Below the pieces are notes generated by a model, which searched no databases, was not told the DNA's origin, and saw nothing but the letters and a program-made list of their open reading frames with translations. From Melastoma dodecandrum (taxonomy: Eukaryota > Streptophyta > Magnoliopsida > Myrtales > Melastomataceae): a DNA stretch of 64,000 nucleotides. Shown piece after piece: positions 1 through 64,000 of this stretch. Numbering within the stretch: the stretch's first letter is position 1; each line of letters begins with the position of its first letter. A program made the position numbers and the translations under genes. The stretch is taken from assembly GCA_029817715.1 (NCBI GenBank), contig JARUPY010000465.1, forward strand, positions 4,081,501 through 4,145,500. The letters are read 5' to 3'.

Positions 1-502
1 TCCATTCGGTGTACCTCGATGTCCTTATATATCCAGCTTTAAAGAGTTTCTTGACTTCCTCGAATACTGCTTGAGTGACTTCATGAGTCATTCTCCTGGG
101 CGCTTGTTGGACTGGTTTAAATCCCGTTTTGATTGGTAACTTGTGTTCCACAAGTCGGCGATCTAGGCCAGGCATCTCAGTGTAATCCCAAGCGAAACAG
201 TCTTTAAACTCTTCTAGAGTAGCTTTGATAGAATTGAAAAGTTCTTTATTCATTGAGGAACTGATGAAAACAATTCGAGGGCTTGATGCCTCGCCTAAAT
301 TGACGCTCACGAGTGAGTCACATGGCATCATCAGTGACTCACGACTCTGGACACCGCCTAAATCGGTGTCAACGTTATTACAAGACCTAGCTTCGAGATT
401 GATGCTGCTTATTTGGCATCCTACTTTCCTAGACATCCTAACATGCTTCTGAAGTCGCTGTAGGATATCAGCGACTGCATGACCTTTCTCCTTACTGTCC
501 AT
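1..502 (-). CDS. Ty3/gypsy pol, N-terminal part of reverse transcriptase (partial)
   Basis: An open minus-strand frame runs from an ATG at 502 to the window edge without a stop. Its second half contains the conserved entry to gypsy reverse transcriptase: CFAWDYTEMPGLD, then EHKLPIKTGFKPVQQ, then PRRMTHEV and KKLFKAGYIR, closely matching the family pattern (FAW-MPGL, H-LPI-G-PV-Q, RR, E-E--KLL-AGFI). The catalytic YxDD lies beyond the window. The frame differs from that of the protease segment, which ends in TAA at 492-494 and overlaps this frame by about 10 bases. It could be a separately initiated or frameshifted pol, or the result of an indel in a decayed copy. Confidence 0.85.
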   Translation of the reverse strand, partial: MDSKEKGHAVADILQRLQKHVRMSRKVGCQISSINLEARSCNNVDTDLGGVQSRESLMMPCDSLVSVNLGEASSPRIVFISSSMNKELFNSIKATLEEFKDCFAWDYTEMPGLDRRLVEHKLPIKTGFKPVQQAPRRMTHEVTQAVFEEVKKLFKAGYIRTSRYTEW

Positions 503-1532
503 ACATCCCTTCGTGTAGGAGTCTATCGGGCTCCAACTCCGTCGCAGTGCTCTCCTGGCTCTTAGGCGCTTCTCCCTTGTTGCCGCTTGGGCTGTTGTTC
601 GTCTCGTCTTCATCCTTGGTCGTGACTACTTCTTGCAGGACCTCATCTATGTCCTTGTCTGTGAAGTCGGGCCCCCATCCTGTTGGCACAATCGGTCCTT
701 CGTCAGGCTTGGGGTGAGAGGTGCCATAGCTCACGATGAAGTCGAACTTCCCAGAAGGTTCACCTAGGGGTCCGACTGTGGGGTCTCCCAGCTTGTAGCG
801 CTGATCCAAAGTAAGGTCCTTGATTGTCTTACATGTCTCTGTATGCAAAATACCCTTGTCACAACAGGAGTATTCATCAGCCTTAACGATTTCTATCTCG
901 GAGTCAAGCCATAAGATTAACTCCCTATGCAAAGTAGATGGAATCGCGGCGGCCTTATGAAGCCAATCGCGTCCTAAAAGCGCATTAAATGAAGGGGCTA
1001 TATCGATTACAAAGAAAGCAGTTTCCTGCTCGTGTCTCCCGACGCCTAGGCGCACGGAGCATATGCCCAGGCACTCGGATTTTCTCCCATTAAAGCCACT
1101 TACAGCTACGTCTGTTCGCACCAACTCGCTAGGCTTGTACCCAAGTAATCTAAACTTGGCAAGGGGAAGAACATTGACAGTGGCGCCATTGTCTATTAAG
1201 ACTCGGCCCACTAAGACACCATCAAAGGTGGCTGAGATATACAGCGAATGCATATGCTGTTTCATGCGATCTGATGGTTTCCTCAACCAGTGCAGAGGGA
1301 AGCCAGAAGGAAATGTAATGACTTTAGAGTCGAGAGTTTTACCTTCCGGTGCCTCCGACTTGTTGTTGCAGGCGAACTCCGCAGGGAGGGTAAGAGCGTT
1401 GCAACAAGTCGCAGGGCTTATCTCCTCGTAGAGGAGTGTAGTCAAAGCTCGAGCCTGGGTCTTCCGAGTAGTCAGTAGACTCGACTCGCTCGGGCTCTGC
1501 GACTTGTTTCCCTGTGGCATGGTTCCCGCCAA
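492..1532 (-). CDS. Ty3/gypsy aspartic protease segment
   Basis: This frame encodes a retropepsin-like domain. The active-site segment reads VLIDNGATVNVLP (D-N-G-A instead of the usual D-S/T-G-A), near residue 113, and the later motif ALLGRDWLHKA is the conserved LGRDWL of plant gypsy proteases. The first about 65 codons overlap the end of the gag frame (1339-1532). Homology passes from the gag frame (YSEDPGSSFDY) to this frame (TLLYEEISPATCCNALTLP) near 1435, so the polyprotein is continuous only with a frame change there. The first in-frame ATG at 1532 is therefore unlikely to be the true start. After the protease comes an acidic linker ending in a stop at 492. Confidence 0.8.
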   Translation of the reverse strand: MAGTMPQGNKSQSPSESSLLTTRKTQARALTTLLYEEISPATCCNALTLPAEFACNNKSEAPEGKTLDSKVITFPSGFPLHWLRKPSDRMKQHMHSLYISATFDGVLVGRVLIDNGATVNVLPLAKFRLLGYKPSELVRTDVAVSGFNGRKSECLGICSVRLGVGRHEQETAFFVIDIAPSFNALLGRDWLHKAAAIPSTLHRELILWLDSEIEIVKADEYSCCDKGILHTETCKTIKDLTLDQRYKLGDPTVGPLGEPSGKFDFIVSYGTSHPKPDEGPIVPTGWGPDFTDKDIDEVLQEVVTTKDEDETNNSPSGNKGEAPKSQESTATELEPDRLLHEGMYGQ

Positions 1533-4446
1533 AGGGTGGCATCACAGGGGTCATTCTTGGTTTCTTCTGGGCGTGACTTAGACGCCTTTCTTTTCTCTTT
1601 TGAGCCCTTACGGGAAGCGTAACCTTCCTTTCCGCCTTCTGCCATTGAGACGAAGGGTTAAGTGCTTTGACGAACCTTGGTTTCTTAGAACCAAAAGGAA
1701 GTCGACTTACCTCCACAAACCTTCCGTCAGCTGGGTCATATCCTACCTGCACAGGGTTATCTGCTGGCCTATTCGAAGAGGGCTTGTTAGGGTTCGAATT
1801 ACCTGAGCCCTCAGGACGGACTGCCTTCACCAGCATCTCCCCTTTTGCGGATAAGTCGACGAGACGCAAGAAGTAGTTAACGCAGCATGCTGTGCAGAGC
1901 TGGGTGATGAGTATGCGGTTGTGAGCGATCAGCTTGCACTTTTGGCACAGCAGCTTTTCGTCCAGGAATTGGGCAATAGGTGGCCCCCTCCGCAGTTCCT
2001 GAGGATCAACTGTCTGCGACGCGTAGCGGGGCCTGCGATTCACGGCCTGCTGAGGTTGGTCCGCTTCCTTATGCTCCTCTACCGGTCTAATCTCCTTGAC
2101 AGGGGTAGTTCTAGTGTACCCCTGTTTGATGACCCTTTGGCCAGACGAGTCTATGAACTCCAGTCGCCGTGCCGGGCGTTCTGTTCCCCGGGCGACTGCC
2201 TCTCCATTCCCCTTGTGACCCTGGGGACCTCCTCTTCCTCCTCGCAAGGTTAATCGACGATCTGCGCTAGGAGGGCTTTTGAGGGCGTGAGAAGATCCTC
2301 GGGAAGTGTTCAGCGACATTGCTGCTTCCTCAAACGGGGTCAAGTCGTACCATCCCTCCGTCTTGCTGTCCAGTAGGTATTTCTTGAACGTGTGGCACTG
2401 ATCCGTAGTATGAGTGTCGTTCAAGTGCCAGTGGCATAGCCACTTCTCCCTTCCTTTGGGCAATATGAAGACCCCACGCTCAGCCAGTCGCTTCATCAGA
2501 GCATTAGCCACCAAAGTTTCGCCGGTTGCTTGTAAGTCCTGCGAGGGTTCAGCAGAGTCGTTAATAACTTCTAAGAGATTAACCTCAGCATCAAATATGT
2601 CAAACGTATGAATGGCGACTTCATCCCCGAATGGACTATCATCCACCACGGCGACTTCGTCGACCTCGGGAAAACGGAGCTCTTTAGACTCTATTAAATC
2701 CTGGATGATATTTCTAAAGGACAAACAGTCCTTGGTAGCATGGGTGAAGGACCCATGCCACTTGCAGTAATTCCTATTCTTTTCCCTCTCTGTCTGAGGG
2801 ACTCGATGGCCGGGCTTAAGCCTAATCCTTTTCCTTTGATATAGCCAGTCGAATATAGCGTCGACTTTATCCGTGTCGAAAGAATATTTTCTTTCCTCGG
2901 CATTCTTTTGGGATGCCTTAGCTTTGGAATTCTTCTTGGTCAGGGGATCGCATATAGTCGACTCCCCCTTGACAAATTCCGCAATGTCGACTTCATAAGT
3001 GTCGACTTGGTAGGCTCGAGTCAGTTGGGCTTCCTCCGTAAGGAGCTGATAATACTCAGTAGCCCTCCTTGCTAAATCATACAGGTCAGCAAAGCGCTCG
3101 CCCTGCAGCTTTTTTCGGAACGGGATAGTCAGCGCATTTAATGCGAGAAGTAATTGATCCTTTTCCGGTATAGGGGGTGTACACCGCAGTAGGGCCTTCC
3201 TAAGTTTCATTAGAAACTGCCCTGGGTGTTCTCCGTTAGCCTGCTTAAGGCGCATTACCTCAAACATCGATATGGGGGTGTCCAGTCGAGCAAAGGTTTT
3301 AACGAACATAGACTGCATCTGAGTCCACGAGGCTACTGACCCTGGCGGCAAACTCGCATACCACGTAAAGGCATCTCCCGTTAACGAGTTAGGGAAGAGC
3401 TTCAGTTTCCAAAAGTCGTTCCCAGCCGCCTCACCAAGTTGATGAGTGAAGCGAGCGACATGCTCGAGTGGGGTCATTTCATCTTCACCCGAAAAACGAG
3501 TAAAGTCGGGCACCTTATAACCTCTAGGTAGAGGGAAATCTCTGTCGACATATGCAGGATAGGGAGATCTGTACAAACAGGCATCGTCTCGCCGAGCTAT
3601 TCCGGGGACGATTTGCTCTATAACCTGAGTTATGGCCTCCCTCAAGTCTGGGGGTACACCGCCTACTGGGGCCTGCGCTGGAGGTCGAGTCGACCTTATC
3701 GGGCTGTATGGAGATCTTTCCCCCATTGCCTGATTCGCTGGATCCCTTATGTAGAAAGAAGGTTCCTCCCGAAAGTTTCCACCTCGGGATCCAAGCTCAT
3801 AGGGGTCTCCAGTCGCGTCGATTACAGGTTCTTTTCCAGGGCGACGAGACGGATTAAAATCCTCCCCTCGATCTGTTTCCTCTTGAAAGTCCTCTGCCTC
3901 ATTCCAATACGTATTCGTTGGTCGATTACGTGAAGAAGAGGGTCGACCAGGGGGAACCAGATTCCCGGGTTCGAAAAGAGCATTTGTCCTTATCTCAGAC
4001 TGCTCAAAAGTCACGTTACGTGGCCCTTGAGCAGTCCGTCGAGCGTCTGTCATGGACGTAGACTCCCTAAAGGGGGTTTCTCTCATATGAGGTCTTACTC
4101 TTTCCTCGTTTCTCGGGCCAGAAAGACGCCCTATTAGGGTTTGGACATCCATTAGAATACCCTTCATAGCAGTCAACTCCTGACGCACATCTCCCAGTTC
4201 CTTGTGGAACTCCAGTCTTGAAATAAATTCAGACGGGGTATGTGAATCAAAGGTGGACTGGTTTGTAGCTGCCTGGCCTCCTAGGGCCGGCGCTGGCAAA
4301 TCCATTCCCGGAGGAAGTTCTGACTGGTTTGTAGCTGCCTGGCCTCCTAGGGCCGGCGCTGGCAAGTCCATTCCCGGAGGAAGTTCTGACTGGTTTTCCC
4401 CATCTAAGGGATTCTGAGACTCACGGCTTCGAGTATTTCTCGGCAT
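1339..4446 (-). CDS. Ty3/gypsy gag polyprotein
   Basis: A 1035-codon frame starts at an ATG 42 bases inside the LTR edge (MPRNTRSRESQNP). The middle carries the retrotransposon gag domain: VPDFTRFSGEDEMTPLEHVARFTHQLGEA, then WKLKLFPNSLTGDAFTWYASLP, FVKTFARLD and LRKALLRCTPPIPEKDQLLLALNAL. Two Cys/His clusters of the form C-x-W-H, near NYCKWHGSFTHATKDC and WLCHWHLNDTHTTDQCHTF, resemble the zinc-finger-like motifs of this gypsy lineage. The N-terminus holds a 22-residue perfect tandem duplication. Gag would form the cytoplasmic virus-like particle that packages element RNA. The frame is fully open over 3.1 kb, which suggests a fairly young copy, although the gag/protease frame change breaks the polyprotein. 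Confidence 0.88.
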   Translation of the reverse strand: MPRNTRSRESQNPLDGENQSELPPGMDLPAPALGGQAATNQSELPPGMDLPAPALGGQAATNQSTFDSHTPSEFISRLEFHKELGDVRQELTAMKGILMDVQTLIGRLSGPRNEERVRPHMRETPFRESTSMTDARRTAQGPRNVTFEQSEIRTNALFEPGNLVPPGRPSSSRNRPTNTYWNEAEDFQEETDRGEDFNPSRRPGKEPVIDATGDPYELGSRGGNFREEPSFYIRDPANQAMGERSPYSPIRSTRPPAQAPVGGVPPDLREAITQVIEQIVPGIARRDDACLYRSPYPAYVDRDFPLPRGYKVPDFTRFSGEDEMTPLEHVARFTHQLGEAAGNDFWKLKLFPNSLTGDAFTWYASLPPGSVASWTQMQSMFVKTFARLDTPISMFEVMRLKQANGEHPGQFLMKLRKALLRCTPPIPEKDQLLLALNALTIPFRKKLQGERFADLYDLARRATEYYQLLTEEAQLTRAYQVDTYEVDIAEFVKGESTICDPLTKKNSKAKASQKNAEERKYSFDTDKVDAIFDWLYQRKRIRLKPGHRVPQTEREKNRNYCKWHGSFTHATKDCLSFRNIIQDLIESKELRFPEVDEVAVVDDSPFGDEVAIHTFDIFDAEVNLLEVINDSAEPSQDLQATGETLVANALMKRLAERGVFILPKGREKWLCHWHLNDTHTTDQCHTFKKYLLDSKTEGWYDLTPFEEAAMSLNTSRGSSHALKSPPSADRRLTLRGGRGGPQGHKGNGEAVARGTERPARRLEFIDSSGQRVIKQGYTRTTPVKEIRPVEEHKEADQPQQAVNRRPRYASQTVDPQELRRGPPIAQFLDEKLLCQKCKLIAHNRILITQLCTACCVNYFLRLVDLSAKGEMLVKAVRPEGSGNSNPNKPSSNRPADNPVQVGYDPADGRFVEVSRLPFGSKKPRFVKALNPSSQWQKAERKVTLPVRAQKRKERRLSHAQKKPRMTPVMPPFGGNHATGKQVAEPERVESTDYSEDPGSSFDYTPLRGDKPCDLLQRSYPPCGVRLQQQVGGTGR
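4256..4387 (-). repeat. 66-bp tandem duplication inside gag
   Basis: Two 66-bp units (4256-4321 and 4322-4387) differ by about one base. They encode the 22-residue segment ELPPGMDLPAPALGGQAATNQS twice. The length is a multiple of three, so the gag frame is kept. A third partial start (GACTGG) follows at 4388. Confidence 0.9.
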
Positions 4447-4487
4447 TCTTTTTTCTCAACGTGCTCCCACTGTGGTCGCCAAAAACG

Positions 4488-5538
4488 TGTTCGCCTATAG
4501 AACGGATCACGTCGGAAATATTTGGCAAAGGACTCACAGGAATTGAGTTTGTGGTCGCCAGTAAGAAGATGCACAATTTTATTGAAACTAAATGCAAGTC
4601 TTACAATCTTAATGAACAAAGAAAACAGGGCTTACAGCCATTAGAAGTGGAAAAAGTGCAAGTGTCGACTACGATGTGGAAATCTGTGACGGCGGAGAAC
4701 TGGTGACGAAGGCCTTGGAAGCTCGCTCCGTCGGTGGTAGTTGCTGGCGGGGATCTGTGACGAAGGCCCTACGAGCTCACTCCGTCGGTGGTGTCGCTGG
4801 CGGAAGATTGACGACAAAGGCCCTACGAGCTCACTCTGTCGGTGGAAGGGTAGTTGACCTAAAAACCGGGTCAGGGCATCTAATTCCTAAGGTTGACGAA
4901 CAAACTTCAGAGTTTTTGGCTGTGTATGGTCGTGTTTTGTCTTTGGAAACTCCTTTGCTATTTATAGAGAGCTCGTACGTGTCTAACACGTAACGAGTGG
5001 ATCTTGTTACAGATCGTGTCATGGATCGTGATTCCTAGTATCGTGGGAGTGTACCAACAACTCTCCATGAGATACGGGATCACGTTCCTGAAAATTAGAA
5101 TCGGTTACGATTCTTAATAATCGTGACTTTAGGAATAAATTTATTCCCATCTCGTCGACTTGCTTTGTTTGCACGGGCTTTGGCTGCTTGCCTTTGTTCA
5201 GGATAATGTCGACTTGACCCTATAAGTAGACCTAGCTACTATTGGGTCATATTGGTAGTCATATCTCAGTGGTGAGTTGACCTAGTCGACTCTATAAATC
5301 GTCTTTAGTAACTCCATTGTGGGTCGACTTCATCATGAGTTATCCCAACTGACCTCGTCATGAGTCGACCTGGATGACTTCGTCATGAGTTAACCCAGTC
5401 GACTTCATTATGAGTCGACCTGGGCGACATCGTTCTGAGTTAGCCCAGTCGACGTTGTCATGAGTCGGTCTGGGCGACTTCGTCCTTAGGTAGTGTGATG
5501 ATTCAGCCCAGGCCCAAAATTTATTTACTATGTCAACA
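4488..5538 (-). repeat. 5' LTR of the Ty3/gypsy element
   Basis: The segment starts TGTTCGCC and ends GTCAACA on the plus strand, giving TGTT/AACA inverted ends over 1051 bp and abutting the gag leader. Two internal tandem arrays are visible. One is three imperfect copies of a GACGAAGGCCCTACGAGCTC unit at about 4700-4847. The other is several imperfect units of about 33 bp containing GTCGAC and TCATGAGT at about 5275-5490, in the U3 part near the element's outer end, where promoter repeats are common. Boundaries are inferred from one LTR only. Confidence 0.72.
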
Positions 5539-7003
5539 GTATTTCCACACAATTTACTGCTCCCCTCTGCTCACTTCAAACATACACAGCACACACTCGG
5601 CTCTGTCTTCTCCTAACTCTCACCCACTAATTCAGCATCTCGGAGATCGAGCCCTAAGAACATGAAAAGAAGAAAGCAACCCAACATTGCATTTGCCATC
5701 CCTAGCAGGCAGGCAGGCAGCATGCCATTGCCGTTGCCATATCCATTCAACCCAGAAGTGGGATAGTAAATGGAGAAGCATGCAAAGCCACTCCTCCTCC
5801 CAAAAAGACCCTCAATTCTGTTTCATCCGCAGCCTATGACCCTCCTCCTGTCTTTTAAAGGCAAAGCAAGGGGATGAATAAAAAGTGGAGGGATAGCCTT
5901 CAACCCGCATCGGTGTGTGTACTGTTGGGTCTGCCCCTAGTCACGCTTTTGTAATCGAAGTTGTAGTTTGTCTCGAGACTGGGGACAAAACAGTGAGTTG
6001 GGTAGTGGGAGATTTTGTTATTCACATTCCCCGATTACTCACTACTCAATTCACTTCATTAAAGACAGTCCCAATGCCTCCATCTGTTGTTTGTATTATA
6101 ATAATAATAATACTATACTAATGCGGATGAGGGAAACATGGGCCCTGTCAAGTAGGGCCCAATTACAAAGCCCGGCCCATAATAGAGTCTCTTAGGTACG
6201 GACATGCATTTGAATGCTGCGTGGTTCAAGTCAGGAGGTTTCAGGATGGTATTGTGCTCAAACCTGAATTAAATACGTAGGAGTAATGTCAGTAGGTCGA
6301 CCCTTTTGACTAGAAAGAAAAGAAGAGGAACCAAATCCTTCCAAAATCATTCCCAAATCCAATGGAAATCTCTCCAATGTCTTTTAGGTTTAGGGTAGGG
6401 GAGAAATGTCACTTCACACACACATATATCATGGGATTGGGTGGAAGGGGGGGGGGGGAGAACAGTGGAAAAATCTCTGGGACGCCAAATCCACTGTTTT
6501 TACTTACACAGCGAAACAAGACAAATGGGTTTGTTTTGTCACTGGCAAATCCAGTGGGGGAGGGGGAAATACGAACCTTTTCACTGTTCCTCACACAGCA
6601 TCCATGAGTTCTGGGTGTATGTATATATTTTTATTTATGATAAGCAAATGGGATGGGGGTGTATTAATGGAAAAGGTCAAGACCCTTTATTTCTTTACTT
6701 CTGCCCCTATCACACACACCCAATAAAAGGAGAGACAAAAGCAGAAGAAAGCAGAGCACGGACTTCGAAGGGTGGGAGACGATGATGTAAGAGAACCACC
6801 CCTCCACACCACCCTCTCCCTCTCTCTCCCCCAACCCCTTCTTCTGCCTCTTCGCCTTCTTCCAAACCCAGGGAAGGAATGGGGTCTCATCCTTGCCTCT
6901 TCCAACTCCTACCCCAACAAACCCACTGAGTCCACCACCACCCACCCACTTCTTCTTCTTCCACACCCAACCCACTTCGTCCACGTGAGGAAGAAGCAGT
7001 GAG
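5539..7003. other. Intergenic DNA and promoter/5' UTR of the D-cyclin gene
   Basis: No coding region was found. Landmarks are a 12-base G run at 6447-6458, a TATA-like AATAAAAGG at about 6721, and a pyrimidine-rich tract at about 6795-6990 leading into the cyclin start codon. The C/T-rich stretch is typical of a plant 5' UTR. Frames on both strands here are simple-sequence artefacts. Confidence 0.55.
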
Positions 7004-8427
7004 ATGGAACTCCTTCCCCACCAACACCAGCCTTTCTTCCTCTGCGAAGAGACCTGGGAATGGGACGACGAAACCGATCACGTCGAAGACCCTGTAAAGG
7101 ACCCGCCTTTTTCCTCCTACCCTCACCCCGCCAGCATTTACGGTTCCTCCCCTCCCCCAGCGACGGCGATGCTCCCCCAGGACCTGCACTGGGATCCCCA
7201 GGAGCTCCCTTATCTAATCTCCAAGCAGGGCCAGGAGCGCGGCGACCCTGGTCGCAGAGGGTTGGACGGTAGCCCCTGGCTGTTCCAGGTGAGGAACGAC
7301 GCCGTCGAGTGGATCATGAAGGTCCATGCTTTCTACTCCTTCTCGGCGGCCACCGCCGTGCTTGCGGTCGACTACCTCGACCGGTTCCTCCTTTCGTGCT
7401 ACGGGACCCTTGAGGGGGAGAAGCCTTGGATGACCCAGCTGACTGCCGTCGCGTGCCTGTCTCTCGCTGCCAAGGTGGAGGAGACTCGGGTCCCCCTTCT
7501 CCTTGACCTTCAAGTAAGCTGGCGGTCGATTTGGCTGGGTTTATGCCGCACTATCATTGGTTTTGCAGATCGAGACTGATCGGAGGGTGGTGGGTTCTTT
7601 TTGGGTCACAGGTCGAGGACAGCAATTACGTGTTTGAGGCGAAGACGATACAGAGGATGGAGGTGGTGGTGCTGTCCTCCCTTCGATGGAGGATGAATCC
7701 CGTTACGCCTCTATCTTTCGTGGACTTTGCAATGCGGAGGTTTGGGTTCAAGGATTGCCGTCAGTGCTGGGCGTTCCGGAGCAGGTGTGAGCAGCTGCTG
7801 CTGTCTGTTCTACCAGGTGGGCCAGTTCTTAGTCGTTTACCATGCTTCCCTTCACTGTTCTCCAAACCTTTTTGTTTGGATGTGTAATTTTGGTAGTTAA
7901 TATGGATGGCACGTCCCAATGTCTGATGCGTTTGTATTCGTCTTTTCGTCAATGCAGATTGTAGGACCGTGGGGTACCTTCCTTCTGTTTTGGCATCCGC
8001 CATCATGCTCCATGTTCTTGCTGACTTGAAGCTCGATTTTGATGTGGTTGGCATTCTGGGTGTGGATGAGGTTGGTGCTCAGTAACGATTTGTTCATTGG
8101 ATGGATCCCTCATGGTCCGGCGACAGTTGTTCTCATATTTTTAAATTACAGGGTTCCGCGGGCAAGTGCTACGGTTTTGTGTCCGACTCTTCCTCCTGGA
8201 ACAACAGGAAGAAAATGAATAAGAGGAAGTTGGGGTCCTTGCCCAGTAGTCCGAGGGGAGTGATGGATGTGTGGTGCAGCTCAGACAGCTCCAATGACTC
8301 TTGGGCGGTGTCGGGGGTGTCCTCGGTATCGTCCTCCCCGGAACGAGCAATCTCGAAGAAGAGAAGCCACGGCAGCTCTGCAGGGGAGGAGGAGGAGGAG
8401 GTTCATCTCTCTGGTGGGATACAATGA
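7004..8427 (+). CDS. CYCD3: D3-type cyclin, 4 exons, about 367 aa
   Basis: D3 cyclins bind CDKA and phosphorylate the retinoblastoma-related protein to drive G1/S entry in the nucleus. Proposed exons are 7004-7513, 7612-7816, 7958-8070 and 8152-8427; all junctions keep frame and use GT-AG. The cyclin box shows WIMKVHAFYSFSAATAVLAVDYLDRFL (from residue 103), PWMTQLTAVACLSLAAKVEET and, across intron 1, LLLDLQ-VEDSNYVFEAKTIQRME. The C-terminal cyclin fold follows (MNPVTPLSFVDFAMRR, then GYLPSVLASAIMLHVL). The tail has the D3 signature RKLGSLPSSPRGVMDVW and SSDSSNDSWAV. The N-terminal RB-binding motif reads FLCEE at residues 12-16 rather than LxCxE. The donor of intron 3 (GTTGGT) is weak, so the exon 3/4 joint is the least certain. 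A second acceptor in intron 1 (TTTTGCAG, ending 7568) would shift the frame. Confidence 0.93.
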
Positions 8428-10699
8428 ATCTGGTAGAGCAGGCCCTCCCCATGATAACAATTCCACCGCGGAGAGTATAAAAGCCAATATCCATATCCAT
8501 ATATTACGTGCAAAGCAATGACATAATTGTTGTCTGGCTATGTTGTTTTTGCCTTTTGCTGCCGACCATCTCCCTGAGTTCCCAGTCCACACTCGGTGGT
8601 TTTGTTGGGAAGAGAGATTTGGAACTGGGGGTGATGGTCGGGCCTCGTTTTGTTCCCTCCGGAATGACAAACCCTGATTTCAATGTTGTTAAGCCAAAAT
8701 TTGACCAAAACCATCTCAAGCCTTGGTATAATAATGTCATCCTCTTCCGGTTCTCTCTGATCTGTATTTTAGATTAAAATTGACTGTTATGGGGATGCAT
8801 GGGAGTAGTGATACAATCTCAACCGCCAATAGATGTCGGTCAAGGTACGATCATGCAGTTGCTTAATGCGTCCTCACGAGATCACTTCTCTGCTCCTGCT
8901 ACTTGCAAAATCATTTAGTGTAATAAACCTAAAGTCTCATTGTCTTTTTTGACCTCCAAGAGCACAAGAAAGGACGATGGGCAGAGGCATTCTGACACTC
9001 CGTCGTTCTTACCATGCATAGTAAAAGGTCAAAAGAACACCTCGATTTCGAGTTGGAAATTTATAGTAAGCTGATCTGCATCCCAATTTAGCAAATGATG
9101 TTTATTAGAAACGTAATTTTCTCTTCTTCTGTTCTGACCCCGTGCTGTCGCTTTCTTCTTCCCTAAATTGATTTCTTTCTTTTGGTGCTTAATACGTAAT
9201 ATATATATGTTCATATCATGTCCCAATGTCCTCTGCTTTTCCTTTTCTTTCTTCTTTCTTCCCCTGGCTTTTAAATTTCGTTTGTATTCGTGGGGGAATT
9301 TATTACCACAACTTCTAAATTTGACCCATTTAGTTACATTTACTGTCTTATTACTATTAGTCAGTGGGTTGAGTCACATGTGGATGGAATTCAAAGCAAA
9401 CCCAAGTAACCAGGCCATATCCCACTTAATCTGCATCAATAAATAAATATCTCCATCCATCCTTGGCTTTTTGTTCACATGCCGTGAATGTCGGGAATCC
9501 TTTTGTTTTCTTTATTTATTGTGCCTCATGCATACTTTTTTTTTTAGATTAAGAGGAGGGGGGTGAAGAGGCCATGGATCTCTTACTTAAACTACACTTC
9601 CCCCTTAGTTATATTCAAGAGATGGGTAGTATTATAAAAACAAGGAAGAAGAGCAAGTCCTCGTTGGTAAGTCAGCAGTCAATGTTTAATGTTTTGTTGT
9701 CTCAATTTTGTCGTTGATTTTGAATCCACGGTCTAATCACTAAAAAGTTCACATCTTCTGCTTTTATTTTATTTTATTTTTTTGCATTTTGTCCTTGTGA
9801 TTTGCGTCGGATGCAAACAAACAATCAAAAATAAATTAAAAAAGAAAAAATTTATGTCATCGAGGCGGGGCTAATTCTCAGAATGTAACAAAAAAAAAAT
9901 AGTTCATCTCCGACAAATAATAACTTTTATCTTTTCATTCCGTATATATGAAAAAAAAATAAACAAATAGTATTGTGAATCTCGGGCATCCCAATTCACC
10001 CCGAAACCCCAACCTATTCCTTTTGACTAAACAGAATTTTACATTTTTCTTTTCTCTTTCTATGAATCTTGTTATAAGACCACAATAAATTTTTTATCAC
10101 TAACGTCTACCCGTTTGTCCTTACCGGACCCAGTAAGGAACACAGAAAAAGAAACCCTTCATTTTCCTTAAAAAAATAAATTAAAATAACCCATATCCTT
10201 CTGCCAATGTCGGTATTAAAAAAGAGATACATCTCGGAATTATATCTAATTCAGCTTTGTTTGGTATGATTAATTAGAAAGAGCAAAGAGTTTTAGAAGG
10301 AGGAGATGAAAAGAAAAAGGAAAAAAAAAAGCAACGAGAGATAAAGTTTTCTTCTCTAGATTTTATTCTCTAACACTTTTTAATCATCTCTCTTTTTAAA
10401 GAAAAAATCCTTAACATAATTAAATACCAGATGGGATTTCCTACTAATTCTAACCCGTCTTAGGAAAAGAAGTAATGAATGTGAATGGGGGGTTCAGATG
10501 GGTGTTCTTAGTTACAATGAAACCCAAGTTGAAGTTCATTTACCAAACACACGTTAAAGTCATTTGCCTATCCCCAAAGTTTGCAGGTGCCGCCACTAAC
10601 TGTCCCAACCCCCCAACATATTGTCCCTCAGCTCAGACAATAATGAATCGCTTTTGAATTCCTTTGTTTCCTTACAATATGCATAATTAAGACAAGGTT
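8428..10699. other. AT-rich intergenic DNA, nothing coding
   Basis: The first about 350 bases are probably the cyclin 3' UTR. The remainder is AT-rich with homopolymer runs and no frame with recognisable protein content on either strand. No tRNA, small RNA or element ends were recognised. Confidence 0.5.
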
Positions 10700-11051
10700 C
10701 GTCAAGTAGGTATCTCTCCCGCTAAAAATGTGTTGTGCGCAAGTATACACACGAATCGATTATAGCACATATATCGTTCCCACGATGACTAATTGCTCCT
10801 GAATACCAATTAAACCACTAAATATTATCTAGACTAATCGAATAAATGATGAATTAAACGAACATTACTAAAATAAAATAAACAAGGATCACGAGAAAAT
10901 ATCAATAAAAAAGTCTAGGGCAACTAAATTTACTTAACTTGTCGTGGATCAATCGAACGTTTAGAGAAAGCTGTCCGAGGATTTAAATCATGCTCTCATA
11001 TATATTAAACGTATACCTACGATCTATATTCAATTAATTCCTAGCATTCTA

Positions 11052-11165
11052 TTCAATTAGCATTAACCGTGATATCCCTATTTACGGTTTCTATTAATCT
11101 ACTCCCAATAGTCAACCCAATTAATATCAACTGTGATATCCCTATCTCCAGTTTCTATTAATATG
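11052..11165. repeat. Imperfect tandem repeat, two units of about 57 bp
   Basis: Two neighbouring units share CCGTGATATCCCTAT followed by a C/A-GTTTCTATTAAT block; the second unit has several substitutions. It lies within the 10.7-12.1 kb repeat. Confidence 0.6.
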
Positions 11166-11782
11166 TTCTTTGATTTTCCTCTCAAATTAATCTTACACCT
11201 CCCGATGCTAAGGTAATCCGAGTTATTTCAGAAACCGACGCCAATCGTATTTCAGAAAGATAAACACGCAAGCACATCAAAGAACACCGGACTTTCAGTT
11301 AAAATAAATCACGTTCAAAATCACCTTGACAAGTCTCGCAAATTTAGCACCCTAGATAAGAAAATTAGTTCATACTAAAATAAGAAAACATCGAAGGTTC
11401 GGAAGAAAATAGCATCGACATAAAGGTATCGAGAAAAATGGATAAGGAACGCCCTCCCGATCTCTCGATCTGGTCGGTAGTCGCCTCGTCCGGATCTTCT
11501 CTTGAACCCTAGTCGGCACCTCTCCTTTCTCCTCAGAGCAAAAGTCTAAAAAAAACTAAAACAAAAATGAAAAACTCTCCCCCCAGGCTATCCTAGAGAA
11601 TATATTATTTCCTTAAAAGATTTTCTAATATTCTCAAAGATCCTAAGTAGCCTAAGAAAATAAATAAATACCAAAATATCCTAAGAATAATAAAATGGTA
11701 ACTAATTGGTGCCTTCTCTCCCTTCAAATCATAATAATAAAGGAATCAAGTGACTTTGCGAGATTTGGTACAGATTGTCGAA

Positions 11783-11890
11783 GGTCGCGTCCTTGAGATT
11801 GAGGGACGCGTCCTTCTGCTCTCTATAGGTTTACTGATTCATCATGGACGCGTCCTTGAGATTGAAGGACGCATCCTTCTGCTCTCTGTA
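11783..11890. repeat. Imperfect tandem repeat rich in GACGCGTCC
   Basis: The motif GCGTCCTTGAGATTGA-GGACGC-TCCTTCTGCTCTCT occurs twice, with a spacer of about 30 bp. Each unit contains a near-palindromic GACGCGTCC/GGACGC pair that could form a short stem. Confidence 0.65.
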
Positions 11891-12130
11891 ACTTTTCAGC
11901 ACTTTATCAAATTTCGTTCAATTTTCACTTGCCAACCTTATGATTCTCTTCATTTACCTACATCAAATCAAAACAAATCTAAGATGCATCAACTAGGTTC
12001 CAATTACTCTCAAAATAAACTCAAGACTTAATAAAATAACAAAAACTAAACCGAAGTAAAAACACGATAAAAACTTATAAAACTCTAACATAAACTCGTC
12101 TAACTAGCCATGTAAAGCCTCGTTAAGAGT

Positions 12131-14123
12131 ACCAAATAACTCTACTTTCATAAAGTTATGCCATGAAACAGTGCACTCGCAGCAGCGGTGATGATAGAGT
12201 GTGGACCTTAAAAAACCACACCCAAATGAACAAGTTCAGAAGAGAAACTACTACTACTCTATAGGCAAAGGAGGGGGATGATGTTGACGATTTGTCTGTA
12301 AATATATAGCAAGCGGCTGCGTTCAGAGTCTGTCCAGTCCAAAGGAAAACGACCAAATAATCAATGCATAGTTTTTTTTCCCTTTTCCTAATTAACAACA
12401 TTTCAATCAATCAATGTTCTCGGCCATCCATCCGAAACTCAAACTAGTAAAGTTAAATATCTCATCCATCTAACAACGAACGAGCAGACACTGCATAAAA
12501 TTTTTGAATAATATGAATAGGAAGGAGCAAGTTCTCCTTTTTCATTTATTTCAGGGGGGGCCCAAACACTAGTTGCATGGCATCTACTTCATCTCCTACT
12601 CCGTTTGACAATCCATCCATTTGCTATATAATAGATCGTACTATCATTACTTCACTGTTCTAAGTTCCAAAATTACAACATAATGATTTCTATATCCTTT
12701 CTTTCTTTTTGGGAAGAATAAAAATGAAAAAGAAAAACTATGCATTGTTATTACTACTATTTTGTTCTTCCCTTAGTCCGAGGAAAGGGAGATAAGAAAT
12801 TAAATAAGGGAGGGAGTGGGGGTGTCGATTCCACATTCCCTTCGTGAGTGTTATAAATTTCTTTATATATATATATATATATATTTGGTTGGGGGGGGGG
12901 GTTAAATGTATTATTTTATTTAGAGAAGAGGTTTGGGCCCACGTCTGAGGGGAGACGGTGGATGGGCCTGGGTGGACTCCTCCAATCTGTGTTGTTGAAA
13001 TCTAGTGATTTATTGGTTTGTCAATTTCCTCAGGTAAGTGCCAAACAAAATATTCAATTCTCCGCCCCTCCAATCCGACAAAAACTTAGGCATGATATGT
13101 ATGATACCCAAAAAGGCAGCTGAATCCTCTCTAGTAGAGTCTCCCCAGCACAGACGACACTCCACAGATCCCATCTTTTTGGGTTGTCTCATTGGATCTT
13201 CCTTTTTCTCTCTGTGTAAGGTTAGACTGGATTGGAGGGGAGGGAGACACACACACAGAGACACCGGGGAGAGAGATAGAGAGAGGGCTCTCCCTTGTGA
13301 TGGCGGCAGCTGCAGCAGCTGTTGGTTGCTGGTCTTTTTTTTTTTTGTGGGTGGTCCTCTTGTGCCCATCATCCCACCCCACTCCCTTTCCTCAACAAAC
13401 ATTTCTTGTTCTGGTCACTCACTTTCTTTAAGGAATTGGGATTAAGTAAAAAAAAATTGATTGGAACTCCTCAAAATGTGGGGTTGCACTCATCGTGTAT
13501 TATTAACCCAGAAGTAGTTAGTTAACATGGGAGCATCCTTTGTATATTTTATCACATCCAAATCATAAGACAACACAATGGGTGGGGTGGGGGGTGTACA
13601 AGGGAAAGAGTTAATGGTGTGATGCTAGAGAGAAGAACAACCCAAGGATCTTCAATCACTCCATGCCATCATCTGCAAACTGCAGAAATTTGAAAGGGAC
13701 AATACCTCTTTTCTTTTCTGGGTTATTAGAGTGGGGGTGCTTCTGCTTTTCTAAGCTTCACTTCACCTTCCTTTTATCAAGCGGGACAATGGGCCCAAGA
13801 GAAGACTTATATTCGAATCGGCCCGCCCAATGACAAGGTAGATGCAGGGATGAGATTGCCACAAGAATGAGCAGGTGTGGAATTATTGACAAGAATTGTA
13901 ATTGGTCTCCTGGGATAATCATGGCAGACAATTAATTTAACTGGGTTGAATTAAATTAGTTAGTTTTTTTTTTTGGGAATTGATTTTAAGTGATTGCTGG
14001 TTACGAGTTTGGGATGGTTATGTAATGACGAAGCAGCGAATCAGTTTTTTTTTTAATTGCATTTAATGGAATCCACCAATAACACCAATTGGTTAGATGC
14101 TGTTTCTTTTTTCCGATTAATCC
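12131..14123. other. Intergenic DNA with microsatellites, upstream of the esterase gene
   Basis: Contains an (AT)n tract at 12864-12884 followed by an 11-base G run at 12891-12901, a GA/CA-rich stretch at about 13245-13290, and a T run at 13331-13340. Overlapping frames on both strands at 13.0-13.45 kb are created by low-complexity sequence and match no family I know. No gene is called. Confidence 0.5.
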
Positions 14124-15034
14124 ATGGAGAAGGCCGGATCTCTGCTATTCGCTTGCCTTTTGTGTGCATGGGTGTGTACGACTGCGGCCGCAAGCGCTGC
14201 GGAGAATGTCTTCCTCTTGGCAGGCCAGAGCAACATGGCCGGACGAGGTGGCGTTCGCAATGACTCGGCCCGTGGTGTGCTGGTCTGGGACGGATTTGTC
14301 CCCGTGGAATGCCAACCAGACCCTCGGATCCTGCAGCTGAGCTTGGACCTGGAATGGATTGATGCTCGCGAGCCTCTTCACAGGGAGATAGACGCCAACA
14401 GGACGAACGGGGTCGGCCCCGGGATGGCTTTCGCCCATAAACTCCTGAATGATGAACCTCGCATTGGGATCATCGGTCTCGTGCCGTGCGCCTTTGGCGG
14501 GAGCAAGATTACCCATTGGCTGAGAGGAGGCAGACTGTACACACAGATGATCAAGAGGGCGGAAGCATCGGTGAGGTTGGGAGGCAGGATACGCGGCCTG
14601 CTCTGGTTTCAAGGCGGCGCCGACACGGACAAGCAGGACGATGCTGACTGTTACAGATGCTTTCTGCTGAAATTCTTCACCGACGTGCGTGAGGATCTGG
14701 GAATACCAGACCTCCCGATTATTCAGGTACTTGATTCGACAATTTTCAGCAAGCCTCGGATTTTTTTTCAGTTCATGCGTTGAGGGATTTGCCTCTGATT
14801 ATAAAGGTTGCGATTGCCCCGGGCAAACGGCCATTCTCCAAGACGGTAAGGAAAGCGCAACTATCGATGAATCTAACCAAAGCGACGACCTTGGACAGCA
14901 AGAATCTGCCGGTTGGACCGGACAATGTGCACCTCACGACCAAAAGCCAAGTCATTCTCGGACAAAGATTCGCCAAGGCTTACATCAACTTGACTAGCGG
15001 TAATCCAGGCCATGGATATCGGGATGCCTGGTAA
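14124..15034 (+). CDS. Secreted SASA-domain carbohydrate esterase, At4g34215-like, 2 exons
   Basis: Exons 14124-14726 and 14807-15034 give 276 aa across a GT-AG intron in phase 0. Residues 1-26 look like a signal peptide (LLFACLLCAWVCTTAAASA), pointing to the secretory pathway or cell wall. The SASA (SGNH-like) fold is marked by the nucleophile block GQSNMAGRGG (Ser36), the CAFGGSKITHW block (residues 122-132), WFQGGADT (161-168) and the C-terminal GPDNVHLTT carrying the Asp240/His243 pair. The family removes acetyl groups from cell-wall or other carbohydrates; the substrate of this member is unknown. The third block is normally WxQGESD, and the glutamate is Gly here. That could lower activity, though Ser, Asp and His are kept. 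Length is close to the usual about 260-280 aa. Confidence 0.88.
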
Positions 15035-17501
15035 ATAACAGGCCCCGGGAGGTGATGAATTGTGTGTAAGAGACTTGCCGGCGAATCACTAAAATGATAA
15101 CTCGACATCATGGAATTAGATTTGTCGAATCAGCATCGCTAATCTCATACTCAAATTCACGAACAGACTCCATTTAAATTATTCAACATGGGAAATCCTC
15201 CCTGAGCAAAAAGGTAACGATGCAAACGAGCAATCTAAAGCTAACGTGTCTAGGTGGGTGGGGGGCCCGGAGGTTCCACGCAGCAACATATGGAATGACC
15301 CTCGGACGGAACGCAGAGGGCGGTGACAAACTTCGTGCCGTGCTGTTTGCACATCGGGAGGCAATCCTGGCTCGGAGGGCAAGGACCAATGTAGTCGCAA
15401 GTCCCAATTTGTTCTTCAAATTATGGATATATGCAAACAAACCCGTAGAAGTTAGGAGGGGTTAAAATCAACTACGAAACAGGATTAAACAGTACAACAC
15501 ATGAACTATAGCATCAATAATCAAAGGGAGAATGAATTACCAATGGGTTGCTGGGACATCGCCAAGAAAACAAGGGACAAAATACAGAAAGCGGCGAACT
15601 GAACTCGACACCCCATTCCTCCTCTCCTCTCCTCTCCTCCTCCTGCTAGAAACCTTCGTCTGGCGTGGATTCAGGTGCTAATGGCGAAGACTAATATGCT
15701 CCGTTTGAAATATATATATATATATGGGGATCATTCCTTGCCTGTTGGCTTGGAAAGATTCATAAATATGAACAGGAAATCTTCCATTTTATTTCGTTTT
15801 TTAATGTATATCTAAAATTACTCGGCATATATAAAATGTTAAGAGTATAAATCTGGTTCCAATCATATCATCCGATAACATAAGGAACTCTTTCTCGAAA
15901 TAGGATTTGGAGAAGGAAAGTTTTAGTTGTTGTTTTCTTCCAAACACTAGAAGAAATTTTTTTGGTGATTTTAGGTCATAAAATCTTACATTTTGACTGA
16001 CTGAGAAGAAAGAAAGAAAGGATAATGGAAAGAATCTTCACGAACACTATGGGCGATCTTAATCTTTTACCAAAAATAACCCAATCCCCAATTCTTTCCC
16101 CATTTGAGCTCCTCCTACCAAAAAAGAAAGAGATTTGATTTGATTACGTTAAATTTCACGTTCGTATTGATACGGAAAGTTTTCGTTGGCACACTTTTGA
16201 CACAGACACACATCACAAGCCCCCGTTTCTTGTCGGGAAAACACAGCGAACGTCCATGTCCTAACCCCCGTAGGACGCGACTTCAGTTGCCTTCTATTTC
16301 GGAAGTCAAATTTTCCAACAGCAAAAATCTCGACTTCCTTTTCTTTTCTTTCCTGGATTTGAAAAGGATTCGATTGCTACCAAACTAAGAGACATTTATA
16401 CCACATGCGATGATTATAGACCCCAAACCCACACACACAAGCTGCATTATTACAGCATCCCTTAGTATACACACACACACACACACCCCAAAACAAAGCC
16501 CGAGAACCAGAAGTTTTGAATCCAGCCCCAGCCTCCTGGTATTACTGACCAGGCAAACTTCATTTATCTGGATGCCAAAGCTATATTTCTGGACCATTGC
16601 GGCTCCAAACGCATTCTGCCCTCTGTTTCAAAATTTCAACAAGTTCACCCTTTACCATTCCAGCCAAAGTATATGCATCAAAGGTACCCAAGAAGTGAAA
16701 AGCATCCCATCACATGAACCACAACGATCCCATTCCTGGGAAAAAGTAATCATAAAAGGTCGAGGCACCTGCCGAAAGAAGATTCAAACTCTCAAAACTA
16801 CGAGACCAGCTCAGTTTCCAGGGAGCGGCAGCAAGAGAAACCAGACTACACGGACACTTTCATTAAGCGTAAAAATGGCAGCTTTAGGTGCTCAGTACCA
16901 CCACCCATAGTCATACAAGAAGTCATCTGAGGCTGCAAATGAGAGACATAAACAGGGCAAACTCTAGAGAGCAGCAAATGCACGATTCAGCAGCAAAAGC
17001 ACCAGTTCCTCCGTACGAACAATACCGAGGCCGGACTTAGAGGACAAATTCACATCCCCCATCAGGCAATTGCATGACGAGAGGGAACTTATGAACAATG
17101 ATTACTATTTTGTCCATTCTGTGACCGAGAATCAACCTGCATAATCACAACTGAAGCAACAAATTCACCAGAAACCAAAAAGCATGTTATCAGGAATGAA
17201 CAGTTGTTGATGAAACAAAAACTCCCAGCAGGATCATATCCAGTATTTAACTCAGATATGCGATAAATCTGTCGCTCGGAACATAATGTGGCGGCACATC
17301 CAACTTGACGAGACAAACAATCTATCATATCACCTATCACAAGGATCTCATCTCCAGAATTATAGTATATTCTCCACATATATTTATACTTAAGAGACGT
17401 GATTTAAACCCTAAATCAAGATAACAGCGACACAACGGCAATACCAAACATCTAGGGTTCTCTTCCAGGTCTAATAAGCGAACAAGGGCTTAGCACAGCA
17501 A
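15035..17501. other. Intergenic DNA; right part probably the 3' UTR of the MAF1 gene
   Basis: Includes (AT)n at 15709-15724 and (AC)n at 16467-16487. Sequence from about 16.9 kb to 17.5 kb is plausible as 3' UTR of the minus-strand gene ending at 17502. Frames at 16410-16910 (+) and 17089-17379 (-) have no recognisable protein features and are not called. Confidence 0.45.
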
Positions 17502-18020
17502 CTAAGCATTGGCCTGAACATCGGAGACAGTATTCTCCTCGGCCCCAGCCTTGTCGGTCGTACTCAGCTCGACCGCGGCCGAGCGAGCCTTCATGGAATC
17601 GAGAACCCTCTTACTGATCACCTTCGAGTAGATCTCGAGGATCTGGAGTCCCTCTTCGTCAGGGGAATCAGGAGAAGCTCCCCCGGCGGTATTAAATGCC
17701 TCCTCCTCGATAGAGCGGGCGACTTCGCGAGCCTCCCCTTGGGGGAGGGTTCCGTAGCGCTTGGAGAGCAAGGAGGGCGTGGAAAGGGTCTCAATGAGGC
17801 GAGCGATGACGGCGTCCCGCGTGCGCTGGGACGGCGGCCATATGCTGAAGGTGATTTGGCCCGTGGAGGAGTCGACAGCCTGGGGAACGGGATTAACGGA
17901 CAATTCTTCCATCGGACGGGTCAGGGCTGAAGTCAGGGCCGAAGCCGTCTCTTCTGGCGGCGGTGGAGGCGGAGGATCGGCAGCGACTGTGGTGGCGGAG
18001 GAAATGTCGGAGCCGGACAT
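17502..18020 (-). CDS. MAF1: MFP1 attachment factor 1-like WPP-domain protein
   Basis: A single-exon gene of 172 aa starting at the ATG at 18020. A proline-rich N-terminus (PPPPPPPEE) is followed by the WPP domain at about residues 58-150: FSIWPPSQRTRDAVIARLIETL, LSKRYGTLPQGEAREVARSIEEEAF, and EGLQILEIYSKVISKRVLDSMKAR. The W-P-P triplet (61-63) and the helix IEEEAF are diagnostic. WPP proteins sit at the plant nuclear envelope and Golgi, bind MFP1 and WIT/WIP-type coiled-coil partners, and share the targeting domain of plant RanGAP. The acidic/serine-rich tail is normal for MAF1. Length is close to the family's usual about 150-180 aa. Confidence 0.93.
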   Translation of the reverse strand: MSGSDISSATTVAADPPPPPPPEETASALTSALTRPMEELSVNPVPQAVDSSTGQITFSIWPPSQRTRDAVIARLIETLSTPSLLSKRYGTLPQGEAREVARSIEEEAFNTAGGASPDSPDEEGLQILEIYSKVISKRVLDSMKARSAAVELSTTDKAGAEENTVSDVQANA

Positions 18021-21000
18021 GGGGAATTCCTATCGACCGGTTATTTTGGGATTTTAAATAATGGATTTGGATTTGGTTGAAATTATTATTTAAATTGTAG
18101 GCAGAGTGGGAGGGTTTGGTGTGGTGGCGAGCACGATAGGCTATTCTATGGACGCGGGCTCTGATGACGAAGTGGAATGTTCAATGCAAAGAAAGATCGT
18201 GAATCAGAAACGTAGAAGCCGAGCTGGCGGGTTGAAAGGTGAGGCAATGAAGGTCGAAGCCATGGTTGCTGAGTGGGCTCGACGAAGACAAGTCGTGGAG
18301 ATTATTCTTTCCCATGAGAATTAGTAGTGTGGTGCAGCGCAGAGTAGAAGGAGATCATGGCGGCCACTAGTCATCAGACAATTTCTCAATTATAAGGTTC
18401 GACATCGACATCTGAACAAGTGAAGCGTTTGGTTTTCAGTTTCCCGGTGGATTTAACGGCGAAGCAAATGTTCGATTTCACACTTTTTTCTGGACCAAAA
18501 ACTAATGGCTTGTCCGTTACTTCTTCATTGCAACCCGATAAAGTCGAGCACATTGACAGCACAGAAGATTGTTTTTTAAAGCATCCTCTATAGTCGATGC
18601 TTATAAAGAGACGAGCATAGCAGAAATGCCCAGGAGCTGAAGCTTCTCCCTGGCTAAGGCCTTTGAGGACAAGTACCGATCGATGCAGGGGAGATGGACA
18701 AATAGAGCGTGTCAGAAGAGAGCTTAATTTCAGTCAGCAACAAGGATAAGCCAATCCACCAAGATTCCTCTAAACATGGAGTTTATGTCGGTCCGTAACT
18801 AACCCGGGCACCCTTGACACTTCCCCCGTTAGTTTATGTCCAGTTACTCCGTCACCCTTCATGAAACCGGAGTTTACACTAGTCATCCCCAGTTGTCCGG
18901 GTACAGTATTCCCGCCAAAGCTTGTTGGTGTGTATGGCGACGTGAAGAGGGGTTGGACTCTCGCCACCGTTACTTGGGACCCTCAACTAATAAGAATCTG
19001 TCTCGATCAATATGGCTAAGTTCGATCCCGATCATCTCCATATTCTGCATGGTTAAAAGTTCACGGTAACTCTCTCCCGAAACACACAGGCATAACTCAG
19101 GTTGCCTTTCTCAGGTCCAGAATCATTCGAAATTTACTGAAAGGCCTTACCCTTTACTTGGCCGAAGCTATGATTTCTCTCAGCCATCTGTCCAGACATC
19201 GTTCATTTGTCAAAGAACAGCAACGGCCGTCTAGTCAAGTCATCGAGCAATGCTTGAAAATTCTTACCTGCGTAGCTTGAGCGAATCAGATAATGGTGGG
19301 GTCATTGTCTCGTTTCATTATCGTGACATTGGTTCGTCCTCTCAAACTTATTTGAGATCGCAACCGATCAGTATGCCATGTCCTGTTGGAACATATCAAA
19401 ACAATTAAGGTAGAGTGCGGTGCCTCGCGATAGTAGGATATGCCTCGACTTTAGCCCAACATCACTCCGGGTTTGTTATCTTTTCTTCTCTTTTATACAT
19501 ATCGGTTGTTGGGAAATAGTACAGGCCCGGTACACAAACGCCTGAATTAATACACGAGCATTCATCTAATTATTATTTTTTAGACGAAGAAAAACCTAAC
19601 ACATAATTTATAAATACTAAAATTTAATCGTATTTTCAATTTTTTTTTATAAAAAAAACCAACAAACGGTGTTATGGTAAAAAACTCGAACTCCAATGAG
19701 AAACCAACCAAAACCCAAGAAGTCAAGCACTCCGGATCAAATCAAAAAGAGGAAAAGGAAAGTGGTTTTTTTTTTTTCTTTGGTTTGGGGGGGGAGGGCC
19801 ATGCATCATCATGGGCACTTGAAGACAAACAACATAATACAAGGATCTCTGTAATAATAATAAAAAAGGGAGCATCCACAAATCTGACGGGTCAAAATGA
19901 CCAGGAACACCCACTTGCTTTTCCAGCATCTGGGTTGAACTTGTTTTTAGTAGTTGTAGTGAAGACAAGTGAGGCAAAAATCTCGATTTTTGCTTTCTTT
20001 TTTATTTTTAAATCTCCCCCCACGTTCCATCCTTGTTTAAATCATTGGTTCCCCATAATTTAATTAATCCAGGTTTAGTAGTGTAAGATCGTGGGGGACT
20101 TTAGTCAGGAAGGCCAAAACAAAACAAAGAGAAGGGGAAGAGGTGGACAACATGGTCTTGGGGACATGATGATACAATGAGACTTGGAATGTCATTGTCC
20201 GACCTTGTCATTTTCTCTTTTTTTCTTTCTAAATTTCCAGATGAGAAGGTTGTCGTGTCGTAATTAGCCTGCCTGAGAATCAGCAAGGAGCTGTCGGTGT
20301 TGGTTCGTTCGGGGAGAGGACCCCACGCCACGGAAAAACAGAAACTTTTGCTAGATCAAACTTAGTTCTCTTGCTTGGTTTTATAAGTAGGGAAGAAATG
20401 GACTGTTCAACCCCAGAAGTTTAAACTCCCCTCTCACCTAATTCACACACTCTCTTCGAGGATTTGCTTGACCATTGGGTCGTAATAATATTTGAGTGAC
20501 AAACATTAAGGGAGCAAAAGCGCTTAAAGAACAGACAAAACCAGAGAGGACCAAAAAGGGTGACAAGGATAAGGCCCTGTTTGGTAGGCAGAAAATTCTC
20601 AATTTCTAGTTGGTAATTTTTTTCCAAATATTTTTTTTTGAAAAAACACTGATGCGAAAAATTTTCTAACCAATTACTTTTTAAGTGTTTTTTAGATTTT
20701 TAAAAGATTAAACGTATTTTTTTGTAAAGTTTTACTATTATTAAAATTTTGAAACTTTAGATAATTTCGAGCAACCAAACGAGACTTTAAAAAAGCAGAG
20801 AGCAAAGAAGAACAGATGAGGGCAGAGAAAGACTCCCAAAGAGTTTTTTTTCCCTCCATCTCTTCCTCCTCCCTCTCCTCAGTGTTAAAGTTTGTCATTA
20901 TCAAAAGCTACAGACCACCAACATCTGCCTTCCCCTTGTCGCCCCACCCCCCGCGCATCCCCTTCCAAAATTTTCTCTCTTCTCCTTTTAAAAAACCCGA

Positions 21001-21104
21001 CTTTTGTTTATTCGAAAAGAAAAAAATAGTTGTTCTGTTTCCTCTTGTTCGATCTTCTTTTGTTTCGATATTTGATAGCGGTGGTAGTACTAGTACTTGC
21101 AGCA
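18021..21104. other. Long intergenic region
   Basis: The first 60-80 bases are the 5' leader of MAF1. The region 18.4-19.5 kb is more GC-balanced and looks like old non-coding or mobile DNA without a recognisable domain. From 19.5 kb it is AT-rich. At 20.80-21.10 kb a pyrimidine-rich tract precedes the DUF620 gene and is probably its 5' UTR. Small frames here are not supported. Confidence 0.45.
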
Positions 21105-23328
21105 ATGGAGAAAAAGCAGGGCGGAGGAGGGGGTAGAGGTGGGTTTTTCTCTTCACTCAAGTCCGAGGTTGTTCGGGGTCTGTCCCCTTCCAGGTCCCGC
21201 CCCTCTCGAGGAGGTTCGTCGTCCTCCTCCTCCTCCTCCTCCTCCACCATGGCAACTTGCAGGTCCAGGAGCGTGTCGCCCATGAGCCTCTTCCGTCGCC
21301 GCCGAGGCGCGGCTCCCGCAGCTGCTCCGGAGATGCTTTTTGTGCCACCGCGGTCGGTGTCCGGGATTGTCGAGGCGCCGCTCGTGCTCTCGCCGCTTCA
21401 GGAGGGCCCAGATCAGGACGGTTACATCGCGGGGGCAGACGGTGGGGACGTCAGGGGACGGGGAAGGAGGCAAATGTCGTGCTCCAGCTCGCGGAGAGAG
21501 GGTTCCGGGAGTAGCTCGGATCTTAGGCTGCTATTAGGGGTGTTGGGTGCGCCGCTGGCCCCGGTGCACGTTACCAGTCTTCAGGGGATCGCCCATCTCA
21601 GCATCAAGAACACTCCCATTGTGAGTTTAAACCCTTTTTCCCTGTCCATGCGGTTTCCCATTGTAGATCTGGGTGAAAAGAAAATCGAATCTTTGTTGAA
21701 GCCCAGTTCATATTTCCACCTGGGTTGATTGATTAACTAGGAAAAATTTGATCTTGGGTAGCTATTTGGTAATAATTCGAGAAATATCTTGGCAGCTCAA
21801 TTGATGGCGCTCTTCTGTTTTTGGGTTGCCTTATTCCGAGTAGGATTGACTCGTGGGGTTGTGGAGGAAATGACGTCACTGTATCTTAACTTGCGGTGTG
21901 AAAGTTAAAAGAAATGATATCTTTCATTAACTCTGGGAGGAGGAGAAGTTGAGTGGGCAATGCTCTCATCGGCAGAGGTGGTCATGGCAGGGACTGTTGT
22001 CATGATGTCCTCCTGATCTGACGCTGTCCTTTTTTTTTAGATTTAGTCCTGAGAATGGTTATTTCCTGTTTGTTGTTGTTGGTGGTGGTGATAGTGGTGG
22101 TTTGGTGTCTTTCTTCTAAGCCAAGAATGGAACTGCAACCAGCATTTACTTCATCTCAGGAAGATTTCTCCCTTCCTGGGGAATCTTCCCCTTTCGTTGG
22201 GTCCACATCATGGCCTAACATCTTGTCCTTCTGGCTGAGTTTTGGATTGGTTGTGTGGTCTTAATTGATCTTGTGTATGGTTGTCGTGCAGGAGTCTTCG
22301 TCTGCTCAGTATATATTACAGCAGTATACGGCGGCATCCGGTGGGCATAAGCTCCAGAGCTCCATTCACAATGCGTACGCCATGGGGAAAGTTAGGATGG
22401 TCGCCTCTGAATTTGAGACGGCTAATAAGGTCGTGAGGAGCAAGAACTCGTCCAAGTCTGCCGAGTCTGGTGGTTTTGTCCTTTGGCAAATGAGTCCTGA
22501 CATGTGGTACGTGGAGCTTGCTATCGGGAGCAGCAAGGTTCATGCTGGGTGTAATGGGAAGGTTGTGTGGAGGCATACTCCTTGGCTCGGAGCACATGCC
22601 GCGAAGGGACCCGTCAGACCGTTGCGTCGTGCCCTTCAGGCAAGCATATGGGTTCAATGATTGATAAGTAACTGTAGGAGATTGTTTGGGATTGGTATTA
22701 ATTTCGGTCTTCCATCCTTTGGTAGGGACTTGACCCTCGTACCACAGCCTGCATGTTTTCTAACGCGAGGTGCATCGGGGAGAAGAGCATAAACGGCGAA
22801 GATTGTTTCATTCTCAAGCTCTGTGCGGATCCCGCGACGCTTAAGGCTCGGAGCGAAGGGCCAGCGGAGATCATAAGGCATGCGCTGTTTGGATACTTCA
22901 GTCAGAAGACAGGGCTCCTGGTTCACTTGGAGGACTCTCACCTCACCCGAATCCAGAACACTGGAGGGGACGCCGTGTACTGGGAGACGACAATCAACTC
23001 GTTCCTAGAGGACTACAGGCCGGTCGAGGGAATCATGATAGCCCATTCCGGTCGATCAGTCGTAACCCTCTTTAGGTTCGGGGAAACCGCGCTGAGCCAC
23101 ACTAAGACCAGGATGGAAGAGGCCTGGAACATCGAGGAAGTCGCCTTCAACGTTCCCGGCCTATCCGTCGATTGCTTCATCCCTCCCGCAGAAATAAGGT
23201 TGTCCTCGGTCAACGATGCGTGCGAGTACCAGCACAGTCAGAGGGCGAGAAGCGTCACGGCAGTAGGACACCACCGTGCGAGAGTTGCATCGCTGGACCG
23301 TTCCCATGATGGCAGAGCTATCATCTAG
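21105..23328 (+). CDS. DUF620 family protein, 3 exons, about 488 aa
   Basis: Exons 21105-21620, 22292-22639 and 22726-23328 join in phase 0. The ATG at 21105 (MEKKQGGGG) is chosen because the upstream in-frame TTT/ATG stretch encodes only hydrophobic leader-like residues not seen in the family. The N-terminus is Gly/Ser/Arg-rich (FFSSLKSEVVRGLSPSRSR). The conserved domain follows: SSAQYILQQYTAASGG, ANKVVRSKNSSKSAESGGFVLWQMSPDMWYVELAIGSSKVHAGCNGKVVWRHTPWLG, ALQ-GLDPRTTACMFSNARCIGEK, LEDSHLTRIQ, VYWETTINSF and RMEEAWNIEEVAFNVPGLSVDCFIPPAEI. Intron 2 uses a GC donor (CAG/GCAAGC) with a GGTAG acceptor; only this junction gives the conserved ALQGLDP. The family is plant-specific, and I know of no firm biochemical function. 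Confidence 0.9.
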
Positions 23329-24880
23329 GCAAAAAAAAAGGGAACTCCTATCCAGTCAGTGGTCGGCTGATCATTGCAGCAGCCGGTAGAGGGGAGTATC
23401 ACGGCGGGGCCTTGACGTTACCAACTGTAACTACGTTTCCGCCGCTGTTTAGGCCGGGAAGGGTTCCGGAATCCATCTTAGGACAAGAATCATCAACGCC
23501 AGTATGGCCTTGAATATGTTTATGATTCCTTGGATGTAATTTTCCTTTTTGTCGCAAATAAAAAAGAAAAAACCCAGATCGATTATGGGCTTTTCTTTTT
23601 TAGCATCGCTGTCACAGTAAGGAATTGGGCTAAACCGAAAAGATTACAATTAGAAACAAAAAGGTGACACAGCAGACCAGCCTTTTGTTCTTTATCTTTT
23701 TCGGCTTTGATGCATTGGCTGTGTTGTGGTGGTGGTGGTGCGGCCGCCGCCGCATGTTCTGGAGACCACAAAAACGTATCTTTCTCAAAAGAACAGAGAG
23801 AGAGAGAGAGAGAGAGAGGGTATTCGTATAAAGGACAGAAAGAATTGACAGGACCACAAATTGGACCCAAATCAATCCCTGGTTTTAAGCGGGCCAGTGT
23901 GGTCCTCCTCCTCCCCCTCCTCCCCTCTTCCCTTTAATAAAATCAGAAAATCCCACCACCCCAAACCCACCTGCGCTCCACTTTGTACCACCACCACCAC
24001 GAGTCAACAACGCCATCATGATTGGTGGGACTATTTGTCAGATTTTCATGTACTACCATAACGACCAACTCTCTGTGTTCATCCCCTTATCGATTATTTC
24101 ACTGTTTAACGTCGGCCCCAAATGGTGTAACAAGGGTTCATCACTTGCTACTTTGTCACCATTCTTTCCTCGCACGACGACGATATATTCGTAACATATG
24201 AGAAGCACAAAAAACAGAGAAAAGGCTGACGAGAAGAAGAAGAAGAAACAAAGTAGGGTGGTGGGGGGGGGGGGGGGGGGGTCCCATTCAAACCACCACA
24301 CGCCATCATCCATCCGCACTTAATCACTGTACTTAGGAAAGTATTAGTTTATCTTCTTCTTCTTCTTTTTTCTAAGTATGTTGGTCCCCCCCATCTCGTT
24401 ATGTAGGTAACAATTATGTCCTGTTTCCTTTTCAAGTTAAATCTCTCTAAGATTAGTATTTGGTCGCATGCTTTCTCATTCGTTGGAACTTGAAACCATT
24501 TGGGCCTAATTTATATGAATGTGTATTATTCCTTTTAATCATCTATATTAACAAACTAATCTGATGTGGAATCAAATCTCTCCTACAAAACCTAGGGACC
24601 ATATTTTGGTCCTAGGATCCGAGGGAACAGGGGAAGTACTGTGTAATAATATGGGATTCAATGACAGAACGCCTCCCCAAAAAAGTCAAGGGGACCTCCT
24701 TTGATTATTATTTTCAAGGCGTAGGTGTCATCAATGTGCTTTGCTTATGTCCTCAATCCCACTTGAGTTTTAAGTATTTTAACTTGCTACTAGGACACAC
24801 ATACAAAGCCCTCCCTTGGTCCTTAACAGCCAACCATTTCTCACACCTTTTAGCCCAATTTGGAGAGAAAGGCGAAGATC
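23329..24880. other. Intergenic DNA with simple repeats
   Basis: The first about 240 bases are the probable DUF620 3' UTR, with AATAAAA near 23557. Then come GGT/GCC-rich sequence, (AG)n at 23794-23819 and a 19-base G run at 24263-24281. The final about 150 bases should hold the promoter and leader of the ARM/TPR gene. No coding frame is supported. Confidence 0.5.
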
Positions 24881-26623
24881 ATGAGACCCACTCCCATTAA
24901 CTCCGCCATCGAAAGCAAGTTCGTTTCCGCTCCATCATTTGATTACTACCCGAAACCAGAGTCATGTGGCGCCACTCCTTCATCTTGTTTCTTTTGTATC
25001 ATGGCCGAGCACGACCCTTCCCTCAGGAGAGCCAGGATTGCTAGGTTCTTCAAGGGATCCGTCCTCCTTCACGATGCCCGGGACTTGGTTCTCGTGTTGA
25101 TTGCCTTGTGGCATGTCGCCATGGCTCATCCCGACGACGACGAGTTCCCCTCCCTCGGGATCTTTGATTTCTTGAAGGGCTTGATGGAGAGAGCTGCTAG
25201 GGATGGGAGTTGGCTCCTCAGGGATCGGAACGTGTACATCCCGTATTATGCTGCGCATGTAGTCGGTTCGTACACCATGAATAGGCCCGAGTTCGCGAAG
25301 GAGGCCGTGTTGTCGGGCGTTGTGCCGCCATTGGTTGAGCTTATGAGGGGTACAATGAGTTGGGTTGAGCAGAGAGCCGCGGTGAGGGCATTAGGGCACC
25401 TTGCGAGCTATGAGGAGACTTTCGGGGCGGTTGCGGCGTATGAGGAGGAGATCATTCCCTTAGCCTTGCGAGTCATGACCACCTGTGTAGACACTGTGTA
25501 TGCTAGTTTTGTGGGGTTGAAGGGGGTAAAGAGACCGGATTATCATCGGGATTTGCTGACACGAGGGTTAATAGGGACCGAGCTCGAGGACCGGAGGGCT
25601 GAGGAGTGGGCGAGCCAGCTTCAATGTTGGTCCATATATCTACTAAGTTGTTTCGCCACAAAAGGTAGGGGATTACATCTCATTTGGGACGAACAAGGGT
25701 TACTACGAGAACTGTGTGAGACGTGGGGTGGAATCATGTATCGCAACTCACCTGCCGGAATCGGACTGCTAAGGATTTTGTGTCGTACCCAAGTTGGAAG
25801 AGAAAAGATTTCCGACTGCAGACAAGTGATCGATGCCCTAGGTAATCTCGCACGATCTGCAGGTGATTGGCAGTACATGGCGATCGACTGCCTCCTTTTA
25901 CTTTTAAACGACCGAGACACGAGGAAGAAGGTCGAAGAAACCATCACACCATGTCTTCTGGACTTGGTCGATCTTAAAACATTAGGGAAAAGGTCACGTT
26001 TAGGCGAACAAATATCAAGAGCACTTAATCTATACCATCCTATGAGATTCATTGATAGGGATGATGAATTCACGAGCTGCGAACAATCCGATGAGCAGAA
26101 AATAGGGATGCTGGCGAAGTTACTGAAAGAGAAAGGGAATATGTTATTTCGCGACGGAAACATCAAGGGCGCCATATCGAAATACAGTGAGGCATTAGAT
26201 GTTTGCCCTAGAAATCTGAGAAAGGAGAGGATGGTCATACATAGCAACCGAAGCCAGTGTTATCTGCACCTACAGGAGCCTGACAAGGCGATCAGCGATA
26301 CTACAAGGGCATTGAGCCTGTCGAGCCCCACAAACTCTCATGGGAAGAGCCTGTGGAGGAGATCTCAGGCGTATGACATGAAAGGACTCGCCAAGGAGAG
26401 CCTGATGGATTGCGTCATGTACGTGCGATGGTGGTTCAAATCGGAGAGGAAAAATAACAAGGGCGTCAATGGCAGGATGATGAAGATCATTCCTTATTAC
26501 GCGTCTAGCATGATCAGAAAGCAAAAGGAAGCCGCATGGCTATTTCGTTGGTCGGAGTTGAAGACGATGGCAGGAAATATGGTTGGTGACGATGAGAGGA
26601 ATTTAGCCAGTGATCCAATTTGA
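24881..26623 (+). CDS. ARM-repeat/TPR protein of a conserved plant family, intronless
   Basis: A 580-residue single exon. The ATG at 24881 (MRPTPINSAIESKF) is the first in-frame ATG; a later ATG at 25001 would remove the conserved CFFCIM stretch. The family hallmark runs from SLRRARIARFFK through DEFPSLGIFDFLKGLM, WLLRDRNVYIPYYAAHVVGSYTMNRPEFA and SGVVPPLVELMRGTMSWVEQRAAVRALGHLASYE, followed by LLTRGLIGTELEDRRAEEWASQLQCW; this part is an armadillo-type helical array (about residues 80-380). From about residue 425 there are tetratricopeptide repeats: LLKEKGNMLFRDGNIKGAISKYSEALDVCP, VIHSNRSQCYLHLQEPDKAISDTTRAL and KSLWRRSQAYDMKGLAKESLMDC. TPRs of this kind often bind chaperones or other protein tails. 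Its cellular role is not known to me. Confidence 0.85.
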   Translation: MRPTPINSAIESKFVSAPSFDYYPKPESCGATPSSCFFCIMAEHDPSLRRARIARFFKGSVLLHDARDLVLVLIALWHVAMAHPDDDEFPSLGIFDFLKGLMERAARDGSWLLRDRNVYIPYYAAHVVGSYTMNRPEFAKEAVLSGVVPPLVELMRGTMSWVEQRAAVRALGHLASYEETFGAVAAYEEEIIPLALRVMTTCVDTVYASFVGLKGVKRPDYHRDLLTRGLIGTELEDRRAEEWASQLQCWSIYLLSCFATKGRGLHLIWDEQGLLRELCETWGGIMYRNSPAGIGLLRILCRTQVGREKISDCRQVIDALGNLARSAGDWQYMAIDCLLLLLNDRDTRKKVEETITPCLLDLVDLKTLGKRSRLGEQISRALNLYHPMRFIDRDDEFTSCEQSDEQKIGMLAKLLKEKGNMLFRDGNIKGAISKYSEALDVCPRNLRKERMVIHSNRSQCYLHLQEPDKAISDTTRALSLSSPTNSHGKSLWRRSQAYDMKGLAKESLMDCVMYVRWWFKSERKNNKGVNGRMMKIIPYYASSMIRKQKEAAWLFRWSELKTMAGNMVGDDERNLASDPI

Positions 26624-26846
26624 ATACATATGGCTGTAATGATGATCCTCGAATTTTCTTGTAACCTATGAGATCGAAAATCACGACCGTTTCTTACTTT
26701 TGCTCAATACCGTCTGCAGCTACAACTCCATCGGCATGGCGAGTTTAGTTGATCATGCGAGCCACTCCGGCCACCAGAAATCGTCTGACACACACATCTC
26801 GTTGCTGCTGCTGCATGCAATATTCATGGCCAACTCCCCTTGAGTG

Positions 26847-26854
26847 TATAAATA
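26847..26854 (+). promoter_or_regulatory. TATA box of the glycine-rich protein gene
   Basis: TATAAATA sits 137 bases before the start codon at 26991. This would place transcription start near 26880 and give a leader of about 110 bases. Confidence 0.7.
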
Positions 26855-26990
26855 TCCCTTGGACCCTGCTATCCGAGTATAACTACTTGCTTACTGTCGA
26901 AAATTTCCGCTACCAACAAGGTCTCCGCTATCAGAACAGAGTTCACATTCTGATATTACATTAGATTCCTGTGGTGGCCGAGAGTGAAGG

Positions 26991-27569
26991 ATGGGAGTAG
27001 CTCGGGGATGCAGGGGATCGCAGATCATCATTATTGCCGTCCTGTTCGCATTGAGCATCATATCTTGTTGTGTAGATGTTGAAGGCGGCCGAGGGGGGAT
27101 TTTTGGGAAGCATGCGTCCGAGAGAGGACGTCGTGACAGGTACAAGGAAATCAAAGCTGCTCTCGTGGGGGTCAATAAGGCAGGTGGTTACGGGGGAGAT
27201 GCCGGTGGAGGAAACGGGTTTGGTGGTGGCAGCGATGAAGGAATTGGTTTCAGTGGCGGCATAGGCAAGGGACATAAGGGTGGTGAGTATCCAGGCGGCG
27301 GGGGTGGCGGAGGCGGAGGAGGTGGAGGTTGCACTTGCCAAGGAGGATATAATTACGGGGCTGGTGGAGGTGATGGTAGCGGGTTCGGCTGGGGCGGTAA
27401 AGGAGGGCTTAAACCAGGGGGAGGCGGAGGAGGAGGAGGAGGAGGCGGTGGAGGAGGATATGGGGGGTATACGCCCGGGGGCAGTGTCAGTGGAGAAGGC
27501 AGCGTCTTCGGTCCCGGTTCCGCCGCCGCAAGGAAATCGAGGAAGAATTTCAATCATGGGAAAAATTAA
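26991..27569 (+). CDS. Secreted glycine-rich protein (cell-wall GRP type)
   Basis: A 192-residue single exon. Residues about 9-32 form a hydrophobic signal peptide (SQIIIIAVLFALSIISCC). A short basic segment (HASERGRRDRYKEIKAALVGV) precedes a long glycine-rich domain with GGxG blocks, two poly-Gly runs of 12 and 14 residues, a single CTC motif, and tyrosine-containing GGYNYG and GYGGY units. A basic tail (ARKSRKNFNHGKN) ends the protein. Class I GRPs with this layout are secreted and strengthen cell walls by Tyr cross-linking; that role is inferred. Poly-Gly codons are GGA/GGC/GGG mixtures, and run length is likely variable between individuals. Confidence 0.8.
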   Translation: MGVARGCRGSQIIIIAVLFALSIISCCVDVEGGRGGIFGKHASERGRRDRYKEIKAALVGVNKAGGYGGDAGGGNGFGGGSDEGIGFSGGIGKGHKGGEYPGGGGGGGGGGGGCTCQGGYNYGAGGGDGSGFGWGGKGGLKPGGGGGGGGGGGGGGYGGYTPGGSVSGEGSVFGPGSAAARKSRKNFNHGKN

Positions 27570-27879
27570 TTAATCAAAAAGGCTTTTAAGATAAATAAGC
27601 GTGACCACTTGTTCGTAAGACCAATGTGACAGAACATCCCAAGTGAATGAAAAATAATAATAATATTACTTAAAAGCACGTACAAAAGTACAACATCCAT
27701 GTGGATTTCGAGTCAGATTGGGCACACTTCTCCACTTTCAAGGATAATAATGACCATCTCATGGGAAGAAAATGCCAACAGCTCATCCGACTAGCAAATT
27801 ATTATGTAAATAAAAAGTGATGCGTGAATTTTATGTACTTCGTGTAGCACAGCTACAATAACAGCATAACTGACCATAC
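27570..27879. other. Convergent 3' region between the GRP and TAF4 genes
   Basis: About 310 bases without coding sequence. It holds the 3' UTRs of two genes that converge here; AATAATAATAATATTAC near 27653 and AATAAAAAG near 27810 are possible processing elements. Confidence 0.5.
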
Positions 27880-30800
27880 CTAAGGTATCACTCCGTCCTG
27901 TGGATCTGACCGAACTCTTTCGTAGAGTCGATACACGAGACTCGACTTCGACATCTGGGGTTCCCTTTCCAAGACGGCGATCACGTCCTTAACAGAAATA
28001 GTACGCACCACTTTCGGTTGAGGCGAAACCACCGTGTTCCTCGCGATTTTCCTCGGGCCACCTGCTAATGATGAATTATAATGATCAAAATCTTGTACCG
28101 GGGAACTCTCCAGGGTCATTGCAGATGCAGACGGGACGTTTACCGGATATTTGTCCTCTCTTCTTGCCTTCCTGATTGTCCTTGCCGCGTTTTTCCAGGG
28201 TGTTTGTGGACTTCTTGATGTCCTTACCACCCAGAGACCCAGCCGAAGGATCTAAATTTCCTTCACGTTTCTGACGAGCCTGTTCAGCCATAAGTTGCCA
28301 CTTGGATAACATGTCGTCGCCTCCCACTGCGGCACGTGCGGCGACGTTGGCGGCGGTCGTCCTCATCTTGTCATCTTCCTCTTTGTTGGCGGGCGGATTC
28401 TGAGACATTTAAAACATATAGTTCCTTGAGAAGAAATGTCTGATTGTAAAGAGAGAAGGAGCAGTATGGGTTTGATTGATACGTTAGACAGACAAAAGTT
28501 ATGCTGAACAAGAAATTAACCTAGAAAGCAAACAGGAGGTAAGATATCCGGACATACCTTCACGGACTTTCCACGGCTTTCATCCTTGTCTTTCTCACCT
28601 TCCGCACTCGGATTACCCTCTGGCTGCAATAACATGAAAGAACAGATCTCTTCAATAAGTGATGGAACTCGATAGCAAATCAATAGCCCTTGAGAAAACA
28701 GGTTCTGCTATTTGCCAGGCCACTAGACAGGCTTATATACAAGATTACAAAAAGAAATCCCTGTGTTTCAGGAATCCAACCGACGTATAAAACTGCCTCA
28801 ACTCAATGACTAGAGCCAGTACTAACCTCATCAAGTTTTCGCAGCTTCTCTGCTTCAGCTTGCTTTCTATCCCATTCTTCCCTAGCTTTGCGATTGATCA
28901 TCATCAGCTGTTGGCGAATATCCGAAGTAATAACTGTCCGATGTCTGGTCTTCTCGATATCAACCCTCTGGAAAATCTCTGTTGTCAGGAGAAAATTAAA
29001 AGACAATTCTAGATATGGAAAAATACACCAATGGTCACCTGCTTTGATACTCGAATCAAATTGAACAGCAGCCCTCTCAGCCTTTCTTCTACGCACTAGA
29101 AAAACAAGAACTCTATTTAGACTGTCTATCTGTAAGCCTAATCACTTTGTGCGTGCACGGGAGGTTAGGATGTTTGAGCAAAGCCTTTTAGTCACCAGTG
29201 AGAGACATTTTTCCACGTCATTGCTAACATTCTTCAGCCCGCATTTCGCCACTGGAATAAACAACCAAAAATGATTATACTCACATCTACAGTACTAAAT
29301 TCATTCAAAGGATACAGGCCCCACGAACTGCCCTAAAGCTACATGGCAGAAAGATGAAAGAGAATAGAAGGTATAACTGATCTCAGCCATTTTCTTCTGC
29401 AGGGGACCTCTCTGAAGTATTAGAGCTTCTTCTTCTTCTTGTACAACTTTGCGTGATGCTTCTGAGACCCGACTATCTTCCTTAGACCCAGAAAACAGCT
29501 GCTCCTCCTCTTCCTATGACCAGGCATGGTGTATTGGATAAGCAAGGAAATTGTGCCATACCTAATTATACAGTAAAGAGAAAATACACGTCTCGTCCAG
29601 CATACCCTAAGGTTGACGCCACTAACAGCAGTAACATCAATGAGTTGTTCAATGCTTTGATCTGCCGACCCTCCAGATAACTTTTGCTTCTTACTGAAAC
29701 AGAAAGGTAAGGGCAGTATGAGTCAACTACTCGGTGAAAAAGAACAAATATGTCCAATCTAGTTCACCTAGCAGATGGCGGGGAAGAACCAAGGGCCTCG
29801 AGTGGCTTCTTGTGGCCACCTGCCGGCTTCTTGGTAGGAGTCTTTGCATTATTAACAGGCAAGGAGGGTGTCAACTGTAACAGAAACTAACGATTAATAG
29901 AAGAAAAAATAGCAGATTTCAGCAGTTTCCTGACAGTAAATATCTGCAACTTAATTAAACTTTCAATTGATATAGTTTAACCACGAGAGAGAAAGAAATA
30001 TCTAGTTTTTCACTGGCAGGTATCATCAAACGATAGTCATAGACCTTGATTGGCTACATTAACTTATCTAACTAAGTATCTTCAACTTTCATAGAACAAC
30101 TAAAAAAACATGATATGACCTGGCTATTAGCAGTCTGACCAGATGTTGAATGAACTTCTGGACGCAGATTTCCGCTGCTTGTATGAGTTGAGAAACCTGT
30201 ACCCAAAGGCTGCTGCTCAACAGAGTTGTCCTTAGATACCGGGGCCACGGGAACTCTTTCTAATGGACCAGCAGGAGCAGAAGGCAATCCATGAAAATTT
30301 GTGATTGGAGGTTTCTGTTGATGGCTGCCTGGATGATCACTTGACTCATGCTTTACATAACCTAAACTCGAGAAGGATCCTGGAACTTGTTCTTTACTAG
30401 TGGGAGGTCTCCAAGGCATTGAATTCGGCTGAGACGGAGCGTTGGCTGCATATGGGGGTGCAGAACCACTTTGTATTCTTCGATTGTCATGAATACTACT
30501 TTGAGGCTCCACCTTAGGCATCGTAGTCATGGCCTGAGTTGTCATTCCCATCAGACTTGACCCGACACTTGGGTGATGCTGAAACTGTTTCGTTGGAAAA
30601 TCATGCGGCTGAGGATTAACGGATGACCCAGGGCTAGGTACCTTGGTCCCAGCAAATGGACGATAGGTATTCCCACTTTGATAAGGGGGCACGGGAATAT
30701 GCATTTGTGAATTCGGAGCATTTCTTCCTATGTCTGGACGAACTTGGGAAGATGACATGGTAGTATGAGAGGGCAGCTGGGAGTCACCAAGCTTTGTGCT

Positions 30801-32045
30801 GGTAGAAGGTTGCATCCTTGGTTGACTCGGTCGTATAGAACCAGAAGCTTGCATATGCATCTGGTTGGAAGGCGACTGTAGCGTGCGGACAAGAATAGCT
30901 TTTAAGCCGGTAAATATTACTAGCAAACAGTAAGAATCCCGTCCAACTACAAATGAAGGGAATATCTCACCTGTGGGTGAATTTTTGACACAGCCATTTT
31001 CAGCATCTGATCCCCAACAATGCCTCTCATTATTCTTATAAATCCATCTTTTGGTATGTCGTTGTTCTGCAACCATGAGCAACAACCACGGCACATTTTT
31101 CCCAGTTCAAATCTAAAAGCAATCGAAAGGAAGGGTATTAATCCGCCAAAAGAAAGGGCACCTACTTTCAGCTTAGCATAGAGAGTTTGAAGTTGCATGG
31201 CTCTGTCTTTATCGAGCTGGGGTAAAATAACAGGCAACAACAGAGCAAACGGGACTTGCTTAGCACGATTCACTCGGTTTCCTGCCTGTTCAGGGGCAGA
31301 CGCCTGTTGATTGCTCATCTTTTGTAGTTTCAGGTACTGTGATTCACTATCTGCTACGGTTCTAGCTGTTTCGTTCGGAACAGAACTCATTTCTTGTGCT
31401 CCACTGATCTGCTGTGGGGGTTGATAACTGGCTCCCTCCGGTCCATCACCCAGTTTCTGACCGGGAAGAGATTCATGGGACAAAATCTGACCAGGGTTAT
31501 TACCCTCTTGCCGAACTTGAGGATCAGCATTTTCCACTTGACCAGTGGATTGCCATCCAGGAGGGTACGATTGGCCGGACAGGTAGCCAGCGTCTCCTTG
31601 AGATGGACCTACAGTATCCCAGTTCAGACAACAAATTTAGACGAACAATCCGTTCCCTAATGACCTAAACAATCACGAAAATGTCCCCCCCTACAATCAT
31701 AGCTAAACTAGGGTTTCATTCATGTAAATCCCAACTCAAGATTGGCCAACAATTCCTCACTAACCCCATCACCCACCCGACGACTTATCAGGTAAACAAT
31801 TGGACAGCCACTGGATCAGACAGTTATTAAGAGAAGGGAATTTATTTTATTTACCAGCGTCGCCGCCAATATCCCGGTTCAAGGCGGCCTGAAAAGCCTC
31901 GACGTCGGCGCCGGAGTGCATAGTTTCGTCCTAATCGGAAATCACAGGAAGAAATCAGAGAGTGGGGGAAACCCAAAAAACAATAGAAAAAAGAAACCCT
32001 AACCTCGTCGTCTTCCTCGAGTAGCTTCATGATCGAGGGGTCCAT
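27880..32045 (-). CDS. TAF4: TFIID subunit TAF4 (plant TAF4/TAF4b), 14 exons, about 833 aa
   Basis: Exons in coding order: 32045-32004, 31930-31855, 31608-31166, 31066-30971, 30875-30120, 29874-29768, 29693-29606, 29513-29378, 29251-29196, 29095-29039, 28967-28827, 28623-28558, 28399-28144, 28061-27880. All junctions are GT-AG and keep frame over 2502 nt. TAF4 is a core TFIID subunit for RNA polymerase II initiation. The start [35 protein letters not shown] is typical. The plant RST domain spans exons 3-4 ([60 protein letters not shown]). Exon 5 is a Pro/Ser/Gln-rich linker. The TAF4 domain includes [75 protein letters not shown] and [27 protein letters not shown] near the end. Intron 13 (28143-28062) is short; without it the frame is lost. 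Confidence 0.93.
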
Positions 32046-32205
32046 TCTCTCTTCCTTCTCACCTCCGATGAATTTTCCCCTGCAAATTTCCCGAACCCAA
32101 CCCCAAAAGCAAGGAAGGAGAGAGAGATATATATAATTAAATATTGTTAGTTTATTATAGTGAATTAAATCTAACGTTTTCTTTTATATAAACCAGAAAA
32201 TCTCA

Positions 32206-32237
<32 letters not shown>

Positions 32238-32560
32238 TGGGCCGTGCGAGTCCATAAAAAATCAGCCCATTAATTCTAACTTTTTGGACCGACAGCCCAA
32301 ATATCCATCTTCCACCCTTACAATTTAACCCAACCCAACAGCATATAATTTGTTTCCTTACTATTAAATAAATGCTGGTAAGGTATAAAGGTATAGGGGT
32401 ACGACATTTATGCAGAAGAGAAGTTCATGTCATAATTAGCGTTATCAACAATTTGCTGCCTCGTGATGAATGTGGGTTGCTCAATCCCAGTGGGCTCCGG
32501 GGTAAGGCTTTCCCTCGAACCGGTAGCAATTACAAGAGCTGACACATTTACACATTATGT
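32046..32560. other. TAF4 leader/promoter and AT-rich spacer
   Basis: The first about 50-60 bases are the TAF4 leader. An (AT)n tract lies at 32206-32230. No coding sequence is seen. Confidence 0.55.
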
Positions 32561-33200
32561 TACGACCCGATATATTTCAACTGACAAACATGACAACATC
32601 GGATGGAAAAATCCGGGAGTTTGTTTCATGTCCGTAGACTCCCTCTTGCAAAGAACCATAGAGAAATGCATTTTCAACATTAAGTCGCCTTATGACTCCA
32701 ATGAGAATAAATGGCGCCGGAGAAAGAACAAAGGGTCGCCTCGTTGGTCTCATAAAGATCAATACCTTCATTGAGCACTAGAAGGCACTTTGTTGCGATC
32801 AACGCTACCATCATCCGAATTACATTCGATTCGATACTTCTACTTACTACCACCCACGTGTGAATGGTGAGGAGCAGAGCATGAAACTCGTCATGTATAG
32901 CAAAAACGTATTTTGAGATGCTTTCATAATAACGAGAGGTGGGTTCTCACATTCATGGTAGAGAGCGCCAAGATTGAGAATTTGTCGGGGTTTGGTAACA
33001 CCAACTTTGGTTCGAGTTATCATGGGATGGGTATTACCATAGTTAAAAGGAGAAGATGATTCAGGGAAAGGCATTGGAGAAGGAGACATATTTACTAGTG
33101 GGGTATTGAAGGCGAAGTAGAGAAGCATAGATGAACTAGTGGCAAGAAGAGCAAGTAGGCCTTCCTCTTTTGGTCGGACACCGCTTTTAGTAAACTCTTT
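32560..33200 (-). pseudogene. Decayed Ty1/copia pol fragment
   Basis: Two short frames hold remnants of the same copia polyprotein in the right order. At about 33060-32960 is NTHPMITRTKVGVTKPRQILNL, the conserved linker before copia reverse transcriptase (NTHPMxTRSKxGIxKPR). At about 32700-32600 is RRLNVENAFLYGSLQEGVY, the RT block normally QLDVxNAFLHGxLxExVYM. Between them stops and shifts break the frame. The catalytic YVDD region and LTRs are absent. It is an old, non-functional insertion remnant upstream of TAF4. Confidence 0.75.
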
Positions 33201-35652
33201 ATGGAGCTCTTGCTTTAACTAAAGGTTGGAAAGAATGTCGGGTGCCCGCCTGGCTCTGTGCATTTCTTTCAAAGCAGAACAAAATTGCAGGAAGAGCCAC
33301 ATTATTTTACAAAGTCTCGGGCATGATATTTTGAGTTCCCTACGTATCTTTCTTGGCTTTGGATACTCGAGTAAATTAAAAATTGCTTTGCAAGTTATAT
33401 TATGGAACTGTATGCACCCTCCGCGGACATCTTTCCATTCCAGGACATGGATAGATGGATAGCTGGGACAAGATCTTACTTCCAGTTTTTAATGTGATAT
33501 ACTCACGAGCGTGTATCGAATGATACACTTATGCTTTCCTCCGTCAGATGGAATGAAACAGCTAGGACTATGGCAATGTCCTCTGACAGATGAGCTGCCA
33601 TTACAAGAAGGCAGTTTTTGTCTTGGCGGGTGAAATTGGGTCCTGTTCAAAGCTGGTTATGTCCGTGGGACTGGAAATTTCCCATGCTGCAATAGATTGC
33701 GTTTATTGGAGGAAAACAAAGTTAAAGCACGCCACTCCCTCACAGATGCTGCCTTTTTCGCCCCGACTTGACGACCATACAGATGCTTCGGTGTCCAACC
33801 GAGTCGATAGGACAGAGATCCCAGCATCAGCAATCATCATCCCGGTAAGTGAGACCACGACACTGTTGATCTGCTGAAGCCACTTTGGCATCATAGGGAG
33901 AAATGCTCGTCTTATGGAAAATGTGCATGAAGGTAGCATTCCTTGGTCAGAAGCAAGGAACAGGGCCGGGAGCATCAGCCTGGAGGACTACCGACCTGCG
34001 GATCAGTAAAGTGGGGGCCAATCACGCATGGAGCCCCTCTCCTCCAGATAACAATGGATAAAGGAAGTCTCCAACTCCCAAGTATTTCTGGTTGTTCTCC
34101 TCTGAAGCGGTTTAGAAGTTATCAAACTGGGGTTAGCTCATGTAATTCAAATGGGACTTGATTTGAACACATGGGTGAGCCCTGATATCTATCAAGAGGA
34201 AGTATCAAATTCCTTCAGGAGCCCTGACCCGATTAGCCCAAATTCAAAATCGCAGATCAAATCTCACATCTGCTTTGCTGAAATTAGCAAACTTTATATA
34301 GCTTAGCTAAGCTATGGTGGGTGACCATAAGAAAGAGACAGCCACAGCTAGAAATATCATGAGGGCAAAACAAAGCACTAGGGTGGGTGATCAAATGGAA
34401 TGGAAGCAAGGAGAAGCAAACTTTCATCATTGACTTGGGTCCCATCCCAAAACCACAAAAAAGAAGTGGGGGAATATGAAAGTTACGATGATGATGGTGT
34501 CTTCTGTTCCAAGTCAAAATTTTATCCCATCAAACCGGCCTAATCTCCCACATTTCCACCTCACTAGCACTGCCCTCCTACTTCTTTACTCTAGAAAAGT
34601 TGGTCGCCAAACCAACCCCAAACCCCATCAAAGTCCATACACCATCTCAATCCCCTGCAATTACATCAGTCTTCCTACTCTGCTTGACTGATTACAAACT
34701 GTTCGGACCAACTTGGGAAAGGGAACTCGGGTCCTTCAAATGAGAGCGATGAATGGTAAGTTTGGACCAGAGGCGAGAGAAATGAATTTGTTGGAATTTG
34801 GCCTAAAAACCCAGCACAAGCTTTACTGTTTCATTCACATATTCAAGAACAGAGAATCCAAGTTGTTTCACAGCAGTGGTTCTGTGACCCCCTGCCCTGA
34901 GGAAATTCGATATTCCCCACTTAAAAGACGACACTTTCGAGATGCCCGACCCATCATCATCTTTGGAATCGCTCGACAATGAGGCATTAGCTGGATCGTT
35001 AAAGCCAAAGCGGAACGACAGAGTGGTGGTGCTCTCGGATCATCCTAGGAAAAGCGTCCTTAGCTCTCTGTCATTAATATAGCCTCATCTCCTCTAAATC
35101 ACCAAAGTACTGCTCCATCCATATTGTACATACTTCCTCCCATAATTTTCTCAGACGAAAACAGCTGGGCACCCGATCGGATGATCGCGGATTCGGACGT
35201 CGATCGCTGTCCGACCCGATTCACGAAACATATTGTCAGGTTAGTAGCTTGGGGGTTACTTTATGTAAGGAAAATGGGTGATGGGGATGTTTTAGTAGAG
35301 ATCTGACAAATCATTAGCGTTATTGATCATCGTCTCCGTTGGTTTACCCAACAAGCTAAATTAGTTGGTCTGGTATAAAAAAAAAGGTTTAACTTGTCAA
35401 CAGAGGAGTGCTTGTGATGATGATGACTGAACTTTGAAGGCGGTTACTACTGAATTCAGTTCCGTACACCACCCACCCCTCTCTATTTGCCTCTTGAAAA
35501 GATCAGTCCGCAGTCCGCACAGCCCGCCCCCCGCTCTCTTCTCTCGACGTGGGCACGTGGGTGTAACGGTCGTCTCCCCCTTCCCCTCCCCTGCTTCTAT
35601 CGTCCCCTTTTACGTCCCTGTTCTTGGCGAATTAGGGTTTGAAGGCCATGCC
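33201..35652. other. Intergenic region; right end is the QWRF promoter and leader
   Basis: Frames at 33590-33975 on both strands have no recognisable domain. From about 34.3 kb the sequence looks like ordinary spacer. At 35.43-35.65 kb a C/T-rich tract with no in-frame ATG leads to the QWRF start and is probably its 5' UTR. Confidence 0.45.
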
Positions 35653-38600
35653 ATGGTGATGGTCTCTGCGCACGTGGCAACCTCCAACTCTGACCCAATC
35701 AGCCGTGGCCGCTCATCGACCCCCCGCCGAGGAGGAACTACTGCCCCCCTCAGTGGCAAGGGTGCGGCCGGACGCGTTCCCGGAGACGATGCTGCTCGCA
35801 AATCGGCCAGACCCCCGCTTCTGTCTGCTGACCCAGACAATGTGGCCGCTACCCCTGCTCGCCGTCCCAAGGCTGGCAAGGTCGTCAGCTCTCGATATCT
35901 CTCCAGCAGTACCTCCACCACCACCTCGGGTTCTTCGTCCTCAGCCTCCTCGTCTGTCGGTGTTTCCCCTATGAAAAGGTGCCCTTCGCCCTCCCCGTCC
36001 GTGACGAGGACTGGGCTGGGGAATGCGGCCACCCCCCTGATCAAGAGGTCTCAGTCTGCTGAGAGGAGGAGGCCAGGGACGCCACATCTTGGGACTCCGG
36101 TTGGGAGGGATTCGGGGGACAGGAAGATGACTGGCGCACAGAGAATGCTGGCTTCTGCGAAGAGCCTGTCTGTGTCATTCCAGGGTGAATCGTATTCTGT
36201 GCCTGTGGATAAGGTCAAAACTGTGGCTGAGAAGCCCACGTCGGTTGTGACAGCGAGGCCGACGAGCGGGGGCGGCGTGAGGAGGGGGACTCCGGAAAGG
36301 AGTCGAAATGCTACGGCTGTGACACGGCGGACTTCTGCGGATAGCTTAAAGGTGGCAATGGAGCAGAAGCACAGGTGGCCTGGTAGGTCTGCCATGAGTA
36401 TGAGTGTGGATTTCGGGAACAGTACTATTCTTAATAGGAGTGTCGTTAGGGATTTGAGGAATTCAATGATGGCAACCGAGGTTAAGGTTGATGATGGAAG
36501 GACGGATAAGCCTAATATCCGAAATGATTTGCAATTTAAGAAGGAAGCTGACAGTTGTGATAATGGAAGTTTGGAGATTGCGCGCAATAGGATTAGTGCT
36601 ACTGAATTTGTTGGGTCTGACGGAGAAAGCGTGTCATCCGGTAGCATTTCAAGTGCAAAGGAGTCTACTGGTAATGTTCCTGGTGTCATGAATTGCATTG
36701 GTGATGCAATTCATGGAGTCAGAGGAATTGAGGTACCAGCCCGATATCGGCAAGAAGAGAAAAGCCGGTTGGCCCGACCACCTTCGCCAATGGCTGCCTT
36801 GTCAAAATTCCCTTCAACACCAAAGAAACTTTCCACAAAAGGACCTGTTTCGGATAGCCCGGTGTCTTCTCCTAAGGGATACTTAAGTAGTCGGCGACAG
36901 GCTTCTCCTTTGAGGGGTGCAGGGAGGCCCGCTTCGCCAACCAAGTTTGGTAGTTTTTCAGTGCCTTCTCCTACGAGAGGCCTGAGCCCTTCGAGGGTCA
37001 GGAATATCAGTGAAGGTAGTGTTGTCAGTAGTACACCCTCGATGTTGAGTTTTGCTGAGGAGGCTAGGCGGGGAAGAATGGGGGAGAGCAGGATTTTCGA
37101 TGCGCATGCTTTGAGGCTGTTACACAATCGGCTTCTGCAGTGGAGGTTTGTTAATGCCCGGGCCGATGATGCTTTGTTCGCCCAGAGATTCAATGCAGAG
37201 GTAACAATTGCTGAACCTATCATCCTTTGGCTTTTTCATGGCTTTGTGCGGAAATGAAGTATCCCAATCTGACTGTGGATGATAAGTGGCTATGTGCTGC
37301 TCAAAAGTATCCTCCATTTTTTCTTCTCATCTTGATCGAACTTTGCTGCCTCACTAGGAGAATAACTGATGTCCAGTAGGCGCCTGATCTGGTTTGCAAA
37401 ATAATATACAGAGAGCAGATTTTAATCTACAAACATTATCACTCATGTCATAGATTCTTAACTCAGAAGAGGCAAGATGCATCATTGACTTCCCATTTAT
37501 TAACTCGGAAGAGGCAAGATGCATCATTGACTTCCCATTTATTAACTCGGAAGAGGCAAGATTCATATTATCGAAATGCCCAATTGGGAAAAATGGGGTC
37601 CCATTTGTTGGATCAGGATATTTTGAAAGATTCTACTAGTTATCTTTATTGTCACATAATCCTATATGGGAAGTTGTCCAGATAAGGTCTCTTTCCTTAT
37701 GTCGAGTGATGAAACAAGCTCTTTTCTCTTACAAGGTTGAATTTTCCATGATATAATGCTCTCTGTTTATCCGTTTTATATGTAGATTCCTTTCCCTTAT
37801 TACTATTTCTGTTTCATTTCCTAAAATCTTCCTTTTACGTGCTAGTGTTCGCACTTCTCAGTAGATATTATTTTACTTTATTTTGTTCCAGAGAAGTCTT
37901 TATAATTCGTGGGTGAGAATTTCAAGGCTGCGGGAAGCAGTCAAAGCCAAAGCACTTCAGTTGCAGTTGCTGAAACATATTCTGAAGCTGTCTTCAGTGC
38001 TTAATGGACAAGTAAGCTTTCTCAGTCAATATCAGAAATTAGTTATCAGTCTGCACTGTGTACTGGAGTGAGCATCTTTGAGTGGAGCATGCTTCTGAAC
38101 AAAGACCCTCCGTCGCGTTATTTTCCTACTTAAGTTTGACTCACTTTATATAGATGGTGCACCTGGAGAAATGGGCTTCTATGGATGGAGATTACTCAGA
38201 TTCTTTGTTAGGTGCTACAGAATCTTTGCATGCTAGCACTCTCAGGCTTCCGGTCATTGGTGGAGCCAAGGTAAGCACCCGACCTCTTTTGCAGCTTTTG
38301 TTCTCCTTACAAATGAAAACTTACCTTTCTGAAGGAATTTAAAAAATATCTGCTCCTTTCAGGTTGACCTCCAGAAGCTAAAGGTTGCCTTTTATTCTGC
38401 ACTTGAAGTGCTGCAGGCAATGGCAACCTCCATTTGCACATCTTCCTCAAAGGTAAATGCTGATGTTCTGAGGGTGCACCATTGTCTTATCTATCCGTAT
38501 TACTGAATTTTTGGGTCTTCCTAAAGGAAATGAATGGGCTGGCTGTGATGCTAGTATTTGCAGCGGGAAACATGTGATTGAACAGGGTGGATAGGGCAAA

Positions 38601-38911
38601 GCTTTACTAACTGAACCTAGCAAATGCTGAATTTCTTTTCTTGAACTGTTCCTCTTAGGTGGATGAAGTGCATCATCTTGTCGCTGAACTGGCAGATGTC
38701 ACTTTGCAAGAGCAGGCTCTGCTGGACCATTGTACAGATCTTTTGTCGACTAACGCTGCCATGCAAGTAAGCAGACTCGATTCCTTCCCTCTTTGTATGC
38801 ACTCCACTTTACACTACACTAATCCTCAACCGAACTTTTTCTGTTCAGATCAATGAATTTAGCCTGAGAGCACACATCTCACAACAAAACGAAGTTTCTC
38901 CCATCGGTTAA
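35653..38911 (+). CDS. QWRF-motif protein (AUG8/SCO3/EDE1 family), 6 exons, about 681 aa
   Basis: Exons 35653-37200, 37892-38011, 38154-38270, 38363-38452, 38659-38766 and 38849-38911 all join in phase 0 with GT-AG introns. The start at 35653 is the first in-frame ATG, in good context; a second ATG lies two codons later. Exon 1 codes for a basic, Ser/Pro-rich, disordered region with repeated SPSP/RPxSP and SKF/SARP-like blocks (SQSAERRRPGTP, AQRMLASAKSLSVSFQGES, RQASPLRGAGRPASPTKFG, SPTRGLSPSRVR) as in microtubule-binding augmin subunit 8 relatives. Near its end is the hallmark LLQWRFVNARAD (QWRF at about 496-499). The helical DUF566 domain continues through exons 2-6 (SLYNSWVRISRLREAV, LEKWASMDGDYSDSLLGATESLHASTLRLPV, VDEVHHLVAELADVTLQEQALLDHCTDLLS). 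These proteins bind microtubules and direct gamma-tubulin/augmin or plastid and endosperm functions; the exact paralogue cannot be fixed here. Confidence 0.92.
37460..37566 (+). repeat. 42-bp minisatellite in QWRF intron 1
   Basis: About 2.5 copies of a 42-bp unit (starting AACTC-GAAGAGGCAAGATG) at 37460, 37502 and 37544, differing by one or two bases. The period is a multiple of three, which explains repeated open frames on both strands; it is intronic. Confidence 0.9.
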
Positions 38912-39655
38912 CTTTGACAATACCCCGTCTCCAGTTTGTTGATCGTTTTACATCTGGTTATGTCGAACTCAGGTGACAGTTTAACGTCAAGCACAGGTGA
39001 AATTCATGCTTTTAGTACATTGCGGTCTAGAGAGAGAGCACAGGGCAGGAAATGGAAACCGATTCCCACTTATAATTTTTAGGTTCCGTAGATGTCTCAC
39101 GTATAGGATAAGAGGAGAAAATGTATATAGCCGATGATGTAGATGCTTCTCCCTTTTTGTTATAGGATGTGAAAAGAAAAACAGAGCAGCTGAGGGCTCA
39201 TTTTTACTACTTTTCCATAAAAATGTTAATGAAAGAACTACCAAGTCTTTTTCTTTTTTCTGGGTTGCAGCAGCCATGTGTTTGTTGGATTGTGTATCCC
39301 GACAGCAGAAATGTGAATGGTATAACATATTGTAACCAGATTCCAACTTTTCTTTGTGTGTAGCCCCCTTGTGGATGGAAACTTCCTAGTTGTTAAGGTT
39401 TGGCATAACATTAGAGCACAGTCTCTCCTTTGGTGAATATCAGTCGGATGTGTTGGACTGATGTGATCTGGTGAGAGCTACACTCTGCACGAGGTCGTCC
39501 TTGCCCTGTTCCAACCATTTTAAACTGTTCTTGTTCTAAAAGAGGATTTGGGAACAAACTCTATTATCGGCAGAATCATTACCGAATTGCCTCAAGAGCT
39601 TTTTATGAATGTGCGGACAACTTGCAGATCTGTCCAAAACAAAGAATCAATCAAG
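38912..39655. other. Convergent 3' region between QWRF and zinc-finger genes
   Basis: Holds the 3' UTRs of the two convergent genes. From about 39567 the sequence matches the start of block 2 at about 52180 (CGAATTGCCTCAAGAGC and following), so the duplicated block begins inside this spacer. Confidence 0.6.
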
Positions 39656-40225
39656 TCAAGCTACTTCTTCGGACTTTGCTTTGGTCGCCGTCGACAGTCG
39701 TGTCTTCTTGGAAGGGTGAGGACTCTCCGCCACCTCTTCCTCCTCTGTCTTGGGAGTTGGCGGCGGCAGGTTCAGATCAAAATTGTGGAACCTTAGCCCA
39801 CTCGCCTCAGAAATGGACACACTGCCGATCCCTTTGACTTGTTTCGCAACACTCCGGTCGAAGTGGCTCCTCTTGTGCCCTCCCAGGGCCTGGCCGCTGG
39901 CGAAACACCTCCCGCAGACGGAACACTCATGCGATCCCCCTTTCCCTCCTGGCAACGAAGCAGAGGAGATTCCAGAGTCACTGCCATCGTATTCAGCGGA
40001 GGTAGAACTGTTGCCAAGGGAAACCTTCTTGTGGTCGAGTTCGTGACCACGACTGAGCATGATGAGGCAGAGGGCGAGATACTCTTCCTCTGAACGGGGG
40101 TGGAAGGGAAGGGCACAACGCCTGGAGCGCTTGCGCTTGGACCAGGAAGAGGAAGTGAGACTGAGATCAGAGTGGAAGGCAGTCTTCACCATTGGGGCAG
40201 GGGAGTTGATAGTCTCCATTGCCAT
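39656..40225 (-). CDS. Single-finger ZAT-like C2H2 transcription repressor
   Basis: A 189-residue intronless gene with ATG at 40225. It has the order of stress-type ZAT/STZ proteins: a basic B-box KRKRSRR (30-36), an L-box-like [14 protein letters not shown] (47-60), one Q-type zinc finger [21 protein letters not shown] (101-121; C-x2-C-x12-H-x3-H with plant-specific QALGGH), and an EAR repression motif FDLNLPPP (149-156). Related ZAT proteins carry two fingers. Here the region where finger 1 should lie (about 65-95) has no Cys, while the remaining finger matches finger 2. It probably acts in the nucleus as a repressor with altered DNA specificity. A TATA box lies 98 bases upstream of the start codon. 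Confidence 0.85.
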
Positions 40226-40322
40226 GTTTCTTTTTCTCCTTTTCTTTTATTTTACCTTGGGAAGAAATCTTCTTCTCTCGTGTTTGCGTGTGAATGGTAG
40301 AGATCACAAGGGGGAGTTGCCC

Positions 40323-40332
40323 TTTTTTTATA
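40323..40332 (-). promoter_or_regulatory. TATA box of the zinc-finger gene
   Basis: TATAAAAAAA on the minus strand, 98 bases before the ATG at 40225, implying a leader of roughly 65-70 bases. This segment has no counterpart beside the paralogue in block 2. Confidence 0.65.
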
Positions 40333-40649
40333 GGGCATTGTGATTTCAGTTTAAGTGAGGGAGGAGGTTGAACAAGGTACAAAATTGGGAACCACAAAAC
40401 TCAGGATGCTGACTTGACTGTTGACGTGCATGTGCATCTCTTTTCTTTTTTATCTATTGACCATTCATTAGTCTTTTGTTGATCAAATGAGGATTTTAGA
40501 ACCATTTTGGAGGGGGAAAGATGCCAAGACCGGCATTGTTTAACAGCTCGTCCCCCGGTATTTTGTATCCCATCCCTTTAAGTGTGCGAGTGGTTCGAGC
40601 CCATTCTATTCTTGGATTTGCATCACGTCAATCCATTCTGATAGGATTT

Positions 40650-40978
40650 TGTTGACACATGAATTTTGGGTTCTGTTCTCGAGAACTCGAGAAGAATAAG
40701 GAGTGTCGCTCGAGAAGTACTTGTAACCTCAAGTATGAACGTCACTTGAGAAACGTGTCTCGAGTAACATTGGATGATTACTCGAGAAAAGTTTCATCTC
40801 GAGAGACTAGGACACTTCAAATAAATAAGCTATGAAGTAATTCAGGCGCCAGGGGTATTTTGACCATGTCAATGAAAAGGACACGTGGCGAACCCAGAAA
40901 GGTTGGCTAAGACATGATGTGCATGGCTCCTATTAAATAGGGATTCAATCGTGCACACGATCTAAGAAGATTATATCC
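40650..40978. repeat. Probable outer insertion rich in CTCGAG motifs
   Basis: Similarity between block 1 and block 2 stops exactly at 40650 (block 2 equivalent about 52875). The new sequence begins TGTTGACACATG and has repeated CTCGAG/CTCGAGAA motifs at about 40678-40815, then a TATTAAATAG box near 40931. It may be the left part of an LTR into which the 40979-45403 LTR later inserted. Its right part would be 45409 to about 45800. No ends are proven. Confidence 0.4.
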
Positions 40979-41716
40979 TGTTGATATAATCTGGTTTTGA
41001 TGATGACAAAGGTTATGCATTGTTAATGTGCTATTTAAGTGTACAGAGAACATGTCTTCGAGTGTAGAAGGAGGTTTCTGTTATCTGAGCAATACGTAAA
41101 AGAGTTATGTGGAGTACTTCAATGGAGGAAACGATCTAGCCATCAGAAATGATGTTCTGAGAACAAGATCTACTATCGAGTCCATTATCTCTATTGTAGA
41201 GATGAGCGTCTGTGTCACAGATGCTATAACTCTTCTTGTTGGATACTTACTACGGTTTACAGAATGATATTTCTGTGAATGACGATTTCTTTATTGGAGA
41301 TTGTTCAATATGCGAGCACGTGAGATATCTCATACGTCTTTAAGTTAATTCTTATTGAATTAACTCTGCCATCACATCTAGGTTCATTCCTCGACCTTGA
41401 GTTGTTTTGGAAAGATTTATTTCCTTAACTAACGTGATCATATAATTATAGAATTTGGCTACAATTTAATCAGGTTGAAATCTCCCTTATATGGTGAGAA
41501 TATTTTACAACGGGAATGTTTTCATATTCTGGAAATAAATCAATCCCAATTCCAAATTCGTATAAGGAAGAGTGCTGATTCTGCTGTCGTAGAAATCAAC
41601 TTCTAAGCTCTAGTGATTAATCTGGTTTATTATTATCTGATATTACTAAGGATAATGTTTTGTGTTCTTGGAAGTTTTTCTACAGGATCGAATCATGGAG
41701 AAAATGATAAGTGGAT

Positions 41717-44690
41717 TGTACGTGCGCCTTCCAGCCTAGCACGCGCGTGGTGGTTCGGACGACCCGAGGATCCGGGCCCGCTCTCCAAGGCCCAACCGGT
41801 CGACGTCACGACTCGAGCGTCGGACGCTGTGGAAGGGAATTGGGTGATCCCTCCCTGGGTTCCTAACTGGGCTTGCTCGGGCCCTCTCCAATCGTCTCTG
41901 TTTTCCTAAGAGGCGGCGGGTGAAAGGCGGAGCATGATCCGAAGAAGGAACTTTCGGGAGAAATCGGGAGCGGCTCGTGTCATCAGTTCCTCATCCAAAA
42001 TGGCTCCGTAAAAAGGTTGTTGTTGTTTAACCTAGGTAAACTAAACGGAGTCGCCACCGACTTTATTTATAAAAGCTGTTTAAGTCGGAAAAAACAGTTG
42101 GTTCGGGGATTACTAGTTACTAACTCTTACATTCTAGCATGTGAAAAAGAGAGGTGGCGTTTGTTCCAAAAGATTTGCTTTTGTTTGACGGGCATTGGAC
42201 CCGATCCGGGCATGACTTCGGACTCATGTTAATGTTTTACGGGCGTTGGACCCGATTCAGGCTTTGGACCCGAATTCATGTTTGTTGATAGCAAACAACA
42301 TGCGACAATAAACCTATGAGCCTAAGGCATGCGGACAAGCACAAACAATTATTGAGATCAAAGGGGGCGGGGAAAGATGGTGACCGTGGACCTATGCACT
42401 TGGGCCCACGGCCCGTTACAAGTGGATTTTCTATCTTTTCAGGAAGGCCCGCACCTCCCCTTTTGTACCTCATGTGGTGGAAGCCGCTTGATTATCTTGA
42501 CATCGCAGGTGGAAAGATTCACGCGCCTTCGACAATCCTTCGAGAAGCTTGGGCCAGGCATTCGAAATTTGTGCATCCGTTGTACATGCATAGACCAAAA
42601 GACGAATTGTAAGTTATACAATATAAGAATTCACATGTGTTTTAAGTAAATAAACGGATGATCATGTTCATCGAACACCCTGTACACTTAATCATATTAC
42701 AAAGAGTTACTTAATTACGAATTTCAACTAACATAGATTGCGCACAGTACAGAAAACATATTATAATTTTGGTTAGGATTGTCCGATTCAATCAAAATTT
42801 GAATGAACCAACAGATCTCAAACTTAATGAAGAGTTTGTATGCTAAATTTTATGAAAATCTAACGGTGTCATCTCCCAAGATCAAGGAATAAAGGTGGCT
42901 ATCCGGAAAAACAGAACAGTTTGCACAGATTGTGTTGTTCCTATGATATTTTGGTCCTCGAATGTCCGATCGGAGTGAAAAAGGACTTCACGGAAAGGTA
43001 AATGAAGAATGTGTGTGAAAAATTTTACATGGATCCAACGGTTGGATCGTCAGATATACAGGTGTAAAAAGTCATACTATTTTGTAGACTCGGTCTGACT
43101 TCGGCTGGGTAAAGTTCGGGGAATAAAAATGGAAAACTTTACATTCTCAAGATGAAAAAAATGTGTATATATGTCAAAATCACCATGATGAAATGAAGAA
43201 CATATCTATAAAATTTGGCAATGATCCAATGGTGGGATCTGCCGTTATTGAATAAAGAACATTATAGCGACACTCAGGGAATCTTACGGAGTATATAGTC
43301 TGTTCGTAAGATTGTTTCACATTATGCTAGAATCTTTAATGGTTGACAATATGTATAGAACCATATTAAAGTCTAGTTTAACTGTGAAAAATTTGAGCAA
43401 GATCCAATGGTTAGATCTCTCGAAACATCCCCGGAAGCGATAATGCAACAGGCTGTCCTGCTGCGGCCAGCGAAAGTGACGGCCGTCTCAGGGGAAATAA
43501 CTCGATCCTCGATCAACCAAAAATTAAATAAAACTCCAAGATCATCACTTATTGTAGATCATTTGATCTTTTGAGGTCGAGGTTCGAAATCGTCCGTAAC
43601 CTCTTAAAAAAAATCAGCCTTTGGAGGTGTTGCCGCAAACAACAATTGAAATAGAAGGCCGGGAGAAATCCCGACACTTCCGTGCCACAAATGAATGCAA
43701 AATGGACCCCCAAAGCTACCGTGAAAGCTTTGAGGTCTAAGATTCGTACGAAAATGTGTTAGGGAGGAGTTTATGTGATTACGACCTTTTTTCGTCGTGA
43801 TCCAATACCGGAGGAAGGTGGTGCGCCGTCTGTCCCTTGTCTGTAACTTCGGCCGTCACGACCTTGTCCGAAGGCTCGTTCCTCACCCCATGGTGTGTGT
43901 GGTAGGCCAAAGAAGAAAGTGAACGACGGAGTTAGCATATCCAACATGGTAGAAGTATGCTGGAGTTAGCAAAGTGAGAGGAAGTCTCACCGAGGGGTTA
44001 CCTCGCCTCGGGGTGGTCCAAGGAGGATGAACGATGCCGGGAGGGTATCGGCTGGTAGACTGGTCAGGAGGCTTTGGCTCGTCAGCACTGGAGAGGGGGA
44101 GTCCTTGGCTCCGTTTTCTGTGTGTACGTCGGGAAGAGTTGGCCTCCGATTATATGTGGGGGGAGGAGGTGTTGGCCTCCAGTTATATGTAGAGGGAGGA
44201 GGAGTTGGCCTCCGATTCCCAGAGGGGTGAAGCTCAGACGTTTGTGTGTCTCCAAGGAGAGGGACGTCTGATTGTCCTCATTATTTGATAATTGTCTGAA
44301 AGGGGATGGGGATGATTTGTCTATGAGGAAGGAGAGGATTCCAGAGATCCTGATTGATTTTTTTTTACGTGTGATTATTGTCTAAAGGGGAATGGGAGGC
44401 TTTGGCTCCGAGGATTTTAGAGATCCTCTGGAGAATATCTGATTTCTTTTTGTCAGGGATAAGGATATTTTTTTTTTTTGGAAAGGAGATCATGGAGATA
44501 ACGTGTGAAAGAGAGGAACGAGAGGAACAGAAATATCTCCCTAAAATCTCGGATTGATTGGAGAAGAGATTATTTTCCCGTTTTTTTAGAAATAAAGTAA
44601 ATCAAGAGAGGAAAAGAACTATTCCGTGAAATATGGATTGATTGGAGGATTTTTTTAGATTTTATATTGTTTAAAATTTGGGGTATTACA
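41717..44690 (-). mobile_element. Nested Ty3/gypsy-type solo LTR with TGGAT target duplication
   Basis: The insertion begins TGTACGTGCGCC and ends GGGGTATTACA on the plus strand, so it has TG...CA ends. It is flanked on both sides by TGGAT (41712-41716 and 44691-44695). On the minus strand it starts TGTAATACCCC, a frequent start of plant gypsy LTRs, and contains GTCGGTGGCGACTCCG near 42060. There is no coding sequence in 2974 bp. Four diverged copies of a GATCCAAYGGTnnGATC box occur about every 180 bp between 42850 and 43430. A long solo LTR fits best; a deletion derivative of a complete element is possible. Confidence 0.75.
44128..44222. repeat. Three-unit tandem repeat in the nested LTR
   Basis: Three imperfect units of about 35 bp with the core GTTGGCCTCCGATTATATGT. 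Confidence 0.8.
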
Positions 44691-44962
44691 TGGATCAACT
44701 AGCCGTTGGTGATTGATTGGGAAACTCCTTTCTACGGACAAGCTTAAATGCAAGAGTGTAGCCACAGTTTCAACTTGTCGTTCTATCAAAAAGCTTACCA
44801 GAATCCTTGTACCTTCACCGTTGCAAAAGTTGAGAGCGTCCGTCGTGCATTCATCGAGCCGATCACCTTTGAGAGAGAGCGTCTTCTGTAGCTGCAGACT
44901 GTTGGTACTGTAGTTGCTAATTCTGTTTGTGTAGGTTGTTAATCACACAAGAAGTGTGCAAG

Positions 44963-45043
44963 GGCAGGTGGTAGCCGTTAAGCCATGAGGGCAGGTGGTA
45001 ACCGTCAAGCCACGTGGGCAGGTGATAGCCGTCAATCCACGGG
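44963..45043. repeat. Three-unit tandem repeat in the copia LTR
   Basis: Three imperfect units of about 27 bp with the core GGGCAGGTGGTAGCCGT-AAGCCA. Confidence 0.8.
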
Positions 45044-45403
45044 CTCAGTGAGGAGCCGGAGTCAGACACGTCGGTTGCGTGTGGGTGGAGTTAGTCACGT
45101 GTGTGCGTACAAGTTGTTAGTCACATTTCCGACAGAAGTGTGTACCTGTAAAGTCCCTTGATCAACAAATAGTGAATACGGCCTAATTGGGGTGAGCACT
45201 GGGAGAGTGAACGTACGCATTATTTGCGAAACAACTATAAATCTTTGTGTCGCACATATGAGATAACTAATATCAGAACTGGGAATCTGTCCAGCAGATC
45301 CAGTCTCTGTAATCTGATAGAACCACGCTTCTGTGATCGAAAAAGTGTCAAAACTCTTAAGGCACTAATTCAACCCCCTTCTTAGTACAATCCTATACCA
45401 ACA

Positions 45404-47809
45404 TATCTTAATTGAACAATTGTAGCTGAAAGATCCTGGGAACATAAAAGGCGAAAAGAACGAAGGAAAAGACACGATCAACTCCATAAGTCCAAATTTG
45501 GCTAAGTTGATCTGCACCTTTTACTCTCCCCACTGCATCCTGAAAGCGTCCTGAAACCATCACCACCTTTACTACATCCGACCACCGATCCACCAAGGTA
45601 GATTCCATTACAAAACAATCTGTTGTAGCCACCGCTCGTCCGCCCTCTGTCGTGAAGACCGTCGTCATCCTTTTGTCGTTTGATAATTTTCGTTGTCTGC
45701 AAGTGTTGTAAGAATCCAAACTATTATTAAATTTCGATTTAAGTGTCGTTTTATTTTTAATCTGCATTCTTTTACTTTACGACGACCACAAATCATTTGT
45801 AATTCGATACGTGTTGCGGGAAACATATTCCGCGTTAACAGAGTTGCATCAAGTCCTTCTATCTACGTACACGTAACTCGATTATCCGATACTTTTGAGT
45901 CTCGGCGAGGCCATCACTTCCGACTTCACTTCATTCGTCATCAGACAAGCTTAGACTTCTTAGATAAGGGCGGCGGCTGCTCTTGTCGGGGGAAGGGGAC
46001 ACCGATTCCCTTGACTAGCTTCTTTGCAATTCCATCCTGTGGCTGGTCTGGCGGCCACAAACGAGCATGACCGAGGCAGAGAATCGACTTGGGCTTTCAG
46101 TTGGAGGGAGTTTTGTTAGTGGGGAAGGAGTGATGAGTGGTGGATTTATCACCGGAAGGTTAGGGGTGGCTGCACCAAGGTTTGGTGTATTCTTATCATG
46201 AACAAAGGCGAGATTGTAGCCACCCCCAAGTCGTCCGTCATGAGCAAAGTTGAGTCACACCAAGTTGTCAGTCATGAGCAAAGGCGACATAGCCCAGCCA
46301 AACCTTGGCATGGTCGCACTAAGCTGTCAGTTACGACAATAATTAACAAAGTGGCTACGTTGAAAATTGATGTGTCTGCACACCAATCAAACGTACTAAT
46401 ATTTCGTTTTGAGCTTATATTATGTTATGAAATGAATTATCAAAATGACGCATGACATCTTTTCTGTTTTTTAATTTTTTTCTTCGCGTCTGGCGAGGCG
46501 TGAATCCTCACTTTGATACTAATTTATAAGTGAAAACGTGACATACTATATATTTTTATTTTCAATAGACTTAACTTTCAAGAGATCCATGTAGGGGTGA
46601 ATTATAAATGAATCCGGGTCTCATAAACGCCACCAATTAGACTTTCACAAAAAGAAATATACGTCAAGTAAGAGAGCTTTTTTTTTTTCTTTTTATATAT
46701 AATGATAATAATAATAACAACAAAACAACTCAGTTCTTCTTTTAAAGCAAATAGACTTCAGTATTTTTATATGTTTATAATGTATTTTGTTTAAATGATA
46801 CATTGAAAAGGACTAAACAAGATAATATAAATACGATGCTCATTTAAAATTAACTACAATGGATAATAAAATATAAAAGTCAATCCTTAAAGGATAAAGA
46901 AAACCATGACCTCGGTTTCATGGCTTAATTTATCAAACTCCTGTTTTCATTAGGCCGGCATGAGTTAGCATTCATTTGTCAATACAAACTTTTTTACTTT
47001 TAGCTTGCACCACAAAATTAAGCTTTTTTTTTTAGACATTTTTATTTGTTATAAATTTGTTTTTATTTTGTTTCGGGGGGGGGGGGGGGGAGACAACTAG
47101 TGGGCCGGATGAAGCCCATTTCTTTGGGCCACAGTAATGCGGGCTTAAAAAAGGAAATGAAGAAAGGTCCAAATGGAGTAGTTTAGGGCCAGGGTTAAAT
47201 AAATAGCACAAATTTATCACGCGGTCAATTAAATCCTGTTTAGATTTCAAAGAACGGGGGGCAATGGTAATATATGTCCTCCCTCGTGTGGATATATTAT
47301 TACAAAAGCACGTTGAATTAATTCTCTAAAATGAAATATTTTCAGCTAACGTTCAAGTCGATAAGAGAATTCAAAGAGTGAAAAAGCAAACCTCGGGATA
47401 CGTTTCAATTACAAGTCCTGGAATATGATGAAGGACAATGGTTGTTTATATGAGTCCCAACAATTGGTTTTATTTCCGTGGTAATAGAGCTTGTTATTTT
47501 GTATGAACTTATATGTTATTTTGTATCCGGAAATGACCGACCACATAAATTTGGATGACCCGGACAATGAGGGCACGAGTCTAGTGATTGAGATCCCTAA
47601 AAGATTCTTACAGTCGGATAAAACGTGCGGATGAAGTCCCCGATTGGGACTTCTCGGTCCATTCACCTTCTCGTGAGGAGCCTTACTTTTGTTTATGCAT
47701 ATTAAATTTAACAACTAGACATGTTTTGCCAAGACGACCAACTTCATCGGAAACAGTTACATTAAAAGGCGGACGACAAAAGCGAAATATGAGTAGCCAA
47801 CACGGTGCC
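45404..47809. other. Block 1 spacer, with segments also present in block 2
   Basis: 45404 to about 45870 has no match in block 2. About 45885-46090 (ATCCGATACTTTT-GAGTCTCGG to GAGCATGACCGAGGCAGAG) matches 52885-53050 and 58803-58968. About 46150-46380, with repeated GTCATGAGCAAAG-type units, matches 59055-59290. About 46570-47030 matches 61020-61560. About 47540-47809 matches the 3' flank of the block 2 DUF26 gene (59955-60366). A 16-base G run is at 47075-47090. No gene is supported. Confidence 0.65.
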
Positions 47810-48349
47810 TTATTTCAGAAGCCAAATAAATAAAAAAGTAAGGAGGTTTTGTTCCGTGGCATCGTGCGTCGGAATAGTGGACGACTCGCTAGAATGTCCC
47901 GGAAAGCCTTGGCTGACGGACTCAATGCTCCTCTCTGAACGGAGTCCATTGATAAGCCAAGGAGCAATCCACCAGGCCGACACTGGCCCCTTTGGAGAAA
48001 CGCAATGCTGATGCATCTTCACAGCCGCAGCATTCAGACAATCAAAGCGTTCTTGATCCGAGATCGAGGTCGACTGGCTGCAAATTCCTCGAGCGTACAC
48101 TGTGTGCTGCCCAATCGTGCACGAGTCGTAGTGCGTCCGGTAGGTTTGGGTGTCTAACATCACCCACTGGGTTGCATAATGAGCAGCCCAGGTATAGTCA
48201 CACGATGGGGCTTGGTCTCCCGCACACTCAATCCTGACTGGTGTCGTATTGGGAGCACCTTGCACAGAATAACAAAAGGAAGAAACTACAATGTACACGA
48301 GCAGAACAACCACCATATTCTTAAGGATAGCAGGCATACGCGATTCCAT
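47810..48349 (-). pseudogene. Gnk2/DUF26 secreted protein, block 1 copy, damaged
   Basis: From the ATG at 48349 the frame gives a signal peptide (NMVVVLLVYIVVSSFCYSVQG) and the start of a ginkbilobin-2-like (DUF26) domain: IECAGDQAPSCDYTWAAHYATQWVML, then YRTHYDSCTIG and VYARGIC. Compared with the intact copy at 60367-60789, the C-x8-C-x2-C motif is spoiled (the middle Cys is Arg in SDQERFDC, with two extra residues). A one-base deletion just after HQHC shifts the frame, so the conserved LVDCSLSYQ becomes unrelated sequence (AWWIAPW) and the protein continues to a later stop, 179 codons in all. An intact protein would bind mannose-type glycans in the apoplast and act against fungi; this product should not fold. 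Confidence 0.8.
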
Positions 48350-48917
48350 GGGTGTGTTATAATAGAGAGAAAACGAGGGGCGGAGGTGGTCGTATGGTTT
48401 GTCCCTACACTCTTATATAGGATGCAGATGATACATTCACTTCGCTCGCGTCTTGAGATGTTGCGGGACGATGGATAGACTCGCAGGACTTGGTTTTGTC
48501 CAACCGTGACTTGGGGGAACCCGAAAGGCTGACATTGTGAATTTGACCATGTATCATGGGAAGGACCACCTATACGTTTTGTGTATGCATCGACTTAATC
48601 TTCTTACAAGAAGAGATATGACAAGCAAGGGAGTTTCAGTATTTTAAATATTTAAAATGCATTTCGTTTAGATGATAACGAAAAGGAATAAACGATAGAA
48701 TATAAATATGATGCTCATTTAAAATAACTAGAATGGATAATAAAATATATAAGTCAATCCGTTGAGGAAAAAAGAAGATCACGACCTCGGTTTCAATGGC
48801 TTAATTTATTATTTAGGCAAATCCGTGTTTTCATTAGGCCGGCATGAGTTAGCATCATTTGTCAATACATATTTTTTTACTTTCTTGTACCACAAAATGA
48901 TCCAAAAACGATCTAAT

Positions 48918-50920
48918 TATTGTAAACATAGTGTGAATGCCCATTTATTGTAACCATTTATTATTCATTCGGTTACAATTCTTTAGATTCTTTCTGTTGT
49001 AAAATTGCTATAAGGGATACCTATTATGTACGAATGATCTTGAAAATCAATAATAAATTCTCTTCGCATTTTTCTCCATATTGTGTTCTCTCGTTTTCCT
49101 TCTTCCTCTTTCCCATGCTTTGTTTTACAACGCGTTATACGCACGAAGCTCTACCGGAAAGCGAGAAAAGAGAAGAAAAACGACGATCGTCTGCAGGATT
49201 CTCCATGGATTGAACGGGCGCTAAATCAACGATTCTGTGGAGTTTCTAAACGGTAATGCTACATGCTATTTCAATATTTTTATTTATCAAAAGTTTATTT
49301 GTACCAAATCTCGATCCCCCGAAGCGGATCCCCGATTCCCAGAAACGGATTTATCGTCCCAGAAGCGGATCATCGATTATCAATTCCTAGAAGCGAATTA
49401 TCATTTCCCGAAAGCGGATACTCGATTCTCAGAAGAGAATCCTCATTTTTCTCGATCCCCAGAAGGGTAAAACACTGTGCGCAATTACTCGGCAAAAAAA
49501 TTCTTTACTATCTTGGTAATGAACGAAAACAAGTGTCAATATAATATTTGGAAATAAAAAAAAATCATTGAGGGCTCCGGAAGAGCAAATATCTTACTAT
49601 TTAGATAAACAAATATTTGTATCGATAATGCGTTATATTCATGTAAGTTTCAAAGAAAATTATTCACTTGCAAAATTTAGCAAATCAATTGTCAGATGAT
49701 TTTACTGACCCTAAGAAAGTGATAATGTCTTGTATTACAGCTGTCAATGCTCCAATAAGAATTGATGTCCCTAAAGGACAACCTAATATTGCTAATGAAT
49801 GGTAGACCAATCGGTTCTAAAGATAAAAATCCTCGAAAAAGAAAGGAAGTAAAGGCTCAAACTGAGGAAACAATTACTCTAAAAGAGCGTCCGAAAAAGA
49901 TGGAATCGAGATAAAATCGACGTTGATGAAAATTTTGCATATACTATACCAAAGTCTATTGAAGAATGAAGACAAAGAAATGATTGGCCAGAATGGAAAG
50001 ATGCGATTAAAGTAGAATTAAAATCACTCGCAAAACATAAAGTTTTTGGACCTGTAATCCGTACACCTGAATGTATAAAACCGATCGATTACAAATGGGT
50101 GTTCGTATGAAAAAGAAATGATGATAAAATAGATTCTGGCTTTGATGACTTTTCCCAATTTGACATAGCTGATTTTCTTGTCGAGCATGAAAATACTAAT
50201 GTTATTTGATTTTATTTCTCTTGATTTATTTATTTATTTTTAAAACAAAAATTTATTATTACCTAATTATATGCTTTGAATTCTTTTTATTGTTGTTATG
50301 ATTATTTTTTTATTTTTTTATGTGCTTTTGTATATCATTAAAAATTAATATTTTATTTATGAAGAAAATGGAGGTTCTCGGAAGTGAATTCTCGACTAAT
50401 GAAAATTGCGATTGTGTCGTAGATAGAGCATCGACACATACTATTTCGAAAAGCAAGAAATTCTTTTTCACCCATGATCTCCAAAAGAGTGGTGATATTG
50501 ATATCCAACAAATACGTTCATCAGAAAATCTGATTTATTTACAAAGCCTTTGCCTAAAATTAGAATGCGCAAACTTGGAAATTTATAGTAATCTTACTAA
50601 GAGGGGGAGTAAACATACTGTACTCTTTTTTCACTTTACCATGGTTTTTTCGCACGGGGTTTTCCTGTAAAGGTTTTTAACGAGGCAGTATTGGAATGGG
50701 CATTAATGGGGAGTATTGTAAACATAATGTGAATGCCCATTTATTGTAATAATTTATTATTCATTCGGTTATAATTTTTTAGAATCTTTCGGTTGTAAAA
50801 TCCCTTATACCTATTATGTACGAATGATCTTAGAAATCAATTAGAAATTCTCTTCCCTTTCTCTCCCGTTGTGTTATCTCTTTTTCCTTCTTCCTCTTTC
50901 CCGTTCTTTGTTTTACAACA
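48918..50920 (+). mobile_element. Decayed, deleted Ty1/copia element with LTRs and target duplication
   Basis: Two similar LTRs of about 210 bp lie at 48918-49131 and 50714-50920 (TATTGTAAACATA-TGTGAATGCCC to TTTTGTTTTACAACA-like ends). The target duplication is CTAAT at 48913-48917 and 50921-50925. A purine tract (ATGGGGAG) abuts the 3' LTR. Inside are plus-strand pol remnants: a K-D-K-N-P-R-K-R-K linker and the WPEWKDAIKVEL / FGPVIRTPE / YKWVFV block at about 49815-50110, and the RNase H end KKFFFTHDLQKSGDIDIQQIRSSENL at about 50446-50540. Stops break every frame, and most of gag, integrase and RT are gone. Confidence 0.85.
49310..49470. repeat. Degenerate CCCAGAAGCGGAT tandem repeat in the copia leader
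   Basis: About six to seven imperfect units of 20-27 bp with the cores CCCAGAAGCGGAT and ATCGATT follow the 5' LTR. They are in the untranslated leader of the decayed element. Confidence 0.7.
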
Positions 50921-50925
50921 CTAAT

Positions 50926-52274
50926 TAATTATTTTAAAAAAAGAGTAATAGATAATAGTGACGATAATAATATGGCTTAGAAAATAATACGACCCCATCC
51001 ATATGAAACTTTTTTTTGTCAATTTTTTTATTTGTTATAAAATTTGTTTTTATGTTGTTCTTATTTAATTATTGATGCTGGTTATGATTATTTTATGGTG
51101 ATATGAGGAATGAATGAATGGGAAATTAATTATTTTTTTATGAATGGAATAAAAGAGTTTGGTCCTTTTGTCAGGTGGTTGGGTGTAATAGTTAACACGA
51201 GAGTAAGAGAGTCCGCGGATCATTAGGATGCTCTCCATTTAATAAAAAATGGAGAGTCTCAATTTCATGATTAGGATTTTAATCCCACGATCAGTTTATT
51301 TCGAGCATTATAAAAATTCTTTATTACCCTTAAGAAGTTAATAAATTATTTCCTTTAATATATAAAAATAAAAAATTATTATAATTCTTTTGATCTTTAT
51401 TGTTTAATACTTATAGTTTAAGATTTATGATTGAATACGTTAGTCTAACATTTAAGATTGGGTTATTTAAAAACTTATAATTTAAGTTTTAAGGTTTAGA
51501 ATTTAAGCATTTAACTTTTAATATTTACAATGTTTTAATATTTTTGATTTATAATTTATGGTTTGACTTTTAATATATTTTGGTTTTGGATTTAATTTAT
51601 GATTTATTTTGTTATTAATTAAATGTAGTGTTTTAAAAATGTAAAAGTATTTAAAATGATTATATATAGAGTAATATCAAGGCTCTTGCCATAATTAAAA
51701 TAAAAAAATTTTCATCCGTTAGATTAAAAATAGGAACATCCTATCCTAGCCATAAAATGGACAATTTCCATTTCAATAGAAATGAAAAAAATCCCAGCGC
51801 AGGGCAGGAGCTTCCGGGGAATTGGCATGGACGGAGGGAGGGTGAAGGAGGGGGGTAAACAGGGCATCGAGGGTGGCGGAACCCAGGGGAGGAGAGGGAG
51901 GGGGCATGGGGTTATATCCCATCACAGTTGAATGAAGAGCAAGGGGAAGCAATACGAAGAACAATGCAGGCGGTTACTTGATGGGGGAACATTCCAGCGG
52001 ACACTCTCCGTTTTATTAGAAATGGAGAGGATCCAGATCCCCAGCTCTGCACACGGCCCTCCCAGCCAATGCCGCAGACAATGCCTCTGACACTCCCGGG
52101 GTGTATTTGGTAATAAACTCTGTCAACGAATCTGGTGGAATGATCGAATTAACTGTCTGACTACTCTTCACTGTTAGTAGAATCATCGGCGGAATCATTA
52201 CCGAATTGCCTCAAGAGCTTTTTATGAATGTGCGTACAACCTGCAGATCTGTCTAAAACAAAGCATCGATCAAT
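50926..52274. other. Spacer between blocks 1 and 2
   Basis: Up to about 51000 the sequence continues the block 1 upstream segment (GATAATAATATGGCTTAGAAAATA, matching 61550-61575). 51.0-51.75 kb is very AT-rich. A GC-rich stretch at 51.79-52.15 kb has short minus-strand frames (for example VSEALSAALAGRAVCRAGDLDP) that match no family I recognise. Block 2 begins at about 52180. Confidence 0.5.
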
Positions 52275-52772
52275 TCAAGCTACTTCTTCCAACTTTGCCT
52301 TCTTGGAAGGGTGAGGACTATCCACCACCTCTTCCTCCTCCGTCTCGGGGTTCAGATCGAAATCGTGGAACCTGTGCCCGCTCGCCTCAGAAACAGATAC
52401 ACTGGTGATCCATTTGAATCGTTTCGCACCTCTCCGGTCGAAGTGGCTCCTCTTGTGCCCTCCCAGGTCTTGGCCGCTGGCGAAACACCTGCTGCAGACG
52501 GAACACTCATGCGATCCCCCTTTCCCTCCTGGCAATGAAGCAGAGGGGATCCTGGAGTCACCGCCATCGTTTTCAGCGGAGGAAAAACTGTTGCCAAGGG
52601 AAACCTTCTTGTGGCCGGGTTCATGACCACGAGTGAGCATGACAAGGCAGAGGGTGAGATACTCGTCCTCTGAATGGGGGTGGAAGGGAAGGGCACAACG
52701 CCTGGAGCGCTTGCGCTTGGTCCAGGAAGAGGAAGCGTGACGGAGATCAGAGTGGAAGGCAGTCGTGGCCAT
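52275..52772 (-). pseudogene. ZAT-like zinc-finger paralogue, block 2 copy, start and promoter lost
   Basis: Closely similar to the gene at 39656-40225, but the segment holding the original start codon, leader and TATA box is absent: similarity stops at about 40217/52794. The first in-frame ATG is at 52772, giving 165 aa and losing the first about 10 residues. The B-box KRKRSRR and EDEYLTLCLVMLTRG are kept. The finger reads [21 protein letters not shown], so the plant-signature QALGGH has Ala changed to Asp. The EAR region is reduced to FDLNPET, losing the second Leu. The frame is still open, so it could be a diverged gene, but regulatory and functional losses make a decaying pseudogene more likely. 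Confidence 0.65.
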
Positions 52773-53078
52773 TGGGGCAGGGGAGTTGATAGTCTCGATG
52801 AGCCTTTCATTCAATGAATGATTAAAACTTTTCTCGGATCTGCATTGCGTCAATCCAATCTGACAGGATCTGCATTCATTTTATCCGATACTTTTTTTGA
52901 GTCTCGGTGAAGCTATCACTTCCCGCTTCACTTCATTCACCACCAGACATGTCTGGACTTGTTGGATAAGGGCAGACAGCCAACACCCCCAGTTGTTGGC
53001 TGCAAGTTCAAATCGAAATCGGGGCACGAGCATGACCGAGGCAGAGGATTGACTTCGGTTTCTTTCATATTTTAATTT
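52560..53078. repeat. 519-bp direct repeat, left copy, flanking the Tnt1-like element
   Basis: Begins ACCGCCATCG inside the zinc-finger paralogue and ends TATTTTAATTT. I found no difference from the copy at 58478-58996, and both are 519 bp. It ends directly at the TTTAGGG tract preceding the 3' LTR. Confidence 0.93.
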
Positions 53079-53095
53079 AGGGTTTAGGGTTTAGG
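53076..53095 (+). repeat. Short telomere-type TTTAGGG tract at the insertion joint
   Basis: Two complete TTTAGGG units and one TTTAGG lie exactly between the end of the 519-bp repeat (sharing its last TTT) and the truncated end of the 3' LTR (sharing GG). The corresponding place after the right copy (58997, CGTATGTGG) has no such tract. Confidence 0.9.
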
Positions 53096-53784
53096 AGAGA
53101 GACGATGCCCGGAACTTGTCTTAGACCTGTACTGAACAAACAGAAACAAACTGCACTTCGACAATGCCACAATAACCAGCCCAACAACACCAACTTCCAG
53201 AGATATATGAATCCCGACGTCCACCGAATAGCAACCAGCGCAAAAGGAATAAAAGAGAGACACCAAGATTTTACGTGGAAAACCTCTCAACGTAAGAGGA
53301 AAAACCACGGCCCGAACTCCACCTTTCTCCACTATCAGTAACAGGAATGGGTAACACAACAAGTCCTTCTTCTCTAGCCAAACTAGAGTATAACCATCGA
53401 GATCCTCAATCTCGGCTCCCTCCAAGGCTAAACATCACCACTCAAGGGCGGATTACAACAAATAACCCGGCATCTACTTCAAGAGCACTACGGAGATAAT
53501 GACAACATCTCGTAACGATTCAACCACTAAAACGACGGGCTCGTTGAGAGGATCAATACCGTGAAGTTTCGTCGAAAACAGACGACGAATCGAACCCCGA
53601 TCGGCCGCGTCTTCTTCTTCTTCTTCCTCTCCTTTTTTTTTTCTTTCGCTCTCTGATGTCTTCAGCTGTTTTTGTATGTGGGGTGTCACCCTTCTTTTTC
53701 AAAGCCACTGATGGGATTTCATCCCACAATTGAATTGTCAAACTTGGGTGGGGCCCACATGGGCTTGACAAAAAAAACCCAACA
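53094..53784 (-). repeat. 3' LTR of the Tnt1-like element, terminally truncated
   Basis: Matches the 5' LTR from its seventh base (GGAGAGAGACGATG) to CCCAACA. The other LTR begins TGTTGGGG; here that end is replaced by the TTTAGGG tract. Confidence 0.92.
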
Positions 53785-53797
53785 AATCTCCCCCTCA
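53785..53797 (-). promoter_or_regulatory. Polypurine tract of the Tnt1-like element
   Basis: GAGGGGGAGATTT on the minus strand abuts the 3' LTR and overlaps the stop codon of gag-pol; it would prime plus-strand cDNA synthesis. Confidence 0.85.
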
Positions 53798-56700
53798 AGT
53801 CCATGTGGGGGACTCGACCATACCCGCCTTGTCTCGACACCATAAGAACTTCATTGTTGACAAAGCCTTCGTCATCATATCCGATGCATTCTCATCGGTA
53901 TGGATCTTGCCAAGTCGCAAAGTCTTCATCTCCAACTCATTCCGAATCCAATGATAACGGACATCAATATGCTTCGACCGAGCGTGGAAGGTCGCGTTCT
54001 TGGCGAGATGGATAGCACTTTGACTGTCACTGTGAAGAATATAACTCTCTTGCCCAATACCGAGCTCAAGTAAGAACCTCTTCAACCATATCAGTTCTTT
54101 GCCCGCTTCGGTGATAGCTATGTATTCTGCCTCTGTGGAAGATAAAGCTACACATTTTTGTAGTCTTGATTGCCATGATACTGCTCCTCCTGAAAAGATC
54201 ATCAAATAACCTGACGTAGATTTCCTGGAATCAACATCACCAGCCATGTCCGCATCTGCATAACCAACTAAGATCGGCTCATCAATGCCAAAGCATAGGC
54301 AAAATCGAGAAGTACCTTTCAGATACCTCATAATCCACTTAACCGCCATCCAATGCTCTTTTCCAGGGTTTGATAGAAATCGACTCACAACACCAACTGC
54401 ATGAGCAATATCTGGCCGTGTACACACCATAGCATACATCAAACTGCCCACTGCAGATGCATAAGGAACTTTACCCATGTGTTCTCTATCCCTCTCTGTC
54501 GAAGGACAATGAGAAGTACTCAACTTGAAATGGCTCGCAAGTGGAGTACTAACTGTTTTGCATCCACTCATACTGAATCTCTGCAAAACCTTTTCGATAT
54601 ATCTCTCCTGAGACAACCAAAGCTTCCCACTCTTCCTCTCACGGGCAATCCTCATCCCAAGTATCTGCTTAGCTGGTCCCAAGTCTTTCATTGCAAAAGA
54701 CTTGCTCAAATCTGCTTTCAAAGACGAAATCTTTGCAGTATCATGTCCAACAATTAACATATCATCCACATAAAGCAAGAGAATAATAAAAACATCATCA
54801 GCAAACCGCTTCACATAAACACAATGATCAGAATCTGTTCTTTCATACCCATGGTCAGTCATAAAGGAGTCAAACCTTTTATACCATTGCCTCGGGGCCT
54901 GCTTAAGGCCATACAAGCTCTTCTTCAGCTTACAGACAAGATCCTCCTTTCCGCTCACTACAAATCCTTCCGGCTGATTCATGTAGATCTCTTCATCTAA
55001 ATCACCGTGAAGGAATGCTGTCTTTACATCAAGTTGTTCAATTTCCAAGTTTCTACTTGCTGCCAAACCAAGAACAGCTCGGATAGAAGTCATCTTGACC
55101 ACAGGAGAAAATATCTCATCAAAATCAATACCTTTCTTCTGACCAAATCCTTTCACAACTAATCGAGCCTTATATCTCTGTTGTGAACCACTCTCATCAG
55201 GCTTAAGTTTATAAACCCATTTGTTCTTCAGCGCTCTCTTGCCCTTAGGCAGCTTCACCAACTCAAATGTATTGTTCTCACGCAATGATCTCATCTCATC
55301 TTGCATGGCTCTCATCCACTGCTCCTTTTGCTCATCTAACATAGCCTCATCAAAGCATTCAGGTTCTCCCCCGTCAGTGAGCAATACATAATCATGTGGA
55401 GAATACCTCTGTGATGGTCTATGCTCTCTGTTCGATCGTCTCAAAACCACTTGAGGCTCAGCAGTGTTGTCTCCGACCTCAACTGTAGGCTCATCTGTAA
55501 TAACATCATCTGTCTGATTCTCCGTCACAGTAGGAGGCATAGAAGATGATGAACTCAAATCAATAGGTGCTTCTGTAGGTAGTTTCCTCTTTTCTGACTT
55601 TTCACAGTCATCAATCATCTGGTCTTCAAGGAACACTACATCTCTGCTTCTGACAATTTTTCTTTCGGCAACGTCCCATAATCTGTAACCGAACTCTTCA
55701 TGTCCGTACCCCAGAAAAATGCATTGCTTTGACTTCGGGTCCAATTTAGCTCTTTCATCTTTAGGGACATGAATGAATGCCCTGCAACCAAATATCCTCA
55801 AATGATCATAGGATACTTCTTTTCCTATCCACACTCTCTCTGGAATATCAAAACCAAGAGGCACTGAAGGTGAAAGGTTAATCAAATACACTGCAGTAAG
55901 CAAAGCTTCACCCCAAAAGGGTTTTGGAAGTTTAGCATGAGAAAGCATACATCGAATCCGCTCCTCTATAGTGCGGTTCATTCTTTCAGCAACTCCATTC
56001 TGCTGAGGAGTCTTCGGCACTGTCTTCTCAAGCCTAATTCCATGTTCACGACAATAATGCTCAAATGGACCTCGATACTCACCACCGTTATCTGCTCGGA
56101 CACATTTCAGTTTTCTGCCAGTCTGTCTCTCAACTGAAGCATGAAAACACTTGAAAGAATCAAGCACCTGATCTTTCGATCTCAAACAGTAAGCCCACAC
56201 TTTCCGAGAATGATCATCAATAAATGTCACAAAATACAAAGCACCTCCAAGGGATCTATCAACCATGGAGCATACATCTGTGTGAATAAGATCAAGAATG
56301 TGCGATCTCCGAGAAGAATATGACCTCTGAAATGCAAATCTATGCAACTTGCCAGCAAGACAATCAGTACAAGTCTTCAGAGATATACCTGTAATCGGGA
56401 GTAGTTGTTTCTTCATGAGGATGCCAAGTCCCTTTTCACTCAAGTGACCAAGTCGTCTATGCCACAACTCACAAGAGGAATCTTCAGAGACATTGACCTC
56501 CCCCTTGATCAACTTGGCATGAGTCATATACAAGGTGTTGGACTTCTTCCCTTTAGCAACAATGAGGTTGCCTCGGCTCAACTTCCATTTTCCGTTGCTG
56601 AAGGTGCTAGCATAACCTTCATCATCAAGAACGCCCGTGGAGATCAACTGAAGGCGCATATCTGGGACATGTCGAACATCTTTCAACACCAATCTGCAGC

Positions 56701-57736
56701 CAATATCAGTTTCCAAGCAAACATCTCCCATGCCGACAACATTCACAACAGCTTCATTTCCCATCCTTACGCTACCATAATCACCAGCAGTATAGGATGC
56801 AAAAGAATCACGCATAGAAGTCACATGAAAAGAAGCGGCAGAGTCAATTACCCAAGTAGAGTCCTGACAAGTGAGATTAATAGAAGTCTCATCAGAAAGA
56901 ATGGCAACATCACCATCAAGAGCAAGAGCAGCTGTCTCACTCTGTTTCTGGTTACTATCTTCACCTTTCTCTTTCAAATTCTCCCTCTTGAGTATCCTGC
57001 ACTCTCTCTTAATATGACCCAACTTTCCACAATGATAGCACTTGATCTTATTTCTGGACTTGGACCTCCTCTTAAAACCATCTTTCTTCTCAGGATGAGG
57101 AGAACCCTTGTTCCGACTCCTTCCTCGCCTTTCGGTCACAAGTGCTTCGGATCGTGGAGTAAACCCTTGCTCAGCTCTTCGCGTTTCTTCATTAAGCAAG
57201 CTTTCTGTTACTAACTTCATATTCAACTTCCCATTCGGAGCTGAATTATTGAGCGCAACAACCAAGGTCTCCCAACTCTCTGGCAGTGTACTCAACAAAA
57301 GACATGCCTGCAATTCATCGCTGATCGGAATTTCAAGGTTGGCCATCTGATTCACAAGGTCTTGGAACATACTCATGTGTTCCGATATGCTCGACCCATC
57401 CTTATATCGCAAATAGACAAGTCTCTTGATCAACGAAGTCTTATTCTGAGGCGTCTTCCTCTCATAAAGATTCTTGAGCTTCTCCCACAAGGCATGCGCA
57501 TTTGTTTCCTCTGAAACATGGTAGAAGATGCTATTATCAATCCACTGTCGAATAAACCCGACCGTCTTCCTGTGGAGCTTCTTCCAATCCTCATCAGACA
57601 TTGTACCAGGCTTGGAATTTTCAATAGGATCATATAAATCTCTACAACATAAGATGTCTTCCATTCTCGGCTTCCACATAGAGTAGTTTGAAGCCGTGAG
57701 CTTTATCATAGTGCTGCTGGTCGTTGTATCCTCCAT
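53795..57736 (-). CDS. Tnt1-like copia gag-pol polyprotein, full length
   Basis: One uninterrupted 1313-residue frame. Gag occupies about 1-230, then a zinc knuckle CYHCGKLGHIKREC (233-246). Protease has WVIDSAASFH (298-300 Asp-Ser-Ala, as in Tnt1-type elements). The integrase HHCC region is about 426-460 (HRRLGHL, CTDCLAGK), and the catalytic residues are D487 (HTDVC), D549 (RADNGGEY) and E584 (QQNGVAERMNRTI). Reverse transcriptase includes ARLVVKGFGQKKGIDFDEIFSPVVK, LDVKTAFLHGDLDEEIYM and YVDD (989-992). RNase H carries YADADMAGD, SSTEAEYIA and HSDSQSAI. All catalytic motifs are present, so the copy could be autonomous. The polyprotein would be processed in cytoplasmic particles, and the cDNA integrated in the nucleus. 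Confidence 0.96.
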   Translation of the reverse strand: MEDTTTSSTMIKLTASNYSMWKPRMEDILCCRDLYDPIENSKPGTMSDEDWKKLHRKTVGFIRQWIDNSIFYHVSEETNAHALWEKLKNLYERKTPQNKTSLIKRLVYLRYKDGSSISEHMSMFQDLVNQMANLEIPISDELQACLLLSTLPESWETLVVALNNSAPNGKLNMKLVTESLLNEETRRAEQGFTPRSEALVTERRGRSRNKGSPHPEKKDGFKRRSKSRNKIKCYHCGKLGHIKRECRILKRENLKEKGEDSNQKQSETAALALDGDVAILSDETSINLTCQDSTWVIDSAASFHVTSMRDSFASYTAGDYGSVRMGNEAVVNVVGMGDVCLETDIGCRLVLKDVRHVPDMRLQLISTGVLDDEGYASTFSNGKWKLSRGNLIVAKGKKSNTLYMTHAKLIKGEVNVSEDSSCELWHRRLGHLSEKGLGILMKKQLLPITGISLKTCTDCLAGKLHRFAFQRSYSSRRSHILDLIHTDVCSMVDRSLGGALYFVTFIDDHSRKVWAYCLRSKDQVLDSFKCFHASVERQTGRKLKCVRADNGGEYRGPFEHYCREHGIRLEKTVPKTPQQNGVAERMNRTIEERIRCMLSHAKLPKPFWGEALLTAVYLINLSPSVPLGFDIPERVWIGKEVSYDHLRIFGCRAFIHVPKDERAKLDPKSKQCIFLGYGHEEFGYRLWDVAERKIVRSRDVVFLEDQMIDDCEKSEKRKLPTEAPIDLSSSSSMPPTVTENQTDDVITDEPTVEVGDNTAEPQVVLRRSNREHRPSQRYSPHDYVLLTDGGEPECFDEAMLDEQKEQWMRAMQDEMRSLRENNTFELVKLPKGKRALKNKWVYKLKPDESGSQQRYKARLVVKGFGQKKGIDFDEIFSPVVKMTSIRAVLGLAASRNLEIEQLDVKTAFLHGDLDEEIYMNQPEGFVVSGKEDLVCKLKKSLYGLKQAPRQWYKRFDSFMTDHGYERTDSDHCVYVKRFADDVFIILLLYVDDMLIVGHDTAKISSLKADLSKSFAMKDLGPAKQILGMRIARERKSGKLWLSQERYIEKVLQRFSMSGCKTVSTPLASHFKLSTSHCPSTERDREHMGKVPYASAVGSLMYAMVCTRPDIAHAVGVVSRFLSNPGKEHWMAVKWIMRYLKGTSRFCLCFGIDEPILVGYADADMAGDVDSRKSTSGYLMIFSGGAVSWQSRLQKCVALSSTEAEYIAITEAGKELIWLKRFLLELGIGQESYILHSDSQSAIHLAKNATFHARSKHIDVRYHWIRNELEMKTLRLGKIHTDENASDMMTKALSTMKFLWCRDKAGMVESPTWT

Positions 57737-57764
57737 TCACTCAGCACAATAGTCTGACAACTGA

Positions 57765-57776
57765 GCTCTGATACCA
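57765..57776 (-). promoter_or_regulatory. Primer-binding site (initiator tRNA-Met)
   Basis: TGGTATCAGAGC on the minus strand, three bases inside the 5' LTR, is the standard copia complement to the 3' end region of initiator methionine tRNA. Confidence 0.93.
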
Positions 57777-57779
57777 GTT

Positions 57780-58477
57780 TGTTGGGGAGAGAGACGATGC
57801 CCGGAACTTGTCTTAGACCTGTACTGAACAAACAGAAACAAACTGCACTTCGACAATGCCACAATAACCAGCCCAACAACACCAACTTCCAGAGATATAT
57901 GAATCCCGACGTCCACCGAATAGCAACCAGCGCAAAAGGAATAAAAGAGAGACACCAAGATTTTACGTGGAAAACCTCTCAACGTAAGAGGAAAAACCAC
58001 GGCCCGAACTCCACCTTTCTCCACTATCAATAACAAGAATGGGTTACACAACAAGTCCTTCTTCTCTAGCCAAACTAGAGTATAACCATCGAGATCCTCA
58101 ATCTCGGCTCACTCCAAGGCTAAACATCACCACTCAAGGGCGGATTACAACAAATAACCCGGCATCTACTTCAAGAGCACTACGGAGATAATGACAACAT
58201 CTCGTAACGATTCAACCACTAAAACGACGGGCTCGTTGAGAGGATCAATACCGTGAAGTTTCGTCGAAAACAGACGACGAATCGAACCCCGATCGGCCGC
58301 GTCTTCTTCTTCTTCTTCCTCTCCTTTTTTTTTTCTTTCGCTCTCTGATGTCTTCAGCTGTTTTTGTATGTGGGGTGTCACCCTTCTTTTTCAAAGCCAC
58401 TGATGGGATTTCATCCCACAATTGAATTGTCAAACTTGGGTGGGGCCCACATGGGCTTGACAAAAAAAAACCCAACA
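57780..58477 (-). repeat. 5' LTR of the Tnt1-like element
   Basis: Complete 698-bp LTR with TGTTGGG/CCCAACA inverted ends. It is followed at 58478 by the right copy of the 519-bp host repeat. Confidence 0.93.
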
Positions 58478-58690
58478 ACCGCCATCGTTTTCAGCGGAGG
58501 AAAAACTGTTGCCAAGGGAAACCTTCTTGTGGCCGGGTTCATGACCACGAGTGAGCATGACAAGGCAGAGGGTGAGATACTCGTCCTCTGAATGGGGGTG
58601 GAAGGGAAGGGCACAACGCCTGGAGCGCTTGCGCTTGGTCCAGGAAGAGGAAGCGTGACGGAGATCAGAGTGGAAGGCAGTCGTGGCCAT
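58478..58690 (-). pseudogene. Truncated zinc-finger paralogue (N-terminal part only)
   Basis: The right 519-bp repeat contains the N-terminal 71 codons of the 52275-52772 paralogue (ATG at 58690). It then runs into LTR sequence at 58477, so the finger and EAR regions are absent. Confidence 0.9.
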
Positions 58691-58996
58691 TGGGGCAGGG
58701 GAGTTGATAGTCTCGATGAGCCTTTCATTCAATGAATGATTAAAACTTTTCTCGGATCTGCATTGCGTCAATCCAATCTGACAGGATCTGCATTCATTTT
58801 ATCCGATACTTTTTTTGAGTCTCGGTGAAGCTATCACTTCCCGCTTCACTTCATTCACCACCAGACATGTCTGGACTTGTTGGATAAGGGCAGACAGCCA
58901 ACACCCCCAGTTGTTGGCTGCAAGTTCAAATCGAAATCGGGGCACGAGCATGACCGAGGCAGAGGATTGACTTCGGTTTCTTTCATATTTTAATTT
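58478..58996. repeat. 519-bp direct repeat, right copy
   Basis: Same sequence and length as 52560-53078. After it the host sequence continues uniquely (CGTATGTGGTTTC), matching the order expected for block 2. Confidence 0.93.
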
Positions 58997-60366
58997 CGTA
59001 TGTGGTTTCAGTTCGAGGGAGTGGGGGAAGAGCTACGCGTATTTGATAGTTTACCAAAAGTACGGTGTACGCATATCATGTTGTCAATCATGAACAAAGG
59101 CGAGATTGTAGCCATGCCAAGTTATCAGTCATGACCATGAGCAAAGTTGACGTTGTTGTAGCAATACCAAGTTGTCAGTCATTAGCAAAGGCGACATAGC
59201 TCCACCAACCTTTGGTGTGGCCTCACTAAGCCGTCCGTTATGACAATAAACAATGGTGTGGCTACCTTGAAAATTAGTGTGACTGCACCAATGTAACATC
59301 CCCATTGTTTATATTTTATCGTAAATGTAATGTTATTTGAATACGAAAAATACTAAAATTTGTTATTTGGAGACGGAGAGTATTATTCTCCAGAGAACAT
59401 AATTCTTTGTTACTCATCCATCCTTCTTAGTCCCCGAAAATAGACGTGGGAGAATCTCTTATGACTCCATAATTATAAATTATTGAATTGCATACATAAA
59501 GAAAAAACACGTTAAAAAAATATTTTCTGATCTGTTTTAAAATGATATTTTTTTTAAATATAAAATAATCTCGAGTTCGGACTTATTTATTATTTTTTCG
59601 TCAACAAAGTTAAAGAAAATTTCTTTTTTCGGGCAAAAAAAAAATTGTATAATGACATGTAGAAACCCTGTTAGCGTTTTTATATCTTTTGAAGGCAATT
59701 CTAGGATAGGATGACAACGAAACTAACAAGCCTCGGTTATTGACTCACCATTTGGGAAGAAGTTTCCTAACAATTTGATGCCCAATTTCACACTCCGAGA
59801 GTCACACATAATTCTCTTAATCTTATAAATAAGTTTACAAATATAATTTTTAAAAAAATACTAAATCACATTTTCCTGATTATTATCGATTAATTATAAT
59901 AAGAAAATATTCTAAACTAATTTCAACATATCCCTAAACGCATTAAAAATATTCAGGTATGACCGACCACATCAATTTGTATGCGCTCGACAATGAAGAC
60001 ACAAGTCTTGTAAAAAGAAGTGATTGAGATCACTGAACTTCTTACAGTCGGATGAAACTTGCGGTTGTTGTCCCCAATTGGGACTTCTCGGTCCATTCGC
60101 CTTCTCATGAGGGGCCTTACTTTTCCTTATGCATATTAAATTGAACGACTGGATATGTTTTGCCAATAAGACTTGGACGACCAACCTCATCCGAAACAAT
60201 TACATTAAAAGGCAGATGACAAAAGCGAAACATAAGTAACCAACACGATACCTTATTTCAGAAGCGAAATTAAAAAAGAAATGTAAGGAGGTTTTGTTCC
60301 GTGGCATCGTGCGTCGGAATAGTGGAGGACTCGAGAGAATGTCCAGAAAAACCTTGGGTGACATAC
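58997..60366. other. Block 2 spacer
   Basis: About 59055-59290 matches 46150-46380 of block 1. 59.30-59.94 kb is AT-rich and has no match in block 1; it begins ATGTAACATCCCC, which may be an LTR-like edge, but no partner or target duplication was found. About 59955-60366 matches the 3' flank of the block 1 DUF26 copy. Confidence 0.5.
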
Positions 60367-60789
60367 TCAAAGCTCCTCTCTGAGTGGAGTCCATTGATAA
60401 CTCAAAGAGCAGTCCACGAGGCCGACACCGACCCCTTTGGAGAGCCCACAATACTGATACATCTTCACAACCGCAGCATTCAGACAATCGAGGCAGTCTT
60501 GGTCCGAGATGGACGACCTGCAAATTCCGCGAGCGTACACTGTGTCCGGCCCAATCGTGCACGAGTCGTAGTGCGTCCGGTAGGTTGGGGTGTCTAACAT
60601 AACCCATTGGGTTGCATAATGAGCAGCCCAGGTATAGTCACAGGATGGGGCTTGGCCTCCCGCACACTCAATCCTGACTGGTGTCGTATTGGGAGCACCT
60701 TGCACAGAATAACAAAAGGAAGAAACTACAACGCACACGAGAAGAACAACTACCATATTCTTAAGGATAGCAGGCATACACAATTCCAT
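60367..60789 (-). CDS. Gnk2/DUF26 secreted antifungal-type protein, intact copy
   Basis: 140 aa from the ATG at 60789 (MELCMPAILKN); the longer open frame upstream is leader sequence. Residues about 10-31 form a signal peptide ending SVQG/A. The mature part has the ginkbilobin-2 (DUF26) layout: C42 and C50 near the start, the family motif C90-x8-C99-x2-C102 (GICRSSISDQDCLDCLNAA), C114, and the closing LVDCSLSYQ with C127. The single domain, without transmembrane or kinase regions, makes it a Gnk2-type secreted protein, not a cysteine-rich receptor kinase. Relatives bind mannose and inhibit fungal growth in the apoplast; this activity is inferred. Cys count and length (about 109 mature residues) match the type protein. 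Confidence 0.85.
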   Translation of the reverse strand: MELCMPAILKNMVVVLLVCVVVSSFCYSVQGAPNTTPVRIECAGGQAPSCDYTWAAHYATQWVMLDTPTYRTHYDSCTIGPDTVYARGICRSSISDQDCLDCLNAAVVKMYQYCGLSKGVGVGLVDCSLSYQWTPLREEL

Positions 60790-62275
60790 GGGTGTATTAT
60801 AATAGAGAGAAAACGAGGGGCGGAGGTGGTCGTATATAGGATGCAGATGATACATACATTCACTTTGCTCGGGTCTTGAGATGTTGCGGGACGATGGATA
60901 GACTCGCAGGACTTGGTTTTGTCCAACCGTGACTTGGGGGAACCCGAAAGGCTGACATTGTGAATTTGACAATGTATACAGGGAAGGACCACCTATACGT
61001 TTGAATATGCATCGACTTAGTTTGGTATCTTCAAGAAAAATCCACGGAGTGTGAATATAAACGAATATGGCCTCAAAAACACCACCAATTAAACTTTCAC
61101 AATAAGAAACATTTTCCAAGTAAGGGAGTTTTATTTTTTGTAATAATAGTAATTATTATAATTAAAATTAAAACGTTACAAATCAAGAAAAATTCAGTTT
61201 TTTTTAAAGCCAAGTGAAATTCAGTATATAAATATTTATAACGCATTTTGAGTAATCAAAAGGAATAAACAAGAGAATATAAATGTAATGCTCATTCAAA
61301 ATAGATTCAGCTTTCATTTAATTTGAATCATTCTCTTATCATTTTGATTTCTCTTAAAGTTTTAGTTTTGTATTTTTACACCAGCAAAATTGGGTAATAA
61401 GATTATATAAGTTAATCCGAAGACCTCGGTTTCAATGGCGGCTGAATTTGTTGTCTAGTAAAAACTCTTGTTTTCCTTAGGCCGGCATGAGTTAGCATCA
61501 TTTGTCAATACATATTTTTTACTTTTAGCTTCCGCCACAATAGTAATGATAATAATATGGCTAAGAAAATATTACGTACCTGTTAACTCTAAGAAATTAT
61601 AGTTATATGTCCCATTTACGAGCTTAACTGGTATTAGACGTCCCATATTAATAGGCACATGTAGTAAGTTTGCATGTTATTTTAGTTTAATCGTGTTATA
61701 TGGATACTTTCGGATTTTGCGGTTTGATTACAAGTGAAGTGATCGATACGACGCGAGAGTCATGTTTAAGAAGATATCTTGATAGAGAAAGGTGAAGAAT
61801 GCGAGAAGGCCTTTTATCGAGGAAGTTGTAGAAAGGCGACAGGCAAAGGCTTGCGGGTAAAACAGTTACCAAGTGAAAAATGCAAAACCAGTGGCCGAGG
61901 CCTTGATCGAATGATTGTCTCATCGCTGTGCCTAATCCATTCCGAGAGCCACCATGGCTTCTGCCTCGCCCATTTGAATTGCAATAGCCATTGTTGATGA
62001 CTTCTCTTCCACCTCCATGCGACAGTGGACAGACCGCAAGGTAAACGGCCTGTTTTGGCTCCGAAGACCACAACAATTTAGTGTAATTCAATTGCAGTTC
62101 ACAATGCCCGATTTGGCCGAGAATGGCGATATATTTTCCAGTCGTGGAATACGATAACATCAGGTGGAAAGCAAATTCAGATAAGCAAATTTCTAAGTTC
62201 AAATGACACAAAAGAAGGTTTGGGTAATAAAATAAGGTTGGAATACTAAACGATAACAGAAAAAAGTTTGTTGCT
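60790..62275. other. Upstream segment of the DUF26 gene and 3' flank of the NYN-like gene
   Basis: About 61020-61560 is the shared upstream unit, also found at 46570-47030 and, in part, at 48640-48905. From 61881 the sequence is repeated at 63508 with an offset of 1627 bp. Long minus-strand frames over 61696-62292 and 63416-63919 exist, but the differences between the two copies change amino acids nearly every time, as expected for non-coding 3' sequence. Confidence 0.55.
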
Positions 62276-62761
62276 TCACTTAGGGAGGACATCCTCCCAT
62301 TTCACAACACTCACACCAATCTCCTTTAATTTATCAGCATCTTTATAGCGCCCCCCTGGCACGACAAGCATGCACTTATATCGTGCGCAACATATGTCGA
62401 TGAAATGATCAGTTACGGATACTCCATCCATATCTTCTTGCGCGATAATAATAACTGCATTGGGGCATTCGATTCTTTGGGAACAATCTCCAATCATCAC
62501 ATTGAATGTAAGCTTCATAGCATGCAATTTAGCACCCGGTGTCACCAGCCGAAGCTTCACATTTGCCTTATGGAATTCTTCCCTGTTTACTTGCCTTTTC
62601 AACATGAAGGCCTGCCTATTGTATTCAGAGACCGCAGGAAACTGAGGATTAAGCTCCAAAAATTTATTAGCAACATTCTCCATCGCCTGCTCTATACATG
62701 CCGCGCTTTGCACAGGAACCTGGCATGCTGAAGCAGCCCAGTAGATACTCATTTTTGACAT
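62276..62761 (-). CDS. Small protein resembling a degenerate NYN (PIN-like) domain
   Basis: 161 aa from the ATG at 62761. The sequence upstream (TACTTGTAG at 62763-62771) looks like a splice acceptor, so a 5' exon may exist. The start SIYWAASACQVP lines up with the NYN core pattern (V-x-WDxENCQVP), but the metal-binding Asp and Asn are replaced. The later PGAKLHAMKLTFNVMIGDCSQR and AVIIIAQEDMDGVSVTDHFIDICCARYKCMLVVPG follow the pattern of the strand with K-AD, the SGDxDF loop and the GYxVLLA strand, again without the acidic residues. NYN domains in MARF1/limkain-type proteins act on RNA; this one looks catalytically dead. The assignment rests on pattern only. Confidence 0.45.
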   Translation of the reverse strand: MSKMSIYWAASACQVPVQSAACIEQAMENVANKFLELNPQFPAVSEYNRQAFMLKRQVNREEFHKANVKLRLVTPGAKLHAMKLTFNVMIGDCSQRIECPNAVIIIAQEDMDGVSVTDHFIDICCARYKCMLVVPGGRYKDADKLKEIGVSVVKWEDVLPK

Positions 62762-63507
62762 CCTACAAGTATAAAATGTCGAACATTGCAAATCCGGTCA
62801 ATACGTAAAAAAAAAAACACTAACTCGAGTCATGCTCTCATTAATCCAAAGCATGATATACACAAATAGACGCACTCGACCCCAAACCTGCAGAACATAT
62901 AACAGAGTATTCGACATTTTTGGCAACAATGTTACTCCACACGAAGGTAAAAGCTGAGATGGGAAGGACCAGGCAGACGAAGGGATGAATTGAAAAGGTC
63001 AATTTAGATACACGATCTATGATGTAAATAAGACTAGTTGAATAGATGAATATAAGGGGATGTGTCGGGCCAGTGGGAATAAGTAGGTTTTATGTTAAAA
63101 CAGAATGGGTGTTTGTGGGGTTGAGGTTGTTTCCCGGTTGGGCTGAGGTATGTGGAACTCCGACCGTCCGACCGGAGGAGATTCAGAGGTGGTTACATTT
63201 CTGGTTTTCTCGCATCACTCCTCTACCAATTTTTCCACAAGAACACCAGCCGCCAATTGCCTTGTATAAAATAAAAATGCATTAAACCGAATCAACCGAG
63301 CAGAGAAAGACAACGATAGCATCAGGACCCACCAACACAAACGCCAAACAATAAAAAAGAAAAGGCACGCTTTGCCGAACTGTAATAAACCCTAATCACA
63401 CCTCTGCGACTTCCGTCAATCCCAAAAACAAGAATGGAAGGCAAAAAATAAACCGAGTATCTGCTGTCGGCCTCTCTGTTTTTCTACCGCAGGTTGTCCC
63501 CATGTCA
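62762..63507. other. Spacer between the NYN-like copies
   Basis: May include a 5' exon or leader of the 62276-62761 gene near 62880-62950. No coding frame is recognised. Confidence 0.4.
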
Positions 63508-64000
63508 TGCAAAACCAGTGGCCGAGGCCTTGATCGAATGATTGTCTCATCGCTGTGCCTAATCCATTCCGAGAGCCACCATGGCTTATGCCTCTCCCAT
63601 TTGAATTGCAATAGCCATTGTTGATGACTTCTCTTCCACCTCCATGCGGCAGTGGACAGACCGCAAGGTAAACGGCCTGTTTTGGCTCCGAAGACCACAA
63701 CAATTTAGTGTAATTCAACGGCAGTTCACAATGCCCGATTTGGCCGAGAATGGCGATATATTTTCCAGTCGTGGAATACGATAACATCAGGTGGAAAGCA
63801 AATTCAGATAAGCAAATTTCTAAGTTCAAATGACACAAAAGAAGGTTTGGGTAATAAAATAAGATTGGAATACTAAACGATAACAGAAAAAAGTTTGTTG
63901 CTTCACTTAGGGATGACATCCTCCCATTTCACAACACTCACACCAATCTCCTTTAATTTATCAGCATCTTTATAGCGCCCCCTGGCAGGACAAGCATGCA
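63508..64000 (-). pseudogene. Second tandem copy of the NYN-like gene (3' part), cut by window end
   Basis: Repeats 61881 onward at an offset of 1627 bp, including the 3' flank and the last codons: stop at 63903-63905, and KEIGVSVVKWEDVIPK where the first copy has VLPK. In the cytosine run after GCG at 63977-63982 this copy has one base fewer than the first (near 62351), which shifts the frame between the VVPGG and RYKDADK regions. It is therefore probably a pseudogene, unless the homopolymer is an assembly error. The rest lies outside the window. Confidence 0.7.

What the first reader, a model, noticed from the sequence alone, without database searches (positions are those of the whole stretch)
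52560..58996. 519-bp host duplication flanks an intact retrotransposon in place of a 5-bp target duplication
Seen: the Tnt1-like element is bounded by two direct host copies of equal length (519 bp) in which I find no difference. Known: copia integrase makes 5-bp target duplications. Inference: the element entered a widely staggered break (two distant nicks filled in during repair), or a local duplication arose together with the insertion. The two copies look at least as similar as the LTR pair (about 0.6% different), so both events can be of one age. This would be a retrotransposon captured by break repair and not by normal integration.
Basis: partly seen in the sequence, partly recalled or inferred. 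Interest (0 to 1): 0.9.

Follow-up and report, generated by a model that had tools for sequence, protein, structure and literature searches.

The report
Retrotransposon trapped in telomere-tagged break repair
A young plant retrotransposon sits between two identical 519-base copies of host DNA, with a clipped end joined to the host by a snippet of telomere repeat, which suggests that it was stitched into a broken chromosome and did not jump in by its usual route.

Summary
Window 52560-53078 and 58478-58996 are identical over 519 bp with no extension on either side, and they flank a Ty1/copia element. The left LTR lacks its outer 6 bp, and 15 bp of plant telomere repeat (AGGGTTTAGGGTTTA, in register with the TTT that ends host copy 1) fills the gap between host and LTR; GG is shared with the LTR. 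In the same genome, 7 of 7 other close LTR pairs carry a perfect 5-bp target duplication. A diverged local paralogue supports the host order U-D-V (D = the 519 bp) as ancestral.

Best explanation: repair of a break with ends offset by about 519 nt, filled in on both sides. Retrotransposon cDNA was joined precisely at one LTR end. At the other it was joined after telomerase-type extension of the host 3' end, with a 2-nt microhomology. The ingredients are known separately; my capped searches listed no report of the combination. It is one locus in one assembly, without reads or a true empty allele. Filler copied from a telomeric template, and a two-step history, remain open.

The parts
52560..53078 (.). 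Host copy D1 (519 bp), continuous with the left host flank U; ends in ...TAATTT
   Evidence: 0 of 519 differences from D2, no extension either side; U-D continuity is conserved in the paralogue at 39563-40219
53079..53093 (+). 15-bp telomere-repeat filler AGGGTTTAGGGTTTA; with the preceding TTT (53076-53078) and following GG (53094-53095) it reads TTTAGGGTTTAGGGTTTAGG
   Evidence: sequence; only place of TTTAGGGTTTAGGG in the window; absent after D2
53094..53785 (-). 3' LTR of the minus-strand element, lacking its outer 6 bp (TGTTGG in + view); GG 53094-53095 ambiguous with the filler
   Evidence: alignment to the complete LTR covers its positions 7-698; 4 substitutions and 1 A-run gap
53795..57736 (-). 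Open 1313-aa gag-pol frame of a Ty1/copia element
   Evidence: four pieces searched apart: Retrotran_gag_2, zf-CCHC, Pol_BBD, gag_pre-integrs, rve, SH3_retrovirus, RVT_2
57765..57776 (-). Primer-binding site TGGTATCAGAGC (initiator tRNA-Met type, recalled)
   Evidence: read from sequence; places the 5' LTR on the right
57780..58477 (-). Complete 5' LTR, TG...CA ends, joined without loss to D2
58478..58996 (.). Host copy D2 (519 bp), continuous with the right host flank V
   Evidence: D-V order conserved in the paralogue at 45882-46381
52275..52772 (-). C2H2 zinc-finger gene crossing the U/D boundary, open through D1 (ATG taken as the first Met of the open frame); the D2 copy (ATG at 58690) runs into the LTR after 71 codons
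   Evidence: PF13912; translations
39563..46381 (.). Diverged local paralogue of the locus: U-D part 39563-40219, a small D piece 40606-40647, then after about 5.2 kb D-V part 45882-46381; stand-in for the empty site

Best explanation
A Ty1/copia cDNA was captured during repair of one chromosome break that had ends offset by about 519 nt. (1) Inferred: two breaks in opposite strands, at U|D and D|V, gave ends that shared the 519 nt. (2) Inferred: both single-stranded stretches were filled in, so each side kept a full D. This works for either polarity: 5' overhangs by ordinary fill-in, or 3' overhangs by CST-guided Pol alpha-primase. (3) Shown at sequence level: the complete 5' LTR end is joined without loss to the start of D2. 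Whether integrase (a half-integration) or end joining made this join is open. (4) Shown: the host end ...AATTT carries AGGGTTTAGGGTTTA in register with its last three T, in the strand orientation that telomerase makes on a 3' end. Inferred: telomerase, or a copy of a telomeric template, added it. (5) Shown: the filler meets the LTR at a 2-nt GG overlap with loss of 6 LTR bases, as in microhomology-type end joining. The result keeps the zinc-finger reading frame open through copy 1, and puts a telomere motif and the element about 307 bp upstream of its ATG.
For: 519 of 519 identity with sharp ends. 7 of 7 other close LTR pairs, 4.69 kb apart start to start like the focal pair, have a 5-bp and not 6-bp target duplication; the focal one has none. 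The telomere run occurs nowhere else in the window, and no 12-mer of it occurs elsewhere there to serve as a local template. The genome carries TTTAGGG-type repeats: 2350 matches to three units against 0 to the reversed control. U-D and D-V are each collinear in the paralogue, and the first 0.7 kb of V matches only this locus and that paralogue. Precedents in print, passages read: short telomeric insertions at mammalian breaks, with 3 or more in-register nucleotides at 14 loci (35%) against at most 1.56% expected, and direct duplications at 3 of 66 horse loci, ascribed to staggered breaks (PMC7215372); tandem duplications from offset nicks by CST-Pol alpha fill-in (PMC8355091); rice insertions of 10-1000 bp, including tandem duplications, ascribed to offset nicks (Vaughn and Bennetzen 2014, as summarised in PMC7407515); a proposal that telomerase extends free 3' ends in plant gene 5' regions (PMC3022908).
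Against: One locus only. No reads and no true empty allele were available; the paralogue is diverged and lacks about the last 24 bp of D and the first 4 of V, so it does not cover the exact D|V base. 519 nt is far longer than the 43-nt overhangs in the mouse experiments whose passages I read. The right end is as exact as in normal integration. Three in-register T are weak by themselves (about 1 in 64 by chance). Telomere motifs are common in this genome, and shorter shared words occur in the window (an 8-mer 4 kb away, a 10-mer 10 kb away), so copying is possible. In small, non-random samples of other telomeric sites no near-identical flanking duplication across the array was seen: 0 of 29 loci with an array, within about 1.5 kb, many overlapping, and 0 of 4 loci within 3.5 kb (one lies in an older 85% tandem array, one has a 24-bp repeat, 96%, on one side only). 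The event is therefore not shown to recur.
Confidence: 0.6

Rival explanations
1. Two steps: the element first inserted normally by integrase at ACCGC with a 5-bp duplication. Later a break at or just inside its left LTR was joined to the broken end (U-D) of an element-free sister or homologue, with telomeric filler. The 519-bp duplication then comes from unequal joining, not from a staggered break.
For: The right junction is exact, and D starts with the would-be target 5-mer ACCGC. Both routes give the same final sequence. An unrepaired integration gap at the left end would place the break near the LTR tip.
Against: Needs the second break to fall within about 6 bp of the LTR tip in an element of about 5.4 kb by coincidence, unless an integration gap caused it. 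D1 and D2 show no difference that would separate two events in time.
Confidence: 0.2
2. The filler is not telomerase product: an end-joining polymerase (Pol theta type) annealed the TTT end to a telomere motif elsewhere, copied 15-17 nt and then annealed GG to the LTR. (This concerns the filler only, so it overlaps with the best explanation.)
For: 2-nt overlap at the LTR side; telomere motifs are frequent in this genome.
Against: No good template nearby: nearest shared 8-mer 4 kb away, no 12-mer elsewhere in the window. The copy is perfect and in the telomerase orientation. Sequence alone cannot separate the two.
Confidence: 0.3
3. Pre-existing tandem duplication of D, or a telomere motif already at D's end in the host, into which the element inserted.
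For: Plant promoters often carry telo boxes (PMC3022908, passages).
Against: The motif follows D1 but not D2. The paralogue joins D to V without it, although its alignment lacks the last bases of D. No 5-bp duplication flanks the element.
Confidence: 0.07
4. Assembly artefact (collapsed or mis-joined repeat).
For: No reads available; identical 519-bp copies about 5.9 kb apart.
Against: An assembler is unlikely to create telomeric bases and a 6-bp LTR clip. The two copies have different flanks in one 6.3-Mb contig.
Confidence: 0.06

Closest known systems
Short interstitial telomeric sequences inserted at double-strand breaks (mammals; PMC7215372, passages and tables read)
   Same: A few telomere units at a break, in register with the broken end; direct duplication of target at 3 of 66 horse loci
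   Different: There the units themselves are the insertion; here they are the bridge to a captured, nearly complete retrotransposon, in a plant, with a 519-bp duplication
Tandem duplications from offset nicks in rice and mouse cells (PMC7407515 and PMC8355091, passages read; the Arabidopsis paper, Schiml 2016, was not held and seen only as a reference)
   Same: Duplication of the stretch between two nicks; rice insertions of 10-1000 bp cover this length
   Different: A 5.4-kb element and telomeric filler lie between the copies; the mouse breaks in the passages read had 43-nt overhangs
Integrase-independent retrotransposition (Tf1; proposed for plant tandem insertions; PMC12786077, passages read)
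   Same: LTR element placed without the usual route
   Different: That route uses homology to existing elements by Rad52/SSA; no such homology is seen at this site
Telomerase origin proposed for plant telo boxes (PMC3022908, passages read); break repair suggested for short plant telomeric repeats (PMC8621592, passages read)
   Same: Telomere motif added to a free 3' end in a gene's 5' region
   Different: Proposed there as single units from statistics; here about 2.9 units (15 bp of new sequence) at one identifiable repair junction

Membership tests
Ty1/copia LTR retrotransposon | gag, integrase before reverse transcriptase, LTR pair, tRNA primer site | tested here: met
   primer site read. 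The Tnt1 lineage itself was not tested
Ordinary integrase insertion | 5-bp target duplication and complete LTR ends | tested here: not met
   focal flanks differ and the left LTR lacks 6 bp; 7 of 7 other close LTR pairs meet it
Offset-nick tandem duplication | identical direct copies of a host stretch | tested here: met
   0 of 519 differences
Offset-nick tandem duplication | stretch single in the unmodified site | tested here: inconclusive
   one D seen in the diverged paralogue; no true empty allele
Offset-nick tandem duplication | two nicks in opposite strands at U|D and D|V | not testable with these tools
   inferred from the product only
Telomeric insertion at a double-strand break | telomere units absent from the unmodified site | tested here: inconclusive
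   absent after D2; the paralogue lacks them but its alignment does not cover the exact base
Telomeric insertion at a double-strand break | broken end in register with the telomere repeat | tested here: met
   three bases TTT, G-strand running 5' to 3' off the host end
Telomeric insertion at a double-strand break | made by telomerase | not testable with these tools
   needs mutants
Integrase-independent homologous insertion | homology between element and target | tested here: not met
   no shared base at the right join, 2 nt (GG) between filler and LTR at the left; no self-match between element and flanks at word size 20

The most novel reading that the evidence does not exclude
A plant telomerase/CST end-processing event caught in the act away from telomeres: a long 3' single-stranded host end was extended by telomerase and filled in, and a retrotransposon cDNA was used to bridge the gap (in the 5'-overhang version, a cDNA half-joined by its own integrase). 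In one event this duplicated the gene's start, kept the gene's frame open, and left a telo-box-like motif and a retrotransposon in its upstream region. It would be a direct footprint of the proposed telomerase origin of plant telo boxes.
Probability: 0.35. Interest if true: 0.78.

Novelty: new variant of a known kind. Interest (0 to 1): 0.6.

Why it matters
If true, it ties three things that are studied apart into one sequence-level event: offset-nick duplications, telomerase action at internal breaks, and capture of retrotransposon cDNA. It offers a concrete case for the proposal that plant telo boxes arise by telomerase at breaks. It also shows that a missing or very long target duplication can be a repair scar, which annotation that requires 5-bp duplications would discard. 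The pattern (identical duplication + element + telomeric join) can be sought automatically in any plant genome.

Tried and rejected
Rejected: ordinary integration (7 of 7 other close LTR pairs have 5-bp duplications, this one has none); homologous insertion (no homology at the joins); a local template for the filler (no 12-mer elsewhere in the window; a 10-mer lies 10 kb away); gene conversion of the left LTR patch from a known relative (in the 14 LTRs of the 7 close copies only one of the four left-LTR bases recurs, in 5 of 14; among 20 diverged LTR loci one shares another of the four; a genome-wide query with the patch did not complete); an inherited telomeric end (the C130 row that began before the LTR is a chance GGGTTTGAAG flank beside a normal 5-bp duplication). 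The alignment gives 8 focal LTR differences; four of those columns are a shift at the A-run end, and the pairwise alignment gives 4 and one gap.

Led nowhere: a genome-wide list of telomere motifs of exactly this length (not completed); the exact 15-mer duplication test at the first 30 loci of the list (29 gave an array, no hit; it would miss copies more than about 1.5 kb away) and four 7-kb loci. No homologous-protein, structure or PDB searches were made, and the organism was not identified.

Full report
What is there. The window lies in a 373-Mb genome of 607 contigs, at 4.08-4.15 Mb of a 6.3-Mb contig. Reading the + strand: left host flank U; host copy D1 (52560-53078); 15 bp AGGGTTTAGGGTTTA (53079-53093); an LTR that lacks its outer 6 bp (53094-53785); the coding part of a Ty1/copia element on the minus strand with one open 1313-aa frame; a complete LTR with TG...CA ends (57780-58477); host copy D2 (58478-58996); right host flank V. 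D1 and D2 are identical at 519 of 519 positions, and identity ends at once on both sides. A query holding D matches the genome at full identity only at these two places (40 of 89 candidates scored; for the last 297 bases of D, all 3 candidates scored).

D1 ends ...TAATTT. The next bases complete TTTAGGGTTTAGGGTTTAGG, which is the plant telomere repeat (the unit AAACCCT is stated in PMC3022908, passages read). TTTAGGGTTTAGGG with up to one mismatch matches the window only here (two overlapping matches, 0.01 expected by shuffling). In the genome, three units match 2350 times and the reversed control 0 times, so repeats of this type are at home here. The last GG is shared with the LTR, whose complete form starts TGTTGGGGAGAG; six LTR bases are gone. 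D2 is followed by V, not by the motif. The motif thus occupies exactly the join between host and element.

Is the lack of a 5-bp duplication unusual for the family? Yes. One search returned LTR pairs of seven other close copies (contigs C130, C272, C498, C297, C233, C589, C504), about 4.69 kb apart start to start, so full length by spacing; their insides were not read, and the list is a lower bound. All 7 of 7 carry a perfect duplication of 5 bp and not 6. One of them has identical LTRs (C130, 0 of 696), so the family has been active recently.

Which host order is old? Within the window lies a diverged duplicate of this region. It aligns with U-D at 39563-40219 (85%), across the U|D point, with a 42-bp D piece at 40606-40647, and, after about 5.2 kb of other sequence, with D-V pieces at 45882-45971, 46061-46099 and 46195-46381. 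The D-V alignment is collinear but lacks about the last 24 bp of D and the first 4 of V, so it supports U-D-V as the ancestral order without covering the exact D|V base. The first 0.7 kb of V matches only this locus and that duplicate. No other allele of the site turned up in the assembly.

Age. The two LTRs differ by 4 substitutions and one A-run gap. All 4 lie within 82 bp, 53338-53419 (chance 0.006; noticed after the fact). At 3 of the 4 sites all 14 LTRs of the seven close copies agree with the right LTR; one of 20 diverged LTR loci shares one of those three bases. The changes are therefore clustered in the left LTR, some 245-325 bp from the repaired join, and do not look like steady decay. 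At that rate three differences would be expected between D1 and D2 and none is seen (P 0.05). A recent event with a local burst of changes in the left LTR fits; so would errors of reverse transcription.

Mechanism. A duplication of a host stretch around an insert is what remains when two nicks in opposite strands, here 519 nt apart, open into a break and both overhangs are filled in. Tandem duplications of this origin are proposed for rice insertions of 10-1000 bp (Vaughn and Bennetzen 2014, as summarised in PMC7407515, passages) and shown for mouse cells with 43-nt 3' overhangs, where the fill-in is done by CST-guided Pol alpha-primase (PMC8355091, passages). The same passages name CST as the complex that fills in telomere ends. 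That is why the 3'-overhang version is attractive here: the host top strand would end in a long single strand finishing ...AATTT-3', a telomerase-type substrate, and the observed bases AGGGTTTAGGG... are the next ones in register, on the right strand. In the 5'-overhang version integrase could have made the exact right join as a half-integration, because the joined strand would be the correct one. The sequence does not choose between them. The left join then has a 2-nt overlap (GG) and loss of 6 LTR bases, as in microhomology-type joining. The literature on mammalian interstitial telomere insertions gives the closest parallel: 3 or more in-register nucleotides at 14 loci (35%) against at most 1.56% expected, and direct duplications at 3 of 66 horse loci, ascribed to staggered breaks (PMC7215372, passages and tables).

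Effect on the gene. D holds the start of a C2H2 zinc-finger gene (minus strand, ATG at 52772 if the first Met of the frame is used; PF13912). Through U-D1 the frame is open; the D2 copy runs into the LTR after 71 codons. A plain 5-bp insertion at the U|D point would have cut the gene; the duplication leaves one open copy, but with the telomere motif and the element from about 307 bp upstream of its ATG. That the gene is expressed or used is not shown.

Limits. It is one locus in one assembly. The systematic test (telomere motifs of this length across the genome, then flanking duplications) could not be run because the tool did not answer in 20 tries. Small, non-random samples of other telomeric sites showed no comparable near-identical duplication across the array (0 of 29 loci with an array out of 30 looked at; 0 of 4 loci, of which one lies in an older 85% tandem array and one has a 24-bp, 96% repeat on one side). 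Ten paper searches, whose lists were partly capped, listed no paper whose title or abstract start describes a retrotransposon joined through telomere units between long host duplications. I read passages of six papers only, and subscription journals are mostly not held.

Noticed in passing
53338-53419 (left LTR): All four LTR substitutions fall in 82 bp of the left LTR, about 245-325 bp from the telomeric join; at three of the four sites all 14 LTRs of the seven close copies agree with the right LTR. Possible repair-associated mutation cluster or reverse-transcription errors.
   Followed up: partly
39563-48883 versus 52182-61525: Old local segmental duplication holding paired zinc-finger genes and flanking DNA (pieces of 76-87% identity); the left copy has about 5.2 kb of other sequence inside the D-equivalent.
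   Followed up: partly
61880-62374 and 63507-64000: Direct repeats 98% identical about 1.6 kb apart at the window's right edge, perhaps the LTRs of another, short element cut by the window end.
   Followed up: no
G000 contig C94, locus L076 3496-3516: Telomere units next to an 85% tandem duplication of about 1.2 kb; possibly an older relative of the pattern or a satellite.
   Followed up: no
G000 contig C40 81779-88046: Telomere units recur about every 2.07 kb within a repeated context (TGGGCTTCAGGG + units), apparently a tandem repeat carrying telomere motifs.
   Followed up: no
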